Source of the DNA: Bacteroidota bacterium
Lineage (GTDB): Bacteria > Bacteroidota > Ignavibacteria > UBA10030 > UBA6906
Assembly (NCBI GenBank): GCA_030835135.1
Contig: JAUQWO010000041.1
Location: 1 to 55,408 of the forward strand
Direction: 5' to 3'
Length of the DNA stretch: 55,408 nucleotides
Positions 1 through 55,408 of the stretch are shown piece after piece. The position numbers and the translations under genes were made by a program. How positions within the stretch are numbered: the stretch's first letter is position 1; every line of letters begins with the position of its first letter. A model generated the notes under the pieces. That model made no database searches and was not told the origin of the DNA. It saw nothing but the letters and a program-made list of their open reading frames with translations.

Positions 1-2
1 GG

Positions 3-194
3 GAACGCACCTGGCCGGACGGCTTCGCCCTGATGCGATTTCCCGATCTCAAAAAGGGCCTGGCGGTCCTGCAGATCGGCGAACCCGCACGTGCGGTATC
101 GGCACCCGCGGCCGGCCGCCAGGTGACCGCGGACATCGACCGCGTGATAACATTCCTCAAGACGGAAGGAGGCGTGGTCGCTGATGGTCGTTAG
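3..194 (+). CDS. C-terminal fragment of an unidentified protein (5' end outside window)
   Basis: An open frame enters from the left edge and ends at TAG 192-194, giving about 63 residues. It reads as normal protein, with segments such as ERTWPDGFALMRFPDL and a helical tail DRVITFLKTEGG, whereas the other two forward frames are either stopped early or arginine/proline-rich nonsense. The stop overlaps the start of the next glycosyltransferase gene (184) by 11 nt, so it is the upstream member of the same operon. Nothing in the fragment identifies a family. A glycan-synthesis role is inferred only from position. Confidence 0.6.
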   Translation, partial: ERTWPDGFALMRFPDLKKGLAVLQIGEPARAVSAPAAGRQVTADIDRVITFLKTEGGVVADGR

Positions 195-1176
195 CATCGG
201 CATGCGGTTGCAGGATGGTCCGTGGGGTGGGGGAAACCAGTTCGGTTCCTCGCTCGCGGCATTCCTGCGCGCCCGGGGCAATGAGGTGATCTTCGATCTG
301 CAGCATCCCGCGATCGACGTGATCCTGTTGACCGAGCCGCGCGGGGACCTGCGCACTTCCGCATACACCGATGACGACATCGAACGGTTTCAGACCGCTA
401 CCGGCCGCCGCGCCGTGGTCGTCCACCGCATCAACGAATGCGACGAACGCAAAGGGACCACCGGCGTGAACGCCCGGCTCCGTCACGCGAATCGCGTCGC
501 GGATGCGACCGTGTTCATCTCCACGTGGCTCAGGGATCTCCATCGCGGTCAGGGGATGCATGCGCACGTGCCGGTCGTGATCCTGAACGGGGCCGATGCG
601 TCGGTGTTCCACCCCCGTGGACACATCGCATGGCGGGGCGAGGGGCCGTTGCGTCTGGTGACCCACCATTGGGGCGCGAACCGCCAGAAAGGGATGGACA
701 CGTATCTCCAGATCGACGCGATGCTGGACGATCCTGCCCTGGCGCAACGGCTTGCGTTCACCTATATCGGTAATCTGCCGGACGATGTCCGCTTCCGCCA
801 CGCTACGGTGCTGGCCCCGCTGCATGGACATGCACTCGCCGATGCTTTGCGCTCGCAGCATGTGTACGTCACGGGGTCGGTGTGCGAACCCGCCGGCATG
901 CACCACATCGAAGGGGCCGCCTGTGGACTGCCCGTGCTGTACCGGAACAGTGGCGCACTTCCTGAATATTGTGCCGACTTCGGCGAAGGATTCGATGGAC
1001 CCGATCTTCTCGCTGCACTCCGCCGCCTCGTCGGCGCGTACCATGTGTGGGCGGACCGGATCATGACGTACCCGCACTCGGCCGACCGTATGTGCGGACG
1101 ATACCTCGATCTCTTCGTGTCGCTTCTCGGACAACGGAGATCCACCGTCGTACACACGTTCCCGGAGGCGGGATGA
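184..1176 (+). CDS. GT4-type glycosyltransferase
   Basis: This 330-aa protein has the two-domain (GT-B) layout of group 1/GT4 retaining glycosyltransferases, which transfer sugar from a nucleotide-sugar donor. A glycine-rich loop WGGGNQFGSS lies near residue 15 and is typical of the N-terminal Rossmann domain. The C-terminal domain carries an E-x7-E-type motif in EPAGMHHIEGAACGLP, the usual donor-binding site. It is slightly short for the family (350-400 aa is common). It overlaps the preceding fragment, and its stop TGA 1174-1176 overlaps the next ATG (1173), implying translational coupling. Sugar and acceptor cannot be read from sequence; the flagellin-linked operon suggests a protein glycan. 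Confidence 0.8.
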   Translation: MVVSIGMRLQDGPWGGGNQFGSSLAAFLRARGNEVIFDLQHPAIDVILLTEPRGDLRTSAYTDDDIERFQTATGRRAVVVHRINECDERKGTTGVNARLRHANRVADATVFISTWLRDLHRGQGMHAHVPVVILNGADASVFHPRGHIAWRGEGPLRLVTHHWGANRQKGMDTYLQIDAMLDDPALAQRLAFTYIGNLPDDVRFRHATVLAPLHGHALADALRSQHVYVTGSVCEPAGMHHIEGAACGLPVLYRNSGALPEYCADFGEGFDGPDLLAALRRLVGAYHVWADRIMTYPHSADRMCGRYLDLFVSLLGQRRSTVVHTFPEAG

Positions 1177-2309
1177 TGGATGCCATGACCGCCATGCGGG
1201 GGGAGCGCGTGCCGATGAAGACATGGGTGTGGAATGTGGTGGACGGCCTGCCGCGATTCCTGGCGCAGCTGCGCGTCTCCGGGACGGCGGCACGGTATCT
1301 CCCTGCGACCGCAGGTGTTCTGCCCAGCGGGGCAGCGATCGGACTCGGCTATACGGCGCTGGCCGTGAAACTCCACGTCCTCCTGGGGACGTGGAGCTCG
1401 ATGACCGCAGGTGAACAGCAGGCGCACGTGGAAGGGATACGTTCATTTCAGACCGATGTGCCGTCGCCGGATACCTATTGGGGCCGTGGAGCATTTGTGG
1501 ATGCTCCGTTGATCGACGCGCTCGTCCGGACCACATCGCTGTCGCCGAGTCCCGTGCAACAGGTGAGCACGATACGCAATGTCATCCGGGCAGAAAGCAA
1601 ACAGGCGATCGCATCGCTGATCCAGGTCGGCGCTTCGCCACGGTACCGGTACATGGACCTTCCGGATTCCGTGGAAAGCGTCCGGCTCTTCCTCGAGAGC
1701 TTTGATTGGGGGCAACCGTGGAGCGCGGGGGGACAGACGTCGGCACTCGCGATGCTCCTGGCAACGGGGCACGGTGAGGCACCACGTGAGGCGGAAGAGC
1801 AGCTTCTCGGGACCATCCACCGGTTCTTCTGCGCGCTCCTCGATCCGGTCACGGGTGCCTACTTCAGCGGATCGATGCCAGAGCACGGCAATCTGGTGAA
1901 TGGGGCCATGAAGGTCCTGACCGCACTCGACTGGCTCGGAGAACCCGTGCATGCGCCGGAGCGGCTGATCGATACCTGTCTGGCCGCATTGCCCTCGCAT
2001 GAAGGATGTCACCTCGTGGACGCCGCATACGTTCTGCACCAGTGCCGGCGCACAACGGATCATCGCGCCGTGGAGGTGCGGGACTACGCGCGGGCACTGC
2101 TGGAAATGATCAGGTTGCACCACAATCCGGATGGCGGATTTTCATACTGGATCGGGAAAAGCCAGACGTCCTACTATGGCGTCCCGATCACATCGGGGAT
2201 GCCGGTGAGCGACATCCATGGAACACTCCTTCTGACCTGGGCACTGGCGATGGTCTTCCGGCTCATCGGTGATGACGCCGCCCCGGTCCTGGGAGCGATA
2301 CGACCGTGA
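1173..2309 (+). CDS. Predicted alpha/alpha-toroid (terpenoid cyclase/prenyltransferase-like fold) protein
   Basis: Starting at ATG 1173, which overlaps the previous stop as ATGA, the product is 378 aa. It contains several spaced helical-repeat signatures of the kind found in alpha6/alpha6 barrel proteins: a GLGYTALAVKLHVLLG helix, GGQTSALAMLLATG, NGAMKVLTALDWLG, HLVDAAYVLHQC, and a late DGGFSYW followed by SDIHGTLLLTWAL. The DGGF and paired-helix pattern recalls squalene cyclase/prenyltransferase or polysaccharide-lyase-like toroids. I do not see a clear catalytic DDxxD or DxDD motif, so an enzymatic class is not claimed. It sits between two glycosyltransferases in one operon. It could be a glycan-modifying enzyme or a scaffold. 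Confidence 0.55.
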   Translation: MMDAMTAMRGERVPMKTWVWNVVDGLPRFLAQLRVSGTAARYLPATAGVLPSGAAIGLGYTALAVKLHVLLGTWSSMTAGEQQAHVEGIRSFQTDVPSPDTYWGRGAFVDAPLIDALVRTTSLSPSPVQQVSTIRNVIRAESKQAIASLIQVGASPRYRYMDLPDSVESVRLFLESFDWGQPWSAGGQTSALAMLLATGHGEAPREAEEQLLGTIHRFFCALLDPVTGAYFSGSMPEHGNLVNGAMKVLTALDWLGEPVHAPERLIDTCLAALPSHEGCHLVDAAYVLHQCRRTTDHRAVEVRDYARALLEMIRLHHNPDGGFSYWIGKSQTSYYGVPITSGMPVSDIHGTLLLTWALAMVFRLIGDDAAPVLGAIRP

Positions 2310-2316
2310 AGGGATC

Positions 2317-3429
2317 ATGATCACTCAATTCCATACCGACGTGCCGTACTCGCGCCTCTACCTGGTGGGCGACAATGCCCCGTGGGTCCTGTCCGAAGAG
2401 GTGCGCTCGGTGCATGCCGTGGCCACGCGGCTCGGCATCCGCGCCGAGGTCGCCACCGATGTCACGGCCATCCGGAAACAGAGCATCTTCTTCATCAGCC
2501 GGTATGCGATGCTCCAGTCGATCGAACGCGACAGGGATAACCGGCTGGCGTTCGCGTACTTCCACGGCACTCCCGGCACCGGGTATCCCGAATTCGACGA
2601 TATGTTCCAGCGGTTGTCCTTCTGGCATCCGCGCATCAGCAGGGTGCAGGTGAGCTACTCCGCGATGGAAGATGTGATGGCGCGAACGGGAATGGACCGG
2701 GCGAAGATCCACCGCATCCCGCTGGCGATCGAGCTGGCAATGTTCCGGATGCGTACGCCGGCCGACCGCGCGGAAGCACGCGCCGCCCTCGGCATCCCGC
2801 AGGATGCATTCGTGGTGGGATCATTCCAGAAGGATGGCAATGGCTGGGGTGAGGGACTCGAACCGAAGCTCATCAAGGGACCGGATGTCTTCCTCCGCGT
2901 CATCGATGGCGTCCGCGACCGGATCCCGGGATTGATGGTGCTGCTCACGGGTCCGGCACGCGGTTATGTGAAGCGCGGGCTCGAACAGCTGCGGGTACCG
3001 TACCGGCACGTCCAGCTCGACCGCTACGAGGATGTTGCACAATGCTATCACGCGATCGATACGTATGTCGTGGCATCGCGGCAGGAGGGGGGACCCAAAG
3101 CGATCCTGGAATCGATGGCCAGCGGCGTGCCGCTGGTCACGACACATGTCGGCCAGGCGATCGATCTGGTGCAGCACTGTGTCAACGGATGGACCAGCCC
3201 GGTCGAAGACGCGGCCAATCTTGCCGCCGGTGTGCTGGACATCCATGGGAATCCCCGCGCATGGACGGAGATCGCGCTGAACGCGCGCGGAACCGCTGAG
3301 GCACATTCCTATGAACGCCAGACGCATCTCTGGCGCCGGTTCTTCGATGGCTTCGTCGTGCCGGATCCCCGGCGCCCGGAACCGGTGAGACATGGTCAGA
3401 TCCCGAACGGCAACGGGAGGATGTCGTGA
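2317..3429 (+). CDS. GT4-type glycosyltransferase
   Basis: The product is a 370-aa GT-B protein. An in-frame ATG exists at 2269 inside the preceding gene, but ATG 2317 follows a purine-rich GAAGGG and begins the conserved-looking sequence MITQFHTDVPYSRLYLVG, so 2317 is chosen. The C-terminal half is a standard Glycos_transf_1 domain: RAALGIP linker, VVGSFQKDG, LMVLLTGPARGY, a HVQLDRYEDVAQCYHAIDTYV segment, and the donor-binding EGGPKAILESMASGVPLV with E-x7-E spacing, followed by VGQAIDLV. It lies 7 nt after the toroid gene and overlaps the next gene by 4 nt (GTGA). It probably adds one sugar in the pathway built by this operon. Confidence 0.85.
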   Translation: MITQFHTDVPYSRLYLVGDNAPWVLSEEVRSVHAVATRLGIRAEVATDVTAIRKQSIFFISRYAMLQSIERDRDNRLAFAYFHGTPGTGYPEFDDMFQRLSFWHPRISRVQVSYSAMEDVMARTGMDRAKIHRIPLAIELAMFRMRTPADRAEARAALGIPQDAFVVGSFQKDGNGWGEGLEPKLIKGPDVFLRVIDGVRDRIPGLMVLLTGPARGYVKRGLEQLRVPYRHVQLDRYEDVAQCYHAIDTYVVASRQEGGPKAILESMASGVPLVTTHVGQAIDLVQHCVNGWTSPVEDAANLAAGVLDIHGNPRAWTEIALNARGTAEAHSYERQTHLWRRFFDGFVVPDPRRPEPVRHGQIPNGNGRMS

Positions 3430-6400
3430 GCCAGCATCCCCGATCACGCCGACAGGTCCGGAAGGTCGAGCACGGGAGGCTCGCGTATTATCTGGAGCCC
3501 GCGACGGCCGAATTCTGGGACCATCACTGGTCCGGCACACTGGACCGTTCGTCGTATGCGGAGGCGGAAGCCGGTCATCTGGCCTGGTTCGAAGAACCGT
3601 TCACGCGGTATCTGCCAGCGTCAGGAACGATCCTCGAGGCAGGATGCGGGATCGGACAGTATGTTGTTGCGCTCCGCAGGCGCGGGTACAATGTCGTGGG
3701 CGTCGAGTGGGCGGCCCGCACGGTCGAACGTGTCCGGACTATCTTCCCCGGTATACCCGTGACGGCGGGTGATGTGACGGCCCTGGATGTGCCGGATGGC
3801 ACATACGCCGGCTATGTATCCCTGGGCGTGATGGAACACCGGCGCGAAGGTCCGGAGCCCTTCCTGCGCGAAGCGATGCGCGTGCTTGCTCCCGGCGGGA
3901 TCGCCATGATCTCCGTTCCCCACTTCCATCTGCTCCGTCGCGCGAAAGGATCTGCGGGGATGTTTGGCGGCGACAGTGCGGACCTCGGCTTCTATCAATA
4001 TGCATTCAGCGAACAGGAGTTCGCCACGTTCATTCGTGACGCCGGTTTTGACATCATCGAGGTGCGCGCATACGACGGGGTCAAAGGTGTCAAGGACGAA
4101 CTGGGATTCGTCAGATCGTTGCTTGCCCATCCGCGCCACGGAGCTGCCGTGCGCCGGTTCCTCGGATCGAGCCGCGTCATCGAGAAGACATTCGGACACA
4201 TGATGCTGTTCGTGTGCCGCAAACCGGACCGTGCGGTAGCAGAACCGGCGCCGGTCCCGGCCGGGCCTGAGCCATCCCGCGTGTCCGCCGGTCTGCATCT
4301 CGCCGTCTTCCTGACGCGCGGCATGTCGTTGGCCGGGTGGGATGAGGTGGGTATGCTGGAACGCGAAATGGCCCTGTACCGCCGCCTGGTCTCGCTCGGC
4401 GTGAAGGTCACGCTGGTGAGCTACGGGGGAGCAGCGGAGATGTCATACGCTGCGCGGTTCTCCGGCATCGGGATCTGTGCGAATACCGGCGGGCTGCCCG
4501 CCGATGAGTACGAGCGGTCCCTCGAACGGCTCCATGAAGGCGTTCTGTCGAGCGTCGATGTCTTCCGGTCCAATCAGACCAACGGAGCCGATGTTGCCCT
4601 CCGCGTTGCCCGTCATTTCGGTCGTCCCATGATCGCACGCTGCGGCTACCTCTGGTCGGCGTTCGCTGCGCGCGAGCATGGTCCGGATTCTCCGGCTGCA
4701 CGTCACGCACGGGCGGTCGAAGAGATGGTCTTCATGGGAGCGGAGCGCATCGTGGTCACGACCCCCGCCATGGCGGCCGGTGTGGCCGGACGGCTGCCCC
4801 AGGCGGCGGGGAAGCTCATCGTGACCCCGAACTACGTCGATACCGAACGTTTCGCGCCGGCTCCCGGTGTGGAAAAAACATGGGATGTGCTGTTCATCGG
4901 ACGGCTCACCGATCAGAAGAACGTGCCGCTGCTGCTCGACGTGGTTCACGCCCTTCCGATCCGTGCAGCGATCGTCGGTCAGGGCCCGATGGAGGCTGCA
5001 TTGCGCGCACACCCCGCCTCCGTCAGCGGAAAGGTGGAATGGCTCGGCCGGATACCATCGGAACAATTGCCGGCCGTGATGCATCGGAGCAAGGTCTTCG
5101 TCCTGCCGTCGCGCTATGAAGGTCATCCGAAAGCTCTCCTCGAAGCGATGGCCGCAGGGATGGCGGTCGTCGGGACGGACGTTCCCGGTATCGCGGATGT
5201 GGTCGGCCATGAACAGACCGGCCTTCTTGCTGCACCAGAGGTCGTTGCTCTTGCGACCGCGATCGTGCGCCTGCTGAGCGATGCATCCCTGGCGCGACGG
5301 CTCGGAGATGCTGCCCGCGCTGCCATGCTCGAAGAGTGCAGCCTCACCACGATCGCGCGCCGTGAAGTGGAACTCCTCACCGGCATGCTGCAGGATACGA
5401 CCGTTCCGGAACCGGCCGGGGACCTGCAGGCGGTCATGGCCCGGGCATTGGACCGTCTGGATGATGCGGCATGCATGGATGCGATCGGGGGGTACCTCGC
5501 GCGCCGTGCACGTGGACTGGCTCCCGATGCCGGTCTCCGGCTGCTGTTCGGCGTGGAAGACCGGTTGTACCCGGTCGAAGGAGAATTGGCAGTGACGTAT
5601 GGCGGCGGCGTGCACACCAAGCACCGTCACATGCGGTACCACGACTTCTTTGTGGACCGCGTGCACAAGGGCGAGAGCGTCCTTGATGTGGGGTGCGGCA
5701 TCGGGGCGGTGGCATATGACGTTGCGGAACGGAGCGGCGCAACGGTCACCGGCATCGATCTCAGCGAAACGAATATCGCGACCGCACGCGTGCGCTATCC
5801 GCACCCGCGGGTCACGTATGTGGCAGGGGATGCCCTGCAGTTGCGGTCGACCGGTGCCGTGGACGTGATCATACTCTCGAACGTGCTGGAGCATATCGCC
5901 GGTCGTCCGGGATTCCTTCGCGCCGTGGTCCGTCTGGCCACGCCGCGCCGGGTGTTGATCCGTGTGCCGTTGTTCGAGCGCGACTGGCGGATCCCGTTGC
6001 GCAAAGAGCTTCAGGTGGAGTACCGTCTGGACCCGACGCATGAGACCGAGTACACACTGGAATCGTTCGCGGCCGAGATGCATGACGCCGGACTGCGGGT
6101 CACGCACCAGGAAGTGCGGTGGGGCGAAGTGTGGGCGGAATGTGAACCGGTGGCTGCCGCTGTGGCCCCGCGTGTGAGCGTGGTGATGTCCACCCGCAAC
6201 AACGCCGCGTTCCTTCCCCTGGCACTGGAAAGCATCGCCCAGCAGACCTTCACGGACTTCGAGTTGATCGTGGTGGATGATGGCTCGACGGATGAGACCC
6301 CGGCGATCCTGGCCCGGTATACGGACCCGCGCATGAGGACGATCGTGCACACGGAGCGGCAGGGACTGACGCGCTCGCTCAATGAAGCGATCGCGCGGTG

Positions 6401-6920
6401 CCGTGGCATCTACATCGCCCGGATGGACGGCGATGATGTGGCCCTGCCCGAGCGCCTGGCACGCCAGGTGGCATTTCTGGATGCACATCACGCGGTGGGG
6501 CTGCTGGGAACGGGATTCATGTATATCGACGGGAGCAACGCAGTGCAGGGTGTTGAACCCGTGTTCGCCACGGATGCTGAGATCAGGGCGCGGCTGCTGA
6601 TCCATAACTGCTTCGGTCATGGCACGGTCATGGTGCGCCGCACCGTACTGGACAGTGTCGGCGGGTATGATGAGGGGTACCGGTTCGCTCAGGACTATGA
6701 TCTGTGGCTGCGGATCGCGGAGCGGTACGAGGTGGCGAACCTTCCGGAGTTCCTGTACTGCTGGCGGAAGAGCGGAGTGAGCGTCAGTGCAGTGCATGGC
6801 GGAGAGCAGGAGCAGTACGCGGCCCGGGCGAAGGCGCAGGCCATCGCACGGGGCATCCTGCCGGTACCCGCCATCACGCCGTCCACGGTCGAGCATTCTG
6901 TCGCGGGGGTGCCGCAATGA
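3426..6920 (+). CDS. Four-domain fusion: methyltransferase - GT4 - methyltransferase - GT2
   Basis: This 1164-aa protein starts at GTG 3426, overlapping the previous stop by 4 nt behind a GGGAGG ribosome site. Domains in order: a class I SAM methyltransferase at about 65-265 (EAGCGIGQY at 71-79); a GT4 domain at about 290-655 (IGRLTDQKNVPLL, donor motif EGHPKALLE at 565-573); a second SAM methyltransferase at about 730-890 (DVGCGIGA at 754-761, LSNVLEHI); and a GT2 domain from about 916 to 1150 (VSVVMSTRNN, DDGSTDE at 951-957, DGDD at 1001-1004, and an RFAQDYDLWLRI acceptor-side motif). The parts match families that normally occur as separate proteins. The order suggests alternating methylation and sugar transfer on one glycan. 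Substrates are unknown. Confidence 0.85.
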   Translation: MSQHPRSRRQVRKVEHGRLAYYLEPATAEFWDHHWSGTLDRSSYAEAEAGHLAWFEEPFTRYLPASGTILEAGCGIGQYVVALRRRGYNVVGVEWAARTVERVRTIFPGIPVTAGDVTALDVPDGTYAGYVSLGVMEHRREGPEPFLREAMRVLAPGGIAMISVPHFHLLRRAKGSAGMFGGDSADLGFYQYAFSEQEFATFIRDAGFDIIEVRAYDGVKGVKDELGFVRSLLAHPRHGAAVRRFLGSSRVIEKTFGHMMLFVCRKPDRAVAEPAPVPAGPEPSRVSAGLHLAVFLTRGMSLAGWDEVGMLEREMALYRRLVSLGVKVTLVSYGGAAEMSYAARFSGIGICANTGGLPADEYERSLERLHEGVLSSVDVFRSNQTNGADVALRVARHFGRPMIARCGYLWSAFAAREHGPDSPAARHARAVEEMVFMGAERIVVTTPAMAAGVAGRLPQAAGKLIVTPNYVDTERFAPAPGVEKTWDVLFIGRLTDQKNVPLLLDVVHALPIRAAIVGQGPMEAALRAHPASVSGKVEWLGRIPSEQLPAVMHRSKVFVLPSRYEGHPKALLEAMAAGMAVVGTDVPGIADVVGHEQTGLLAAPEVVALATAIVRLLSDASLARRLGDAARAAMLEECSLTTIARREVELLTGMLQDTTVPEPAGDLQAVMARALDRLDDAACMDAIGGYLARRARGLAPDAGLRLLFGVEDRLYPVEGELAVTYGGGVHTKHRHMRYHDFFVDRVHKGESVLDVGCGIGAVAYDVAERSGATVTGIDLSETNIATARVRYPHPRVTYVAGDALQLRSTGAVDVIILSNVLEHIAGRPGFLRAVVRLATPRRVLIRVPLFERDWRIPLRKELQVEYRLDPTHETEYTLESFAAEMHDAGLRVTHQEVRWGEVWAECEPVAAAVAPRVSVVMSTRNNAAFLPLALESIAQQTFTDFELIVVDDGSTDETPAILARYTDPRMRTIVHTERQGLTRSLNEAIARCRGIYIARMDGDDVALPERLARQVAFLDAHHAVGLLGTGFMYIDGSNAVQGVEPVFATDAEIRARLLIHNCFGHGTVMVRRTVLDSVGGYDEGYRFAQDYDLWLRIAERYEVANLPEFLYCWRKSGVSVSAVHGGEQEQYAARAKAQAIARGILPVPAITPSTVEHSVAGVPQ

Positions 6921-9900
6921 TCGATCAGAGACATCCGGATTTCAAGGATACGCCGGTCGCGCCGGGTCGCCCGTCCATGCACTATGTTCCCGCCGGATCC
7001 GGAGAGCCGCCGCAGGTCTCGATCGTGACGCCGTTCTTCAACACGGGCAGCGAGTTCCCTGAGACGGCACGGTCGGTGGTCGGTCAATCCTTCCAGCAAT
7101 GGGAATGGATCATCGTGAACGATGGGTCCACGGACCCGGCGTCGTTGGCGATGCTGGACGGTTTCCGGAAACGTGATGAACGCATCCGGGTGATCGATCA
7201 CGGGGAGAACCGCGGGTTGAGTGCGGCACGCAATACGGGCTGGCGTGCGGCGCGATCGGAGTTCATTGTCCTGCTGGACAGCGATGACCTGCTGGAACCG
7301 ACGGCGGTGGAGAAATGGTACTGGCACCTTGCCACGTTCCCGGAGCATGCGTTCGTCAAGGGATTCGGCGTTGGATTCGGTGAGCAGGAGTATCTCTGGC
7401 AGCGCGGTTTCCATGAGCACGAGGCATTCCTCGAAGAGAACCTCGTCGATGCGACATCCATGATACGGCGTGTGGTGCTCGAGCATGTCGGTGGTTTCGA
7501 CGAGTCCACACGCGAGGGTCTGGAGGATTGGGATCTCTGGTTGCACGCGGCCGCCCTGGGATACTGGGGAGGCACGGTGCCCGAGTTCCTGAACTGGTAC
7601 AGGCGCCGGGCCGAGCACACGGATCGCTGGTCCAACCTGTCCGCGTCGGCCCGCGCAGCATTCCGGGACACCCTGCGCTCGCGGTATCCGCTTCTCTGGG
7701 AGCAGGGTTTCCCGAAGGCCCAACCGGCAACCGAGGGTGCCTACGCGCCGATGCACGATGCGTTCCCCGCGGCGAACCGGCTGGCGAAGCGTGGCCGCAG
7801 GTTGCTCATGATCGTTCCCTGGTTCGCCATGGGCGGCGCAGACAAGTTCAACTGTGATGTGATCGGTGAGGTGCGGAAGCATGGCTGGGAGGTGACGGTC
7901 GCGAGCACGATGGAAGGGGACCACTCCTGGCTCGCCGCATTCGCCCGGCTGACCCCGGACGTCTTTCCGCTGGAGCACTTCCTCCGGCTGGCGGACTATC
8001 CTCGTTTCCTGGCGTACCTCATCGCATCGAGGGACATCGACACGGTGATGATCACGAACTCGGAGCTCGGATACAAACTTGTGCCGTATCTCCGGTCGCG
8101 CTTCCCCGGCGTGGCGTTCGTGGACTACTGCCATATGGAGGATGATGCATGGAACAATGGCGGCTACCCGCGCCAGGCAGTGCAGATGCAGGATGTGCTC
8201 GATCTGAACATCACATCGTCGGCGTATTTGCGTGAGTGGGAGATACGCCGCGGGGGCGATCCGTCACGCATCGAGGTCTGCACGACCAATATCGACACGG
8301 AGCTGTGGCGCCCCGATCCGTCGGTGCGGGCCCGCCAGCGTGCGGCCCTTGGGATCGACGACAACCTCCCCCTGATCCTGTTCTCCGGCCGGATCGTGGC
8401 GCAGAAACAACCGGCGGTACTGGTGGAGGCCGTACGGATGCTCGATGCCAGAGGCGTGCGATCCCTGACCCTTGTCGCCGGCGATGGCGTCGATCGTGAA
8501 GCACTCGAGGCACGCGCTGCATCCCTGCATCTCGGACACGCTCTCCGGTTCCTGGGGGCGGTTCCGAACGACAGGATCCGGGAATTGATGCTGAGCGCCG
8601 ACATCCTGTTCCTCCCCTCGGCGTGGGAGGGGATCGCGCTGACCGTGTATGAGGCGATGGCTGCAGGATGCGTGGTGGTAGGGGCTGTTGTCGGAGGCCA
8701 GGCGGAACTGGTGACAGAAGGGACCGGGGTCCTTATCCAGCGCTCGACGCCGGCACAGGAGGCACAGGAGTACGCTGCGATCCTCGAACGGTTGATCGCT
8801 GATCCGGCATTGCGGTCACAGCTGGGCGGATCGGCCCGCGCACGGGTGCATCAGCACTTCTCCCTCGGCCGCATGGGGGAACGCATGATCGCCCTCTTCG
8901 ATCAGGCACGTCATCTGCATGCAACGCAGCCCAGGACCCCGGTGTCGATCGGGCTCGGGCGCTCCACTGCCCTCGAGGCATTGGAAAGCCATCGCAACCG
9001 GCCGAACCGGTGGTGGTATACCGGCGTCACCGACGCCGCCGAAGAGGTGATCCGGATGGTGAAGGATGCTCTCGGGATGAAGGATCACGCGACTGCGCTG
9101 ATCCTTCTTCGTGGCGTGCGGGCGATGTTCGTGCGCGCGGAGGACAGGGACCGTGTGGCGATGATCGATACCCGGATCGCCGAGATCGAAGGACTGCTCG
9201 CTGCAGCGCCGGTGCACCCGGAGGAAGCGCCATTGGTGTCCGTGATCATCCCCTGCTATGCCCAGGCGCAGTACCTCCGGGAAGCGATGGACAGCGTTCT
9301 CGCGCAGACATACGGCCGGTGGGAGATGATCGTCGTGAATGATGGAAGTCCGGACGACGCCTCAGATGTGGTGCGTGGATTCATGAACGACCATCCGGGA
9401 TCGCCTGTGCGTCTTCTCGAGGGACCCAACCATGGTGTCTCTCACGCCCGCAATGCCGGCGCCCGTGCAGCGAAGGGCGAGTTCATCGTGCCACTCGATG
9501 CTGATGATCGCATCGCACCGGCGTTCATCGCAACCTGCCTCGCGGCATTGCGCGCGGAGCCGGCGGCCGGTTTCGCCTATACCCACATCAGGCGCTTCGG
9601 ACTCGTCAATGAGGTGTTCGTCCTGCCGCCATTCGACGCCCATACCGTCGTCCACGAGGACAATACGATCGCGGTCTGCGCCGTGATCCGCCGCGAGGTC
9701 TGGGAACAGGTCGGCGGCTACAACGAGTCCATGCGTGCAGGGTACGAGGACTGGGATTTCTGGGTGGGATGCATTGCCCTGGGATGGCGCGGCATACGCA
9801 TCCCGGAAGCGCTCTTCGAATACCGCATCAAGCCGACGGGAGCGAACACCAGCGCCAATGAACGGAGGATGGACCTCATCGCGCGCATCGTGATGAACCA

Positions 9901-12900
9901 TCCATCGCTGTATGAACGATCGACACGAACGTGGGCGGAACAGCACGTACGCGGAGAGAGTATGGATCGACCCGGGGACTCCCGGCACTTCAGGATCGTT
10001 TACCTGATCCACAATATCCAGGGTGTGACGGGGGGCAACCAGACCCTGCTGCATCACGCGAATGCCCTGGTGGCGCTGGGGCACACGGTCACCATCGTGA
10101 CCTATTCGGAACCCCCGGACTGGATCACGGTGCACGCGCACATCGTCCGCGTCCCCGTCACCATGCCACTGGCGAGCGGAGTGCCGGACGCGGATGCCGT
10201 GATCGCAACGTACTTCCTGAACGCCTTTGAGTTGGAGCGCGTGTCCGCACCGGTGAAGATCTACTTTGCCCAGGGGGACCAATTCGTTTTCGGGGATACC
10301 CCGGGGGCGAACGGAGGCCCGGCGGCTGACCAGATCAGGACGATGGCCGGGATGTCGGCGGCCTCCTATCGTCTCTCCGGGGTGCAGGTGGTGGCGAATT
10401 CCCGGACACTCCAGCGGAAGATCAGGGAGCAGGGCGGGCAGACAGCGGACGGGATCATTCCGGTGTGCGTCGATGGTGCGGTCTTCCATCCGATCCCCCG
10501 TGCGGCTGACCAACACCTCCCGCGGATCCTGATCGTCGGTCCGGACAGCAGGGGGACGGCACTCGAGCCTCTGACGTTCAAGGGGGTCGGCGACATCCGC
10601 GAGGCCCTGATGACGCTGCGCACTCAGGGTGAACGTTTTGAGATCGTGCGGATCTCCAATACGCCGCCGGAGATCTTCAGAGACGTAGCATGTGAATTTC
10701 ATCAGGCACCGCCGGACGAGGAGAAGACCCGGCTCTTCGGGACCGCGGACATTCTGGTGTATGCATCGCACTATGATTCCTGTCCACGCCCGCCGCTGGA
10801 AGGCATGGCGGCAGGACTGGCGGTGGTCTGTACCTCCACCGACGGCGCAGCTGAATACTGCGTCCACGGAGAGAACGCATTGCTTGTTCCGCCTGCGCGT
10901 CCGGATCAACTCGCCGCGGCGGTGCGCACACTGTTGCACGACGGCGATCTCCGCCGGCGTTTGCGGGAAGGGGGACGCCGGACCGCGGACGAACGGCCGG
11001 CCGACAAAGAATGGTTGACAATGGTTTCCGTGATCGCACGGGCACTCCCTGTGTCGGCGGTGCGCGCCACCGGAGGCGGGGACGCACTCCCGGAAGAGGG
11101 AATGCGTTGCGTGATGGTGCCGCGTGCCGTGACGGATGGCAGCTCGTATGCGCGCTTGGTGAACCGTGCATGGCGCGAGACCGGTGCAAGCACGGTGTGT
11201 GTGGTCCTGGAAGGCGTCGCGGGTGCCATGGGATGGCAGGAGAAGCTGACCGCCGCCCTGCAGGCCGACGCCGCATGCGCAGCGGTTGCGCCCTCGATCC
11301 TTCCGGCAGCAGAGGACCTGAGCCCGGAGGCACGGCGATCCTACGAGGAACTGGCCGCAGGGCGGAGGGTGCCACTCAGCACGCTTCCGTCCCACGCATG
11401 GATGGTCCGTGCGAGTCTCATCGCGCAGGTCGGGTTGCTGGATGAAACACTGTCATCGGTGGATGCCGTGCTTGACGATCTTTCCTACCGCGTGTTGCTC
11501 ACCGGAGGGAGCATTCGCGCGATCGGAGAGTGTGTCGTGACTGTCGATGCGGAGCCGGCCGCCGTGAGTGTTCGCGTGAACCCTCTCCCGGTGCGATCGC
11601 ATCAGGGGAGTGATCCGTTCGACGCTGCCCGCCGGGAGGTTGTGCGGGCCTGTACGCTTGCCGGGGTCCTGGAGGAGGCCGAGCGCCACGAGGAAGCGGT
11701 GACGGTCCTGGATGAGGCCATCGCCAGGGTGCCGGAGAGTCCGCGATTGCATGCTGAACGGGCGTGGCTTCTGTTACGGCTCGGCGCATATGAACGCATG
11801 TCGAACCTGCTCATCCCCACACCCGACAGCGTCAAACGCGACCCTGTCTGGCTGGAGGTCGCAGGATTTGCGATGCAGGGGATGGGAGAAACGGTGCTTG
11901 CGCGGCAGTGCGCGGACAAGGCGCTCACGCTCGATGCGCGCTGTGCGCGTGCGCTTGTGCTCCGGGGGATGCTCGCCGTGGATGAGGGTGATGCGGCGGG
12001 GGCGGCCGCGGCATTCAGAGAGGCTCTGGCCGCTGACCCTGCATCGGCGATGGCACTGGCGCACCTCGGTGCGTTGCTCTGGGTCACCGGCGAACGGACG
12101 GAGGCCGGCAAAGCGATCGAACGGGCGTTTGTGCTCGATCCCACGCATCCGGCGATCCTGGTGAGCTACCGTGATATGGTCCATGAGTATGGCGGGTATG
12201 ATGCTGCGCTGCCTGTCGTGAGTGACGCCTGCACGTATCATCCTCATCACCGGACATTGGCGGTGGTGCTTGCCGAGGTCTTGAGTGGCGCCGGCCAGGG
12301 TGCGGCGGCGCTCGAGGTGCTTGTGCGCGTGATCGCCGAGCACGGGCCTGCGCAGGATCTGCTGGACATGGCGGTGGCGCTTCGCCACCAGGTGGGTCCA
12401 CCCGGGCCTCCTGCCGCGGATGGCGTTTCCCTCTGCATGATCGTCAGGAATGAAGAGGCCATGCTCGCACGCTGCCTGGCCGACGCACGAGCGTTCGTGG
12501 ATGAGATCATCGTTGTGGATACGGGATCCACCGATCGCACCGTGCAGGTGGCAACAGCCTGTGGAGCACAGGTCCATGCCGTGCCATGGGACAATGACTA
12601 TGCCGCGGCACGGAACGCCGCACTGTCCCACGCTCACGGGGGCTGGATCCTTTCGCTGGACGCAGATGAACGATTGTCCACCGCCGACCGCGCAGCGTTC
12701 ACAGCGCTGATGCATGACCTGCGCCGTTCACCGTCCGGCGTCGTCTTCACGACGCGAAACTACGTGACGGGAGCGGGGGTCGAAGGGTGGCGGAGGAATG
12801 ACGGGGTGTACGCCGAAGAGGCGGGGTCGGGTTGGATCCCGAGTGACAAGGTGCGGCTCTTCCCGCGTGATGCGCGCGTGGTGTACGAAGAGCCGGTGCA

Positions 12901-13585
12901 CGAGATCGTCGAAGCATCGCTGCAGCGGTGCGGGTATCCGCTTGTCCGCACCAGCATTCCGGTCCATCACTATGGCCGCCTGGATGCGGCGCGGACGCGG
13001 GAAAAGGCCGTCCGGTACGTGGAGATCGGACGGAGAAAACTTGCCCGGGGAGCTGGGAATGACGTCCGGGCCGTCCGGGAACTGGCCGCGCAGGAGCAGG
13101 AGCTGGGCAACCATGCCGCGGCGATCCCCCTCTGGGAGCAGGTGGTGCGGTGCGATCCGAAGGATGCCCGTGCATTCCTCGGACTGGGCGTGAGTCTGGC
13201 GGAGGAACGGGACTATCCGGCGGCACGGAAAGCGCTGGCACGGGCGATGGCCCTGGACCCCGCGATGCCGGAGGCTCCCGTGAAGTACGCTCTGGTGGCG
13301 ATGGAGGTTGGTGATGTGGCAGGCGCGATCCGGACGCTGGAAGCGGCGCGCCGGACGATGCCGGAATACCCCTTTGCGATCGCAGCACACGCGGCAGCGC
13401 TTGCGTGCAGTGGCGATCGTCAGGGAGCGCACGCGTCGATGGACGACCTGCGCCGCAGGGGGATCGATGGCCGGGGGTTCTTCGCGCAGGTGGTCCAGGA
13501 TCTCACGGGCGCGGGACAGGATGCCCTCGCGCGCACTCTTATGATGGTTCTTCAGTCAACAGAAGGGATGGCGGTCGCACAATGA
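6917..13585 (+). CDS. Giant multi-domain glycosyltransferase (GT2-GT4-GT2-GT4-TPR-GT2-TPR)
   Basis: ATG 6917 overlaps the previous stop (ATGA) behind GGGGGTG, giving 2222 aa; the open frame extends further upstream but only through shadow sequence. Approximate domains: GT2 at 34-285 (VSIVTPFFN, NDGSTD, LLDSDDLLEP); GT4 at 295-670 (FSGRIVAQKQP, WEGIALTVYEAMAAG); GT2 at 773-998 (VSVIIPCYAQ, NDGSPDD, LDADD); GT4 at 1025-1372 (IVYLIHNIQGVTGGNQ, CPRPPLEGMAAGL); a weak GT2-like stretch at 1396-1568; TPR-type helices at 1575-1828; GT2 at 1836-2025 (VSLCMIVRNEE, DTGSTDRT, SLDADERL); and terminal TPRs at 2035-2222. That gives at least five catalytic domains in one chain. It is presumably a cytoplasmic glycan-assembly enzyme, with the TPRs holding the protein acceptor or partner enzymes. 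Confidence 0.85.
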   Translation: MIDQRHPDFKDTPVAPGRPSMHYVPAGSGEPPQVSIVTPFFNTGSEFPETARSVVGQSFQQWEWIIVNDGSTDPASLAMLDGFRKRDERIRVIDHGENRGLSAARNTGWRAARSEFIVLLDSDDLLEPTAVEKWYWHLATFPEHAFVKGFGVGFGEQEYLWQRGFHEHEAFLEENLVDATSMIRRVVLEHVGGFDESTREGLEDWDLWLHAAALGYWGGTVPEFLNWYRRRAEHTDRWSNLSASARAAFRDTLRSRYPLLWEQGFPKAQPATEGAYAPMHDAFPAANRLAKRGRRLLMIVPWFAMGGADKFNCDVIGEVRKHGWEVTVASTMEGDHSWLAAFARLTPDVFPLEHFLRLADYPRFLAYLIASRDIDTVMITNSELGYKLVPYLRSRFPGVAFVDYCHMEDDAWNNGGYPRQAVQMQDVLDLNITSSAYLREWEIRRGGDPSRIEVCTTNIDTELWRPDPSVRARQRAALGIDDNLPLILFSGRIVAQKQPAVLVEAVRMLDARGVRSLTLVAGDGVDREALEARAASLHLGHALRFLGAVPNDRIRELMLSADILFLPSAWEGIALTVYEAMAAGCVVVGAVVGGQAELVTEGTGVLIQRSTPAQEAQEYAAILERLIADPALRSQLGGSARARVHQHFSLGRMGERMIALFDQARHLHATQPRTPVSIGLGRSTALEALESHRNRPNRWWYTGVTDAAEEVIRMVKDALGMKDHATALILLRGVRAMFVRAEDRDRVAMIDTRIAEIEGLLAAAPVHPEEAPLVSVIIPCYAQAQYLREAMDSVLAQTYGRWEMIVVNDGSPDDASDVVRGFMNDHPGSPVRLLEGPNHGVSHARNAGARAAKGEFIVPLDADDRIAPAFIATCLAALRAEPAAGFAYTHIRRFGLVNEVFVLPPFDAHTVVHEDNTIAVCAVIRREVWEQVGGYNESMRAGYEDWDFWVGCIALGWRGIRIPEALFEYRIKPTGANTSANERRMDLIARIVMNHPSLYERSTRTWAEQHVRGESMDRPGDSRHFRIVYLIHNIQGVTGGNQTLLHHANALVALGHTVTIVTYSEPPDWITVHAHIVRVPVTMPLASGVPDADAVIATYFLNAFELERVSAPVKIYFAQGDQFVFGDTPGANGGPAADQIRTMAGMSAASYRLSGVQVVANSRTLQRKIREQGGQTADGIIPVCVDGAVFHPIPRAADQHLPRILIVGPDSRGTALEPLTFKGVGDIREALMTLRTQGERFEIVRISNTPPEIFRDVACEFHQAPPDEEKTRLFGTADILVYASHYDSCPRPPLEGMAAGLAVVCTSTDGAAEYCVHGENALLVPPARPDQLAAAVRTLLHDGDLRRRLREGGRRTADERPADKEWLTMVSVIARALPVSAVRATGGGDALPEEGMRCVMVPRAVTDGSSYARLVNRAWRETGASTVCVVLEGVAGAMGWQEKLTAALQADAACAAVAPSILPAAEDLSPEARRSYEELAAGRRVPLSTLPSHAWMVRASLIAQVGLLDETLSSVDAVLDDLSYRVLLTGGSIRAIGECVVTVDAEPAAVSVRVNPLPVRSHQGSDPFDAARREVVRACTLAGVLEEAERHEEAVTVLDEAIARVPESPRLHAERAWLLLRLGAYERMSNLLIPTPDSVKRDPVWLEVAGFAMQGMGETVLARQCADKALTLDARCARALVLRGMLAVDEGDAAGAAAAFREALAADPASAMALAHLGALLWVTGERTEAGKAIERAFVLDPTHPAILVSYRDMVHEYGGYDAALPVVSDACTYHPHHRTLAVVLAEVLSGAGQGAAALEVLVRVIAEHGPAQDLLDMAVALRHQVGPPGPPAADGVSLCMIVRNEEAMLARCLADARAFVDEIIVVDTGSTDRTVQVATACGAQVHAVPWDNDYAAARNAALSHAHGGWILSLDADERLSTADRAAFTALMHDLRRSPSGVVFTTRNYVTGAGVEGWRRNDGVYAEEAGSGWIPSDKVRLFPRDARVVYEEPVHEIVEASLQRCGYPLVRTSIPVHHYGRLDAARTREKAVRYVEIGRRKLARGAGNDVRAVRELAAQEQELGNHAAAIPLWEQVVRCDPKDARAFLGLGVSLAEERDYPAARKALARAMALDPAMPEAPVKYALVAMEVGDVAGAIRTLEAARRTMPEYPFAIAAHAAALACSGDRQGAHASMDDLRRRGIDGRGFFAQVVQDLTGAGQDALARTLMMVLQSTEGMAVAQ

Positions 13586-15459
13586 ACTCACTTTCCCAGC
13601 CGAATCCGCAGAAACAGCAGGCGCGCGTCATGCTTGCGTATGTATACTATCCCGTGACCACGGCGGTGTACTTCGAACGTGCATTGCGGACGGATCATCA
13701 GGTCGTCACGATCGGACCGAAGATGGATGAGGGTCTGATCCAGGCGTGGAACCTGCAAGCGATGCGCCAGCCGATCAGGGACCAGCAGATCCCCACGGAC
13801 TATGAACCGGACCTCGCGGCCCTGTTCCGGAGAATGCCCACGTCCATGTACCCCGATCTCTATCTGTGGGTGGAGTCGGTGAACGGGCACTTCCCGCGCA
13901 ACCTGGAATCGGTCCCGGTGCCGAAGGCCTGCTACCTCATCGACAGCCATCTGAACCTCGGATGGCACGTGCAGTGGGCGAAGCAGTTCGATCACGTCTT
14001 CGTTGCGCAGCGTGAGTACCTCCCTGCATTCCGCGAAGCGGGCAGCAAGCACGTGCACTGGCTCCCCCTGGGGGCCGATCCCGAGATCCACCGGCGTGCA
14101 ACGGAGGTCAAGAAGCACAGTATCGGATTCGTCGGTTCGCTCAATACCGAACGCCGTGTCCGTCTGCTCAATGCCCTGGAGCACCACCACAAGGTCACCT
14201 ATCAGCGTTGCTTCTGGACGGACATGGCGGACTTCTTTGCGGAAAGCCGGATCGTCTTCAATAACGCGATCAAGAACGATCTGAACATGCGGCTGTTCGA
14301 GGTGATGTCCACGGGGACATTCCTGTTGACCGACAATGCCGCGAACAGCGGACAGGATGAGATGTTCCGTGGCGGTGAGGACCTCGGACTCTACACGGAC
14401 GACGTGCTCGTGGAGATGGCGAAGTACTATCTCGAGCACGACGACGAGCGCGAGACCATCGCCGCACGTGGTCGCCGGCTGATCCACCGTGCACACACCT
14501 ACGCACACAGGATCGACGATCTGCTGCAGGTGGCCATCGGCGGGAAGGCGGACACATTCTCTGCGCAGGGATTGCGGGAGCGGTCCGTTGTGGGGGAGGC
14601 GGGCCCGGTGTCCTCCGCCCGCCCGCTCGTGGTGCCGGCCACCACACCCGCCCCGGCGGAACGGAGCTTCGTGATCCCGGTCCTCGACATGTCTCCCGCA
14701 AGTCCGTACAACATCATGACACTGCTGGAGGACCTTCGGACCATCCCCGGGGATGTGATCGTGGTGTGCAACAGTCCCGCCATGGCCGACACGCTCCGGG
14801 GCCATCCGCGGATCGATTATATGGCGTCGATGAGTCACAATGTGGGCGTGGCCCGGGCATGGAACATCGGGTTGGCGATGTCGCAGACCCCGGTCGCGTT
14901 CATCCTGAATGCCGATCTTCACGTCACGGAGGAAGTGTTCACCACGCTCGAGCGTGCGCTGCGGGAGTTGCCGGATGCGGCGGTGGTCGGGCCACAGGGG
15001 AGCTTCTTCGATTTTGCCACGGCGCAGGATATGCAGTATTTCCAGCGGGGATCGTTCTCCGCACCCATCACGGTCGATGCGGTCTCCGGATTCCTGTTCG
15101 GCGTCCGTACGAATGTCTTCGGTCCCGGTGGCCTGCAATTCGAGAACAAGTATACACCGTGCTACTTCGAGGAATGGGACCTCGGTCTGCAATGCCGCCT
15201 GATGGGGCTCAAGTGCTACATCGTTCCCACGGCCGGCTACGATCACGAGTGGAGCGGATCGATACGTGCGCTGCGGACCATCAAGTACTTCCGCACGGAA
15301 GCAACGTCGCGGGAAATTCTGGAACGCAACCGGGTGATCTTCCTGGAGAAATGGAAACGGATCGCCCGGCATGCGGGGTCGACGGGATTCCTCGAGTCGT
15401 TGTGGACAGAGAACAACGCCGCACGTCAGGCAGCGGCGGTATCACCGGCGATGGGATAG
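13582..15459 (+). CDS. CgeB-like GT-B domain fused to a GT2-like domain
   Basis: The product is 625 aa from ATG 13582, overlapping the previous stop as ATGA. Residues 1 to about 330 resemble the spore-maturation CgeB/YkvP-type glycosyltransferases: FDHVFVAQREYLPAF, HWLPLGADPEIH, IGFVGSLNTERR, and the C-terminal NMRLFEVMSTGTFLLTD signature with ARGRRLIHRAHTY. After a proline/alanine-rich linker (about 340-358) a GT-A/GT2-like domain runs from 360 to about 600 (SFVIPVLDMSP, VGVARAWNIGLAMS, LNADLHVTEE, EEWDLGLQCRLMGL). The second domain has N-A-D where a classical DxD is expected, so donor binding may differ. It sits in the middle of the glycan operon, and the next gene follows after 9 nt. Confidence 0.8.
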   Translation: MNSLSQPNPQKQQARVMLAYVYYPVTTAVYFERALRTDHQVVTIGPKMDEGLIQAWNLQAMRQPIRDQQIPTDYEPDLAALFRRMPTSMYPDLYLWVESVNGHFPRNLESVPVPKACYLIDSHLNLGWHVQWAKQFDHVFVAQREYLPAFREAGSKHVHWLPLGADPEIHRRATEVKKHSIGFVGSLNTERRVRLLNALEHHHKVTYQRCFWTDMADFFAESRIVFNNAIKNDLNMRLFEVMSTGTFLLTDNAANSGQDEMFRGGEDLGLYTDDVLVEMAKYYLEHDDERETIAARGRRLIHRAHTYAHRIDDLLQVAIGGKADTFSAQGLRERSVVGEAGPVSSARPLVVPATTPAPAERSFVIPVLDMSPASPYNIMTLLEDLRTIPGDVIVVCNSPAMADTLRGHPRIDYMASMSHNVGVARAWNIGLAMSQTPVAFILNADLHVTEEVFTTLERALRELPDAAVVGPQGSFFDFATAQDMQYFQRGSFSAPITVDAVSGFLFGVRTNVFGPGGLQFENKYTPCYFEEWDLGLQCRLMGLKCYIVPTAGYDHEWSGSIRALRTIKYFRTEATSREILERNRVIFLEKWKRIARHAGSTGFLESLWTENNAARQAAAVSPAMG

Positions 15460-15468
15460 GGAACGCGC

Positions 15469-16206
15469 ATGACACCAGGACAGACATATTCGCCGTTGCT
15501 TGCACGCTATGCGGAGAAGTACGAGGACCGTCCCCGGATGGAACTCCTGGGGCTGCTGGATGTCCCGTTCCGGACCGTCCTGGAGATCGGGTGCGGCGGT
15601 GGGGCGACCGGCAAGATGATCAAGGACAGGTTTCCGGACACAACGTATATCGGCATCGAGATCGACCGCGAAGCGGCAGGTGACGCCCGCAAGGTGCTGG
15701 ACCATGTGGTGACGTGCGACGTGGAGCGTTTCTCCCTGGAAGATGCCGGTATCCCGCTGCAGGAGATCGATCTGGTGATCCTGGCGGATGTGCTGGAGCA
15801 TCTGTACGACCCCTGGAAGGTGCTCCGCTCCCTCCATGCGCACCTCAGGCCGGAGGGGGCGGTGATCGCGAGCATCCCGAATTCGCAGAACGTCCGTCTG
15901 CTGCAGAATCTCGTCAATGGATTCTGGACGTATGGCAACCAGGGACTTCTCGATGCCACGCACATCCGGTTCTTCACGATGATCGAGATCGGACGCATGT
16001 TCACCGGGAGCGGGTATGTGATCGATCAACTGATCAGCAGTTGTGATGCGGACATGCCGGCCGACGGCAGCTGGCCGCGGGACCTGCACCTCGGCAAGGT
16101 GACCCTGCATGACGTCACCCAGGAGGATATGCAACAGCTGTACACGTTCCAGTATCTTGTCCGGGCGCGGCGCCAGTTGCCGAACGGACCAGGAGGGCAG
16201 CCATGA
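15469..16206 (+). CDS. Class I SAM-dependent methyltransferase
   Basis: This 245-aa methyltransferase has motif I VLEIGCGGGATGKMI at about 37-51, the acidic end of strand beta2 in GIEIDREAA, and the post-I/motif II region DLVILADVLEHLYDP. A GLLDATHIRFFT segment near 165 is typical of Methyltransf_23-type enzymes linked to surface polysaccharide and glycan clusters. A purine-rich AGGGAA precedes ATG 15469. The stop overlaps the next ATG (ATGA 16203-16206). It probably O- or N-methylates a sugar of the glycan made by this operon; it is one of four methyltransferase domains in region 1. Confidence 0.85.
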   Translation: MTPGQTYSPLLARYAEKYEDRPRMELLGLLDVPFRTVLEIGCGGGATGKMIKDRFPDTTYIGIEIDREAAGDARKVLDHVVTCDVERFSLEDAGIPLQEIDLVILADVLEHLYDPWKVLRSLHAHLRPEGAVIASIPNSQNVRLLQNLVNGFWTYGNQGLLDATHIRFFTMIEIGRMFTGSGYVIDQLISSCDADMPADGSWPRDLHLGKVTLHDVTQEDMQQLYTFQYLVRARRQLPNGPGGQP

Positions 16207-17396
16207 TGTACGCGGTCTTGCCCACGGGCAGTTTTCATGGTTGGGGTGTATGTGGCAAGTACATCGCCAAGGAGCTTTCGCGGATCACTCCGGTGGGTCT
16301 CATCACGGAGGGGTTTGACCAGGCCGCCATTCAGGATGTGTTCGACCATCGCCTGTTGCGGGGGTTGCTGGTGCCGGAGCATGAGCAGCAGCAACTGCGG
16401 GCGGGCGCAGCGGTGACGGTGGATGTGCCGGTCCTGCAGAACATCGTGGACAAGACGCTCCGGCCGGCGCTCCCGGCATTCCGCGGATCATGGAACGCCG
16501 GCTACACCTTTTTCGAGGACAACGTGCTGCACCCGTCCTTCATCGAGAACGGCCGCCGCTTCTACGATGTCGTGGTCACGGGGTCGTACTGGTGTGAAGA
16601 AGTGCTTCGCGGGTACGGACTCACCAATGTCACGACGATCATTCAGGGGATCGATCCCACGATCTTCAATCCCGGCCACGCGGAGAAGGAGTATCTGCAG
16701 GACGCGTTCGTGATCTTTTCCGGGGGAAAGTTCGAGCTCCGCAAGGGGCAGGACCTGGTGGTGCGCGCCTTCAAGGTCTTGCAGGACCGTTACCCGGATG
16801 TCCTCCTGGTGAACAGCTGGTACAACCATTGGGCGGCCAGCATGCAGACCATGACGGCGTCGCCGCATATCCGTTTCACCCCGCAGTCGGGCGACTACAT
16901 GGCGCTGATGGAACGGATGTTCGTCGACAATGGGATCGACCCTGCACGGGTGATCACGCTGCCGCCGCTCCCCAACATCATGATGACGCGGATCTACCGG
17001 AATACGGACATCGGGGTATTCCCGAACCGGTGTGAGGGTGGAACGAACCTCGTCCTCATGGAGTACATGGCGTGCGGGAAACCGGTGATCGCGTCGTTCT
17101 CGTCCGGACATCGGGACGTCTTGACCGACCGGAACAGCATGCCGCTCCGCGCATTGCGGCCCATTGCGATCTCCCAGAACGGCGAACAGGTCGCGGTCTG
17201 GGATGACCCGCAACTCGATGAACTTATTGAGCGGCTCGACTGGGCGTACCATCATCGCGGGGAGATGCGTGCGATCGGACAGGAGGCGGGTCAGTTCATG
17301 GCACCGTTGACCTGGGAGCGCACCGCGCGGCAATTCCATGGTGTCTTGAACAAGCAACCGGTGTCCCACAACGTGCCGACGCATCAGTATGCCTGA
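16203..17396 (+). CDS. GT4-type glycosyltransferase
   Basis: The 397-aa product begins at ATG 16203 behind a strong AGGAGGG (16191-16197) and overlaps the upstream stop. The N-terminal domain shows GSFHGWGVCGKYIAKEL, a glycine loop of GT-B enzymes. The C-terminal Glycos_transf_1 domain contains FSGGKFELRKGQDLVVRAF and the donor-binding segment CEGGTNLVLMEYMACGKP, with the E-x7-E pattern represented by E/E in EGGTNLVLME. Overall length is normal for GT4. Its next neighbour (17421) starts 24 nt downstream. Sugar specificity is unknown; a role in the same glycan is inferred from operon membership. Confidence 0.85.
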   Translation: MMYAVLPTGSFHGWGVCGKYIAKELSRITPVGLITEGFDQAAIQDVFDHRLLRGLLVPEHEQQQLRAGAAVTVDVPVLQNIVDKTLRPALPAFRGSWNAGYTFFEDNVLHPSFIENGRRFYDVVVTGSYWCEEVLRGYGLTNVTTIIQGIDPTIFNPGHAEKEYLQDAFVIFSGGKFELRKGQDLVVRAFKVLQDRYPDVLLVNSWYNHWAASMQTMTASPHIRFTPQSGDYMALMERMFVDNGIDPARVITLPPLPNIMMTRIYRNTDIGVFPNRCEGGTNLVLMEYMACGKPVIASFSSGHRDVLTDRNSMPLRALRPIAISQNGEQVAVWDDPQLDELIERLDWAYHHRGEMRAIGQEAGQFMAPLTWERTARQFHGVLNKQPVSHNVPTHQYA

Positions 17397-17420
17397 TGCC
17401 GTGGCACCGGGGAGTCTGTA

Positions 17421-18260
17421 ATGCACGAGACAGTTGTCTGTGTCGCAACTTCGGAACGGACGTGGCGCACGCTCGGGCGGTACTGCTTCAATGCCCCGTT
17501 CATCGCGAACCGTCAGAAATTCGACCTTGCGATCGGGTTCAACGGCAATGATCCCGAGGGGAGGCGGTATCTCGATACGCTGACCCCCGAGTATGTTCTG
17601 ATGCGGCCGAACACCGGTCACGATCTGGCGAACTTTGACAATATCCTGAAGAACATCCCGGGATATCACCACTACATCCTGTTGCATGATGATCACTGGT
17701 TCTATGATGACATGTGGTTCGAGCGGCTGGAGCAACTGCACGGATCCTCTCCCGAGGTCGGCGTGTTCGGCAATCTCGCGCGGTTCGATCTTTCGGGTGA
17801 CTTCAAGGAGTATCATGACCGGGTGTGCAGCTCCATGGGATATACGGAAGTGATCGGGAGGCCCTACCCGCATTTCGTCCAGGGCCTGGCAGGGTCGTAC
17901 ACGGGGCCGGTCATTCGTGCGATCCTCGAGCAGGATGGGATCCCCCATGTTCACCGGAGTGTGCAGGCGGCAGCGCAGGTATTCGAGCGGGTCTTCAGCG
18001 GATTGATGCTCAACCAGGGTGTCCGGTTCGGGCAGATCCCTCCCGGGTTCGAGATGTACCTGGTCCATCGCGATCATAGCTTTGTGAAGATCAAACTCCA
18101 GCAGGCGGCGCACCATATCGCCGGTGGGAACCGGGAGAGCGCGGAGGAGATCTTTCTGATGCTGCACCGGCTGAGACCTGACGACCCGACGGTGACCATC
18201 CGTATCGATGCAGTGCGCTCGGGGCAGGCCGATCCTGCCCGGAATCCCGTGGAGGCATGA
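17421..18260 (+). CDS. Predicted GT-A-fold glycosyltransferase with a DDH motif
   Basis: This 279-aa protein starts at ATG 17421 behind GGGGAG (about 17408-17413). The N-terminal 200 residues look like a small GT-A nucleotide-sugar transferase: an FDLAIGFNGND strand, TGHDLANFDNIL, and YILLHDDHWFYDDMW at about 86-100, where the usual DxD appears as D-D-H. The final 60 residues (HIAGGNRESAEEIFLMLHRLRPDDP) resemble a single TPR hairpin, foreshadowing the TPR genes downstream. It overlaps the next gene by ATGA. I did not recognise a named family, so the glycosyltransferase call rests on motif shape and context. An alternative is a non-catalytic sugar-binding GT-A relative. Confidence 0.5.
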   Translation: MHETVVCVATSERTWRTLGRYCFNAPFIANRQKFDLAIGFNGNDPEGRRYLDTLTPEYVLMRPNTGHDLANFDNILKNIPGYHHYILLHDDHWFYDDMWFERLEQLHGSSPEVGVFGNLARFDLSGDFKEYHDRVCSSMGYTEVIGRPYPHFVQGLAGSYTGPVIRAILEQDGIPHVHRSVQAAAQVFERVFSGLMLNQGVRFGQIPPGFEMYLVHRDHSFVKIKLQQAAHHIAGGNRESAEEIFLMLHRLRPDDPTVTIRIDAVRSGQADPARNPVEA

Positions 18261-19894
18261 CACAGACCATGACACAGCCCGTGGCCACATTCCAGGCGAC
18301 CGTGAAGCGGAATCCTTCATCGCCCGATGCCTGGTTCAATCTCGGGAAGGCCCTTGCCGATGCCGGGGCATTCGCCGGTGCCGTTCTTGCGTACCGCCGG
18401 TCGGCCGAACTGGGGCCCGGGGATGCGTCGATCCACTACAATCTTGGCAATACGCTCCGGCGGGCAGGGGATACAGAGGCCGCCATCGAGGCGTACCGCA
18501 GCGCCATCGCATGGGATCGCAACGATGCCGCGATCCATCTGAATCTGGGATCCGCGTTGGATGAAACCGGAGACCTCGACGGCGCGGTGGAAGCCTACAA
18601 GGAAGCGCTCCGCTGTGACCCGCGCTCGGCGCGGGCATTCAACAATCTTGGCAACGTGTATGACAAGCGGCAGCAGCGATCGCGCGCGGAAGAGGCGTAC
18701 CGCAGTGCATTGCGGCTCCAGCCGGATCTGCCCGATGCATGGTACAATCTTGCCGGCGTGCTCGCACGCCAGGACCGGCCCAAAGAGGCCGAAGCAGCAT
18801 ACCGCGGGGCACTCCGTCTGCGCCCGGAATTCGTCGAAGCTGTCATCAATCTTGCCGGTGTCGTCCAGGATATGGGCCGCTTCACCGAGGCGATCGAGCT
18901 GCTCCGGCATGCTGTCAGTCTGCAACCTGCGTCCGCGGAGGCGCACTTCAACCTGGGCCTGGCCTTGCTGCAGAGCGGCGCGTGGGATGAGGGATGGAGA
19001 GAGTTTGCATGGCGGCACAAGACCGTGGAAGCGCTGACGCATGCACGCGGGAACGCCACTCCCCTGTGGGACGGCGTCGTCCGGTCCGGGGAAACCCTGC
19101 TGGTGCGCGCGGAACAGGGCTATGGCGACACCCTGCAGTGTGCCCGCTTCATCCCGTTCCTGCTCGCGGAGAATGTACGTGTGATCTTCGAATGCCGGTC
19201 CGAACTCCTGCCGATGTTCGACGGATGGCGGGAACGCGTGGAGGTGACCACCCCCGACCGTCCGGCATCAGGCGTGACGCGGGAGATCGGATTGCTTTCC
19301 TTGCCGGCACTACTCAACGTTTCGCCGGACACGATCCCGTCCCGCGTTCCGTATCTGCGCGCGCCGGCGGATCGTTCAGCGGCATGGCGGACGCGGTTGA
19401 GCGCCGGTCGCCGGGCATTGCATGTCGGGATCGTAGCCTCCGGCAATCCTGCCCACAAGAATGACCGGAAGCGTTCCCTCCCGCAGCAGGATCTTCTTCC
19501 GGTGTTCGGCGTACAGGGTGTGGTGTGGCACACGCTCCTCTCGCCTTCGGCTATCCAGGCCGCGGCATTCCCTCCGGGTCTGCCCGTCGTCCACCACGGC
19601 GACGAGATCAAGGACTTTGGTGACTCGGCCGCCCTGATAGAGAACCTTGATCTCCTCCTCAGCGTGGACACGGCCCCGGCGCATCTCGCGGGCGCGCTCG
19701 GGCGTCCGGTATGGGTGATGCTCCCATACAATCCGGATTGGCGCTGGCTTCTCATACGGAACGACACGCCCTGGTATCCGACGGCGAAGCTGTTCCGGCA
19801 ACCGGCGCCGGGCGCCTGGAACGCCGTGGTGGAACAGGTCAGGGATGCCCTGGCGCGTCTCACGATGACCGCACTCCCGGAGGAGGGGGCATGA
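18257..19894 (+). CDS. TPR repeat protein with C-terminal GT9-like glycosyltransferase domain (module 1)
   Basis: This 545-aa protein begins with about seven tandem TPRs (residues 22-240; recurrent A-x-x-N-L-G-x-x-L and A-x-x-A-Y-R-x-A-L). They are followed by a heptosyltransferase-like GT-B domain. Diagnostic motifs are EQGYGDTLQCARF (from E286), SGNPAHKNDRKRS, and VDTAPAHLAGALGRPVW running into PDWRW (D494) and PWYP. TPR plus GT9-like proteins of this build recur in flagellin-glycosylation islands. The TPR part is likely to dock the protein acceptor and the C-terminal part to transfer sugar. ATG 18257 overlaps the upstream stop and the gene ends in another ATGA overlap. It is the first of eight such modules. 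Confidence 0.85.
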   Translation: MTQTMTQPVATFQATVKRNPSSPDAWFNLGKALADAGAFAGAVLAYRRSAELGPGDASIHYNLGNTLRRAGDTEAAIEAYRSAIAWDRNDAAIHLNLGSALDETGDLDGAVEAYKEALRCDPRSARAFNNLGNVYDKRQQRSRAEEAYRSALRLQPDLPDAWYNLAGVLARQDRPKEAEAAYRGALRLRPEFVEAVINLAGVVQDMGRFTEAIELLRHAVSLQPASAEAHFNLGLALLQSGAWDEGWREFAWRHKTVEALTHARGNATPLWDGVVRSGETLLVRAEQGYGDTLQCARFIPFLLAENVRVIFECRSELLPMFDGWRERVEVTTPDRPASGVTREIGLLSLPALLNVSPDTIPSRVPYLRAPADRSAAWRTRLSAGRRALHVGIVASGNPAHKNDRKRSLPQQDLLPVFGVQGVVWHTLLSPSAIQAAAFPPGLPVVHHGDEIKDFGDSAALIENLDLLLSVDTAPAHLAGALGRPVWVMLPYNPDWRWLLIRNDTPWYPTAKLFRQPAPGAWNAVVEQVRDALARLTMTALPEEGA

Positions 19895-21789
19895 GCGTCG
19901 TGGCGGAACACGTGCAGGCAGGTCTCGCGTATCATCGCGCCGGGAAGCTCGATGATGCGGCCCGGGAGTACGGCTATGTGCTCACGGTGGACCCGTCCAA
20001 TGTGGCCGTCCTCCGGCTGATGGGCATCCTCCACACGCACCGCGGCGACCATGATCAGGCGATCATGGTGCTGCAGGCTGCTGCCTCGCTGGAACCCGCT
20101 GCTGCGGAGATCTTCAATGATCTCGGCGTGGCAATGCGGGCGAAAGGCGACGCCCACGCGGCCCTCGATGCATTCAATGATGCCCTCCGGCTCCACCCGA
20201 TGTTCGCTGCCGCGCATTTCAACAAGGGGGTGACCTTGGAGGCGATGGGTGCACGTACCCAGGCCCTGGATGCGTATACGCTTGCCCTCGAGGCCGATGC
20301 GGCATTGCATGCCGCACGATTCAACCGCGCCGCCATCTACTTTGCGTCGGGCCAGTATGCCCGGGCCGCGGAGGATGCGGGCGCGGTCCGCATCGCTGAT
20401 CCTTCGCTCATCGAAGCGCATCTGCTCTTCGGGCGGGCATCGCTGGAACTCCGCCGGCTCGCCGATGCAAAGAAGGCCTTCCGGGCCGTGATCGCGAGGG
20501 CTCCCCATTCCGCCACAGCCCATACATTGCTCGGGTCCGTGTACACGATCGAACACAAGTTCGAGGATGCCGAGGCTGCGCTCACGGAAGCGCTCCGTCT
20601 CGATCCCGCCGATGTGCAGGCAACGTATCTGCTGGGACTCGTGCGGCTGCATCAGTACGATCTTTCCGCGGCACACGATCTGTTCGACCGTGCCCGGCTC
20701 GCTCAGCCGTCACGCCCCGAGGTCACCACGGCCCTTGCCCTGACCGCGCGGCGTGCCGGCCGTCTTGACGACGCCCGGATGTATCTGCGCGCCGCCCTCG
20801 ACGCCGATCCGTCGTACGCCGATGCGCATTGGCACCTTGCAGATCTCCATCTGCTCCTCGGTGAGTACGAACAGGGGTGGGAGGAATTTGAATGGCGCTG
20901 GAACCATGAGGGATTCCTGACGCCGGGGTGGGACCCCTCGATGCGCGCGTGGCAGGGCGAACCGGTCGGGGGGAAGACCGTCCTCCTGTATCCCGAGCAG
21001 GGATTCGGCGATACGCTCCAGTTCGTGCGCTATGCGCCGCTGCTTGCGGAGCGTGGCGCGCGCGTGTTCGTCGGATCACCACCCGAACTCGCGGAGCTTC
21101 TTGCAGACATGCCCGGCGTCAGCGGCATCGTGACCTCCCATGCGGCGGCACCTCCGGTGGACGTGATCTGCCCCCTGATGTCCCTTCCGCGCTTGTTCCG
21201 CACGCGCACCGACAGCGTTCCGGCCACCGTGCCGTACCTGTTCGCCAATCCGGAGAAGACCCGCGCCTGGAGCGCACGATTCCCGGATGACGGCGTGCTG
21301 CGCGTCGGGATCATCTGGTCCGGCAATCCGATGCAGGAGAATAATCGTCATCGGGCATGCCGTCTGCGTGACCTGCTCCCGCTCCTGGACCGCGGCCCCA
21401 TGCATGTATACAGCCTGCAGAAGGGCGAGCCGTCCCGCGAGCTCGCCGGGAATCCCGATACCGCGTCCATCATCGACCTTGCGCCGGCGCTCACCTCGTT
21501 CGCCGAGACCGCCGCCGTCCTCAATGCCATCGATATCCTCATCAGCACGGACACCGGCAGCGTGCACCTTGCCGGTGCCCTCGGACGCCCCGTGTGGCTT
21601 CTGGTCTCCGCCATTCCGGATTGGCGCTGGGGAGTGCAGGGCACAACAACGCCGTGGTATCCCGGCGTTACGATGTTCCGTCAGCATGTGCGCGGCGACT
21701 GGAGCGGTGCGGTACGGGCCGTTGGCGAGGCACTCGATGACCTGCTCCGGTCGCGGCGATCTGTCAATCACCATAGCAAGGAAGAATAG
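19891..21789 (+). CDS. TPR repeat protein with C-terminal GT9-like glycosyltransferase domain (module 2)
   Basis: The product is 632 aa from ATG 19891, which follows a strong GGAGGAGGGGG and overlaps the previous stop. Upstream in-frame codons to 19711 are shadow sequence of the preceding gene. About nine or ten TPRs fill residues 5-335. The GT9-like domain carries EQGFGDTLQFVRY (from E369), WSGNPMQENNRHRAC, and a variant third motif TDTGSVHLAGALGRPVW with DWRW at 577-580 and PWYP. Compared with its sisters the AH of TAxAHLAG is VH, and the region before DWRW is SAIP rather than an LPxxP form. It has the longest TPR array relative to catalytic domain in the set, which could mean a longer acceptor surface. 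Confidence 0.85.
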   Translation: MSVVAEHVQAGLAYHRAGKLDDAAREYGYVLTVDPSNVAVLRLMGILHTHRGDHDQAIMVLQAAASLEPAAAEIFNDLGVAMRAKGDAHAALDAFNDALRLHPMFAAAHFNKGVTLEAMGARTQALDAYTLALEADAALHAARFNRAAIYFASGQYARAAEDAGAVRIADPSLIEAHLLFGRASLELRRLADAKKAFRAVIARAPHSATAHTLLGSVYTIEHKFEDAEAALTEALRLDPADVQATYLLGLVRLHQYDLSAAHDLFDRARLAQPSRPEVTTALALTARRAGRLDDARMYLRAALDADPSYADAHWHLADLHLLLGEYEQGWEEFEWRWNHEGFLTPGWDPSMRAWQGEPVGGKTVLLYPEQGFGDTLQFVRYAPLLAERGARVFVGSPPELAELLADMPGVSGIVTSHAAAPPVDVICPLMSLPRLFRTRTDSVPATVPYLFANPEKTRAWSARFPDDGVLRVGIIWSGNPMQENNRHRACRLRDLLPLLDRGPMHVYSLQKGEPSRELAGNPDTASIIDLAPALTSFAETAAVLNAIDILISTDTGSVHLAGALGRPVWLLVSAIPDWRWGVQGTTTPWYPGVTMFRQHVRGDWSGAVRAVGEALDDLLRSRRSVNHHSKEE

Positions 21790-21793
21790 GCGT

Positions 21794-22450
21794 ATGCCCA
21801 CGCGTGATGATGTCCTGCCGATCCCGGCGGGGGGGTTGGAGCGGTTCGCCGACTTCCTTGCGATGACCGTGGACCAGACGTATCCCGAAACACCATCGGA
21901 GCCTCACACAAGCGTCACCGGGATCATGCTGGAGAAGGTCCTGGCGCTGAGCGGACTGCGCAGATCCGGGCGGATCCTGGATGTGGGGTGCGGACAGGGG
22001 CCCGCGCTCGATGTGATCCGTGAGCGGGGATATCATGCCGTCGGTATCACGGTGAATGATGAGGATCTGCGTGTGTGCCGGGAGAAGGGGCACGAGGTAT
22101 ACAAGATGGAGCAATCGTTCCTCGATTTCCCGCCCGCGAGCTTCGATCTGGTCTGGGCCCGCCATTGTGTGGAGCATAGCGTGATGCCGTTCTTCACCCT
22201 GTTCGGGTTCGCCACGATCCTGCAGGAGGGAGGGTTCCTGTATCTCGAGGTGCCGGCTCCCGATACAGCGTGTCATCATGAGATGAACGTGAACCACTAC
22301 AGCGTGCTGACCAAGAGTTCGTGGAAGTCGTTGCTGCAGCGCTGCGGCTTCGCGATCATCTGGGAGAATGATTTTGAATTCAAGGTGCCGGCCGGTCCGG
22401 ATGCTTACCTGATGTTCGTGTGCCAGAAGAAGGCGCCGGTGAAGGGATGA
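21794..22450 (+). CDS. Class I SAM-dependent methyltransferase
   Basis: ATG 21794 lies 4 nt after the previous stop and gives 218 aa; the frame is open further upstream to 21287, but that part is arginine/serine-rich shadow of the glycosyltransferase. Motif I is ILDVGCGQGPALDVI at about 61-75. Downstream are FDLVWARHCVEHS (motif II region) and a VPAPDTACHHEMNVNHYSV segment, as in Methyltransf_11/23 enzymes of polysaccharide clusters. It separates the single-module from the multi-module TPR-glycosyltransferases and is coupled to the next gene by ATGA. Likely role: methylation of a sugar intermediate or terminal residue of the flagellin glycan. Confidence 0.8.
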   Translation: MPTRDDVLPIPAGGLERFADFLAMTVDQTYPETPSEPHTSVTGIMLEKVLALSGLRRSGRILDVGCGQGPALDVIRERGYHAVGITVNDEDLRVCREKGHEVYKMEQSFLDFPPASFDLVWARHCVEHSVMPFFTLFGFATILQEGGFLYLEVPAPDTACHHEMNVNHYSVLTKSSWKSLLQRCGFAIIWENDFEFKVPAGPDAYLMFVCQKKAPVKG

Positions 22451-25400
22451 GTGCGCTGGTCTCCATAGAGCATGCTCTCGAAAAGCACCGTCGCGGGGAT
22501 CTCGCCGGTGCGCGGGAGGACTATGGACGGATCCTGGAAGGACATCCGGAGGACGTGGCAGCGCTCCACCTGATGGGCGTCGTGTGCAGCCAGCGCCGCG
22601 AATGGGCCGACGCAGAATCCTGGTTCCGCCGGTCCATCGCCCTGGCGCCGTCGTTTGCGCCGGCACACGGGAACCTCGGTCTCGTGCTGGCAGATATGGG
22701 TCGACTTGAAGAAGCGGTGCGATCGCTGGACCGATCGCTCGCGCTCGATCCCGGGCAGGCCGGCGTGTGGAACAATCTTGGTATGGTCCTGGTCCGGTGT
22801 GCACGGTACGCCGGCGCCGTGCAGGCGTGCCGGACCGCGCTCGATCTTGCGCCGGGTTCGGCGGATGCATGGTGCAATCTCGCCAATGCCCTTCGCGGCA
22901 TGGGCGATCTGCCCGGCGCTCTCGAGGCCGCAACGCATGCGACGGAGCTCCGTCCCGATCTGCCCGAAGCGTTCAACAGCAGGGGCAATATCCTTGCTGA
23001 TCTGGACCGGAGCGGCGAGGCGATGGAAGCATATGCACGTGCGCTTGAACTCCGGCCAACCTATCTCAGCCCCCTGAACAATTGTGCGAAGCTCCACCGT
23101 GAGCGCGGTGATCTTGCACGGGCCCGCATGCTCTATGACCGGGCACTCGGGATCGATCCATCGTCGGCCGAGGCCCACTGGGGGTCCTCGTTCGTTCACC
23201 TGCTGGCGGGAGAATTCGCTGAGGGATGGGATGACTATGCCTGGCGCTGGCAACTCCCCATCGTTCCCGATGCCCGGGTCTTCCCGTCCCCCCGATGGGA
23301 TGGCAATGTCCGCCGTGGGATGACGCTGCTGCTCGTCTGCGAGCAGGGTCTCGGTGATGCGATACAGTTCATCCGGTATGCATCGATCCTTGCGGCACGG
23401 GGGGTACACGTTCTCGTGGAAGCTCCCGAAGCACTCGTCCGCCTGCTGGGTCCGGTCGACGGCGTGGAGCAGGTCGTGGTGCGGGGCTCCGCTCTTCCGG
23501 CGCACGGTGCGCATTGCCCGCTCCTGGATCTGCCCCGTCACTGCGGCACCACCCTGACGACGATCCCTGCCACGGTGCCATACCTGCATGTGGATCCAGC
23601 CTCGTCTCCGTGGAACGAGCGCATCCGGCGCGATGGCGCAGGTCTCAGGGTTGGGCTCGTGTGGGCCGGGAGCGCGGGGCATATGGACGACCGGCGGCGC
23701 TCGTGCGGGGCCGGACTGATGAGCCGTATCGCGGATGTCCCGGGTGTGCGGGTGTACAACCTGCAGCAATGTGCGGATCCGGACAGCATCCCTGACGACC
23801 TCCGGCGCGCATGGGTGGATCACAGTGACGCATTTCATGACGTCATGGATACGGCCGGACTCGTAGCACATCTCGATCTGGTGATCACGGTCGATACCAT
23901 GGTGGCCCATCTTGCGGGAGCGATGGGCATCCCCGTGTGGCTGCTGTTGCCGTTCGCACCCGACTGGCGGTGGATGCTCGGGCGCGACGACTCTCCATGG
24001 TATCCGACGATGCGGCTCTTCCGGCAGCCGGAACCGGGAGCGTGGGCACAGGTCGTGGATCGTGTGCGCGATGAGTTGATGAGATCCGTTGCGAACCGTG
24101 TCCCCGCGACCGGCCAACTGGAGTCCGCAACGACGATAGGGGACGCGCTGCGCCTCCATGAGTCCGGCGACCTGGCCGCGGCCAGCGAGGCCTACCGCGC
24201 CATCCTGCGTGCCGTGCCCGACGATCCGGATGCGTTGTATCTGCTTTCGGTCCTCGGCCATCAGACAGGTCGTCCGGATGAGGGGCTCCGGAGCGTCAGG
24301 CGTTTGCTGGCATTGCAGCCGAACCATCCGGAGGGATGGAATAGTCTGGGCAATCTGCTGCACGATTCGGGGGATCTGTGCGGAGCGGAGGAGGCCTTCC
24401 GTCATGCGCTCCGGATCAGGCCTGACTACGGTGATGTCGTGTACAATCTGGGCCGTGTGCTGTGCGATCAATGGCAGCTTGATGAAGCGCTCGTCTGTTG
24501 TGAACGGGCCCGGGCACTCGGCGTGCGTGAGACGCTTGCACGCAATAACGCCGGCCTCGTGCTCTACCGCCAGGGGAAGATCAGTGAAGCGATCGCAGAG
24601 TATCGCACGGCCCTGGCGATCGATCCGTCATTCGCGGATGCGCACTGGAACCTTGCCCACGCGCTGCTCCACACCGGAGCATTCGCCGAGGGGTGGAAGG
24701 AATATGAATGGCGCTGGGCCCGCCCGGAGTTCCGCGGGATGCTCGCCGGACACACGAAGCCTCTGTGGGATGGGACGCCCATGCACGGGAAGACGATACT
24801 CCTCTGGGCGGAGCAGGGCTTTGGCGATCTGATCCATTGTCTGCGCTACCTGCGCACTGTTGCCGGCCGCGGCCTGCGGATCGTGATGGAGGTCCCCGTG
24901 CCGATGGTACGTCTTGTCGCGGCCCTGCCCGAGGTTGCGGAGGTCGTTCCCCGCGGCGCACTGCCGCCTCACGATGTGCAGCTGCCGATCATGAGCCTCC
25001 CCGGTGTCCTGGGATCTCCGGAGGGGGCCGAACCCACAGGTCCGTTCATCACCGCCGATGCCCCGGCACGTGCACGATGGGAGGAGCGCTTCGTCCACAT
25101 CGGGTCAGCGCTCCGTGTGGGTATCGTGTGGACCGGGAGCCGTACCAATACTGCCGGCCGGTACCGGTCGGTACCGATCGATGCGCTCGCCCCGCTTGCG
25201 GAATTGCCGGGCATATTCTTCGTCGACCTGCAGAAGGACGACGCAGATGATGGATTTGCCGGCTCACCCCTTGCCGCGTCGGGCGCGGATTGGACACACG
25301 AGCTGAACGACTTTGCCGACACTGCCGCGCTCATCGCTGTCCTGGATGTGGTTGTTACGATCGACACCGCCGTGGCGCATCTTGCCGGTGCCCTGGGCAA

Positions 25401-26619
25401 GGACGTGGTGCTCCTCCTGTCCCGGCACCATGATTGGCGGTGGGGAAACGAAGGTGACACGACCCGCTGGTACGGATCATTCCGGCTGCTCCGCCAAACG
25501 CGGCAGGGCGATTGGCAGGATGTGATCGCGCGATGCCGCGCGCTCCTGGAGCATCGAACGGGTTTTGAACCGTCCGTGAATGCGGGTGTGGCGCACCTCT
25601 ATGATGGGAACCCCGGACACGCCATGCGCGATCTTGAGCGCGCCGTGGCGCTTGTCCCGGACCACGCCGCTGCACATTTCAATCTGGCCCTTGCACTCCT
25701 TGCTACCGGTGACTGGGTGCGTGGGTTCGCGGAGTACGAATGGCGCCTTCAAATGGAGGGCGCACATGCCTCACGGCGTCCGTACCCGCAGCCACGGTGG
25801 CGCGGAGAGTCGCTGCAGGGGAAGACCGTGTTCGTGTATGCGGAACAGGGATTCGGCGACGCGATCCAGTTCGTCCGGTATGCCACGGTTCTGCGCGACA
25901 GAGGCGCCCGGGTCATCGTTGAATGCCGGCGCGAACTCACAACGCTCGTGCGCTGTGCTGCCGGTGTCGATGAGGTGATCACGCGCGGTGATGAGCCTCC
26001 GGCATTCGACCTGCATGTGCCGATGGCGAGCATTCCGGGGATCGTTGGTACGACACCGCACAACGTGCCTGCGCACATCCCATACATCCTGCTTCCGGCG
26101 GACCTGCGGAGGCGTCGGCCGGCCTTCCTCGCGGACGCCGGGCCGGGGCCTGTGATCGGCGTGGTATGGTCGGGGAACAGCGTATCGGCCATTGACAGTG
26201 AGCGGTCGCTCGCGCGGCAGCAGATGATGGCATTCCTCCCCGCGGAGGGCGTGACATACGTGAGCCTGCAGCCCGGGCGGACAGGCGAGGCGACCGGGCA
26301 GGAGGGTGATCATCGCATCCTCGATGCTGCGCCGGTGATACGGGACTTTCTTGATACCGCGCACATCATCAGTCATTGTGCCATGGTCGTCAGCGTCGAC
26401 ACTGCGGTCGCCCATCTTGCCGGAGCACTCGGCATACCGGTCGTGAACCTGATACCGGTGCATGCGGACTGGCGATGGCTTGCCGGGGGTGAGCGGACGG
26501 TGTGGTACCCATCGATGTACCTGCGCAGGCAGACGCACCGTGGCGTCTGGGATGATGTGTTGCGTGCGGTAGCCAACGATATACAGCGGATACGAGAGCA
26601 CTATGATCATCAGCAATGA
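22447..26619 (+). CDS. Triple TPR/GT9-like fusion glycosyltransferase (modules 3, 4, 5)
   Basis: At 1390 aa, this protein contains three complete TPR plus GT9-like units in tandem. ATG 22447 (ATGA overlap) is preferred over GTG 22420, which lacks a ribosome site. Unit 1: TPRs to about 270, EQGLGDAIQFIRY from E299, DTMVAHLAGAMGIPVW, DWRW at 506. Unit 2: TPRs at about 562-752, EQGFGDLIHCLRY from E789, DTAVAHLAGALGKDVV, DWRW at 996. Unit 3: a short TPR spacer at about 1040-1098, EQGFGDAIQFVRY from E1133, DTAVAHLAGALGIPVV, DWRW at 1341. Unit 2 has WYG in place of WYP and a T-G-S-R replacement in the S-G-N-P motif, so it may have changed specificity or activity. The fusion probably arose by in-operon gene duplication. 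Confidence 0.85.
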   Translation: MSALVSIEHALEKHRRGDLAGAREDYGRILEGHPEDVAALHLMGVVCSQRREWADAESWFRRSIALAPSFAPAHGNLGLVLADMGRLEEAVRSLDRSLALDPGQAGVWNNLGMVLVRCARYAGAVQACRTALDLAPGSADAWCNLANALRGMGDLPGALEAATHATELRPDLPEAFNSRGNILADLDRSGEAMEAYARALELRPTYLSPLNNCAKLHRERGDLARARMLYDRALGIDPSSAEAHWGSSFVHLLAGEFAEGWDDYAWRWQLPIVPDARVFPSPRWDGNVRRGMTLLLVCEQGLGDAIQFIRYASILAARGVHVLVEAPEALVRLLGPVDGVEQVVVRGSALPAHGAHCPLLDLPRHCGTTLTTIPATVPYLHVDPASSPWNERIRRDGAGLRVGLVWAGSAGHMDDRRRSCGAGLMSRIADVPGVRVYNLQQCADPDSIPDDLRRAWVDHSDAFHDVMDTAGLVAHLDLVITVDTMVAHLAGAMGIPVWLLLPFAPDWRWMLGRDDSPWYPTMRLFRQPEPGAWAQVVDRVRDELMRSVANRVPATGQLESATTIGDALRLHESGDLAAASEAYRAILRAVPDDPDALYLLSVLGHQTGRPDEGLRSVRRLLALQPNHPEGWNSLGNLLHDSGDLCGAEEAFRHALRIRPDYGDVVYNLGRVLCDQWQLDEALVCCERARALGVRETLARNNAGLVLYRQGKISEAIAEYRTALAIDPSFADAHWNLAHALLHTGAFAEGWKEYEWRWARPEFRGMLAGHTKPLWDGTPMHGKTILLWAEQGFGDLIHCLRYLRTVAGRGLRIVMEVPVPMVRLVAALPEVAEVVPRGALPPHDVQLPIMSLPGVLGSPEGAEPTGPFITADAPARARWEERFVHIGSALRVGIVWTGSRTNTAGRYRSVPIDALAPLAELPGIFFVDLQKDDADDGFAGSPLAASGADWTHELNDFADTAALIAVLDVVVTIDTAVAHLAGALGKDVVLLLSRHHDWRWGNEGDTTRWYGSFRLLRQTRQGDWQDVIARCRALLEHRTGFEPSVNAGVAHLYDGNPGHAMRDLERAVALVPDHAAAHFNLALALLATGDWVRGFAEYEWRLQMEGAHASRRPYPQPRWRGESLQGKTVFVYAEQGFGDAIQFVRYATVLRDRGARVIVECRRELTTLVRCAAGVDEVITRGDEPPAFDLHVPMASIPGIVGTTPHNVPAHIPYILLPADLRRRRPAFLADAGPGPVIGVVWSGNSVSAIDSERSLARQQMMAFLPAEGVTYVSLQPGRTGEATGQEGDHRILDAAPVIRDFLDTAHIISHCAMVVSVDTAVAHLAGALGIPVVNLIPVHADWRWLAGGERTVWYPSMYLRRQTHRGVWDDVLRAVANDIQRIREHYDHQQ

Positions 26620-29467
26620 CAGGCAATCAGCCTCTGACAAAGACGCTGCGATCCGGCGGACATCCAAGGCCGAAGCGCTGAACGTTCTCGGGATGAGGGC
26701 GGTCCAGCGTGGGGACTACGCTGAAGCCGTGGCGTTGTTCGGTCAGGCCGTCGCGACGGATCCGGCGTCCGCGGACGCGCAGTACAATCTTGCGCGGGCG
26801 CTGAAGGATGCGGGTCGGACCATCGAGGCCCGGGACGCGTTTCGGAAGGTCGTGGCGCTCCACCCTGCCGATGCTGATGCCTGGTACACGATGGGGAATA
26901 CCTGCGCGATGCTGGGCGATCACGTGGGAGCGGAGCGGGCCTACCGGCAGGCCCTGGAGCTTCGCCCGGAAGACGTGCGCATGTACAACAACCTTGCCGT
27001 GGCCTTGCAGACGCTCGGGCGTCTGGATGAGGCAGATGCCGTTGCCTGTGTCGGTCTTGCCATCGATCCTGGGTACGCAGACCTGCATTACAACCACGCT
27101 CTCGTGTTGTTGCTGCAGGGACGGTTTACGGAGGGATGGCGAGAATTCGAATACCGCTTCGACACCAGCGATCATGCCAACCCATCGCGCACGGGCCTGC
27201 ACCGGCGCTGGTCGGGTGATGCCCTGGACGGGAAGACGCTCCTGCTCACATCCGAACAGGGCCTTGGCGACACGATCCAGTTCGTTCGTTTCGCCCGGCA
27301 TCTGAAGGACCGGGGGGCGACGGTGATCGTGGAGTGTGCCGAGGAACTGGCCGCGTTGTTGCTTTCTGCACCCGGCGTGGACTCGGTGGTCCCCCGCGGC
27401 AGTGCCATCCCCCCGTACGATCACTGGACGCCCATGCTGAGCGTACCGGGGCTCACCGGCATGGACAATGAGCACGTTTTTGGTCTCACGGTGCCGTACC
27501 TGTTCCCCGATCAGGCAAAGACCGGCATGTGGCGTACGCGCCTCCAGGAGTTCCCCGCCGGCGTGCGTGTCGGTTGTGTGTGGTCCGGCAATCCCCGGCA
27601 CCGCAACGATCAGGCCCGCTCGTGCCCCCCGGGAGAATTCACGGCGTTGGCTGCGATCCCCGGCATCCAGTTCTTCAGTCTTCAGGTCCGCACGGACACC
27701 GCGGCATCCCGAGCTCTGTTTCCCATGTGTCATGATCTCACGGACGGGATCCGCGATCTCAGTGACACGGCGGCGTTCATCAGTGCACTCGATCTCGTCA
27801 TCACGGTCGACACCGCCGTGGCACATCTGGCGGGCGCAATGGGGAAACCTGTCTGGCTTCTGCTGCCGCACGCTCCCGACTGGCGCTGGATGCTCAGGCG
27901 GAAGGACAGTCCCTGGTATCCCTCCATGACGATCCATCGCCAGGAGCGCGCGGGAGACTGGTCGGGCGTCTTCGCGAACGTGGCGGGGGAATTGCGCAGG
28001 ATGGCATCGATGCCCCATCAGGTTCCTCGATCCACCGCGGGCGGCACGCCGGCGCGCAGTCCGCTTCTCCGTGGTGCGCCGCCGCGTCGTGATGTACGCG
28101 CACTCCTGGATCCTGCGCCCTTGCTCACCTATGCGGATGCGCTGACGCAGGCGGGGAACCGCCGGCATGCGATCGATACGTACCGCCGGTTGCTGGCATT
28201 CCACCCGGCGATCGCGCCGGCATGGAACAACCTGGGTGTCTGTCTTCAGCAGGAGGGCGATCTCTCCGATGCGATCGCCGCCTTTGAGCGGGCTGCGAAG
28301 ATCGATCCGACGAACGCGGCTGTTCTGAACAACTTCGGATTCGCCCTGAGCGAGTATGGAGTTCGTGCCCGTGCGGCCGAGGTGCTTCGTTCTGCGATCA
28401 TGCTTGATCCCACTCTGGCGGAGGCGCACAACAATCTCGGCAACATCCTCAGGGCCGAGGATGACCGGACCGGTGCCCGGCACGCCTATGAAACCGCGAT
28501 CCGTTGCAGGGGAGATTTTCCCGAGCCGCATTGGAATCTCGCGCAATTGCTCTTGCAGGACGGTGAGTTTGAGCAGGGGTGGGCGGAATACGAGTGGCGG
28601 TGGCGGCGGGCGGATTTCACGAGCCCACGCCGCCCATTCTCCCAACCGGTCTGGAATGGCGAAGACGTGCGGGGGAAGACGATCCTCGTGCATGCCGAGC
28701 AGGGATACGGCGACACGATCCAGTTCATACGCTATCTGACGCTCGTGCACGGTCGCGGGGCGCGCATCATCCTGGAGTGCCAGCCCGCGCTGGTCCGGCT
28801 CTTCCTCGGTCTGCCGATGGTGCACGCGGTGGTGGGGACCGGTTCTCCGCTCCCCGCATTCGACATGCATGTGCCACTCATGTCGCTGCCGCGCATCTTC
28901 GGGACAACGATGAGGACCATTCCGAAGCAGACCCCCTATCTGAACGTCCATGGTGCCGACGTGCGGCAATGGCGTTCCATCATTGCCGGCGATGGGCCGG
29001 CGGTCGGCGTGGTCTGGTCGGGCGCACAACAAGTGAAAGCGCTGCGCAACCGCACCTGTCCACTTCCCCTGATGGCGCCGCTGTTCTCGATCGCCGGGCT
29101 GCGCATGTACAGTCTGCAGGTAGGAGATGCGGCCGCGGAGCTCGACAAAGTACCCACCGGATTCCGCCCGGTGGACCTCGGGCCGCACCTGCGTGACTTT
29201 GCGGACACCGCGGCCGCCGTGAGTATGCTCGACGTGGTGATCAGCATCGATACGGCCGTGGCACATCTTGCGGGCGCTCTGGGCCGGCGGGTATGGTTGC
29301 TTCTTCCCGAGGATGCCGACTGGCGGTGGATGCGTGATCGTGACGATTCTCCCTGGTATCCGGAGATGTCTCTCTATCGTGAGCGGCGGGGTGAGGGGTG
29401 GTCGCCTGTGATCGCCCGCGTGGGTGAGGCGCTGCGGGGACTGGTGGACAGGCATCGGGGCCGATGA
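26603..29467 (+). CDS. Double TPR/GT9-like fusion glycosyltransferase (modules 6, 7)
   Basis: The product is 954 aa, starting at ATG 26603 inside the end of the preceding gene (17-nt overlap, no clear ribosome site, so coupled translation is likely). Two units are visible. Unit 1: TPRs at about 20-185, EQGLGDTIQFVRF from E218, WSGNPRHRNDQARS, VDTAVAHLAGAMGKPVW, DWRW at 426. After a proline/arginine-rich linker (about 470-500), unit 2: TPRs at about 510-660, EQGYGDTIQFIRY from E699, IDTAVAHLAGALGRRVW, DWRW at 906. Unit 2 has lost most of the S-G-N-P-H-N-D segment (SGAQQVKALRNRT instead), so its donor pocket may differ. It ends in an ATGA overlap with the next gene. Confidence 0.85.
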   Translation: MIISNDRQSASDKDAAIRRTSKAEALNVLGMRAVQRGDYAEAVALFGQAVATDPASADAQYNLARALKDAGRTIEARDAFRKVVALHPADADAWYTMGNTCAMLGDHVGAERAYRQALELRPEDVRMYNNLAVALQTLGRLDEADAVACVGLAIDPGYADLHYNHALVLLLQGRFTEGWREFEYRFDTSDHANPSRTGLHRRWSGDALDGKTLLLTSEQGLGDTIQFVRFARHLKDRGATVIVECAEELAALLLSAPGVDSVVPRGSAIPPYDHWTPMLSVPGLTGMDNEHVFGLTVPYLFPDQAKTGMWRTRLQEFPAGVRVGCVWSGNPRHRNDQARSCPPGEFTALAAIPGIQFFSLQVRTDTAASRALFPMCHDLTDGIRDLSDTAAFISALDLVITVDTAVAHLAGAMGKPVWLLLPHAPDWRWMLRRKDSPWYPSMTIHRQERAGDWSGVFANVAGELRRMASMPHQVPRSTAGGTPARSPLLRGAPPRRDVRALLDPAPLLTYADALTQAGNRRHAIDTYRRLLAFHPAIAPAWNNLGVCLQQEGDLSDAIAAFERAAKIDPTNAAVLNNFGFALSEYGVRARAAEVLRSAIMLDPTLAEAHNNLGNILRAEDDRTGARHAYETAIRCRGDFPEPHWNLAQLLLQDGEFEQGWAEYEWRWRRADFTSPRRPFSQPVWNGEDVRGKTILVHAEQGYGDTIQFIRYLTLVHGRGARIILECQPALVRLFLGLPMVHAVVGTGSPLPAFDMHVPLMSLPRIFGTTMRTIPKQTPYLNVHGADVRQWRSIIAGDGPAVGVVWSGAQQVKALRNRTCPLPLMAPLFSIAGLRMYSLQVGDAAAELDKVPTGFRPVDLGPHLRDFADTAAAVSMLDVVISIDTAVAHLAGALGRRVWLLLPEDADWRWMRDRDDSPWYPEMSLYRERRGEGWSPVIARVGEALRGLVDRHRGR

Positions 29468-31053
29468 TGAGTGCCCGGTGGGACATACCCATGTCGGAGG
29501 GGCAACCCGCGGTGACGTTGAGCGCGGTGCGTGAAGCGCGCCGCCGCGGTGACCTGGCGTTCGTGCGCTCGGGATATGAGCATCTGTCTGCGGGCCGGGA
29601 TGCATCCTGGGAAGTCTTCATCGAGTGGGCGGAGTTCCTCAGTGGCACGGGGTCGTTCGAGGAGGCCGTGACGGCACTCCGCGATGCAGCGGGACGGTTT
29701 CCGAACAACCCCGCAGTGCTCAACAGTCTAGGCCTTGCGCTGCAAAGCACGGGAGACCATGGAGGAGCGGCGCATGCGTTCGAGCAGGGTCTCCGGGCAA
29801 CCCCGGGGGCCGGGGCGATCGCCTACAACCTGGCCAATGCCCGCCGTGACCTGGGTGATATCCCCGGCGCCATGTCCGCGTATGTGAAGGCGTTGGAACT
29901 CGGTCCGCCGGTCCCCGAGATGTTCAACAATCTCGGACTGTTGTTTCAAGAGACCGGCGATGTGGCGCATGCTGCCACGGCGTACCGATCGGCGTTGGAC
30001 CTCGACGCTGCGTTTCTGCCCGCGGCACTCAATCTGGGGTATCTCCACATTCAAGAGCGCGACCCTGTCCGTGCGGTCGCCGTCTTCGAGGCTGCGCTCC
30101 GTCATCACCCCCATCATCCCGATGTACACTGGTTGTTGTCGCATGCCCTGCTGGTGATGGGCGAGTATCCGCGCGGATGGAAGGAATATGAGTGGCGCTG
30201 GGAGAAGATGCGGGGTGCCTCGTACCGCAGGAAGGATGCGTCGCTGCAGTGGGCAGGTGAGCCGCTGGGGGGGAGGCGCATCCTGTTGTATGCCGAACAG
30301 GGTTTGGGCGATGCGATCCAGTGTGCCAGGTATATCCCGATGGTGGCGGCAGCGGGCGGGGAGGTGATCGTCGAATGTCAGCCGGAGCTCGTCGCATTGA
30401 TGCGTACGGTGTCCGGGGTGGCGGAGGTTGTTGCGCGCGGCGCACAGGTCCCCCCGCATGACCTCGCCTGTCCCCTGATGTCGTTGCCCGGGGTCTTCGG
30501 GACCACGCTGGAGACGATCCCCCGTGTGGTACCGTATGTGTACGCCGAACCCGGGAAGGTGGCGGCATGGGAGGAGTGGTCGCGTGGTGGTGCACCCGGG
30601 CGCCGTGTCGGGGTGGTGTGGGCGGGGAACCCGTCGCACCGCAACGATGCGCGGCGGTCGATGCCGTCGTCGCACCTTGTGCAGCTCACCGGGGTGGAGG
30701 GTGTGCGGTGGGTGAGTCTGCAGAAGGGTGAGCGGGGGGATGGTGGTGACCGTGTGCCGGCGGGGGTGGGGATCGAGGATGTTGGTTCGCGGTTGCACGA
30801 TCTTGCGGACACGGCGGCGCTCGTGATGCACTGCGATCTGGTGATCGCGGTGGACACGGCGGTAGCGCATCTGGCGGGGGCGTTGGGGAAGCCGGTCTGG
30901 GTGATGGTGCCGTACGCTCCGGACTGGCGGTGGTTATTGGAGGGTGAGGGGACGGGGTGGTATCCGACGGCGCGGTTGTACCGTCAGCCTTCCCCCGGGA
31001 ATTGGGATGCCGTTATTGCGCATATCGGTGCCGACCTCCGGGCGTTGCCCTGA
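29464..31053 (+). CDS. TPR repeat protein with C-terminal GT9-like glycosyltransferase domain (module 8)
   Basis: This is the 529-aa last gene of the glycan operon, beginning at ATG 29464 (ATGA overlap). About five TPRs occupy residues 40-235. The GT9-like domain shows EQGLGDAIQCARY (from E278), WAGNPSHRNDARRS, VDTAVAHLAGALGKPVW, and DWRW at 487 with GWYP. It resembles module 1 most closely in the Q-C-A-R-Y variant of the first motif. Its stop is 267 bp upstream of flagellin 1, which ties the operon physically to its probable acceptor. No convincing terminator follows, so some read-through into the flagellin region is possible. Confidence 0.85.
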   Translation: MMSARWDIPMSEGQPAVTLSAVREARRRGDLAFVRSGYEHLSAGRDASWEVFIEWAEFLSGTGSFEEAVTALRDAAGRFPNNPAVLNSLGLALQSTGDHGGAAHAFEQGLRATPGAGAIAYNLANARRDLGDIPGAMSAYVKALELGPPVPEMFNNLGLLFQETGDVAHAATAYRSALDLDAAFLPAALNLGYLHIQERDPVRAVAVFEAALRHHPHHPDVHWLLSHALLVMGEYPRGWKEYEWRWEKMRGASYRRKDASLQWAGEPLGGRRILLYAEQGLGDAIQCARYIPMVAAAGGEVIVECQPELVALMRTVSGVAEVVARGAQVPPHDLACPLMSLPGVFGTTLETIPRVVPYVYAEPGKVAAWEEWSRGGAPGRRVGVVWAGNPSHRNDARRSMPSSHLVQLTGVEGVRWVSLQKGERGDGGDRVPAGVGIEDVGSRLHDLADTAALVMHCDLVIAVDTAVAHLAGALGKPVWVMVPYAPDWRWLLEGEGTGWYPTARLYRQPSPGNWDAVIAHIGADLRALP

Positions 31054-31110
31054 CCCAGCCGGACGTGCATCCGTTTGCGCTGCCGGCCGAGAACATCACC
31101 CGCTGCCCCC

Positions 31111-31137
31111 TAAACTTTTCCTCAGAGTGTCCGATAC
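31111..31137 (+). promoter_or_regulatory. Sigma-28-type promoter P1 upstream of flagellin 1
   Basis: TAAACTTT (31111-31118), an 11-nt spacer and TCCGATAC (31130-31137) match the enterobacterial sigma-28 pattern TAAAGTTT-N11-GCCGATAA with correct spacing and a few mismatches. It lies 89 bp upstream of a better copy, so it may be a secondary start site. Confidence 0.6.
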
Positions 31138-31199
31138 TGTCGGTGCGGACGACCCCTCATGTCACCTGCTGTGCTCCCGAAAAAATCTCCCCGAAGCTC

Positions 31200-31226
31200 T
31201 AAAGTCCTCCCGCAGGGTGCCGATAA
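31200..31226 (+). promoter_or_regulatory. Sigma-28 promoter P2 of flagellin 1
   Basis: TAAAGTCC (31200-31207), an 11-nt spacer and GCCGATAA (31219-31226) give an exact match to the core of the sigma-28 (FliA) consensus. Transcription would start near 31234, leaving a leader of about 85 nt before the flagellin ATG. The same core recurs before flagellin 2, which strengthens the call. Confidence 0.88.
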
Positions 31227-31300
31227 TATTCTCAGAAGGTGAAGAGAGACAAGAAGTTACAGAAGACACCACCACTTGTAGATCCAAACATCAACCACCA

Positions 31301-31311
31301 CCCAGAAAGGG
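31301..31311 (+). promoter_or_regulatory. Leader mini-hairpin over the flagellin 1 ribosome site
   Basis: CCC-AGAAA-GGG at 31301-31311 can fold so that the Shine-Dalgarno purines (AAAGGGGG) before ATG 31321 are partly paired. A matching CCCT-AGAA-AGGG element lies at the equivalent place before flagellin 2. The stem is short, so structure is tentative; the shared position and AGAA loop are the reasons for listing it. Confidence 0.4.
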
Positions 31312-31320
31312 GGCAGTAGA

Positions 31321-32166
31321 ATGGCACAGCAGATATCCCTCACCTCCGCGATGCGCGCGAACCTGCTCAGTTTGCAGAACACGGTTTCGTTGCTGAATCG
31401 CACCCAGGATCGGCTTTCGTCCGGGAAAAAGGTCAACAGCGCTCTGGACAGCCCGACCAACTACTTCGCGGCGAAGGCGCACGTGAACCGTGCGAACGAC
31501 ATCGCTGGCCGGAAGGACAGTATGGGCGAAGCGATCCAGACGGTGAAGACGGCAAGCAGCGGCATCGAGTCGATCAACACCCTGATCGAATCGGCGAAAG
31601 GTATCGCGCAGGCCGCACTGGCCACGAGCGACACCACGCAGCGCGCGCAGTATGTGACGCAGTACAACGCGGTGATCAGCCAGATCAACACGATGGCCAG
31701 TGACTCTGGCTATCGCGGGACGAACCTCCTTGTGGCGAACACCCTTGGTGTGAAGTTCAATGAGGATGGTGCGAGCTCGCTGAGCATCGAAGGTTTCAAG
31801 GCCACGGCCACCGGTCTGACGGTCGGCATCGTGGGACAGGCCACCGGCGGTATCGCCGCGTCCTGGTCCGATGCCACCAATGGCGTTGGCTCGATCAACT
31901 CGGCATTGACGCAGCTGTCGGATGCCCTGAGCACCCTGCGCGTGAAGGCCTCGGCGCTGTCGTCGAGCCTGAGCATCGTGCAGACCCGCGCGGACTGGGC
32001 GGATCAGATGATCGCGACCCTGAATTCCGGCGCCGGCTCGCTCACGGATGCCGACATGAACGAAGAAGGTGCGAACATGCTGATGCTGCAGACCCGGCAG
32101 TCACTGGGTACCACAGCCCTCAGTCTGTCGGCCCAGAACGCTCAGTCGGTGCTCCGTCTGTTCTAG
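31321..32166 (+). CDS. fliC: Flagellin 1
   Basis: This 281-aa flagellin is the filament subunit secreted by the flagellar type III system. The conserved D0/D1 N-terminus (NLLSLQNTVSLLNRTQDRL, then GKKVNSALDSPTNYF) and the C-terminus (TRQSLGTTALSLSAQNAQ ending in LRLF) flank a very short middle, so the D2/D3 outer domain is essentially missing, as in compact flagellins of Alphaproteobacteria such as Caulobacter. The sequence is rich in serine and threonine, which are plausible O-glycosylation sites for the upstream glycan operon. AAAGGGGG precedes ATG 31321. Two sigma-28 promoters lie upstream and a strong hairpin follows. It differs from flagellin 2 at roughly 24 of 281 positions by eye. Confidence 0.96.
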   Translation: MAQQISLTSAMRANLLSLQNTVSLLNRTQDRLSSGKKVNSALDSPTNYFAAKAHVNRANDIAGRKDSMGEAIQTVKTASSGIESINTLIESAKGIAQAALATSDTTQRAQYVTQYNAVISQINTMASDSGYRGTNLLVANTLGVKFNEDGASSLSIEGFKATATGLTVGIVGQATGGIAASWSDATNGVGSINSALTQLSDALSTLRVKASALSSSLSIVQTRADWADQMIATLNSGAGSLTDADMNEEGANMLMLQTRQSLGTTALSLSAQNAQSVLRLF

Positions 32167-32181
32167 TCGTAGCCCGCGGCG

Positions 32182-32210
32182 CGGGAGGGAGGCACGGTGC
32201 CTCCCTCCCG
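32182..32210 (+). terminator. GC-rich hairpin after flagellin 1
   Basis: CGGGAGGGAGGCAC and its reverse complement form a near-perfect 14-bp inverted repeat (32182-32195 with 32197-32210, 1-nt centre) starting 15 nt after the flagellin stop. No T-tract follows. It may act as a partial terminator or as a 3' stabiliser of flagellin mRNA that limits read-through into flaF. Confidence 0.6.
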
Positions 32211-32271
32211 GTCGCACTGTACCAGAAGCAACGCCGTCCATACGAGAACGTTCAGTAAAGGATACCAGGTC

Positions 32272-32649
32272 ATGCACGCGAGTCAGGCAGAGGTCTACAG
32301 TCGGAATCAGGTTGCAGCACTCGGCGATCGGGAAGCGGAAGCGGCGGTGCTGATGAAGGCGGCGGCCTTGATGAAGCATGTGCAAACGCATTGGGCGGCC
32401 ACGGACCGTGACCGGAGTCTGGAGAAGGCGTTGCGGTACAATCAGCGTCTGTGGACATTCTTCCAGGTGGCGTTGCTGGACGACAAGAATCCGTTGCCGC
32501 AGGGGATCAAGGAGAACGTGCTCCGTTTGAGTGCATTCATCGATCGGCGGATCTTCGATACCCTGGCGTTCCCGGCACCGGAGAAGCTGGACATCCTTAT
32601 TAATATCAACACGAACATCGCGGCAGGCCTGAAGGGGTCTGCGCAGTAA
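32272..32649 (+). CDS. flaF: FlaF family flagellin regulator/chaperone (copy 1)
   Basis: The 125-aa product matches the FlaF pattern: an N-terminal AEVYS segment, a helical EAEAAVLMKAAALM block, the hallmark NQRLWTFFQVALLDDKNPLP, and a C-terminal LININTNIAAGLKG. In Alphaproteobacteria FlaF is needed for flagellin production/secretion and works against FlbT. ATG 32272 has AAAGGA (32257-32262) upstream and aligns with the start of the second copy at 35241; a longer GTG start at 32197 would run through the post-flagellin hairpin and is rejected. It lies between flagellin 1 and an FlgM-like gene, all presumably read from the sigma-28 promoters. Confidence 0.85.
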   Translation: MHASQAEVYSRNQVAALGDREAEAAVLMKAAALMKHVQTHWAATDRDRSLEKALRYNQRLWTFFQVALLDDKNPLPQGIKENVLRLSAFIDRRIFDTLAFPAPEKLDILININTNIAAGLKGSAQ

Positions 32650-32674
32650 ACGACCGAATCCAGGAGTGTGGGTC

Positions 32675-32953
32675 ATGACGATCTCGACCATCATCAGCAA
32701 TGCGGCGCCGGTCAGCTCCATGCGGGGCGGCCGGGTGGGGGAGGAGCGGCGCGGTGCGGTGGCAGCACACGAGACGATCCGGGACCGGGTGAGTGTTTCC
32801 GGCCGGGCCCTGGCCCTGAACGCAGCGGACGATGCGCGGAAACTGGATGTGATCCGGGAGCGTGTCCGCCGCGGGTATTACCTGGATGGATATGTGACGG
32901 AGCAGGTTGTGGATAGTGTTGCCCGGGAGATCGAAGCAGCCCTGGGCCGCTGA
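32675..32953 (+). CDS. flgM: FlgM-like anti-sigma-28 protein (copy 1)
   Basis: A 92-aa protein starts at ATG 32675 with CAGGA 9 nt upstream. The C-terminal half (DRVSVSGRAL, then KLDVIRERVRRGYYLDGYV and a closing EQVVDSVAREI helix) follows the FlgM layout: a V-x-[LV]-S motif, a helix R-x-x-x-[IL]-[RK]-x-x-[IV]-x-x-G-x-Y, and a last amphipathic helix. The N-terminal half is low in structure, as in FlgM, which is mostly disordered and exported through the flagellum. FlgM holds sigma-28 inactive until the hook is complete. A gene of the same type ends the next flagellin cluster (35642). The assignment is by motif shape, not by close identity, so moderate confidence. Confidence 0.6.
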   Translation: MTISTIISNAAPVSSMRGGRVGEERRGAVAAHETIRDRVSVSGRALALNAADDARKLDVIRERVRRGYYLDGYVTEQVVDSVAREIEAALGR

Positions 32954-32979
32954 CGGCAAGAGGTCCCCGCCTACGTTTC

Positions 32980-33004
32980 TAAGTCGTTTCCCCATAACGA
33001 CTTA
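32980..33004. repeat. Perfect 9-bp inverted repeat between flgM-like 1 and flagellin 2
   Basis: TAAGTCGTT (32980-32988) and AACGACTTA (32996-33004) are exact reverse complements around a 7-nt centre. It lies 27 bp after the flgM-like stop and 32 bp before the sigma-28 promoter of flagellin 2. With AT-rich sequence following but no clean T-tract, it may be a weak terminator or a protein-binding operator. Confidence 0.5.
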
Positions 33005-33035
33005 CGCCAATCAAAAAATATTTCTTCATTTCGGC

Positions 33036-33062
33036 TAAAGATTTGAGATCCCCGGCCGATAA
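33036..33062 (+). promoter_or_regulatory. Sigma-28 promoter of flagellin 2
   Basis: TAAAGATT (33036-33043), an 11-nt spacer and GCCGATAA (33055-33062) match the sigma-28 consensus core exactly, with the same spacing as P2 before flagellin 1. The start site would be near 33070, giving a leader of about 58 nt that contains two small hairpins. Confidence 0.9.
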
Positions 33063-33074
33063 TAGGGTTAGGTA

Positions 33075-33119
33075 CAGCCTCAGAAGAGGCTGCCATTTCC
33101 ATACACACCCTAGAAAGGG
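33075..33119 (+). promoter_or_regulatory. Two AGAA-loop hairpins in the flagellin 2 leader
   Basis: CAGCCTC-AGAA-GAGGCTG (33075-33092) is a perfect 7-bp stem with an AGAA tetraloop. CCCT-AGAA-AGGG (33108-33119) follows and overlaps the Shine-Dalgarno purines upstream of ATG 33128. Both loops have the same sequence. FlbT in Caulobacter acts on the flagellin mRNA 5' leader, so these are candidate recognition elements; that link is inference. Confidence 0.5.
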
Positions 33120-33127
33120 GATCATCA

Positions 33128-33973
33128 ATGGCACAGAGCATTTCGTTGACGGGCGCGATGCGGGCAAACCTTCTCAGCCTGCAGAACACGGTCACGCTGA
33201 TGAACCGGACCCAGGATCGTCTGTCCACCGGCAAAAAGGTGAACAGCGCACTGGACAGCCCGACCAACTACTTTGCGGCCAAGGCGCACCTCAATCGCGC
33301 CAACGATATCACTGCGCGCAAGGATAGCATGAACGAAGCTATCCAGACGGTGAAGACCGCGAGCAGCGGTATCGAGTCGATCAACACGTTGATCGAATCG
33401 GCGAAAGGTATTGCTCAGGCCGCATTGGCCACGAGCGACACCACGCAGCGTGCGCAGTACGTCACGCAGTACAATTCGGTGATCAGCCAGATCAACACGA
33501 TGGCCAGCGACTCCGGCTATCGCGGCACGAACCTCCTCGTGAGCAACACGATGACCGTGAAGTTCAATGAGGACGGTGCGAGCTCGCTGAGCATCGAAGG
33601 TTTCAAAGCGACGGCCACGGGTCTGACGGTCGGTATCGTCGGGCAGGCGACGGGCGGTATCGCCACGTCCTGGTCCGATGCGACCAACGGCACGTTGTCC
33701 ATCAACTCCGCTCTCACCCAGCTGTCCAGCGCTCTGGATACACTCCGCGTGAAGGCATCGGCCCTGTCGTCGAGCCTCAGCGTGGTGCAGACGCGTGCTG
33801 ACTGGGCGGATACGATGGTGGCCACGCTCCAGGGTGGTGCCGGCGCTCTGACAGATGCCGACATGAACGAAGAGGGTGCGAACATGCTGATGCTGCAGAC
33901 CCGTCAGTCGCTGGGTACCACAGCATTGAGCCTGTCGGCACAGAACGCCCAGTCCGTCCTGCGGCTCTTCTAA
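33128..33973 (+). CDS. fliC: Flagellin 2
   Basis: The second 281-aa flagellin is collinear with flagellin 1 over the whole length and differs at about 24 positions, mostly conservative (for example S/T and L/M), clustered in the middle and just before the C-terminal domain. The D0/D1 motifs (LLSLQNTVTLMNRTQDRL, GKKVNSALDSPTNYF, and the final SVLRLF) are intact and the outer domain is minimal. AAAGGGG precedes ATG 33128, and it has its own sigma-28 promoter and leader hairpins, so it can be tuned separately from flagellin 1. A 10-bp hairpin follows the stop. The two may form a mixed or segmented filament. Confidence 0.96.
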   Translation: MAQSISLTGAMRANLLSLQNTVTLMNRTQDRLSTGKKVNSALDSPTNYFAAKAHLNRANDITARKDSMNEAIQTVKTASSGIESINTLIESAKGIAQAALATSDTTQRAQYVTQYNSVISQINTMASDSGYRGTNLLVSNTMTVKFNEDGASSLSIEGFKATATGLTVGIVGQATGGIATSWSDATNGTLSINSALTQLSSALDTLRVKASALSSSLSVVQTRADWADTMVATLQGGAGALTDADMNEEGANMLMLQTRQSLGTTALSLSAQNAQSVLRLF

Positions 33974-34001
33974 CCCGGATAACGACAAGGATTGCCAGAA
34001 G

Positions 34002-34026
34002 GGGAGGAGGGAGTAGCCCTCCTCCC
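34002..34026 (+). terminator. GC-rich hairpin after flagellin 2
   Basis: GGGAGGAGGG (34002-34011) pairs perfectly with CCCTCCTCCC (34017-34026) around AGTAG, 28 nt after the flagellin stop and 22 nt before the next ATG. It has no T-tract. It mirrors the hairpin after flagellin 1 in position and composition. Confidence 0.6.
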
Positions 34027-34048
34027 ACTCGCTGGCAGTGAGGTGACC

Positions 34049-34852
34049 ATGTCAATCAACACTATCGGGTTCGATCAAGCCCCTCAGGGCATGGGCCGAT
34101 CCCAGGATAGGCTTGATAGACTTGCCTCTCAAGCGGGATCCGCGGCACAGTCTGGAGGAGTTACGTCTGAGAAGGCCGGTCAGGTGATCATCGCGCGGAC
34201 AGCGCCGGAGTTTCAGCGGTTGACGGCGCTGCACGAGCGGTCGAACGCGGTTGCTGCCACCATCAGGACGATGGATCAGGCCATGGAGGCCGCTGGCACA
34301 ACGATCGACGCTATGAAGAAGGAACTGGAGGTGGTGACGAAGAGTTACCCGCCGTTCCCTCATGGTAGCGAAGAGCGCGCACGGCGTTTGCGGAGCTATG
34401 CTGCTCTGCGGACGATGATCGATAAACTGACCATCCCTCCGGAAGAGGACGCACGGACGCGCTCGGACAATGAACGGACGTCGGTTCAGGCCACGATGGA
34501 TGAATGGACGGTCGCGATCGGTCCGAATGGAATCGCCAGGACGGTACAGACAGAACAAGTGCAAACGGGTCCTCTGGGGCTACGTCTGCCGGAACTGACA
34601 CCGCCGGACACCGTGAGTGATCAGGACATCGCCAGCGCCGTGCAACAGCTGGATGATGCCACGACCGCTCTGAGTAGCCGGCGTGTACGCCTCCGGGAAC
34701 ACACCTATGACGCACCCGGTTCTACGTTCGACCGGGGTATGTCGGAGGCGGCGGCTGAAGGGAACAGCGGGATGGTACGGCGGATGCTCGCCGAACAGAC
34801 CGTTGGGCTCTCCGGCAGCGGCACAGCGCAGCTCGAGCAATTACTGGGATAA
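34049..34852 (+). CDS. Unknown helical protein of the flagellin cluster
   Basis: The product is 267 aa. ATG 34049 has GAGGTG just upstream and is preferred over an in-frame start at 33992 that lies within the post-flagellin hairpin. The centre is strongly helical and heptad-like (LHERSNAVAATIRTMDQAME, then IDAMKKELEVV), followed by a distinctive KSYPPFPHGSEERARRLRSY block and a LTIPPEED turn. A second helical region precedes a C-terminal stretch ending in LEQLLG. It has no signal peptide or membrane segment. It sits between flagellin 2 and flbT with only 6 nt to the flbT start, so a role in flagellin handling (chaperone, filament or regulator) is plausible. I do not recognise a named family. 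Confidence 0.7.
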   Translation: MSINTIGFDQAPQGMGRSQDRLDRLASQAGSAAQSGGVTSEKAGQVIIARTAPEFQRLTALHERSNAVAATIRTMDQAMEAAGTTIDAMKKELEVVTKSYPPFPHGSEERARRLRSYAALRTMIDKLTIPPEEDARTRSDNERTSVQATMDEWTVAIGPNGIARTVQTEQVQTGPLGLRLPELTPPDTVSDQDIASAVQQLDDATTALSSRRVRLREHTYDAPGSTFDRGMSEAAAEGNSGMVRRMLAEQTVGLSGSGTAQLEQLLG

Positions 34853-34858
34853 AGGATC

Positions 34859-35272
34859 ATGGCTCTGAAGTTGTCTTTGAAAGCCAGTGAACGGGTCATT
34901 GCCGGTGGCGCGGTCTTGCGCAACGCCACCGGCAAGACCATTGAACTGATGGTCGAAAATGAGGTCCCGCTCCTCCGTGAAAAGGAGATCCTGAGTGAGG
35001 CCAAGGCCGATACGCCGTGCAAGCGGGTGTATTTTGTCATCCAGCTGATGTATATTGATGGCAAGAACCTGCCGAAGTACCAGGAACTGTACTGGGACCT
35101 CGCACGCGATATCATCAACGCCGCACCCAGCACGACCGGGATGTTCAAGATCATCAGCGAAGCCATCTACAACGGCAAGTATTACCAGGCGCTGAAAGAG
35201 ACCCGGAAGTTGATGCAGTACGAAGAAAAGGCAATGTCGCATGCGATCAGGTCAGGCAGAAGCGTACAGTAA
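34859..35272 (+). CDS. flbT: FlbT flagellin post-transcriptional regulator
   Basis: This 137-aa protein has the features of FlbT: the opening MALKLSLKASERVIAGGAVL, ENEVPLLREKEIL, ADTPCKRVYFVIQLMYID, and the C-terminal GKYYQALKETRKLMQYEE. In Caulobacter FlbT binds the 5' leader of flagellin mRNA and destabilises it until export is possible, in opposition to FlaF. AAAGGA (34851-34856) precedes ATG 34859. Its end overlaps the second flaF by 32 nt, implying coupled synthesis of the two antagonists. Only one flbT is present for two flagellins and two flaF genes. Confidence 0.9.
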   Translation: MALKLSLKASERVIAGGAVLRNATGKTIELMVENEVPLLREKEILSEAKADTPCKRVYFVIQLMYIDGKNLPKYQELYWDLARDIINAAPSTTGMFKIISEAIYNGKYYQALKETRKLMQYEEKAMSHAIRSGRSVQ

Positions 35273-35624
35273 GGCACAGTGCGCATCGTTGACGGACCGC
35301 GAACTCGAGGCGGCCGTCCTCATGAAGGCAGCAGCCCTCCTGCGCCATGCCCAGACTCAGTGGGCGTCCGCGCAACGGGACTCGCTCCTTGATGAAGCCC
35401 TCCGGTTCAACCAGCGCATCTGGACGTTCTTCCAGGTGTCGCTGTCCGATCCGGAGAACCGATTGCCGAACGAGATCAAGGCACAGGTACTGACGCTCAG
35501 TGCGTACGTGGACCGGCGGATCTTCGAGGTCATGGCGTTCCCGGAACCGGACAAACTGTCGGTGCTCATTGCCATCAATACCAATCTCGCAGCCGGACTC
35601 AAGGGGTCCGCTGCGTCAGTGTGA
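35241..35624 (+). CDS. flaF: FlaF family flagellin regulator/chaperone (copy 2)
   Basis: The 127-aa paralogue of the FlaF at 32272 is alignable end to end (QAEAYSKAQ start, LEAAVLMKAAALLRHAQTQW, FNQRIWTFFQVSL, and the closing INTNLAAGLKGSA). ATG 35241 lies inside flbT in another frame (32-nt overlap); the start is fixed by the alignment with copy 1. The neighbouring order flbT-flaF is the classical one of Alphaproteobacteria, although there flaF usually precedes flbT. It ends 17 nt before the second FlgM-like gene. Divergence from copy 1 is larger than between the two flagellins, so the two FlaFs may serve different flagellins. Confidence 0.88.
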   Translation: MRSGQAEAYSKAQCASLTDRELEAAVLMKAAALLRHAQTQWASAQRDSLLDEALRFNQRIWTFFQVSLSDPENRLPNEIKAQVLTLSAYVDRRIFEVMAFPEPDKLSVLIAINTNLAAGLKGSAASV

Positions 35625-35641
35625 CCGAAAGGTCGGGACGT

Positions 35642-35941
35642 ATGGCCATTCAAGAGATCCTGAACACGTCGGGCGCGATCGACCCGGTCAAGGGTGGGAA
35701 CCGCGCCGGCACCGGCGCCAAGACCCCGGTCCGCGCCAAAGAAAAGACCGAGAGCGATGAACGGTCCGATCGCATCGAACTGTCGGAAGAGGCACGGGCA
35801 ATGTACGAGTCGCAGCAGTCCAGCCGCTTCGAAGCCATCCGTGAACGGATCCGGGACGGCTTCTATTTCCAGAAGGATGTGACGGAGAAGGTGGTCGACG
35901 CGATGCTGAAGGATATCAAGAACGCGCCCCCCGAGCCCTGA
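35642..35941 (+). CDS. flgM: FlgM-like anti-sigma-28 protein (copy 2)
   Basis: The product is 99 aa from ATG 35642, chosen because its opening MAIQEILN lines up with copy 1; a GTG at 35621 overlapping the flaF stop is a possible alternative. The polar, probably disordered N-terminal half is followed by RIELSEEARAMYE, then FEAIRERIRDGFYFQKDV and EKVVDAMLKDI. This is a good fit to the FlgM scheme (x-x-L-S, a G-x-Y turn after a helix, terminal helix) and a clearer one than copy 1. It closes the flagellin 2 transcription unit, so sigma-28 would drive its own inhibitor. A hairpin follows immediately. Confidence 0.68.
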   Translation: MAIQEILNTSGAIDPVKGGNRAGTGAKTPVRAKEKTESDERSDRIELSEEARAMYESQQSSRFEAIRERIRDGFYFQKDVTEKVVDAMLKDIKNAPPEP

Positions 35942-35945
35942 CGCA

Positions 35946-35970
35946 TGACGGGGGCATGCCGTCCCCGTCA
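35946..35970 (+). terminator. Hairpin after flgM-like 2
   Basis: TGACGGGG (35946-35953) pairs with CCCCGTCA (35963-35970) around a 9-nt loop, starting 4 nt past the stop codon. It has no T-tract. It probably marks the end of the flagellin 2 unit; the remaining intergenic sequence to 36063 shows nothing else. Confidence 0.5.
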
Positions 35971-36062
35971 CGCCGTTCCAGCTCCCATCCTGCGTCCCGG
36001 GGCGATCGAATGCCCCCTCTCGCACCATTCGCCACCACTCATGCCACTCCCCGGCAGCGGGA

Positions 36063-36091
36063 TTGACACTAGCGTTGCAATAGCGTACATT
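36063..36091 (+). promoter_or_regulatory. Sigma-70-like promoter of the LuxR-type regulator gene
   Basis: TTGACA (36063-36068) is separated by 17 nt from TACATT (36086-36091), a 4-of-6 match to TATAAT. A start near 36098 would give a leader of about 63 nt to GTG 36161. It is the only near-consensus housekeeping promoter seen in the window. Confidence 0.6.
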
Positions 36092-36104
36092 CCTCCACCC
36101 CGGG

Positions 36105-36149
36105 GATAGTGATCCGTTGTCCATCATCCACTATCGATCATCCATTATC
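36105..36149. repeat. Repeated elements in the leader of the LuxR-type regulator gene
   Basis: Two 13-bp copies of ATCATCCAYTATC (36123-36135 and 36137-36149) lie in tandem with a 14-bp period. GATAGTG (36105-36111) is an exact inverted match to CACTATC inside the first copy. This is a plausible operator, perhaps for autoregulation, because it lies just downstream of the expected transcription start. Confidence 0.4.
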
Positions 36150-36160
36150 TGCTCGCGGAC

Positions 36161-36838
36161 GTGAAGACCAGACCCATCGGTGTGCTTGTAGCCGACGACC
36201 ACACGATCGTGCGTCGCGGACTCATCTCGCTCCTCTCTCTTGACGAGGGGATCGAGGTCGTGGGCGAGGCCACGGATGGACGCGTTGCCGCTGAACGGGC
36301 GACGGAGCTTGACCCCGATGTCGTGCTCATGGACATCAGCATGCCGGGGCTCAACGGGCTTGAAGCCACCCGGCTGATCAAGAAGCAGATGCCGCATATC
36401 AAGGTGCTTGTTCTTTCGGCCCACGACAAGGACGAGTACATACGGCAGGTCGTTCGCTCCGGGGCCAATGGCTACCTCCTCAAGAACACGTCCGCTGAAG
36501 ACCTCTACGCCGCCATCCGGGCCGTCCATGCCGGACACGCGTTCTTCAGTCCCTCTGTTTCGAAGGTCATTCTGGATTCCTATATGGATGGGGGGAAAGG
36601 CGATCCGGCAGGCGAGACCGGGGCCGAACCCACGACCCGGCTGACCCCCCGTGAGCGTGAGATCCTCCAACTCATCGCTGAAGGAAAGACCCACCAGGAA
36701 ACCGCGACCGTGCTCCACATCAGCGTTCGGACGGTGGATACCCATTGTGTCAACATCATGAAAAAGCTCGATATCCACGAGAGTGCAGGCCTGGTCCGAT
36801 ACGCCATTACCAATGGCATCGTGATTCTTCCGCAGTAG
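36161..36838 (+). CDS. NarL/FixJ family response regulator
   Basis: This 225-aa regulator has a receiver domain (ADD at 11-13, phospho-acceptor D58 in VVLMDISMPG, VLSAHDKDEY, and Lys in YLLKNTS) joined by an acidic/glycine linker to a LuxR-type helix-turn-helix (LTPREREILQLIAEG, then ISVRTVDTHCVNIMKKL). On phosphorylation such proteins dimerise and bind DNA. Translation begins at GTG 36161 without a strong ribosome site. It has its own promoter and lies between the flagellin unit and the sensor operon, so it may connect a kinase from that operon to flagellar or other genes. No cognate kinase is adjacent in the same transcript. Confidence 0.93.
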   Translation: MKTRPIGVLVADDHTIVRRGLISLLSLDEGIEVVGEATDGRVAAERATELDPDVVLMDISMPGLNGLEATRLIKKQMPHIKVLVLSAHDKDEYIRQVVRSGANGYLLKNTSAEDLYAAIRAVHAGHAFFSPSVSKVILDSYMDGGKGDPAGETGAEPTTRLTPREREILQLIAEGKTHQETATVLHISVRTVDTHCVNIMKKLDIHESAGLVRYAITNGIVILPQ

Positions 36839-36872
36839 TTGTTCTTCCGCCATCTACCCGGGATTTAGCCAG

Positions 36873-36884
36873 AATTAGCTAATT
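36873..36884. repeat. 12-bp perfect palindrome
   Basis: AATTAGCTAATT is an exact palindrome 35 bp after the regulator stop, and a second exact palindrome, CCAATATTGG, lies at 36979-36988, 40 bp before the sensor operon start at 37028. The latter is a candidate operator. The rest of the 189-bp gap shows no recognisable promoter. Confidence 0.35.
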
Positions 36885-37027
36885 TTCGCCACCTGATCCG
36901 CTTTGAATGCCGGGATTTGACCAACTACGTCCCTCCCCTCCCCGGAAATACGTTGATATGCGTATTGCAACCATTTGGCCAATATTGGTACCTTGGTCAC
37001 GATTCCTCCGTATGATCCCTTTTGACC

Positions 37028-38662
37028 ATGCAGATCGATCTGTCTATGACGATACCATCGGAACACACTTCGCGCCCACCGGGCGACACGCGGACCCTGA
37101 AGGTTCTCCTGGTCGACGACATTCACGAGAACCTCGAACTTCTGGAAGACGTGCTGTCGGAGAATGGGTACCGCCCGATCATGGCCCGCAATGGCGTCGA
37201 GGCGTTGCACCTCCTCAAGGCCGAGACCGTCCACATGATCGTGGCTGATGCCATGATGCCGAAGATGGATGGGTTCCAGCTGTGCAAGGAGGTGCGGACG
37301 CTCCCGGCCTGTTCAACCCTCCCGTTCATCATCTATACCGGGAATTACGTCGATGCCGGCGATCAGGAATTCGCCCGGAGCATCGGGGTCGACAAGTATG
37401 TGGTCAAGTATGCCGGACTCGGTGCGCTGGTCCAGGCCATCAACGAACTTGCGCAACAGCACTATGGCCGCATGCCGGAAGAACCGGCGCCCGCCCTGGA
37501 GCAACTGGACGATCAGGAGTTCCTCGAGAAACACCGTGCGATCGTCATCAAGAAGCTTGAAGAGAAGATGGCGGAGCTGGAGATGTACGCGGATACCCTG
37601 ATCAAGAAGAACCGCGAGATCCAGGCATCGGAGGACCGGTACCGGACACTCTTCGATCATGCGAGCATCGCGATCTTCGTTGTCGACCGTGAGACGGGCC
37701 GTGTCGTGGACGTGAACCGGGCCGGTCTGGAAATGCTCGGATACGAGCGTGAGGAACTTCTCGCGATGGCCCACCTGCCATTCGCCGCCGGAGAGTTCAC
37801 CTCCACCATGCTCGACACGATGCACTTTGCGTCGGGGGAGACCACCATCACGCGCAAAGGCGGCGATTCGGTCCAGGTCGATATCGGCGTCGGGCCGGTG
37901 ACGCGGCCGCAGGACACCCGTGTCCTGCTGTATGTGCGCGACATCAGTGAACAGAAGAAGATGCGTGAGCAGTTGATCCAGGCGGACAAGATGACGCTGA
38001 TGGGCCGTCTCGCCGCAGGGATCGCCCATGAGATCCGCAATCCTCTCTCCGCGATCGCGCTCAACCTCCAGTATCTTGTCTTCAAGACCCAGACGCACAC
38101 GGAGTTGTGCGACCCGCTCAAGGATGCGCTGGAGGGGACCCGCAGGATCGAGGCGGTGATCGAGAACACCCTGAACCTTGCGCGTGTCACCCCGCCCGTC
38201 CTCAAGGAGGAGGCGATCAATGATCTTGCCCGGCAGGTCCTCGGCTTCATCAAGATCTCCGTGCAGCAGAAGGACATTCACTTTGCGACGCACCTCGCCG
38301 ATGGCCTCCCGCCGGTGATGATCGATGTGAAACAGATGCAGCAGGTCGTGCTGAACGTCGTGCAGAATGCCATCGATGCATCGCCGGATGGTGCGACGGT
38401 CGAATTGACCACCGGCATCGCCGCCGGACAGGCGGGCGGTCCCGGCATGGTGGAGCTTGCCGTGCGCGATCTCGGGCCCGGCATCTCGGCGGAACAGCGG
38501 AAGCATCTCTTCGAACAATTCTACACCACCAAGTCCGGCGGGACGGGTCTCGGCCTCTCGATCTCGAAGCAGATCATCGAGAAGCACAAGGGCGAGATCC
38601 GGATCGATCCGGCCGAAGGTGGCGGCACCATCGTTCGCATTTCGTTACCAACTCACAGCTAA
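37028..38662 (+). CDS. REC-PAS histidine kinase
   Basis: This 544-aa cytoplasmic sensor starts at ATG 37028 (TTG 37022 is possible; no clear ribosome site). It has an N-terminal receiver with D74 in IVADAMMPKMDG and KYVVKYAG at the lysine position, a coiled-coil linker (KKLEEKMAELEMYADTLIKK), a PAS domain at about 205-315, a HisKA domain with phospho-acceptor H334 in GIAHEIRNPLSAI, and an HATPase_c domain (NVVQNAIDA N-box, DLGPGIS, GGTGLGLSI). An N-terminal receiver on a kinase suggests that it is itself under phosphorelay control. It is the first gene of an eight-gene sensory operon and lies 15 nt before an NtrC-type regulator, its likely partner. Confidence 0.92.
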   Translation: MQIDLSMTIPSEHTSRPPGDTRTLKVLLVDDIHENLELLEDVLSENGYRPIMARNGVEALHLLKAETVHMIVADAMMPKMDGFQLCKEVRTLPACSTLPFIIYTGNYVDAGDQEFARSIGVDKYVVKYAGLGALVQAINELAQQHYGRMPEEPAPALEQLDDQEFLEKHRAIVIKKLEEKMAELEMYADTLIKKNREIQASEDRYRTLFDHASIAIFVVDRETGRVVDVNRAGLEMLGYEREELLAMAHLPFAAGEFTSTMLDTMHFASGETTITRKGGDSVQVDIGVGPVTRPQDTRVLLYVRDISEQKKMREQLIQADKMTLMGRLAAGIAHEIRNPLSAIALNLQYLVFKTQTHTELCDPLKDALEGTRRIEAVIENTLNLARVTPPVLKEEAINDLARQVLGFIKISVQQKDIHFATHLADGLPPVMIDVKQMQQVVLNVVQNAIDASPDGATVELTTGIAAGQAGGPGMVELAVRDLGPGISAEQRKHLFEQFYTTKSGGTGLGLSISKQIIEKHKGEIRIDPAEGGGTIVRISLPTHS

Positions 38663-38677
38663 GAAAAGGACTTCGCC

Positions 38678-40093
38678 ATGGCGAAAGCGCGGATACTGGT
38701 GGCTGATGATGAACCCATCCTCGGGAACACCCTGAAGAAGATCCTGGGTGAACTCGGATATGTCGTGGCGCTGTGCGACCGCGGGGAAGAGTTCTTTCAG
38801 TTCCTGGATGATCAGAAGCCGGATATCGTGCTGCTGGACATCTATCTCGGGAGTGTGAACGGCATCCAGCTCCTGAACCGCATGCGGCAGGAGGGGTGGC
38901 AGACCCCGGTGATCATGATGACCGCGCATTCGGATGTGTCGCTCGCCGTGCGGGCGATGAAGGAGGGCGCTGCCGATTTTGTGGTCAAGCCCTTCGACCT
39001 GAACCACCTGGGGGTGCTGATCGACAAGAACCTCGATCATGCCCGGCTGCAGACCCAGGTGAAGCTGCTCCAGGAGGAACTCGAAGGCGAGCGTTCGCGT
39101 TCCGGCATCATCGGGAAGAGCATCGCGCTGCGGCGCGCGCTGGAGACCGCGGAGAAGCTGGCCCAGGGGGAGAACACCACCGTCCTCATCGAAGGTGAGA
39201 GCGGCACCGGCAAGGAACTCATGGCCCGGTTCGTGCACCAGCAGAGTTCGCGGCGGGACAAACCCTTCGTGACGCTCAACTGTGGCGCGATCCCGAAGGA
39301 GCTGGCGGAAAGCGAATTCTTCGGCTACGAGAAGGGCGCGTTCACCGGCGCGACGGAGAAAATGAAGCAGGGCAAGTTCGAACTTGCGGATGGCGGCACG
39401 ATCCTGCTGGATGAGATCAGGGAGTTGTCGCTGGACATGCAGGTGAAGCTCCTGCGCGTCCTTGAAGAGAAGCGGTTCTACCGGCTGGGCGGCACGAAAG
39501 AGATCAGCGTCGATGTGCGCGTGATCGCGGCCTCGAACAAGGAGCTGAACAGGGAGGTGGAGGAGGGGCGGTTCCGCGAGGACCTGTACTACCGTCTCAA
39601 TGTTGCGTCGGTCCGCATTCCACCGTTGCGCAACCGGAAAGAAGATATCGGTGAACTCGCCAAGGCCTTCCTTGCGGAGTTCTGCCGTCGCTTCAACCGC
39701 TCAGTTCCGGCCATCAGCCCCGAAGCACTGCAATGGCTCGAGCAGCTCGCATGGAAGGGGAATGTCCGGGAGCTGCGCAATGCGATGGAACGCGTAGTGC
39801 TGTTGAACAACGTCCCGTCGTTGACCGCCGAGCATTTCGGGTTCCTCCGTTCCAGTGGCACCGCGGTCGGTGCTACCTCGGGCAATGGAAAGGCCTTCGT
39901 GCTCGATATTCCGCCCCAGGGGATCCGGATGAATGAGGTCATGAAGGACCTGATCCTCAAGACGCTGGACATTGTCGGTGGCAATCAGGTCCAGGCGGCG
40001 AAGGTGCTGGGCCTCACCCGTTCCAAGCTGCGCTACAGGATGGAACAACTCGGGATCAGACCGGAACAGAGGACCTACAGGACGAGCGTCTGA
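38678..40093 (+). CDS. NtrC family sigma-54-dependent response regulator
   Basis: The product is 471 aa behind AAAAGGA. Its domains are a receiver with D54 (IVLLDIYLG), an AAA+ sigma-54 interaction domain with Walker A GESGTGKE starting at 173, the sigma-54-contact loop GAFTGA at 220-225, Walker B ILLDEI with D245-E246, and arginine-finger regions, and a C-terminal Fis-type helix-turn-helix (VGGNQVQAAKVLGL, then SKLRYRMEQLGI). R248 stands where most relatives have glycine in LDEIGEL. It activates sigma-54 promoters from a distance. Sigma-54-like elements occur at 52010, 52749 and 54292 in this window and are possible targets. The kinase at 37028 is the probable phosphodonor. Confidence 0.95.
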   Translation: MAKARILVADDEPILGNTLKKILGELGYVVALCDRGEEFFQFLDDQKPDIVLLDIYLGSVNGIQLLNRMRQEGWQTPVIMMTAHSDVSLAVRAMKEGAADFVVKPFDLNHLGVLIDKNLDHARLQTQVKLLQEELEGERSRSGIIGKSIALRRALETAEKLAQGENTTVLIEGESGTGKELMARFVHQQSSRRDKPFVTLNCGAIPKELAESEFFGYEKGAFTGATEKMKQGKFELADGGTILLDEIRELSLDMQVKLLRVLEEKRFYRLGGTKEISVDVRVIAASNKELNREVEEGRFREDLYYRLNVASVRIPPLRNRKEDIGELAKAFLAEFCRRFNRSVPAISPEALQWLEQLAWKGNVRELRNAMERVVLLNNVPSLTAEHFGFLRSSGTAVGATSGNGKAFVLDIPPQGIRMNEVMKDLILKTLDIVGGNQVQAAKVLGLTRSKLRYRMEQLGIRPEQRTYRTSV

Positions 40094-40095
40094 TC

Positions 40096-42687
40096 ATGCC
40101 CGTGCGCCGGAAGAAGGGAAGTGGACGCACCCTGCGGAAGACGGTCCGCTCCCGGTCGGCGATCGGGGACGGCGGCCATTTCGCGGACCACATTCCCGGC
40201 ATGACGTTCGTGCTCGATGGGTCGGGCGCTCTCGTGGGCGCGAACGCGCAGGCGTTGGCGTTCACCGGCACCACCGTGCGGCAGACACGTGGGCGCCTCT
40301 GGCACCGGCTTCTCCATGAGGACGACCGGCCCGCTGCCGTCCGCGCGATCGACGCGGCCGTCATGGCCCGGCAGCACTTTCAGATCGAGTGTCGTGTGCG
40401 AACCGCGGAGGAGGACTTCCGCTGGTGCGTGCTCGCTGCCCGTCACCATCAGCTCTCACCCCGCACAGGGGAATACATCCTGGTGATCACCGATATCACC
40501 CCGCGCCGTACGGCGGAAGTGATCGCGGGCCGCGCGTCCTCCCGGCTGCAGGCCATCATCGGCACGCTGGAAGAGGTATGCATCGGTCTCGGTCCTGATG
40601 CGGAGGTCGTCTTCTGGAACAAGGCGGCCGAGCGTCATACCGGGATCTCCCCCACCGAGACGATCGGCAGGCCGATCGATACCTTGCTGACGGATGAGAG
40701 TCTCAGCAGGATACGGGTCCTGTTGCGCCGCATCCGCACGACCCTGGGCGGCCCCGCGACCGACGAGATCGTTTTCGCGGCGCAGCCGCTCCGTCCTCTG
40801 CGATGCAGGGTCGTCGTGTCGGGCGACACCACGATCTTCGTGGCGATGCCGCAGGACCACGTTCTCCCGCAGGCCTCGAGTGACGGGCACGTGCGGATCC
40901 CGACCGGCGAGGAATATCTGCACTCACTGCTCGAGTGCACCGAAGATATCATCGTCATGCAGGATACGGAAGGTCGGTATCTGTACTACAACGGGCCGTT
41001 CCGCTTCGGTGTGCGCATGGAACAGCTCCAGGGAAGACTCCCCGAGGAGGTGCACGAATCCGGTTTTGCCCGTCAGATCCGCGACCGGATCAGGCGGGTC
41101 GTCGAGACCGGTCAGGGGTTCACGGACGAGACACGGATGATGTGGGATGGCCAGCTCTTCTGGTTCCTGGACCAGGTATCGCCGATGAAGGACCCGTCGG
41201 GGAATGTGTCCGCGGTGGTGACCATCTCACGGAACATCACCGAACGGAAGAAGGCGGAAGAGTGGCTGCGCGAAAGCGAAGAACGGTACCGGACCTTCGT
41301 GGAGAACAGTTCGGAGGGCATCTGGCGGATCGAAACCCTGGAACCGATACCGGTGGACCTGCCGCCCGCCCGCCAGCTGGAGCTCCTCATCGAGCGCAGC
41401 TATCTCGCAGAATGCAACATGCCGTTCGCCCGGCTCTGCGGGTACGAGCACCCGCGGGAACTCATCGGGAGCACGTTGACGCATATCTTCACGAACACCC
41501 GGTTCGAGGACCGGCAAACGGTGGAAGAGTTCATCCGATCGGGATACCGGTTGACCGCCTTTGAATCCGTCCTGTCGCCGCCCTCCGGACCGGTGCGTGA
41601 AGTGCTGCACAGTGTCACCGGCACGGTCGAAGCCGGCCATCTGGTGCGCGTCTGGGGGAGTGTCAGTGACATCACCGAGCGGAAGGAAGCCGAGCGGCGG
41701 CTGCGGCTTCTGGCGCACACGATCACGAGCGCACGCGATTGCGTCACGATCACCGATCTGGAAGACCGGGTGTTGTTCGTGAACGATGCGTTCCTCGAGA
41801 CCTATGGCTACACCGAGGATGAGATCCTCGGACAGAATATCGCCATGGTGCGGGTGGGCACCACGGCAGCCGAGGAGATGGGTGAGATCCGGGCCGCGAC
41901 CCTGGCGGGCTCCTGGTACGGGGAGGTGCTGAATCACCGGGCGGATGGATCGATCTTCCCGGTGGAGTTGTGGACCTCGATCGTGCGTAACGACAACGAC
42001 GAACCGGTGGCCATGGTCGGCGTGGCGCGCGATATCACGGCGCGCAAGCGCGCCGAGGAAGAACTCAGGACCTCGCTCCGGGAGAAGGAGGTCCTGCTGA
42101 AGGAGATCCATCACCGGGTCAAGAACAATCTCCAGGTGATCTCCAGCCTCCTCAGCCTGCAGTCCGAGTACCTCAAGGACGAGGCGATGATCAAGATCTT
42201 CAAGGAGAGCCAGAACCGCGTGAAATCGATGGCCCTCATTCACGAAAAGCTGTATCAGTCGGCGAACCTCGCGGAGATCGATTTCTCCGACTACCTGCGC
42301 GAACTCACGACCCAGCTGTTCCGGTCGTACGGGATCGGCGCGCACGGGGTATCGCTCAATGTCCATGCCTCGCAGGTGCTTCTCGCGGTCGACCGCGCGA
42401 TCCCCTGCGGGATCATCGTCAATGAGTTGGTGACGAACGCACTGAAATATGCGTTCCCGGATGGGATGGGCGGGCGTATCGACATCGACCTGCATCCCGT
42501 GAGCGATGACCGGGTGCGGATGGCGGTGCGGGACAACGGGGTCGGGTTCCCCGCGGATGTGGACTTTGAGACATCGGACAGCCTCGGACTGACGCTCGTG
42601 CGCATGCTTGCGGATCAGGTACAGGGTGAGGTGGCGATGCAGGAAGCGGAGCGGGGGGCAGAATTCATCATGACATTCCGGAAATAG
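40096..42687 (+). CDS. Multi-PAS histidine kinase of the HisKA_2 type
   Basis: The 863-aa soluble kinase begins 2 nt after the NtrC-type gene. About five PAS-type sensor domains (from about 35, 150, 270, 395 and 530; linkers such as [21 protein letters not shown]) precede a HisKA_2 phospho-acceptor region EIHHRVKNNLQVISSLLSLQ with H672/H673 and an HWE/HisKA_2-type ATPase (IIVNELVTNALKYAFP, RDNGVGFP, LGLTLVRMLADQ). It has no transmembrane segment, so signals are intracellular: redox, gas, light or small molecules via PAS ligands that cannot be read from sequence. Kinases of this class usually phosphorylate separate single-domain or REC-output proteins; the REC-PAS protein directly downstream is a candidate. 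Confidence 0.92.
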   Translation: MPVRRKKGSGRTLRKTVRSRSAIGDGGHFADHIPGMTFVLDGSGALVGANAQALAFTGTTVRQTRGRLWHRLLHEDDRPAAVRAIDAAVMARQHFQIECRVRTAEEDFRWCVLAARHHQLSPRTGEYILVITDITPRRTAEVIAGRASSRLQAIIGTLEEVCIGLGPDAEVVFWNKAAERHTGISPTETIGRPIDTLLTDESLSRIRVLLRRIRTTLGGPATDEIVFAAQPLRPLRCRVVVSGDTTIFVAMPQDHVLPQASSDGHVRIPTGEEYLHSLLECTEDIIVMQDTEGRYLYYNGPFRFGVRMEQLQGRLPEEVHESGFARQIRDRIRRVVETGQGFTDETRMMWDGQLFWFLDQVSPMKDPSGNVSAVVTISRNITERKKAEEWLRESEERYRTFVENSSEGIWRIETLEPIPVDLPPARQLELLIERSYLAECNMPFARLCGYEHPRELIGSTLTHIFTNTRFEDRQTVEEFIRSGYRLTAFESVLSPPSGPVREVLHSVTGTVEAGHLVRVWGSVSDITERKEAERRLRLLAHTITSARDCVTITDLEDRVLFVNDAFLETYGYTEDEILGQNIAMVRVGTTAAEEMGEIRAATLAGSWYGEVLNHRADGSIFPVELWTSIVRNDNDEPVAMVGVARDITARKRAEEELRTSLREKEVLLKEIHHRVKNNLQVISSLLSLQSEYLKDEAMIKIFKESQNRVKSMALIHEKLYQSANLAEIDFSDYLRELTTQLFRSYGIGAHGVSLNVHASQVLLAVDRAIPCGIIVNELVTNALKYAFPDGMGGRIDIDLHPVSDDRVRMAVRDNGVGFPADVDFETSDSLGLTLVRMLADQVQGEVAMQEAERGAEFIMTFRK

Positions 42688-42696
42688 CGAGGGGGT

Positions 42697-43770
42697 ATGG
42701 GCAGCACGAACATCATGGTAGTGGAAGACGAGCTCATCGTCGCGGAAGACCTGACGCGCTGGCTCGTGACGCTCGGCTACACGATCGCGGCACGCGCAGC
42801 CGCCGGCCGCGACGCCGTGCAGCGGTGCGAAGCCGCGCGGCCCGACCTTGTCCTCATGGACATCCTCCTGCCGGGCGACATGGACGGCATCCAGGCAGCA
42901 GAAGAGATCCGGCGGCGGTTCGATATCCCCGTCGTGTTCATCACCGCTTCGTCGGATGAGGCGACGCTCGCGCGCGCGAAGGTTTCCGAGCCGTTCGGGT
43001 ACATCCTGAAGCCGTTCGACGAACGCGGACTCTACTCCACGATCGAGATGGCGCTCTACAAGCACCAGTCCGAGAAGCGGATGCGTGAGAGCGAGGAGCG
43101 CTTCCGCCTGATGTTCGAGAATGCTCCCATCCCGTTCCATTCTCTGGATGCGGACGGCCATATCCTCCGCGTGAACAAGGCGTGGCTGGAGATGTTCGGG
43201 TATGCACAGGACGAGGTGATCGGGAGATGGTTCGGAGAGTTCCTTGCATCGGGTAGCGTTGACCGATTCGTGTCGACGTTCACACGATTCAAGAGCTCGC
43301 CTGTCCTGGAGACCGTCATCCTGGAAGTGGTCCTCAAGGATGGGACGCTCCGGACAGGAGCTTTCAAAGGGAGTATTGCCGTGGATCAGCGGGGGCGGTT
43401 CGAGATGACGCTCTGCGTTCTCGAGAGCCGGCTCCATGCCGTCGTGCAGGAGTCCGCAGCGGTGCCGCCTGCGGCAAGTGCGATCGTCAGGGCCGATGGT
43501 GTGGTGCTCGCGGTGACCCCGGCCTTTGAGACCCTGACGCACTGGGGGGCACCGGAGGTGTGCGGACGTCCGTTGAAAGACCTGTTCGGCACGCCGCGCG
43601 AGGGAGAAGAGATCCTTGATCATCTCTCCACCGCGGTATCCATGGACAGCCGGCCATTCCATCTGCGTGGCAAGGGGATCGGGCCGATCGACGTGCTGAT
43701 CTCCGGCATCGCCTATCGCGGCCCTTCCAACAGAACGGAGACGATGTGCATCTTCATCCGACAGCGGTGA
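42697..43770 (+). CDS. REC-PAS protein without recognised output domain
   Basis: This 357-aa protein lies behind GAGGGGG. Its receiver has D55 (LVLMDILLPGDMDG) and the [24 protein letters not shown] ending that is shared, nearly word for word, with the N-terminal receiver of the hybrid kinase at 45043. A PAS domain spans about 130-240 and a second, weaker PAS-like region about 260-355. No kinase, cyclase or DNA-binding domain follows. It could pass phosphorylation state to a partner by PAS-PAS contact. It overlaps the next gene by 4 nt (GTGA). Confidence 0.85.
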   Translation: MGSTNIMVVEDELIVAEDLTRWLVTLGYTIAARAAAGRDAVQRCEAARPDLVLMDILLPGDMDGIQAAEEIRRRFDIPVVFITASSDEATLARAKVSEPFGYILKPFDERGLYSTIEMALYKHQSEKRMRESEERFRLMFENAPIPFHSLDADGHILRVNKAWLEMFGYAQDEVIGRWFGEFLASGSVDRFVSTFTRFKSSPVLETVILEVVLKDGTLRTGAFKGSIAVDQRGRFEMTLCVLESRLHAVVQESAAVPPAASAIVRADGVVLAVTPAFETLTHWGAPEVCGRPLKDLFGTPREGEEILDHLSTAVSMDSRPFHLRGKGIGPIDVLISGIAYRGPSNRTETMCIFIRQR

Positions 43771-45038
43771 ACGATCCCACCCCGTGGGAGAGGCTGGTGG
43801 TGTCGTTGCAGCGGCGGCCGTGGATCGCCTTCCTGGTCGTGGCGACCGTGATCGCGCTGGGTGTCTCCGGCAGTCTCGCGACATCCATTTCCACTCCCCG
43901 GCTCGCGCCGGTGTGGTTCCCCGCGGGCATCGCACTGGCGTCGATCGTGATCTTCGGCCCCCGCATCCTTCCGGCGCTGTTCACCGGATCGCTCGTGGTG
44001 ATGATCATGACCGGCATGGCCCCGTGGATCGCGATCATCGCTGCGATGAGCGTGGTCCTTGAAGGCGCTGCCGCGGTGTACCTTCTCCGGAATGCCTCGG
44101 ATCTCCGGCCCGGATTGCGGCGGGTGAATGACATCCTGGCGTTCCTGCTCTTTGCTGTGGGCATCGCGCCGATGATCGGAGCGACTGCCGGCACGCTGGC
44201 GCTCTGTGGCGGCGGTGTGGTGTTGTGGCGTGACGCCGGGTATCTCTGGCGCTTCTGGTGGCTGGGTGATGCCCTGGGCACGCTGGTGATCGGGGCGCTC
44301 GCGCTTGCCTGGTCGCACCGCGAAGAACACTGGCTCTCGTCCGCACGCATCGGCGAAGGGTTCGTGATGTTCGTGCTGCTGATCTCGGGGGTGACCATCG
44401 TGCACGCCGGGGTCTTTGCGCCGGACCTCGTCGCGCCCCTGTCGTTCGTCGCCTTCCCGTTCGTGATCTGGGCTGCGTTGCGGTTCGGGCAGAAGGGTGC
44501 GACGGCTGTCACGGCTGTTGCGGTCGCCTTTGCGCTGTGGGGCGTATTGCACGGCGAGGGGCCGTTCGCGGAACCGCGCTTCGCTGTCGGGTTGGTCTTC
44601 TTCTATGGCTACACTGCGTCACTGGGGCTGACCGGTCTGCTGCTGGCGGCATCCGCCACCGAACGTCGGCAGTCGGCGGAGGAACTGCGCCGCATCGGGC
44701 AGGACCTCGATATCCGGGTACGGGAGCGCACCGCGGACCTGCAGGAAGAACTTGTCCGTCGCCGTCGGGCCCAGGAGGAATTGCAGGGCGCACTCCAGAG
44801 CGTGAAGACCCTCAGTGGTCTGTTGCCGATCTGTGCGTCGTGCAAGAAGATCAGGGATGACAGCGGGTACTGGACCCAGGTGGAGCGCTATCTGACCGAG
44901 CACACACAGGCGCAGTTCAGTCATGGGCTGTGTCCGGACTGTTTCTCCCATCTCTACCCGGAGATCGCGGACAAGTACGAGCAGGACACGCACGGACCGC
45001 GGGGGCCGGACGGGTCCACACCATCGAATGGAGCATAG
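43767..45038 (+). CDS. MASE1 membrane sensor with a C-terminal tetracysteine motif, no kinase domain
   Basis: The product is 423 aa starting at GTG 43767, chosen because it overlaps the previous stop as GTGA; GTG 43746 would add seven residues. The N-terminal 290 residues contain about eight hydrophobic helices with MASE1 hallmarks (LAPVWFPAGIALA, FWWLGDALGTL). A coiled coil (about 305-355, RVRERTADLQEELVRRR) leads to LLPICASCKKIRDDSGYW and GLCPDC, a C-x2-C-x29-C-x2-C arrangement that could bind zinc. MASE1 normally feeds a kinase, cyclase or phosphodiesterase, and none is present here. It may signal through neighbouring kinases of the same operon. Confidence 0.85.
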   Translation: MNDPTPWERLVVSLQRRPWIAFLVVATVIALGVSGSLATSISTPRLAPVWFPAGIALASIVIFGPRILPALFTGSLVVMIMTGMAPWIAIIAAMSVVLEGAAAVYLLRNASDLRPGLRRVNDILAFLLFAVGIAPMIGATAGTLALCGGGVVLWRDAGYLWRFWWLGDALGTLVIGALALAWSHREEHWLSSARIGEGFVMFVLLISGVTIVHAGVFAPDLVAPLSFVAFPFVIWAALRFGQKGATAVTAVAVAFALWGVLHGEGPFAEPRFAVGLVFFYGYTASLGLTGLLLAASATERRQSAEELRRIGQDLDIRVRERTADLQEELVRRRRAQEELQGALQSVKTLSGLLPICASCKKIRDDSGYWTQVERYLTEHTQAQFSHGLCPDCFSHLYPEIADKYEQDTHGPRGPDGSTPSNGA

Positions 45039-45042
45039 CAGG

Positions 45043-47691
45043 ATGACCCAGGCATCTATCCTTGTCGTTGAGGACGAGCATATCGTCGCAAAGGATATCG
45101 CAGCGCGCCTGACCCGCCGTGGCTACTCGGTCGTTGCCATCGCATCGACCGCGGCAGAGGCCATCGCCGAGGCGGGGCGCCACCGGCCGCACCTGGTGCT
45201 GATGGATATCATGTTGAAGGGGGATGTTGACGGCATCACCGCCGCGGACCGGATCCGCGAACTGTACGGTCTGCCGATCGTCTTCCTGACCGCGTATGCC
45301 GACGATAACACCCTGCAACGCGCCAAGGTCACGGATGCGTTCGGCTACATCCTGAAACCCTTTGAAGAGCGCGAGCTCTCGATCACCATCGAGATGGCGC
45401 TGTACAAGCACCGCATCGAAGCGCGCCTCCGGGAAAGCGAACGATGGCTCGCAACGACGCTCCGGAGCATCGGGGATGCGATCATCGCGGCCGATACCGC
45501 CGGGGCGATCACCTTCATGAACCCCATCGCGGAGCGTCTGACGGGATGGACGGCAGAGGATGCGGCCGGACGGCAGCTGGCGGACGTCTTCAAGACGGCA
45601 TTCGAGCATACGGAGGGGCACGAGGCCGGCGCGACGGTCCTCGTGAGCAGATCCGGAGCCAATATCCCCATCGAAGAGAGCGCCGCGCCGATCAAGAATG
45701 ACCGCGCGGAAACTACGGGGATCGTGGTGGTCTTCCGCGATGTGACCGAGCAGCGGGCGGCAGAGGAATCGCTGCGCATCAGTGAAGCCCGGATGACCGG
45801 GATCATCCAGTCGGCGATGGATGCCATTGTCACCGTGACGAGCCGCTACGAGATCGTGCTGTTCAATGCGGCAGCAGAACAGATGTTCCGGTGCAGCGCA
45901 GCGACCGCGATCGGTACCTCGTTCGGCGTGCTCATCCCGGGCCGTCTCCGCGAATCCACGCTCCGCACATTCGATGAGATCGCCCGGTCCGGCGGGGCCC
46001 AGGCCCGGATCGGCGATGCGGACGCCGTCATCGGGCTCCGCGCGGACGGGACGGAATTCCCTCTGGAAGTGTCCGTCTCCCAGGTCGAGGCCCGTGGCGA
46101 GCGATTGATCACCCTGGTCCTCCGCGACATCACCGAGCGGCGGAAGGCGGAGAACGACCTCCGCGAAAGCGAGGAACGGTACCGGCGGTTCTTCGAGGAC
46201 GATCTCACGGGCGATTTCAGCGCGAAGGTCGACGGGACGCTGCTGGATGCGAACCCGGCGTTCGCCCGCATCCTCGGGTTCCCATCGGTCGTGAGCGCCA
46301 TGCAATGCAACGTTCTGTCGCTCTTCTCCTCCCCGGAGGTTCGCGATTCGATCTTCGACCTTCTGCGGGCGCGGGGCCGCGTGGAAGAGTTCGAACTCGA
46401 TCTGGTGCGTCCCGACGGGCAGTTGATCCATGTGGTCATGAATGCCATCGCCATCACGGAGCCCGACGGCAGTTTCGGCGAGTTCAAGGGCTACATGTAC
46501 GATATCACCGAACGGAAGAAACTGGAAGAACAGGTCCGCCAGTCGCACAAGATGGAGAGCATCGGGACGCTTGCGAGCGGCATCGCGCACGACTTCAACA
46601 ACATCCTGAACAACGTCATCGGGTTCGTCCTGCAGATCAAGAAGCACGCGCAGGAACCCGAAAAGGTCCTGAAGTACACCGCGACCATCGAGAAGTCCGC
46701 CACGCGCGGCGCGGAATTGTCCGCACAACTACTGTCCTTTGCGCGGAAAGCGAAGCGGGAGAGTGTGACGGTGAATGTGGCGCAGATCGTGGACGAGGTA
46801 TTCAGTCTGTGCGGTGAGACCTTCCCGAGGACGATCAGCGTGACCAGGCATTGCGACGACGGTCTGCGTTCGATCCTCGGCGACCACGGCGAGGTGTATC
46901 AGGTCCTCTTGAACCTCTGCGTGAACGCCCGTGATGCGGTCGCCTCGCGAAGTCAGGGTGGCGCCGGCGCCATCAGTATCGGTGCCTTCAACGGAAAGGT
47001 GGGCGAGCGGATCAGCGCCTCCATGCTCGGGGTTCCCTCCGAGAACTATGTCGAGATCCGTGTCAGTGACGACGGCATCGGCATCCCGGCCGAGATCCGC
47101 GAGCGGATCTTCGATCCGTTCTTCACCACGAAGGAGCGGGGGCGGGGGACGGGGCTCGGGTTGTCGGTGGTGTACAGCATCGTGCGCAATCATCATGGGA
47201 CCATCGTGGTGGACAGCGAAGAAGGAGAGGGGACGACGTTCCACGTCTACTTCCCGGCGGTCCCTTCCGCGTCGCCACACCCTGTTGTGGCTGCGCCCTC
47301 CGCACCGGCACGGGGCAAGAACGAGACGGTCCTGATCGTGGACGATGAAGAGTCGATGCAGGAACTGGGATGTGAGCTGCTGGAGGACGAGGGGTACCGG
47401 GTCCTGATCGCCAGCACGGGACAGGAGGCGGTGGAAGTGTACCGTCGTCACCGGGACAAGATCCAGCTGGTGGTGCTCGATCTGGTCATGCCCGGAATGG
47501 ATGGCGGACAGACGTATCTCGAATTGAAGAAGATCGATCCCGATCTCAAGGCGTTCTTCTGCACGGGCTACATGCCGGACCAGGTCATCTCGGCATTGCT
47601 GGAGGAAGAGCACCTGCAGGCGATACAGAAACCGTTCAATCCGGAGGCCTTCATCCAGCTGGTGCGGGATGTGCTGGACGGCCGCCGCTGA
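45043..47691 (+). CDS. Hybrid histidine kinase REC-PAS3-HisKA-HATPase-REC
   Basis: This 882-aa protein starts at ATG 45043, 4 nt after the MASE1 gene (ATG 45028 is an alternative). Order: receiver with D55 ([35 protein letters not shown]), three PAS domains (about 130-240, 255-370, 375-495), a HisKA with H516 in [16 protein letters not shown], an HATPase_c ([32 protein letters not shown]), and a C-terminal receiver with D813 ([15 protein letters not shown]). The H-D-F-N-N box marks a subclass common in such hybrids. Its kinase-REC half is paralogous to the protein at 49929. Phosphate probably moves from H516 to D813 and then to other carriers. Confidence 0.92.
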
Positions 47692-47706
47692 TCTGCGCAG
47701 GTGACC

Positions 47707-49932
47707 ATGATGACGTTCGTGGTGATGCTGTCGATCGGCCTGCAGCTGGCTGCCGCCGCATGGGCGATCCGGCTGATGCGGTACACCGGCAAACGGGTGG
47801 CGTGGTTCCTCATCTCTTCCGCGCTCCTTCTGATGGCCCTCCGCCGTGTCATTGCACTCATCGGCATCATGAACAGGGGGAACCTCCCGTGGATCGACGT
47901 CAATGAGTTCGTCGGACTCGCGATCTCGCTCCTGATGGTTGCCGGCGTCGTGCTGATCGAAGGATACTTCCGGCACAGCCACCAGGCGGACCTCGAGGTC
48001 AGAGAGCGGGAACATCTGTTCCGGCTCCTCTTCGAACGGGGTGGTGAAGGCAACCTGTTGATCGATGGTGGCGTCTTCATCGACTGCAATGCCCGCGCGC
48101 TGGAGCTTCTCGGCCTGCCTGCAAAAGAGGACCTCATTGGCCGGGAGCCATCGTCCGTCTCCCCGCCGATGCAACCCGATGGCGAACCATCCGACCGCAA
48201 GGCCGCGGCAATGATCAAACGCGGACTGCGCGACGGGAGTGTCCATTTTGAATGGATGCACAGCCGTGCCGATGGTTCGCTCCTTCCCGTGGATGTGGTC
48301 CTGACCGCCATTCCGTTGCACGGGCGGACGATCCTGCATACATCATGGCGCGACATCTCCGCGCGCAGGCGGGCGGAGCAGGCATTGCAGGAGAGCCTGC
48401 AGACATCGGAAGATATCATCCGCTCGATGCCCATGGGGATCTTCATCTATCACTACACGCCCGCCAACGACCGGTTCGTCCTGATCGGTGGCAATGGCGA
48501 GGCCGAGCGGCTGACCGGACACTCGTTGCCGGAGGTGCGCGGGCGATCACTGGACGATCTCTGGCGCACCTGGTATGACGGCGAAGGGGTGCATGACCGG
48601 TTGATGCAGGTGCTCCAGGAGGGAACCGTCTATCATGTGGATGATCTGGACTACGATGACGGCACCGTGCACGGGACATTCCGTCTGTCCATCTTCCGCC
48701 TGCCTGCATCCCGGCTCGTTGTGGCATTCGAGGATATCACCAGCCAGCGGCAGCGCGAGGATGCCATCCGGTTGTCGGAGGAGCGGCACAGGGATCTTGT
48801 CGCGACGATGGCGCAGGGTGTCGTCTATCAGGCAAGCGATGGAAGGATCCTGTCGACCAACCCGGCAGGAGAGCGGATCCTGGGCATCACCTTCGACCAG
48901 ATGGTGGGACGCACGTCGCTCGATCCGCGCTGGCGAGCGCTCCAGGAGGATGGGTCCGAACTTCCCGGCGCTGCCCATCCGGCGATGGTGGCGCTGGAGA
49001 CGGGGAAGCCGGTCCATGACTTCATGATGGGAGTGTATAATCCCTCGACCGATGAGCAGCGCTGGATCATCGTGGATGCCGTACCGCTGTTTCGCACGGG
49101 GGAGGATCGGCCCTATCAGGTGTACACGACCTTCACCGACATCTCGGCACTCAAGAAGGCCGAGGAGGAGAACCGGCGGCTGAACGCGGAACTCGAAGAC
49201 CGGGTGAAAGAGCGGACCGCGGAACTGGAATTCACGAACCAGGAGCTGGAAGCGTTCACGTACAGCATCTCGCACGATCTGCAGGCTCCCGTGCGGGCCA
49301 TCGATGGATTTTCCCAGGCGCTGATGGACCGGTGCGGGGAACAGCTTTCGCCGGATGGCAGGCGGTATCTGGACTATCTGAAGGTCAGTGCCGGCAAGAT
49401 GCAGGATCTTATCGGGGCGCTGCTGAGCCTCTCCCGGACAGGGCGTTCGCCCGTGCGGATGATGCCGGTCGACCCGACCACGCTTGTCCGCGATGTCCTG
49501 GACGTGCTCCAGCCCGAGCTCGAAGGAAGGGTCGTCGACATACAGATCGATCCGCTTCCACCGTTCCGCGGCGACCCCACGCTGATGAAGCAGGTCTATC
49601 ACAACCTCCTGGCGAACGCCGTGAAGTTCACGTCGCGTTGCGACCGTGCGGCGATCCACGTCGGTTGCACGGGTACCGGTCCGGCCCGCGTGTACTTCGT
49701 CCGCGACAATGGCGTGGGGTTCGATCCGGCCCATGCTGAACGGCTGTTCGGTGTGTTCCAGAGGCTTCATCGCGATGAGGATTTCAAGGGGACGGGTGTG
49801 GGGCTGGCGATCGCGCAGCGCATCATCCGCCGCCACCGTGGGTGGATCTGGGCTGAAGCGAGGCCGGGCACGGGCGCGACATTCTTCTTCCATCTGCATT
49901 CGGCCGAACCGGACGTGGAGGTGGCCGCATGA
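47707..49932 (+). CDS. Membrane-anchored multi-PAS histidine kinase
   Basis: The 741-aa kinase starts at ATG 47707 or 47710 behind AGGTG; GTG 47701 is less likely. Three hydrophobic segments at about 4-20, 33-52 and 66-84 anchor it in the inner membrane with little periplasmic sequence. Three PAS domains follow (about 105-215, 225-345, 355-480), then a long coiled coil (AELEDRVKERTAELEFTNQE), a HisKA with H523 in YSISHDLQAPVRAIDGF, and an HATPase_c domain (HNLLANAVKFTS, DNGVGFDP, GTGVGLAIAQRII). The SHDLQ-type box is that of phytochrome-like kinases. It overlaps the next gene by ATGA, so the two are co-translated. Confidence 0.92.
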   Translation: MMTFVVMLSIGLQLAAAAWAIRLMRYTGKRVAWFLISSALLLMALRRVIALIGIMNRGNLPWIDVNEFVGLAISLLMVAGVVLIEGYFRHSHQADLEVREREHLFRLLFERGGEGNLLIDGGVFIDCNARALELLGLPAKEDLIGREPSSVSPPMQPDGEPSDRKAAAMIKRGLRDGSVHFEWMHSRADGSLLPVDVVLTAIPLHGRTILHTSWRDISARRRAEQALQESLQTSEDIIRSMPMGIFIYHYTPANDRFVLIGGNGEAERLTGHSLPEVRGRSLDDLWRTWYDGEGVHDRLMQVLQEGTVYHVDDLDYDDGTVHGTFRLSIFRLPASRLVVAFEDITSQRQREDAIRLSEERHRDLVATMAQGVVYQASDGRILSTNPAGERILGITFDQMVGRTSLDPRWRALQEDGSELPGAAHPAMVALETGKPVHDFMMGVYNPSTDEQRWIIVDAVPLFRTGEDRPYQVYTTFTDISALKKAEEENRRLNAELEDRVKERTAELEFTNQELEAFTYSISHDLQAPVRAIDGFSQALMDRCGEQLSPDGRRYLDYLKVSAGKMQDLIGALLSLSRTGRSPVRMMPVDPTTLVRDVLDVLQPELEGRVVDIQIDPLPPFRGDPTLMKQVYHNLLANAVKFTSRCDRAAIHVGCTGTGPARVYFVRDNGVGFDPAHAERLFGVFQRLHRDEDFKGTGVGLAIAQRIIRRHRGWIWAEARPGTGATFFFHLHSAEPDVEVAA

Positions 49933-51881
49933 GCACAGCGCCCCTGCGGATCCTCTGTCTCGAGGATAACAAGCTGGATGCAGAGCTCATCGCGCTCCGT
50001 CTTCAGAACGACGGCGTCGACCACACGATCGATCGTGTCGACACCCGCGAGAGCTACGAGTCCGCGCTCGCCACCGGGTCCTATGATCTGATCCTGGCAG
50101 ACTACGCCCTTCCCGCGTTCGATGGTCTGACCGCCCTGCGTCTCGTCCGTGCCATCCATCCCGACCTCCCCTTCATCTTCGTGTCCGGTGCCTCGGGCGA
50201 GGATATCGCCATCGAGGCAGTGAAGAGCGGTGCTACGGACTATGTCCTGAAGCAGCGCCTGACACGGCTGACACCCGTCGTGCGGCGGGCCATCAGGGAG
50301 CTGCGGGAGCGGGAGGACCGGCAGGAGACCGAGCGCACGCTCCACGAGACCGAACGCCGGCAACGCCTGATGGTGCAGTACCTCCGGGGCATCGCGATCG
50401 TGTTCCTCGATCCCGCCGGACATATTGCCAGTTGGAATGCCGGCGCCGGGGTGATCACGGGCTACAGCGAGCCGGAGATCCTCGGGCAGCATGTGAGTGC
50501 CCTCATTCCGGAACTGGCGGATGGCAGCGGGTCGGCAGGTGACTGGCTGCTGAGCGCGGGAGCAGGCGAGGAAGTGCAGGTTGAGGTATGGCATACCCGG
50601 CCGAACGGTTCGTCGTTCTGGGCCGAGATCCTTGTCGCCTCGGTCCGCGATGCCGGGCACTCGGTCGAAGGATTCGTGATGATCATCCGGGACGTCACCG
50701 AACGCCACGAAGCGCAGGAACGCGCGCTCATCGCACGGCGGATGGAAAGCACGGCGACCGTGATGGGCGGTATCGCACATGAATTCAGCAATATCCTGAA
50801 CAATGTGCTCGGGTTCGCGACCCTGATCAAGAAGTACATCCACGACCATGGCCGCGTGCTGAAGTACAGCCAGGCCATCGAGCAGTCCGTCCAGCGCGCC
50901 GACGAGGTGACGCAGCGGCTGCTTGCGTTCGCCCGCGTGGAAGAACGGTCCACGGAGTCTGTTGCGATCGGCCCGCTCATGGATGAGGTCACGGAGGTGC
51001 TGCGGAATGAATGTCCGGAGACCATCTCGATCCATAAGCGATGTGAACCATCCCTGCCCCACGTGACCGGAGTGCAGGGCGAACTCCGCCAGGCGTTGAT
51101 GAATCTCGGTCTCAATGCACGCGATGCCATCCAGGCGCATGCGGCCACGGGCGGCCGCGGCACGATCACACTTGAGGCGATGCGTACGCGTGTCACTGAG
51201 ACGGTGGCACCTGCGCTCGCCCTCCCTGTCGGGGATGACTGCATCCTGCTCCGTGTCACCGATACGGGGATCGGGATCCGCCAGGAGATCGCCGGCAGGA
51301 TCTTCGACCCGTTCTTCACGACGAAGGAATCCGGCCGCGGGGCAGGGCTCGGACTTTCGATCGTGTACACGGTGATCCGCGGGCACCGGGGGGTTGTGCT
51401 CGTCGACTCCTCCCCCGGCCACGGCAGCACCTTTTCCGTGTATCTGCCTCTGGCCGATGCCCACCGCAAGGAAGGCGCGCGGAACGGCGATGAGGCCGTG
51501 CCACGCGCCGAACTCATCCTGCTTGTCGATGATGAGCAGGGGATGCTGGAATTCGGACACGACATTCTCGTCGAACACGGCTATCGCGTCCTCACGGCCC
51601 GCGACGGGAATGAAGCGCTTGCGATGTATAAGGACCGTTCGGACGAGATCTCGCTGGTGATCCTTGATCTCATTCTCCCGGGGATGGATGGCGGTCAGAC
51701 CTACCTGGCGATGAAGCACATCAACAAGAACCTCAAAGCGATGTTCTGTTCCGGGTTCACATCGGATCAGCTCATCTCCTCACTCCTTCAGGAAGAACAC
51801 CTGCGCGCGGTCCGGAAGCCATTCCGGATCGACGAGTTCCTCGGCGCCGTGCGCGAGTGCCTGGACGCTCCGCGCAGCTAA
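49929..51881 (+). CDS. Hybrid histidine kinase REC-PAS-HisKA-HATPase-REC
   Basis: This 650-aa last gene of the sensory operon begins at ATG 49929 behind GGAGGTGG. The N-terminal receiver has D58 (LILADYALPAFDG) and VSGASGEDIA. A single PAS domain lies at about 145-265, then HisKA with H284 in GIAHEFSNILNNVLGF, an HATPase_c (LMNLGLNARDAI, DTGIGIR, GAGLGLSIVYTVI), and a C-terminal receiver with D580 (LVILDLILPGMDGGQ). The kinase and last receiver align with those of 45043, including the unusual EEHLxAxxKPF end, indicating duplication within the operon; the histidine box here is H-E-F-S-N. It ends about 160 bp before the CheY-like gene. Confidence 0.92.
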   Translation: MSTAPLRILCLEDNKLDAELIALRLQNDGVDHTIDRVDTRESYESALATGSYDLILADYALPAFDGLTALRLVRAIHPDLPFIFVSGASGEDIAIEAVKSGATDYVLKQRLTRLTPVVRRAIRELREREDRQETERTLHETERRQRLMVQYLRGIAIVFLDPAGHIASWNAGAGVITGYSEPEILGQHVSALIPELADGSGSAGDWLLSAGAGEEVQVEVWHTRPNGSSFWAEILVASVRDAGHSVEGFVMIIRDVTERHEAQERALIARRMESTATVMGGIAHEFSNILNNVLGFATLIKKYIHDHGRVLKYSQAIEQSVQRADEVTQRLLAFARVEERSTESVAIGPLMDEVTEVLRNECPETISIHKRCEPSLPHVTGVQGELRQALMNLGLNARDAIQAHAATGGRGTITLEAMRTRVTETVAPALALPVGDDCILLRVTDTGIGIRQEIAGRIFDPFFTTKESGRGAGLGLSIVYTVIRGHRGVVLVDSSPGHGSTFSVYLPLADAHRKEGARNGDEAVPRAELILLVDDEQGMLEFGHDILVEHGYRVLTARDGNEALAMYKDRSDEISLVILDLILPGMDGGQTYLAMKHINKNLKAMFCSGFTSDQLISSLLQEEHLRAVRKPFRIDEFLGAVRECLDAPRS

Positions 51882-52009
51882 GCACTCATGTCCCACACAC
51901 CGCAGGCACGTGGCTGATATTCGGCACGCATGTGCTGTCACGTTCGTCCCCTGACCGCATCCAATGGCGAAATCGCGCCGGTTCCAGCATTTCCTGTCCG
52001 TCGTCCGGC

Positions 52010-52025
52010 TGGCATGGGTTTTGGG
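52010..52025 (+). promoter_or_regulatory. Sigma-54-like element before the CheY-like gene
   Basis: TGGCATGGGTTTTGGG has the -24 TGGCA and -12 TTG elements of sigma-54 promoters at correct spacing, but has G where the invariant C of TTGC is expected. An almost identical 16-mer (one change) precedes the porin at 52749. It could be a divergent sigma-54 promoter or another shared promoter class. The remaining gap 51882-52009 shows nothing else. Confidence 0.4.
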
Positions 52026-52048
52026 TATCTCTGTCGTGAGGGATGGAG

Positions 52049-52480
52049 ATGGGGGATCAACAATTCGACGGGATGCCAAAGCGCATGCGGACGGTTCTGA
52101 TCGTGGAAGATGATCATCTCTTCCGAAAGGCCCTGACGACGTTCCTGTCGTCGCTGGGATTTGAGACATACGGTGTTGCCACGGCCGAAGAAGCGTTGCG
52201 TGAGGCCTCGTGGTCGAACGTGGATCTTGTGCTGATCGACTACTATCTCCCGGGCATGAACGGGATCGAGCTGGCGCGGGCGCTGCAGGAGCGGCACCTG
52301 CGGGCCAGGATGTTCCTCATGTCGGGATACCTTCCGGAGGCGGTCCGTCAGGAGGCACGCGCTGCAGCGATCGAACTTGTACTGTGCAAACCGCACGATA
52401 TGGCGTCGTTGCACAAGGCACTTGAACAGGCACTTGCGAGTGAGGAGGACAAGCATGCGCATCACGTACCGATGGCCTGA
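52049..52480 (+). CDS. Single-domain response regulator (CheY-like)
   Basis: The 143-aa protein is just a receiver: acidic pair E20-D21-D22, phospho-acceptor D64 in LVLIDYYLPGMNG, a MSGYL serine at the T/S position, and K in VLCKPHDM. ATG 52049 sits 7 nt after GAGG; ATG 52043 is also in frame but too close. Such proteins shuttle phosphate or bind a motor or other partner. Its position after a kinase operon, with no DNA-binding domain, fits a phosphorelay intermediate. It overlaps the following small gene by 26 nt. Confidence 0.88.
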   Translation: MGDQQFDGMPKRMRTVLIVEDDHLFRKALTTFLSSLGFETYGVATAEEALREASWSNVDLVLIDYYLPGMNGIELARALQERHLRARMFLMSGYLPEAVRQEARAAAIELVLCKPHDMASLHKALEQALASEEDKHAHHVPMA

Positions 52481-52679
52481 CACACCGGCGCATGAGCGTT
52501 GCCCGGAATGTGGCGAAGAAGCGATCCCGGGTGGACCGGATCATCGTCCGGACTGCAGGTTCTTCGTCTTTGAAGATGAACACAGTGACGAGCCTGTGAC
52601 GGTGGAAGACTGGATCCGGGCATCGACGGGCTGGCGCGATCACGACGGATTCCAGTTGCGTCCCCCTGTTGCTGCGTAG
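52455..52679 (+). CDS. Small probable zinc-binding protein, unknown function
   Basis: This 74-aa protein has a textbook ribosome site (GAGGAGG, 52442-52448) 6 nt before ATG 52455, inside the end of the receiver gene. It contains C-x2-C-x10-H-x3-C (CPEC through HRPDC) within residues 16-34, a likely CCHC zinc site, followed by an acidic stretch. It has no helix-turn-helix. The strong translation signal and overlap argue for a real gene that is co-expressed with the CheY-like protein and possibly interacts with it. I do not recognise its family. Confidence 0.65.
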   Translation: MRITYRWPDTPAHERCPECGEEAIPGGPDHRPDCRFFVFEDEHSDEPVTVEDWIRASTGWRDHDGFQLRPPVAA

Positions 52680-52748
52680 ATTCTACAACTTGCCATTCGC
52701 CCCCTCCTGAAGATCGCGTTTCGGCTTACGCTTTCGCCATGTTGCGCA

Positions 52749-52764
52749 TGGCATCGGTTTTGGG
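52749..52764 (+). promoter_or_regulatory. Sigma-54-like element before the porin gene
   Basis: TGGCATCGGTTTTGGG differs by a single base from the element at 52010. It lies 44 bp before the porin ATG (52808) and, like its twin, has TTGG rather than TTGC at -12. The paired occurrence suggests a shared regulator for the CheY-like and porin genes. The rest of the 128-bp gap has no other recognisable site. Confidence 0.4.
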
Positions 52765-52807
52765 TCTCTGTGTGTCGGACATGTGAACCGACATCGGAGA
52801 CCGTGAT

Positions 52808-54133
52808 ATGCTACTGCGCACATTCATCATCCTGACCACGTTGTTCGTCGTTGGTAGTCCGGCATCGGCCGGCGATCAGTCGCAACGCGAGGGCAAGGAT
52901 TCCGTGGCCCTCATGGCCACAGCCTCAGCCAACCCCGCCCCAACGGCGACCCCGACGACGGCCTCATCCGCATTGGCCCTGCATCAACCATCCGGATTCG
53001 CCTCGTGGCCGACGATCACCGGCACCTGGGGAGGGACCCGTCCGCAACTCGAAGCGGCCGGGCTTTCTGTGAGCGCCATGTACCGCACCGATCAGATGTC
53101 GACCCTGAGCGGCGGCATCGAATCCCGTGGCGGGTCGATCAATCAATTCGATCTCCAGCTTGCCATCGATGCCGATGCGGCGTTCGGAGTTCACGGGCTG
53201 TCATTCTTTGCGCACGCCATCGCCAACAATGGCGGGTCCGTGAGCAGGTATGTGGGCGACGCGCAGATCGTCAGCAATATCGAATCGACACGGCTGACCA
53301 AGCTGTACCAACTCTGGATGCGGCAGTCATTCTTCGACGATCAGATCTCCGTTCTTGCCGGATTGTATGATCTGAACGCCGAATTCTACGTGACCGACGC
53401 GGCGGTGCTCTTCCTCAACTCCTCCTTTGGTGTCGGGAAGGAGCTTGCGCAGACCGGTCCGAATGGCCCGGGGATCTTTCCAAATCCGGCGCTCACCCTG
53501 CGTCTGCGCGGCGAATTCAATGCCGTGTATGCACAGGCCGCTCTGATCGACGGTCATCCGGGTACCGCGGACGACCCGTTCACACCATCGTTCTCCTGGA
53601 CGAAGGAACAGGGCGTCCTCGTGATCGCCGAAGGTGGTATCGTGAGCGGTGGCGAGGATGGCGGCGCGCGGTCCAAGTTCGCGGTGGGCGCATGGTGGTA
53701 TCCTCCGTCCACCGAGATGCCTCTGCCCAACGGCGGCGCCTATCTTCTTGCCGAACAGCAGGTCCTTCGTGAGGATGGCGGTGATGAAGGCCTCAGCCTC
53801 TTCACCCGCATCGGCTTCGCGGACTTGCGGCTCAACCGGTACCGTGCGAATTTCTCGGGCGGGGGAGTATATACCGGATTGATCCCGGGACGTGACGAGG
53901 ACCGGCTTGGACTCGGCGTGACATTCGCACAGAGGAACACATTGCTTGATCCGGCGGACCAGGAAGGACTTCCCGATCGTAGCGGCGAAGTCAGTATCGA
54001 GCTGGCGTACCGGATCCAGTTGCTTTCGTCGATCTCCGTGCAGCCTGACTTTCAATACGTGATCGGGCCGGCGTGTTCGCATCTGGTCGGGAATGCATCG
54101 GTGTTTGGCGTGCGCTTCGAGGGCCATTTCTAG
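52808..54133 (+). CDS. oprB: OprB-type carbohydrate-selective porin
   Basis: The product is 441 aa with CGGAGA upstream of ATG 52808. A signal peptide is visible (positively charged start, hydrophobic LRTFIILTTLFVV, cleavage around ASA-GD at 21). An alanine/threonine/proline-rich linker to about 58 is followed by the OprB hallmark TGTWGGTRPQLEAAGLSVSA, which opens the beta barrel, and alternating strands to a C-terminal phenylalanine (FEGHF), the usual outer-membrane assembly signal. Internal motifs such as GLYDLNAEFYVTDAA and LLAEQQVL are typical of the family. It forms an outer-membrane channel for sugars. It is transcribed apart from the sensor operon and ends in a hairpin terminator. Confidence 0.88.
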   Translation: MLLRTFIILTTLFVVGSPASAGDQSQREGKDSVALMATASANPAPTATPTTASSALALHQPSGFASWPTITGTWGGTRPQLEAAGLSVSAMYRTDQMSTLSGGIESRGGSINQFDLQLAIDADAAFGVHGLSFFAHAIANNGGSVSRYVGDAQIVSNIESTRLTKLYQLWMRQSFFDDQISVLAGLYDLNAEFYVTDAAVLFLNSSFGVGKELAQTGPNGPGIFPNPALTLRLRGEFNAVYAQAALIDGHPGTADDPFTPSFSWTKEQGVLVIAEGGIVSGGEDGGARSKFAVGAWWYPPSTEMPLPNGGAYLLAEQQVLREDGGDEGLSLFTRIGFADLRLNRYRANFSGGGVYTGLIPGRDEDRLGLGVTFAQRNTLLDPADQEGLPDRSGEVSIELAYRIQLLSSISVQPDFQYVIGPACSHLVGNASVFGVRFEGHF

Positions 54134-54230
54134 CCGACGGGCCTGGTCCCGGTGATGGTGATAGTTCTGCAGTAGTGGATTTATGGTCAGTGCGTGATAT
54201 CGAGAATGTTGAATTCTGCAACTTCCGAAG

Positions 54231-54283
54231 GCCCATAGCCCTCATTGTCAGATATCGAATGAGGGATGTGGGCCCTCCTTTTT
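54231..54283 (+). terminator. Rho-independent-type terminator after the porin
   Basis: Arms GCCCATAGCCCTCATT (54231-54246) and AATGAGGGATGTGGGC (54258-54273) pair over 8 bp, then an internal mismatch, then 4 bp, around an 11-nt loop. A CCTCC stretch and five Ts (54279-54283) follow. It lies about 100 bp after the porin stop. Confidence 0.7.
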
Positions 54284-54291
54284 CCGCACTG

Positions 54292-54306
54292 TGGTATGGT
54301 CCTTGC
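54292..54306 (+). promoter_or_regulatory. Sigma-54-type promoter of the chemoreceptor gene
   Basis: TGGTATG (54292-54298), 4 nt, TTGC (54303-54306) match the sigma-54 consensus TGGCAYR-N4-TTGC with a single T for C. The invariant GG and GC pairs are present at correct spacing. A start near 54318 leaves a leader of about 56 nt. The NtrC-type activator at 38678 is a candidate regulator. Confidence 0.6.
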
Positions 54307-54373
54307 GTGTGCGCCCTGTGTAGCGTTGTGCTATCGCGGCACAATGACACCAACGACATCATGCAGGCATACC

Positions 54374-55408
54374 ATGAAATGGTTCAATGACCTCAGCATC
54401 GCGACGAAACTGATCGGCAGCTATGTATTCGTCGCTCTCATCGCGGCCCTCGTCGGGTACTTCGGCTACCAGGGGATCAGCGTGCTCGCAGACAATCAGG
54501 ACGAATTGTACCAACAGCGCCTTCTTCCCATTGCTGACCTGGGAGCCGCCAACGCCGCGCTCCTCACGGCCCGGGGAGATGTGCGGAATGTCTTCATGTC
54601 CAGGACCCCGGAAGCCCGAACGAAATACATCGGGATCGTCAGAGCGGAATCGAAAAAGGTGGATGATCTGGTTGCGAAGTATGCCAGCGGGCATTTGACA
54701 CCGGAGGAGACGGGTATCCTGGAGTCGTTCCATGCCCATTGGAAGACCTACAGCGGCGTGCGCGACCGTGCGCTGGAGATGGCGATGAATGGGGAAGAGG
54801 TGAAGGCTCTTGCGATGATCGATGGGCCGGCACGCGAAGAGCTCACGGCGAGCCGGAAAGCCCTGACCACCCTGGTCGAGGTCAATACGAGGATGGCCGA
54901 TGAGGTCGACAAAGCCACCGATGTTCAGGTCCGATCCAGTGAGACGCTCCTTCTCATCGTCATCATTCTCGCCATGGCGATCGCACTCGGCCTCGGTGTC
55001 TTCCTTGCCCGCGTGATCGGACTCCCGATCAAGCGCACGGCTGAAGCCGCCGCGAAACTCGCAACGGGAGATGTGGATCTTCAGATCCCCAACGGCACAT
55101 CGAAGGATGAGATCGGCATGCTCGGCAAGGCGTTCACGACACTGGTGGCGAACACCAAAGAACAAGCCGCGGCGGCGCATCAGATCTCAGAGGGGAACCT
55201 CTCCGTTGAGATCACGCCCCGATCGCGGGAGGATGTGCTCGGCACTGCCCTCCGGCAGGCGGTCGTCGCACTGCGCGGCCTGGTGACCGAAGCCGGGATG
55301 CTGTCGAAGGCGGCGGTGGACGGGAAGCTGGCCACGCGCGGCAACGCAGAGAAGTTCCAGGGCGGCTACCGCGAGATCGTGCAGGGCGTGAACGATACGC
55401 TGGATGCG
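54374..55408 (+). CDS. Methyl-accepting chemotaxis protein (3' end outside window)
   Basis: An open frame runs from ATG 54374 to the window edge (345 codons, no stop). It has a cytoplasmic start (MKWFNDLSIATKLIG), a first membrane helix at about 14-34, a periplasmic helical sensor domain of the 4HB_MCP type (about 35-190), a second membrane helix at about 191-214, a HAMP domain (GLPIKRTAEAAAKLATGDVDL, about 216-268), and a second HAMP-like stretch with ISEGNLSVEI. The later segment VDGKLATRGNAEKFQGGYR is typical of MCPs that carry repeated HAMP units before the signalling hairpin. The methylated helices and CheA/CheW tip lie beyond the window. It senses a chemical cue and controls the flagellar motor. 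A weak ribosome site (AGG at 54365) precedes the start. Confidence 0.92.
   Translation, partial: MKWFNDLSIATKLIGSYVFVALIAALVGYFGYQGISVLADNQDELYQQRLLPIADLGAANAALLTARGDVRNVFMSRTPEARTKYIGIVRAESKKVDDLVAKYASGHLTPEETGILESFHAHWKTYSGVRDRALEMAMNGEEVKALAMIDGPAREELTASRKALTTLVEVNTRMADEVDKATDVQVRSSETLLLIVIILAMAIALGLGVFLARVIGLPIKRTAEAAAKLATGDVDLQIPNGTSKDEIGMLGKAFTTLVANTKEQAAAAHQISEGNLSVEITPRSREDVLGTALRQAVVALRGLVTEAGMLSKAAVDGKLATRGNAEKFQGGYREIVQGVNDTLDA

Follow-up and report, generated by a model that had tools for sequence, protein, structure and literature searches.

An ordered array of eight TPR-GT9-like modules beside two flagellin genes, a candidate cytosolic flagellin glycosylation system in a Bacteroidota genome

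We identified, in a 55,408-nucleotide stretch of a Bacteroidota genome (the window; GenBank assembly GCA_030835135.1, contig JAUQWO010000041.1), an array of eight modules, each consisting of a tetratricopeptide repeat (TPR) stretch followed by a GT9-like half of ~300 residues, encoded by five genes directly upstream of two flagellin genes. The array most likely glycosylates flagellin, and its best explanation on the whole of the analysis, which we consider likely, is a set of eight cytosolic protein glycosyltransferase modules that would be dedicated to the two adjoining flagellins in the manner of Caulobacter FlmG. Directly observed are the fold of one module, the motifs of all eight, the linkage to flagellin in several genera and the conservation of the modules by position. 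The array with its positional conservation, a candidate specificity segment and a genome in which the nonulosonic acid pathway went undetected are new here, while the size of the fusions is ordinary for the family. The genes concerned, in order along the window, are as follows.

184-17396, + strand: upstream glycosylation island with several GT2 and GT4 (group 1) domains, some multi-domain chains, and methyltransferases
17421-18260, + strand: conserved protein upstream of gene A with weak GT2 resemblance, 55-65% identical and in the same place in three related genomes (G070, G059 and G060)
18257-19894, + strand: gene A, ~6 TPR-like units and one GT9-like module (GT half 18977-19888)
19891-21789, + strand: gene B, ~9 TPR-like units and one GT9-like module (GT half 20860-21783)
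21794-22450, + strand: SAM-dependent methyltransferase between B and C (PF13489/PF08241)
22447-26619, + strand: gene C, triple TPR-GT fusion (GT halves C1 23209-24114, C2 24676-25590, C3 25708-26610)
26603-29467, + strand: gene D, double TPR-GT fusion (GT halves D1 27119-28039, D2 28562-29458)
29464-31053, + strand: gene E, TPR superhelix and GT-B/GT9-like module (GT half 30160-31047)
31321-32166, + strand: flagellin 1, 281 aa, short type, likely acceptor (PF00669/PF00700)
32197-32649, + strand: FlaF, flagellin export chaperone family (PF07309, E 5e-28)
33128-33973, + strand: flagellin 2, 281 aa, likely acceptor
34859-35272, + strand: FlbT, flagellin regulator family (PF07378, E 5e-38)
35241-35624, + strand: second FlaF (PF07309, E 1e-30)

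The five array genes run head to tail, overlapping or abutting, and carry their modules in a 1-1-3-2-1 arrangement (A, B, C, D, E). A first-pass annotation had described eight modules in five consecutive genes; both counts stand, and the genes are not consecutive, since the methyltransferase gene separates B and C. A homologue of this methyltransferase adjoins gene C in G070, G059 and G060 as well. The motifs EQGxGD, DTxxxHLAGA[LM]G and DWRW are kept in all eight modules, as first described, and the spacing from EQGxGD to DWRW is 207-209 residues throughout. A profile built from the eight matched exactly those eight in the 4.9-Mb genome, with no ninth. The number of TPR-like units preceding a module does differ, from 9 down to 1 by a crude and therefore approximate count, and C3 has only ~1 TPR of its own. 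Within the upstream island, two very long chains (1164 aa and ~2224 aa, at 3426-13585) combine GT2, GT4/group 1, methyltransferase and TPR domains.

A sequence search of the PDB with the GT-module profile gave one chance match and no relative, so that structure comparison was needed. The AlphaFold2 model of gene E (71 relatives in the alignment; pLDDT 93, pTM 0.90) contains a TPR superhelix and a GT-B half, so that the fold presupposed by the first-pass annotation was found. Its catalytic half is matched best by GT9 structures and aligns with the GT9 protein 3tov (Z 20.1, 246 residues, 2.6 A), WaaF 1psw (Z 18.6), WaaC 2h1h (Z 18.1) and the protein heptosyltransferase TibC 4rap (Z 16.7). The GT9-like identity is also borne out by hhalign, in which the module profile matches canonical GT9 proteins from the order with a probability of 98% over 226 columns; the two GD motifs coincide, R166 falls on the R-W motif of GT9, and DTxxxHLAGA on its DTxxxHLA. 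From what is known of WaaC, we take the GD aspartate to be the catalytic base and the arginine and DTxxxHLA sites to lie on the donor side. In a genome scan with PF01075, six modules exceeded the curated cut-off, but over only ~30-45 of 247 positions, and the scores per module (20-27 bits) are partial and borderline. For the whole architecture of gene E, OGT and SPINDLY head the Foldseek list, and membership in GT41 was therefore considered; the OGT sequence matches (phmmer) fall in or at the TPR part, and GT9 takes first place for the catalytic half.

We then compared 231 modules from many phyla, among which E46, G48, D51, R57, R166, H237, W258, W267 and Y268 are near-invariant. Conservation reaches 99-100% at E46, D51, R57, R166, H237, W258, W267 and Y268, none of which is altered in any of the eight modules of the window. 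At other positions conserved at ≥99% in the family, these modules show single departures only, D226A in C3 and Q276E in D2. The three motifs are a signature of the whole family and not special to this locus. Because the catalytic core positions are kept, all eight modules may be catalytically active; inactivation of some modules through loss of core residues is not supported, on the same ground.

The alignment and tree proposed in the first-pass annotation gave pairwise identities of 32-45% among the eight modules. In a careful 35-row tree, A, B, C1, C2, C3, D2 and E each form a cross-genus clade by position with 97-100% bootstrap, and D1 pairs with its G070 counterpart at 99%; in a quick 84-row tree D1 joins the D1 of G059. 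The 1-1-3-2-1 arrangement recurs in G059 over two contigs, while D1 is absent from G060 and C3 from gene C of G070, all three being fragmented assemblies. These positional orthologues and patchy single absences point to an array that was already present in the ancestor of both genera compared and that seems to have lost modules one at a time. A recent local duplication was rejected as the origin of the eight modules, given that orthologues by position are closer than paralogues across genera. The modules of Geobacteraceae, Telmatospirillum and cyanobacteria showed no one-to-one grouping with those of the window in the quick tree.

The SGNPxHxND segment had been reported to vary between modules; it does, and it varies by position and not at random. 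Residues 153-169, which hold this segment directly before the donor-side arginine R166, rank first of 280 windows for position-specific conservation between genera, with an identity of 0.64 within a position and 0.39 between positions. The B version is conserved as GNPxQENNRHRAC, the C2 version as a G-S-x-x-N-x-x-G-x-x-R pattern and the D2 version as a pattern lacking GNP, while A, D1 and E remain close to the commonest form. Geobacter arrays likewise have four distinct, position-specific versions; in Telmatospirillum the donor-side segments are nearly uniform in the eight modules compared. A positional orthologue for each module together with a position-specific segment favours eight specialised activities over redundancy, of which we see no sign in the sequences. 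Since the most position-specific part of the modules is the stretch before the donor-side arginine, the most economical reading, and one that we hold to be somewhat more probable than its alternatives combined, is that the donor used, or the partial glycan that is extended, differs from module to module. The earlier proposal that each module may add one sugar or read a different site is supported in its spirit, as the modules look specialised, and sequence does not separate sugar from site. If segment 153-169 sets the donor, glycan composition could be predicted from sequence and altered through exchange of modules, and specificity in cytosolic O-glycosylation would become directly testable.

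The first-pass annotation had also suggested an assembly line within one chain. This is weakened by relatives that lack single modules and by Oryzomonas, in which two genes share the modules that Geobacter carries in one, so that covalent joining is not essential. Fusion as such is evolutionarily loose, and an assembly line need not be covalent. In a tandem model of C2 and C3 both modules are well folded with little TPR between them; a fixed geometry of the pair was rejected, as the model has a pTM of 0.61 and the mutual orientation is not predicted. A strict sequential assembly line is on balance doubtful. More tentatively still, the array could be a heterotypic assembly line for the flagellin glycan, in which every one of the eight modules contributes a sugar of its own, or places a common sugar on a partial glycan of its own. 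The glycan would then be encoded in the module set and the choice of donor in the stretch preceding the donor-side arginine; homotypic arrays, of which the ten-module Telmatospirillum protein is an example, would make or place repeats of one sugar.

Rather less probable is that all modules add the same first sugar to different Ser/Thr residues of flagellin, with equivalent GT halves and TPRs that pick the site. The strong differences in TPR length between modules would fit such a division of sites, as would the report that Caulobacter FljK is modified at four threonines (PMC7591256), which makes several sites per flagellin realistic. However, one FlmG is enough for several sites and for several flagellins, so that sites alone would not call for eight enzymes; C3 is nearly without TPR; and the GT half has conserved position-specific differences that are strongest beside the donor-side arginine. 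That only some modules are active and the others are scaffolds or decaying copies is improbable: C2, C3 and D2 deviate from the commonest segment, C3 combines D226A with little TPR, and relatives do without C3 or D1, but the catalytic core is intact in every module and the departures in the segment are conserved between genera, unlike decay.

The linkage to flagellin, drawn in the first-pass annotation, held up on wider comparison. Among the 98 genomes of the order, flagellin is present in 31 and full-length modules in 7, all of which are among those 31 (hypergeometric P 2e-4, which overstates independence as the seven genomes are related). The modules lie ~0.2-5 kb from a flagellin gene in all seven, and this adjacency involves two flagellin types that are ~25% identical to each other. 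The order of array, flagellin, FlbT and FlaF is found also in Geomonas, Oryzomonas, Geobacter and a Desulfuromonadaceae MAG. Flagellin 1 is 89% identical to its counterpart in G070, 81% in G060 and 51-56% in Geobacteraceae. Between the same genomes flagellins are 81-89% identical and modules ~45-60%, as in G070, where flagellin is at 89% and the adjacent modules at ~51-60%; flagellin is far more conserved than the modules, and the acceptor alone therefore does not explain their divergence. In the window the two short flagellins are near-identical, each with a FlaF gene downstream, and there is one FlbT (31321-35624).

GT9 enzymes have their classical role in the LPS core, and the upstream island is rich in GT2 and GT4 domains, which would suit modules that build a surface polysaccharide (LPS or capsule) with flagellin as a mere neighbour. 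Alternatively the modules could modify another exported protein, as family members elsewhere adjoin giant exported proteins (an exoprotein of at least 2500 aa in Burkholderia relatives, an Ig-like protein in Azospirillum). We consider this pair of possibilities unlikely: modules are found repeatedly next to flagellin genes, of two very different types and across at least two phyla, and LPS-like work could fall to the separate canonical GT9 proteins, of which the genome encodes at least eight.

For flagellin glycosylation by the array, we propose that the TPR superhelix would hold flagellin before export, as in Caulobacter FlmG, while the GT-B half would move a sugar from a soluble nucleotide donor onto Ser/Thr or extend a sugar already present. 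The upstream island at 184-17396 may supply or extend the glycan, which it and the methyltransferase would finish. NeuB was not detected in the genome (no PF03102 match, at a completeness given as 100%, with Caulobacter positive in the control), which makes a nonulosonic acid an improbable donor. The Maf-related MptE-like/MAF_flag10 domain (PF01973) also had no match anywhere in the genome, in a search whose control set was without a known Maf bacterium.

Several known systems resemble the array in part. TibC glycosylates an exported protein in the cytosol and shares the GT9-like fold with the modules; unlike them it has no TPR array, forms a dodecamer with iron and acts on an autotransporter. 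The classical GT9 heptosyltransferases WaaC and WaaF (PF01075) have the GT-B fold with GD and DTxxxHLA in the same places, but lack TPR and act on LPS, whereas the modules carry TPR and match PF01075 only partially. Eukaryotic OGT and SPINDLY (GT41) have a TPR superhelix followed by GT-B and are the top Foldseek matches by overall architecture, whereas GT9 structures come first for the catalytic half of gene E. FlmG of Caulobacter crescentus, compared here by architecture, has an N-terminal TPR domain that binds flagellin and a C-terminal GT-B domain that glycosylates it in the cytosol, for which pseudaminic acid is needed (PMC7591256). Its host and the window share a flagellin system of the FlaF/FlbT type. 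FlmG is one single-module enzyme of 596 aa supplied with pseudaminic acid via NeuB, whereas the window has eight modules, fusions, GT9-like motifs and no detected NeuB. In the literature searched we found no characterised TPR and GT-B flagellin glycosyltransferase besides FlmG. The locus shows this architecture to occur also as large, ordered and long-conserved arrays, in genomes with no detectable nonulosonic acid pathway.

The module family is very common but little studied. A single scan returned 566 relatives, and loci come from Proteobacteria, Cyanobacteria, Acidobacteria, Nitrospirota, Thermodesulfobacteriota and others, usually annotated as TPR protein or 'tetratricopeptide repeat-containing glycosyltransferase family protein'. 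Literature searches on Burkholderia BCAL0111, on Geobacter and on flagellin-linked GT9 with TPR found no studies of such arrays. The same module family forms arrays of 2-10 modules per chain in Geobacteraceae, Telmatospirillum and cyanobacteria; those of Geobacteraceae, like the window's, precede flagellin, FlbT and FlaF, and those of Telmatospirillum differ from it in the nearly uniform donor-side segments of the modules compared. Three catalytic units in one chain had been thought unusual, a view that is not supported: six modules occur in a Hormoscilla protein, five in other cyanobacteria, four and a split one in Geobacter, and ten in Telmatospirillum. Multi-module chains being frequent, the triple fusion was rejected as a rarity. 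The Telmatospirillum MAG encodes its ten TPR-GT modules in one 5379-aa frame (contig JARLJB010000238.1) and has 29 in the genome.

Flagellin lies within the fetched stretch at only 13 of the 80 named loci of the family, and action on flagellin is unlikely for the cyanobacterial members. We infer that these enzymes may form a single family that glycosylates exported proteins in the cytosol. At seven loci in Burkholderia, Paraburkholderia and Trinickia, three TPR-GT genes lie directly upstream of the gene for an exoprotein of at least 2500 aa. The exoprotein looks secreted, with 17-20% Ser/Thr and almost no Cys, and is a candidate acceptor; the two tested had no Pfam match. On a plasmid of Azospirillum sp. 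TSH100, TPR-GT genes lie near the gene of a 6.6-kaa Ig-like giant protein, and serralysin-like RTX proteins are found near family members at two other loci. In four flagellin arrays of Geobacteraceae, the last GT module is appended with almost no TPR and has an apparent insertion of ~90 residues.
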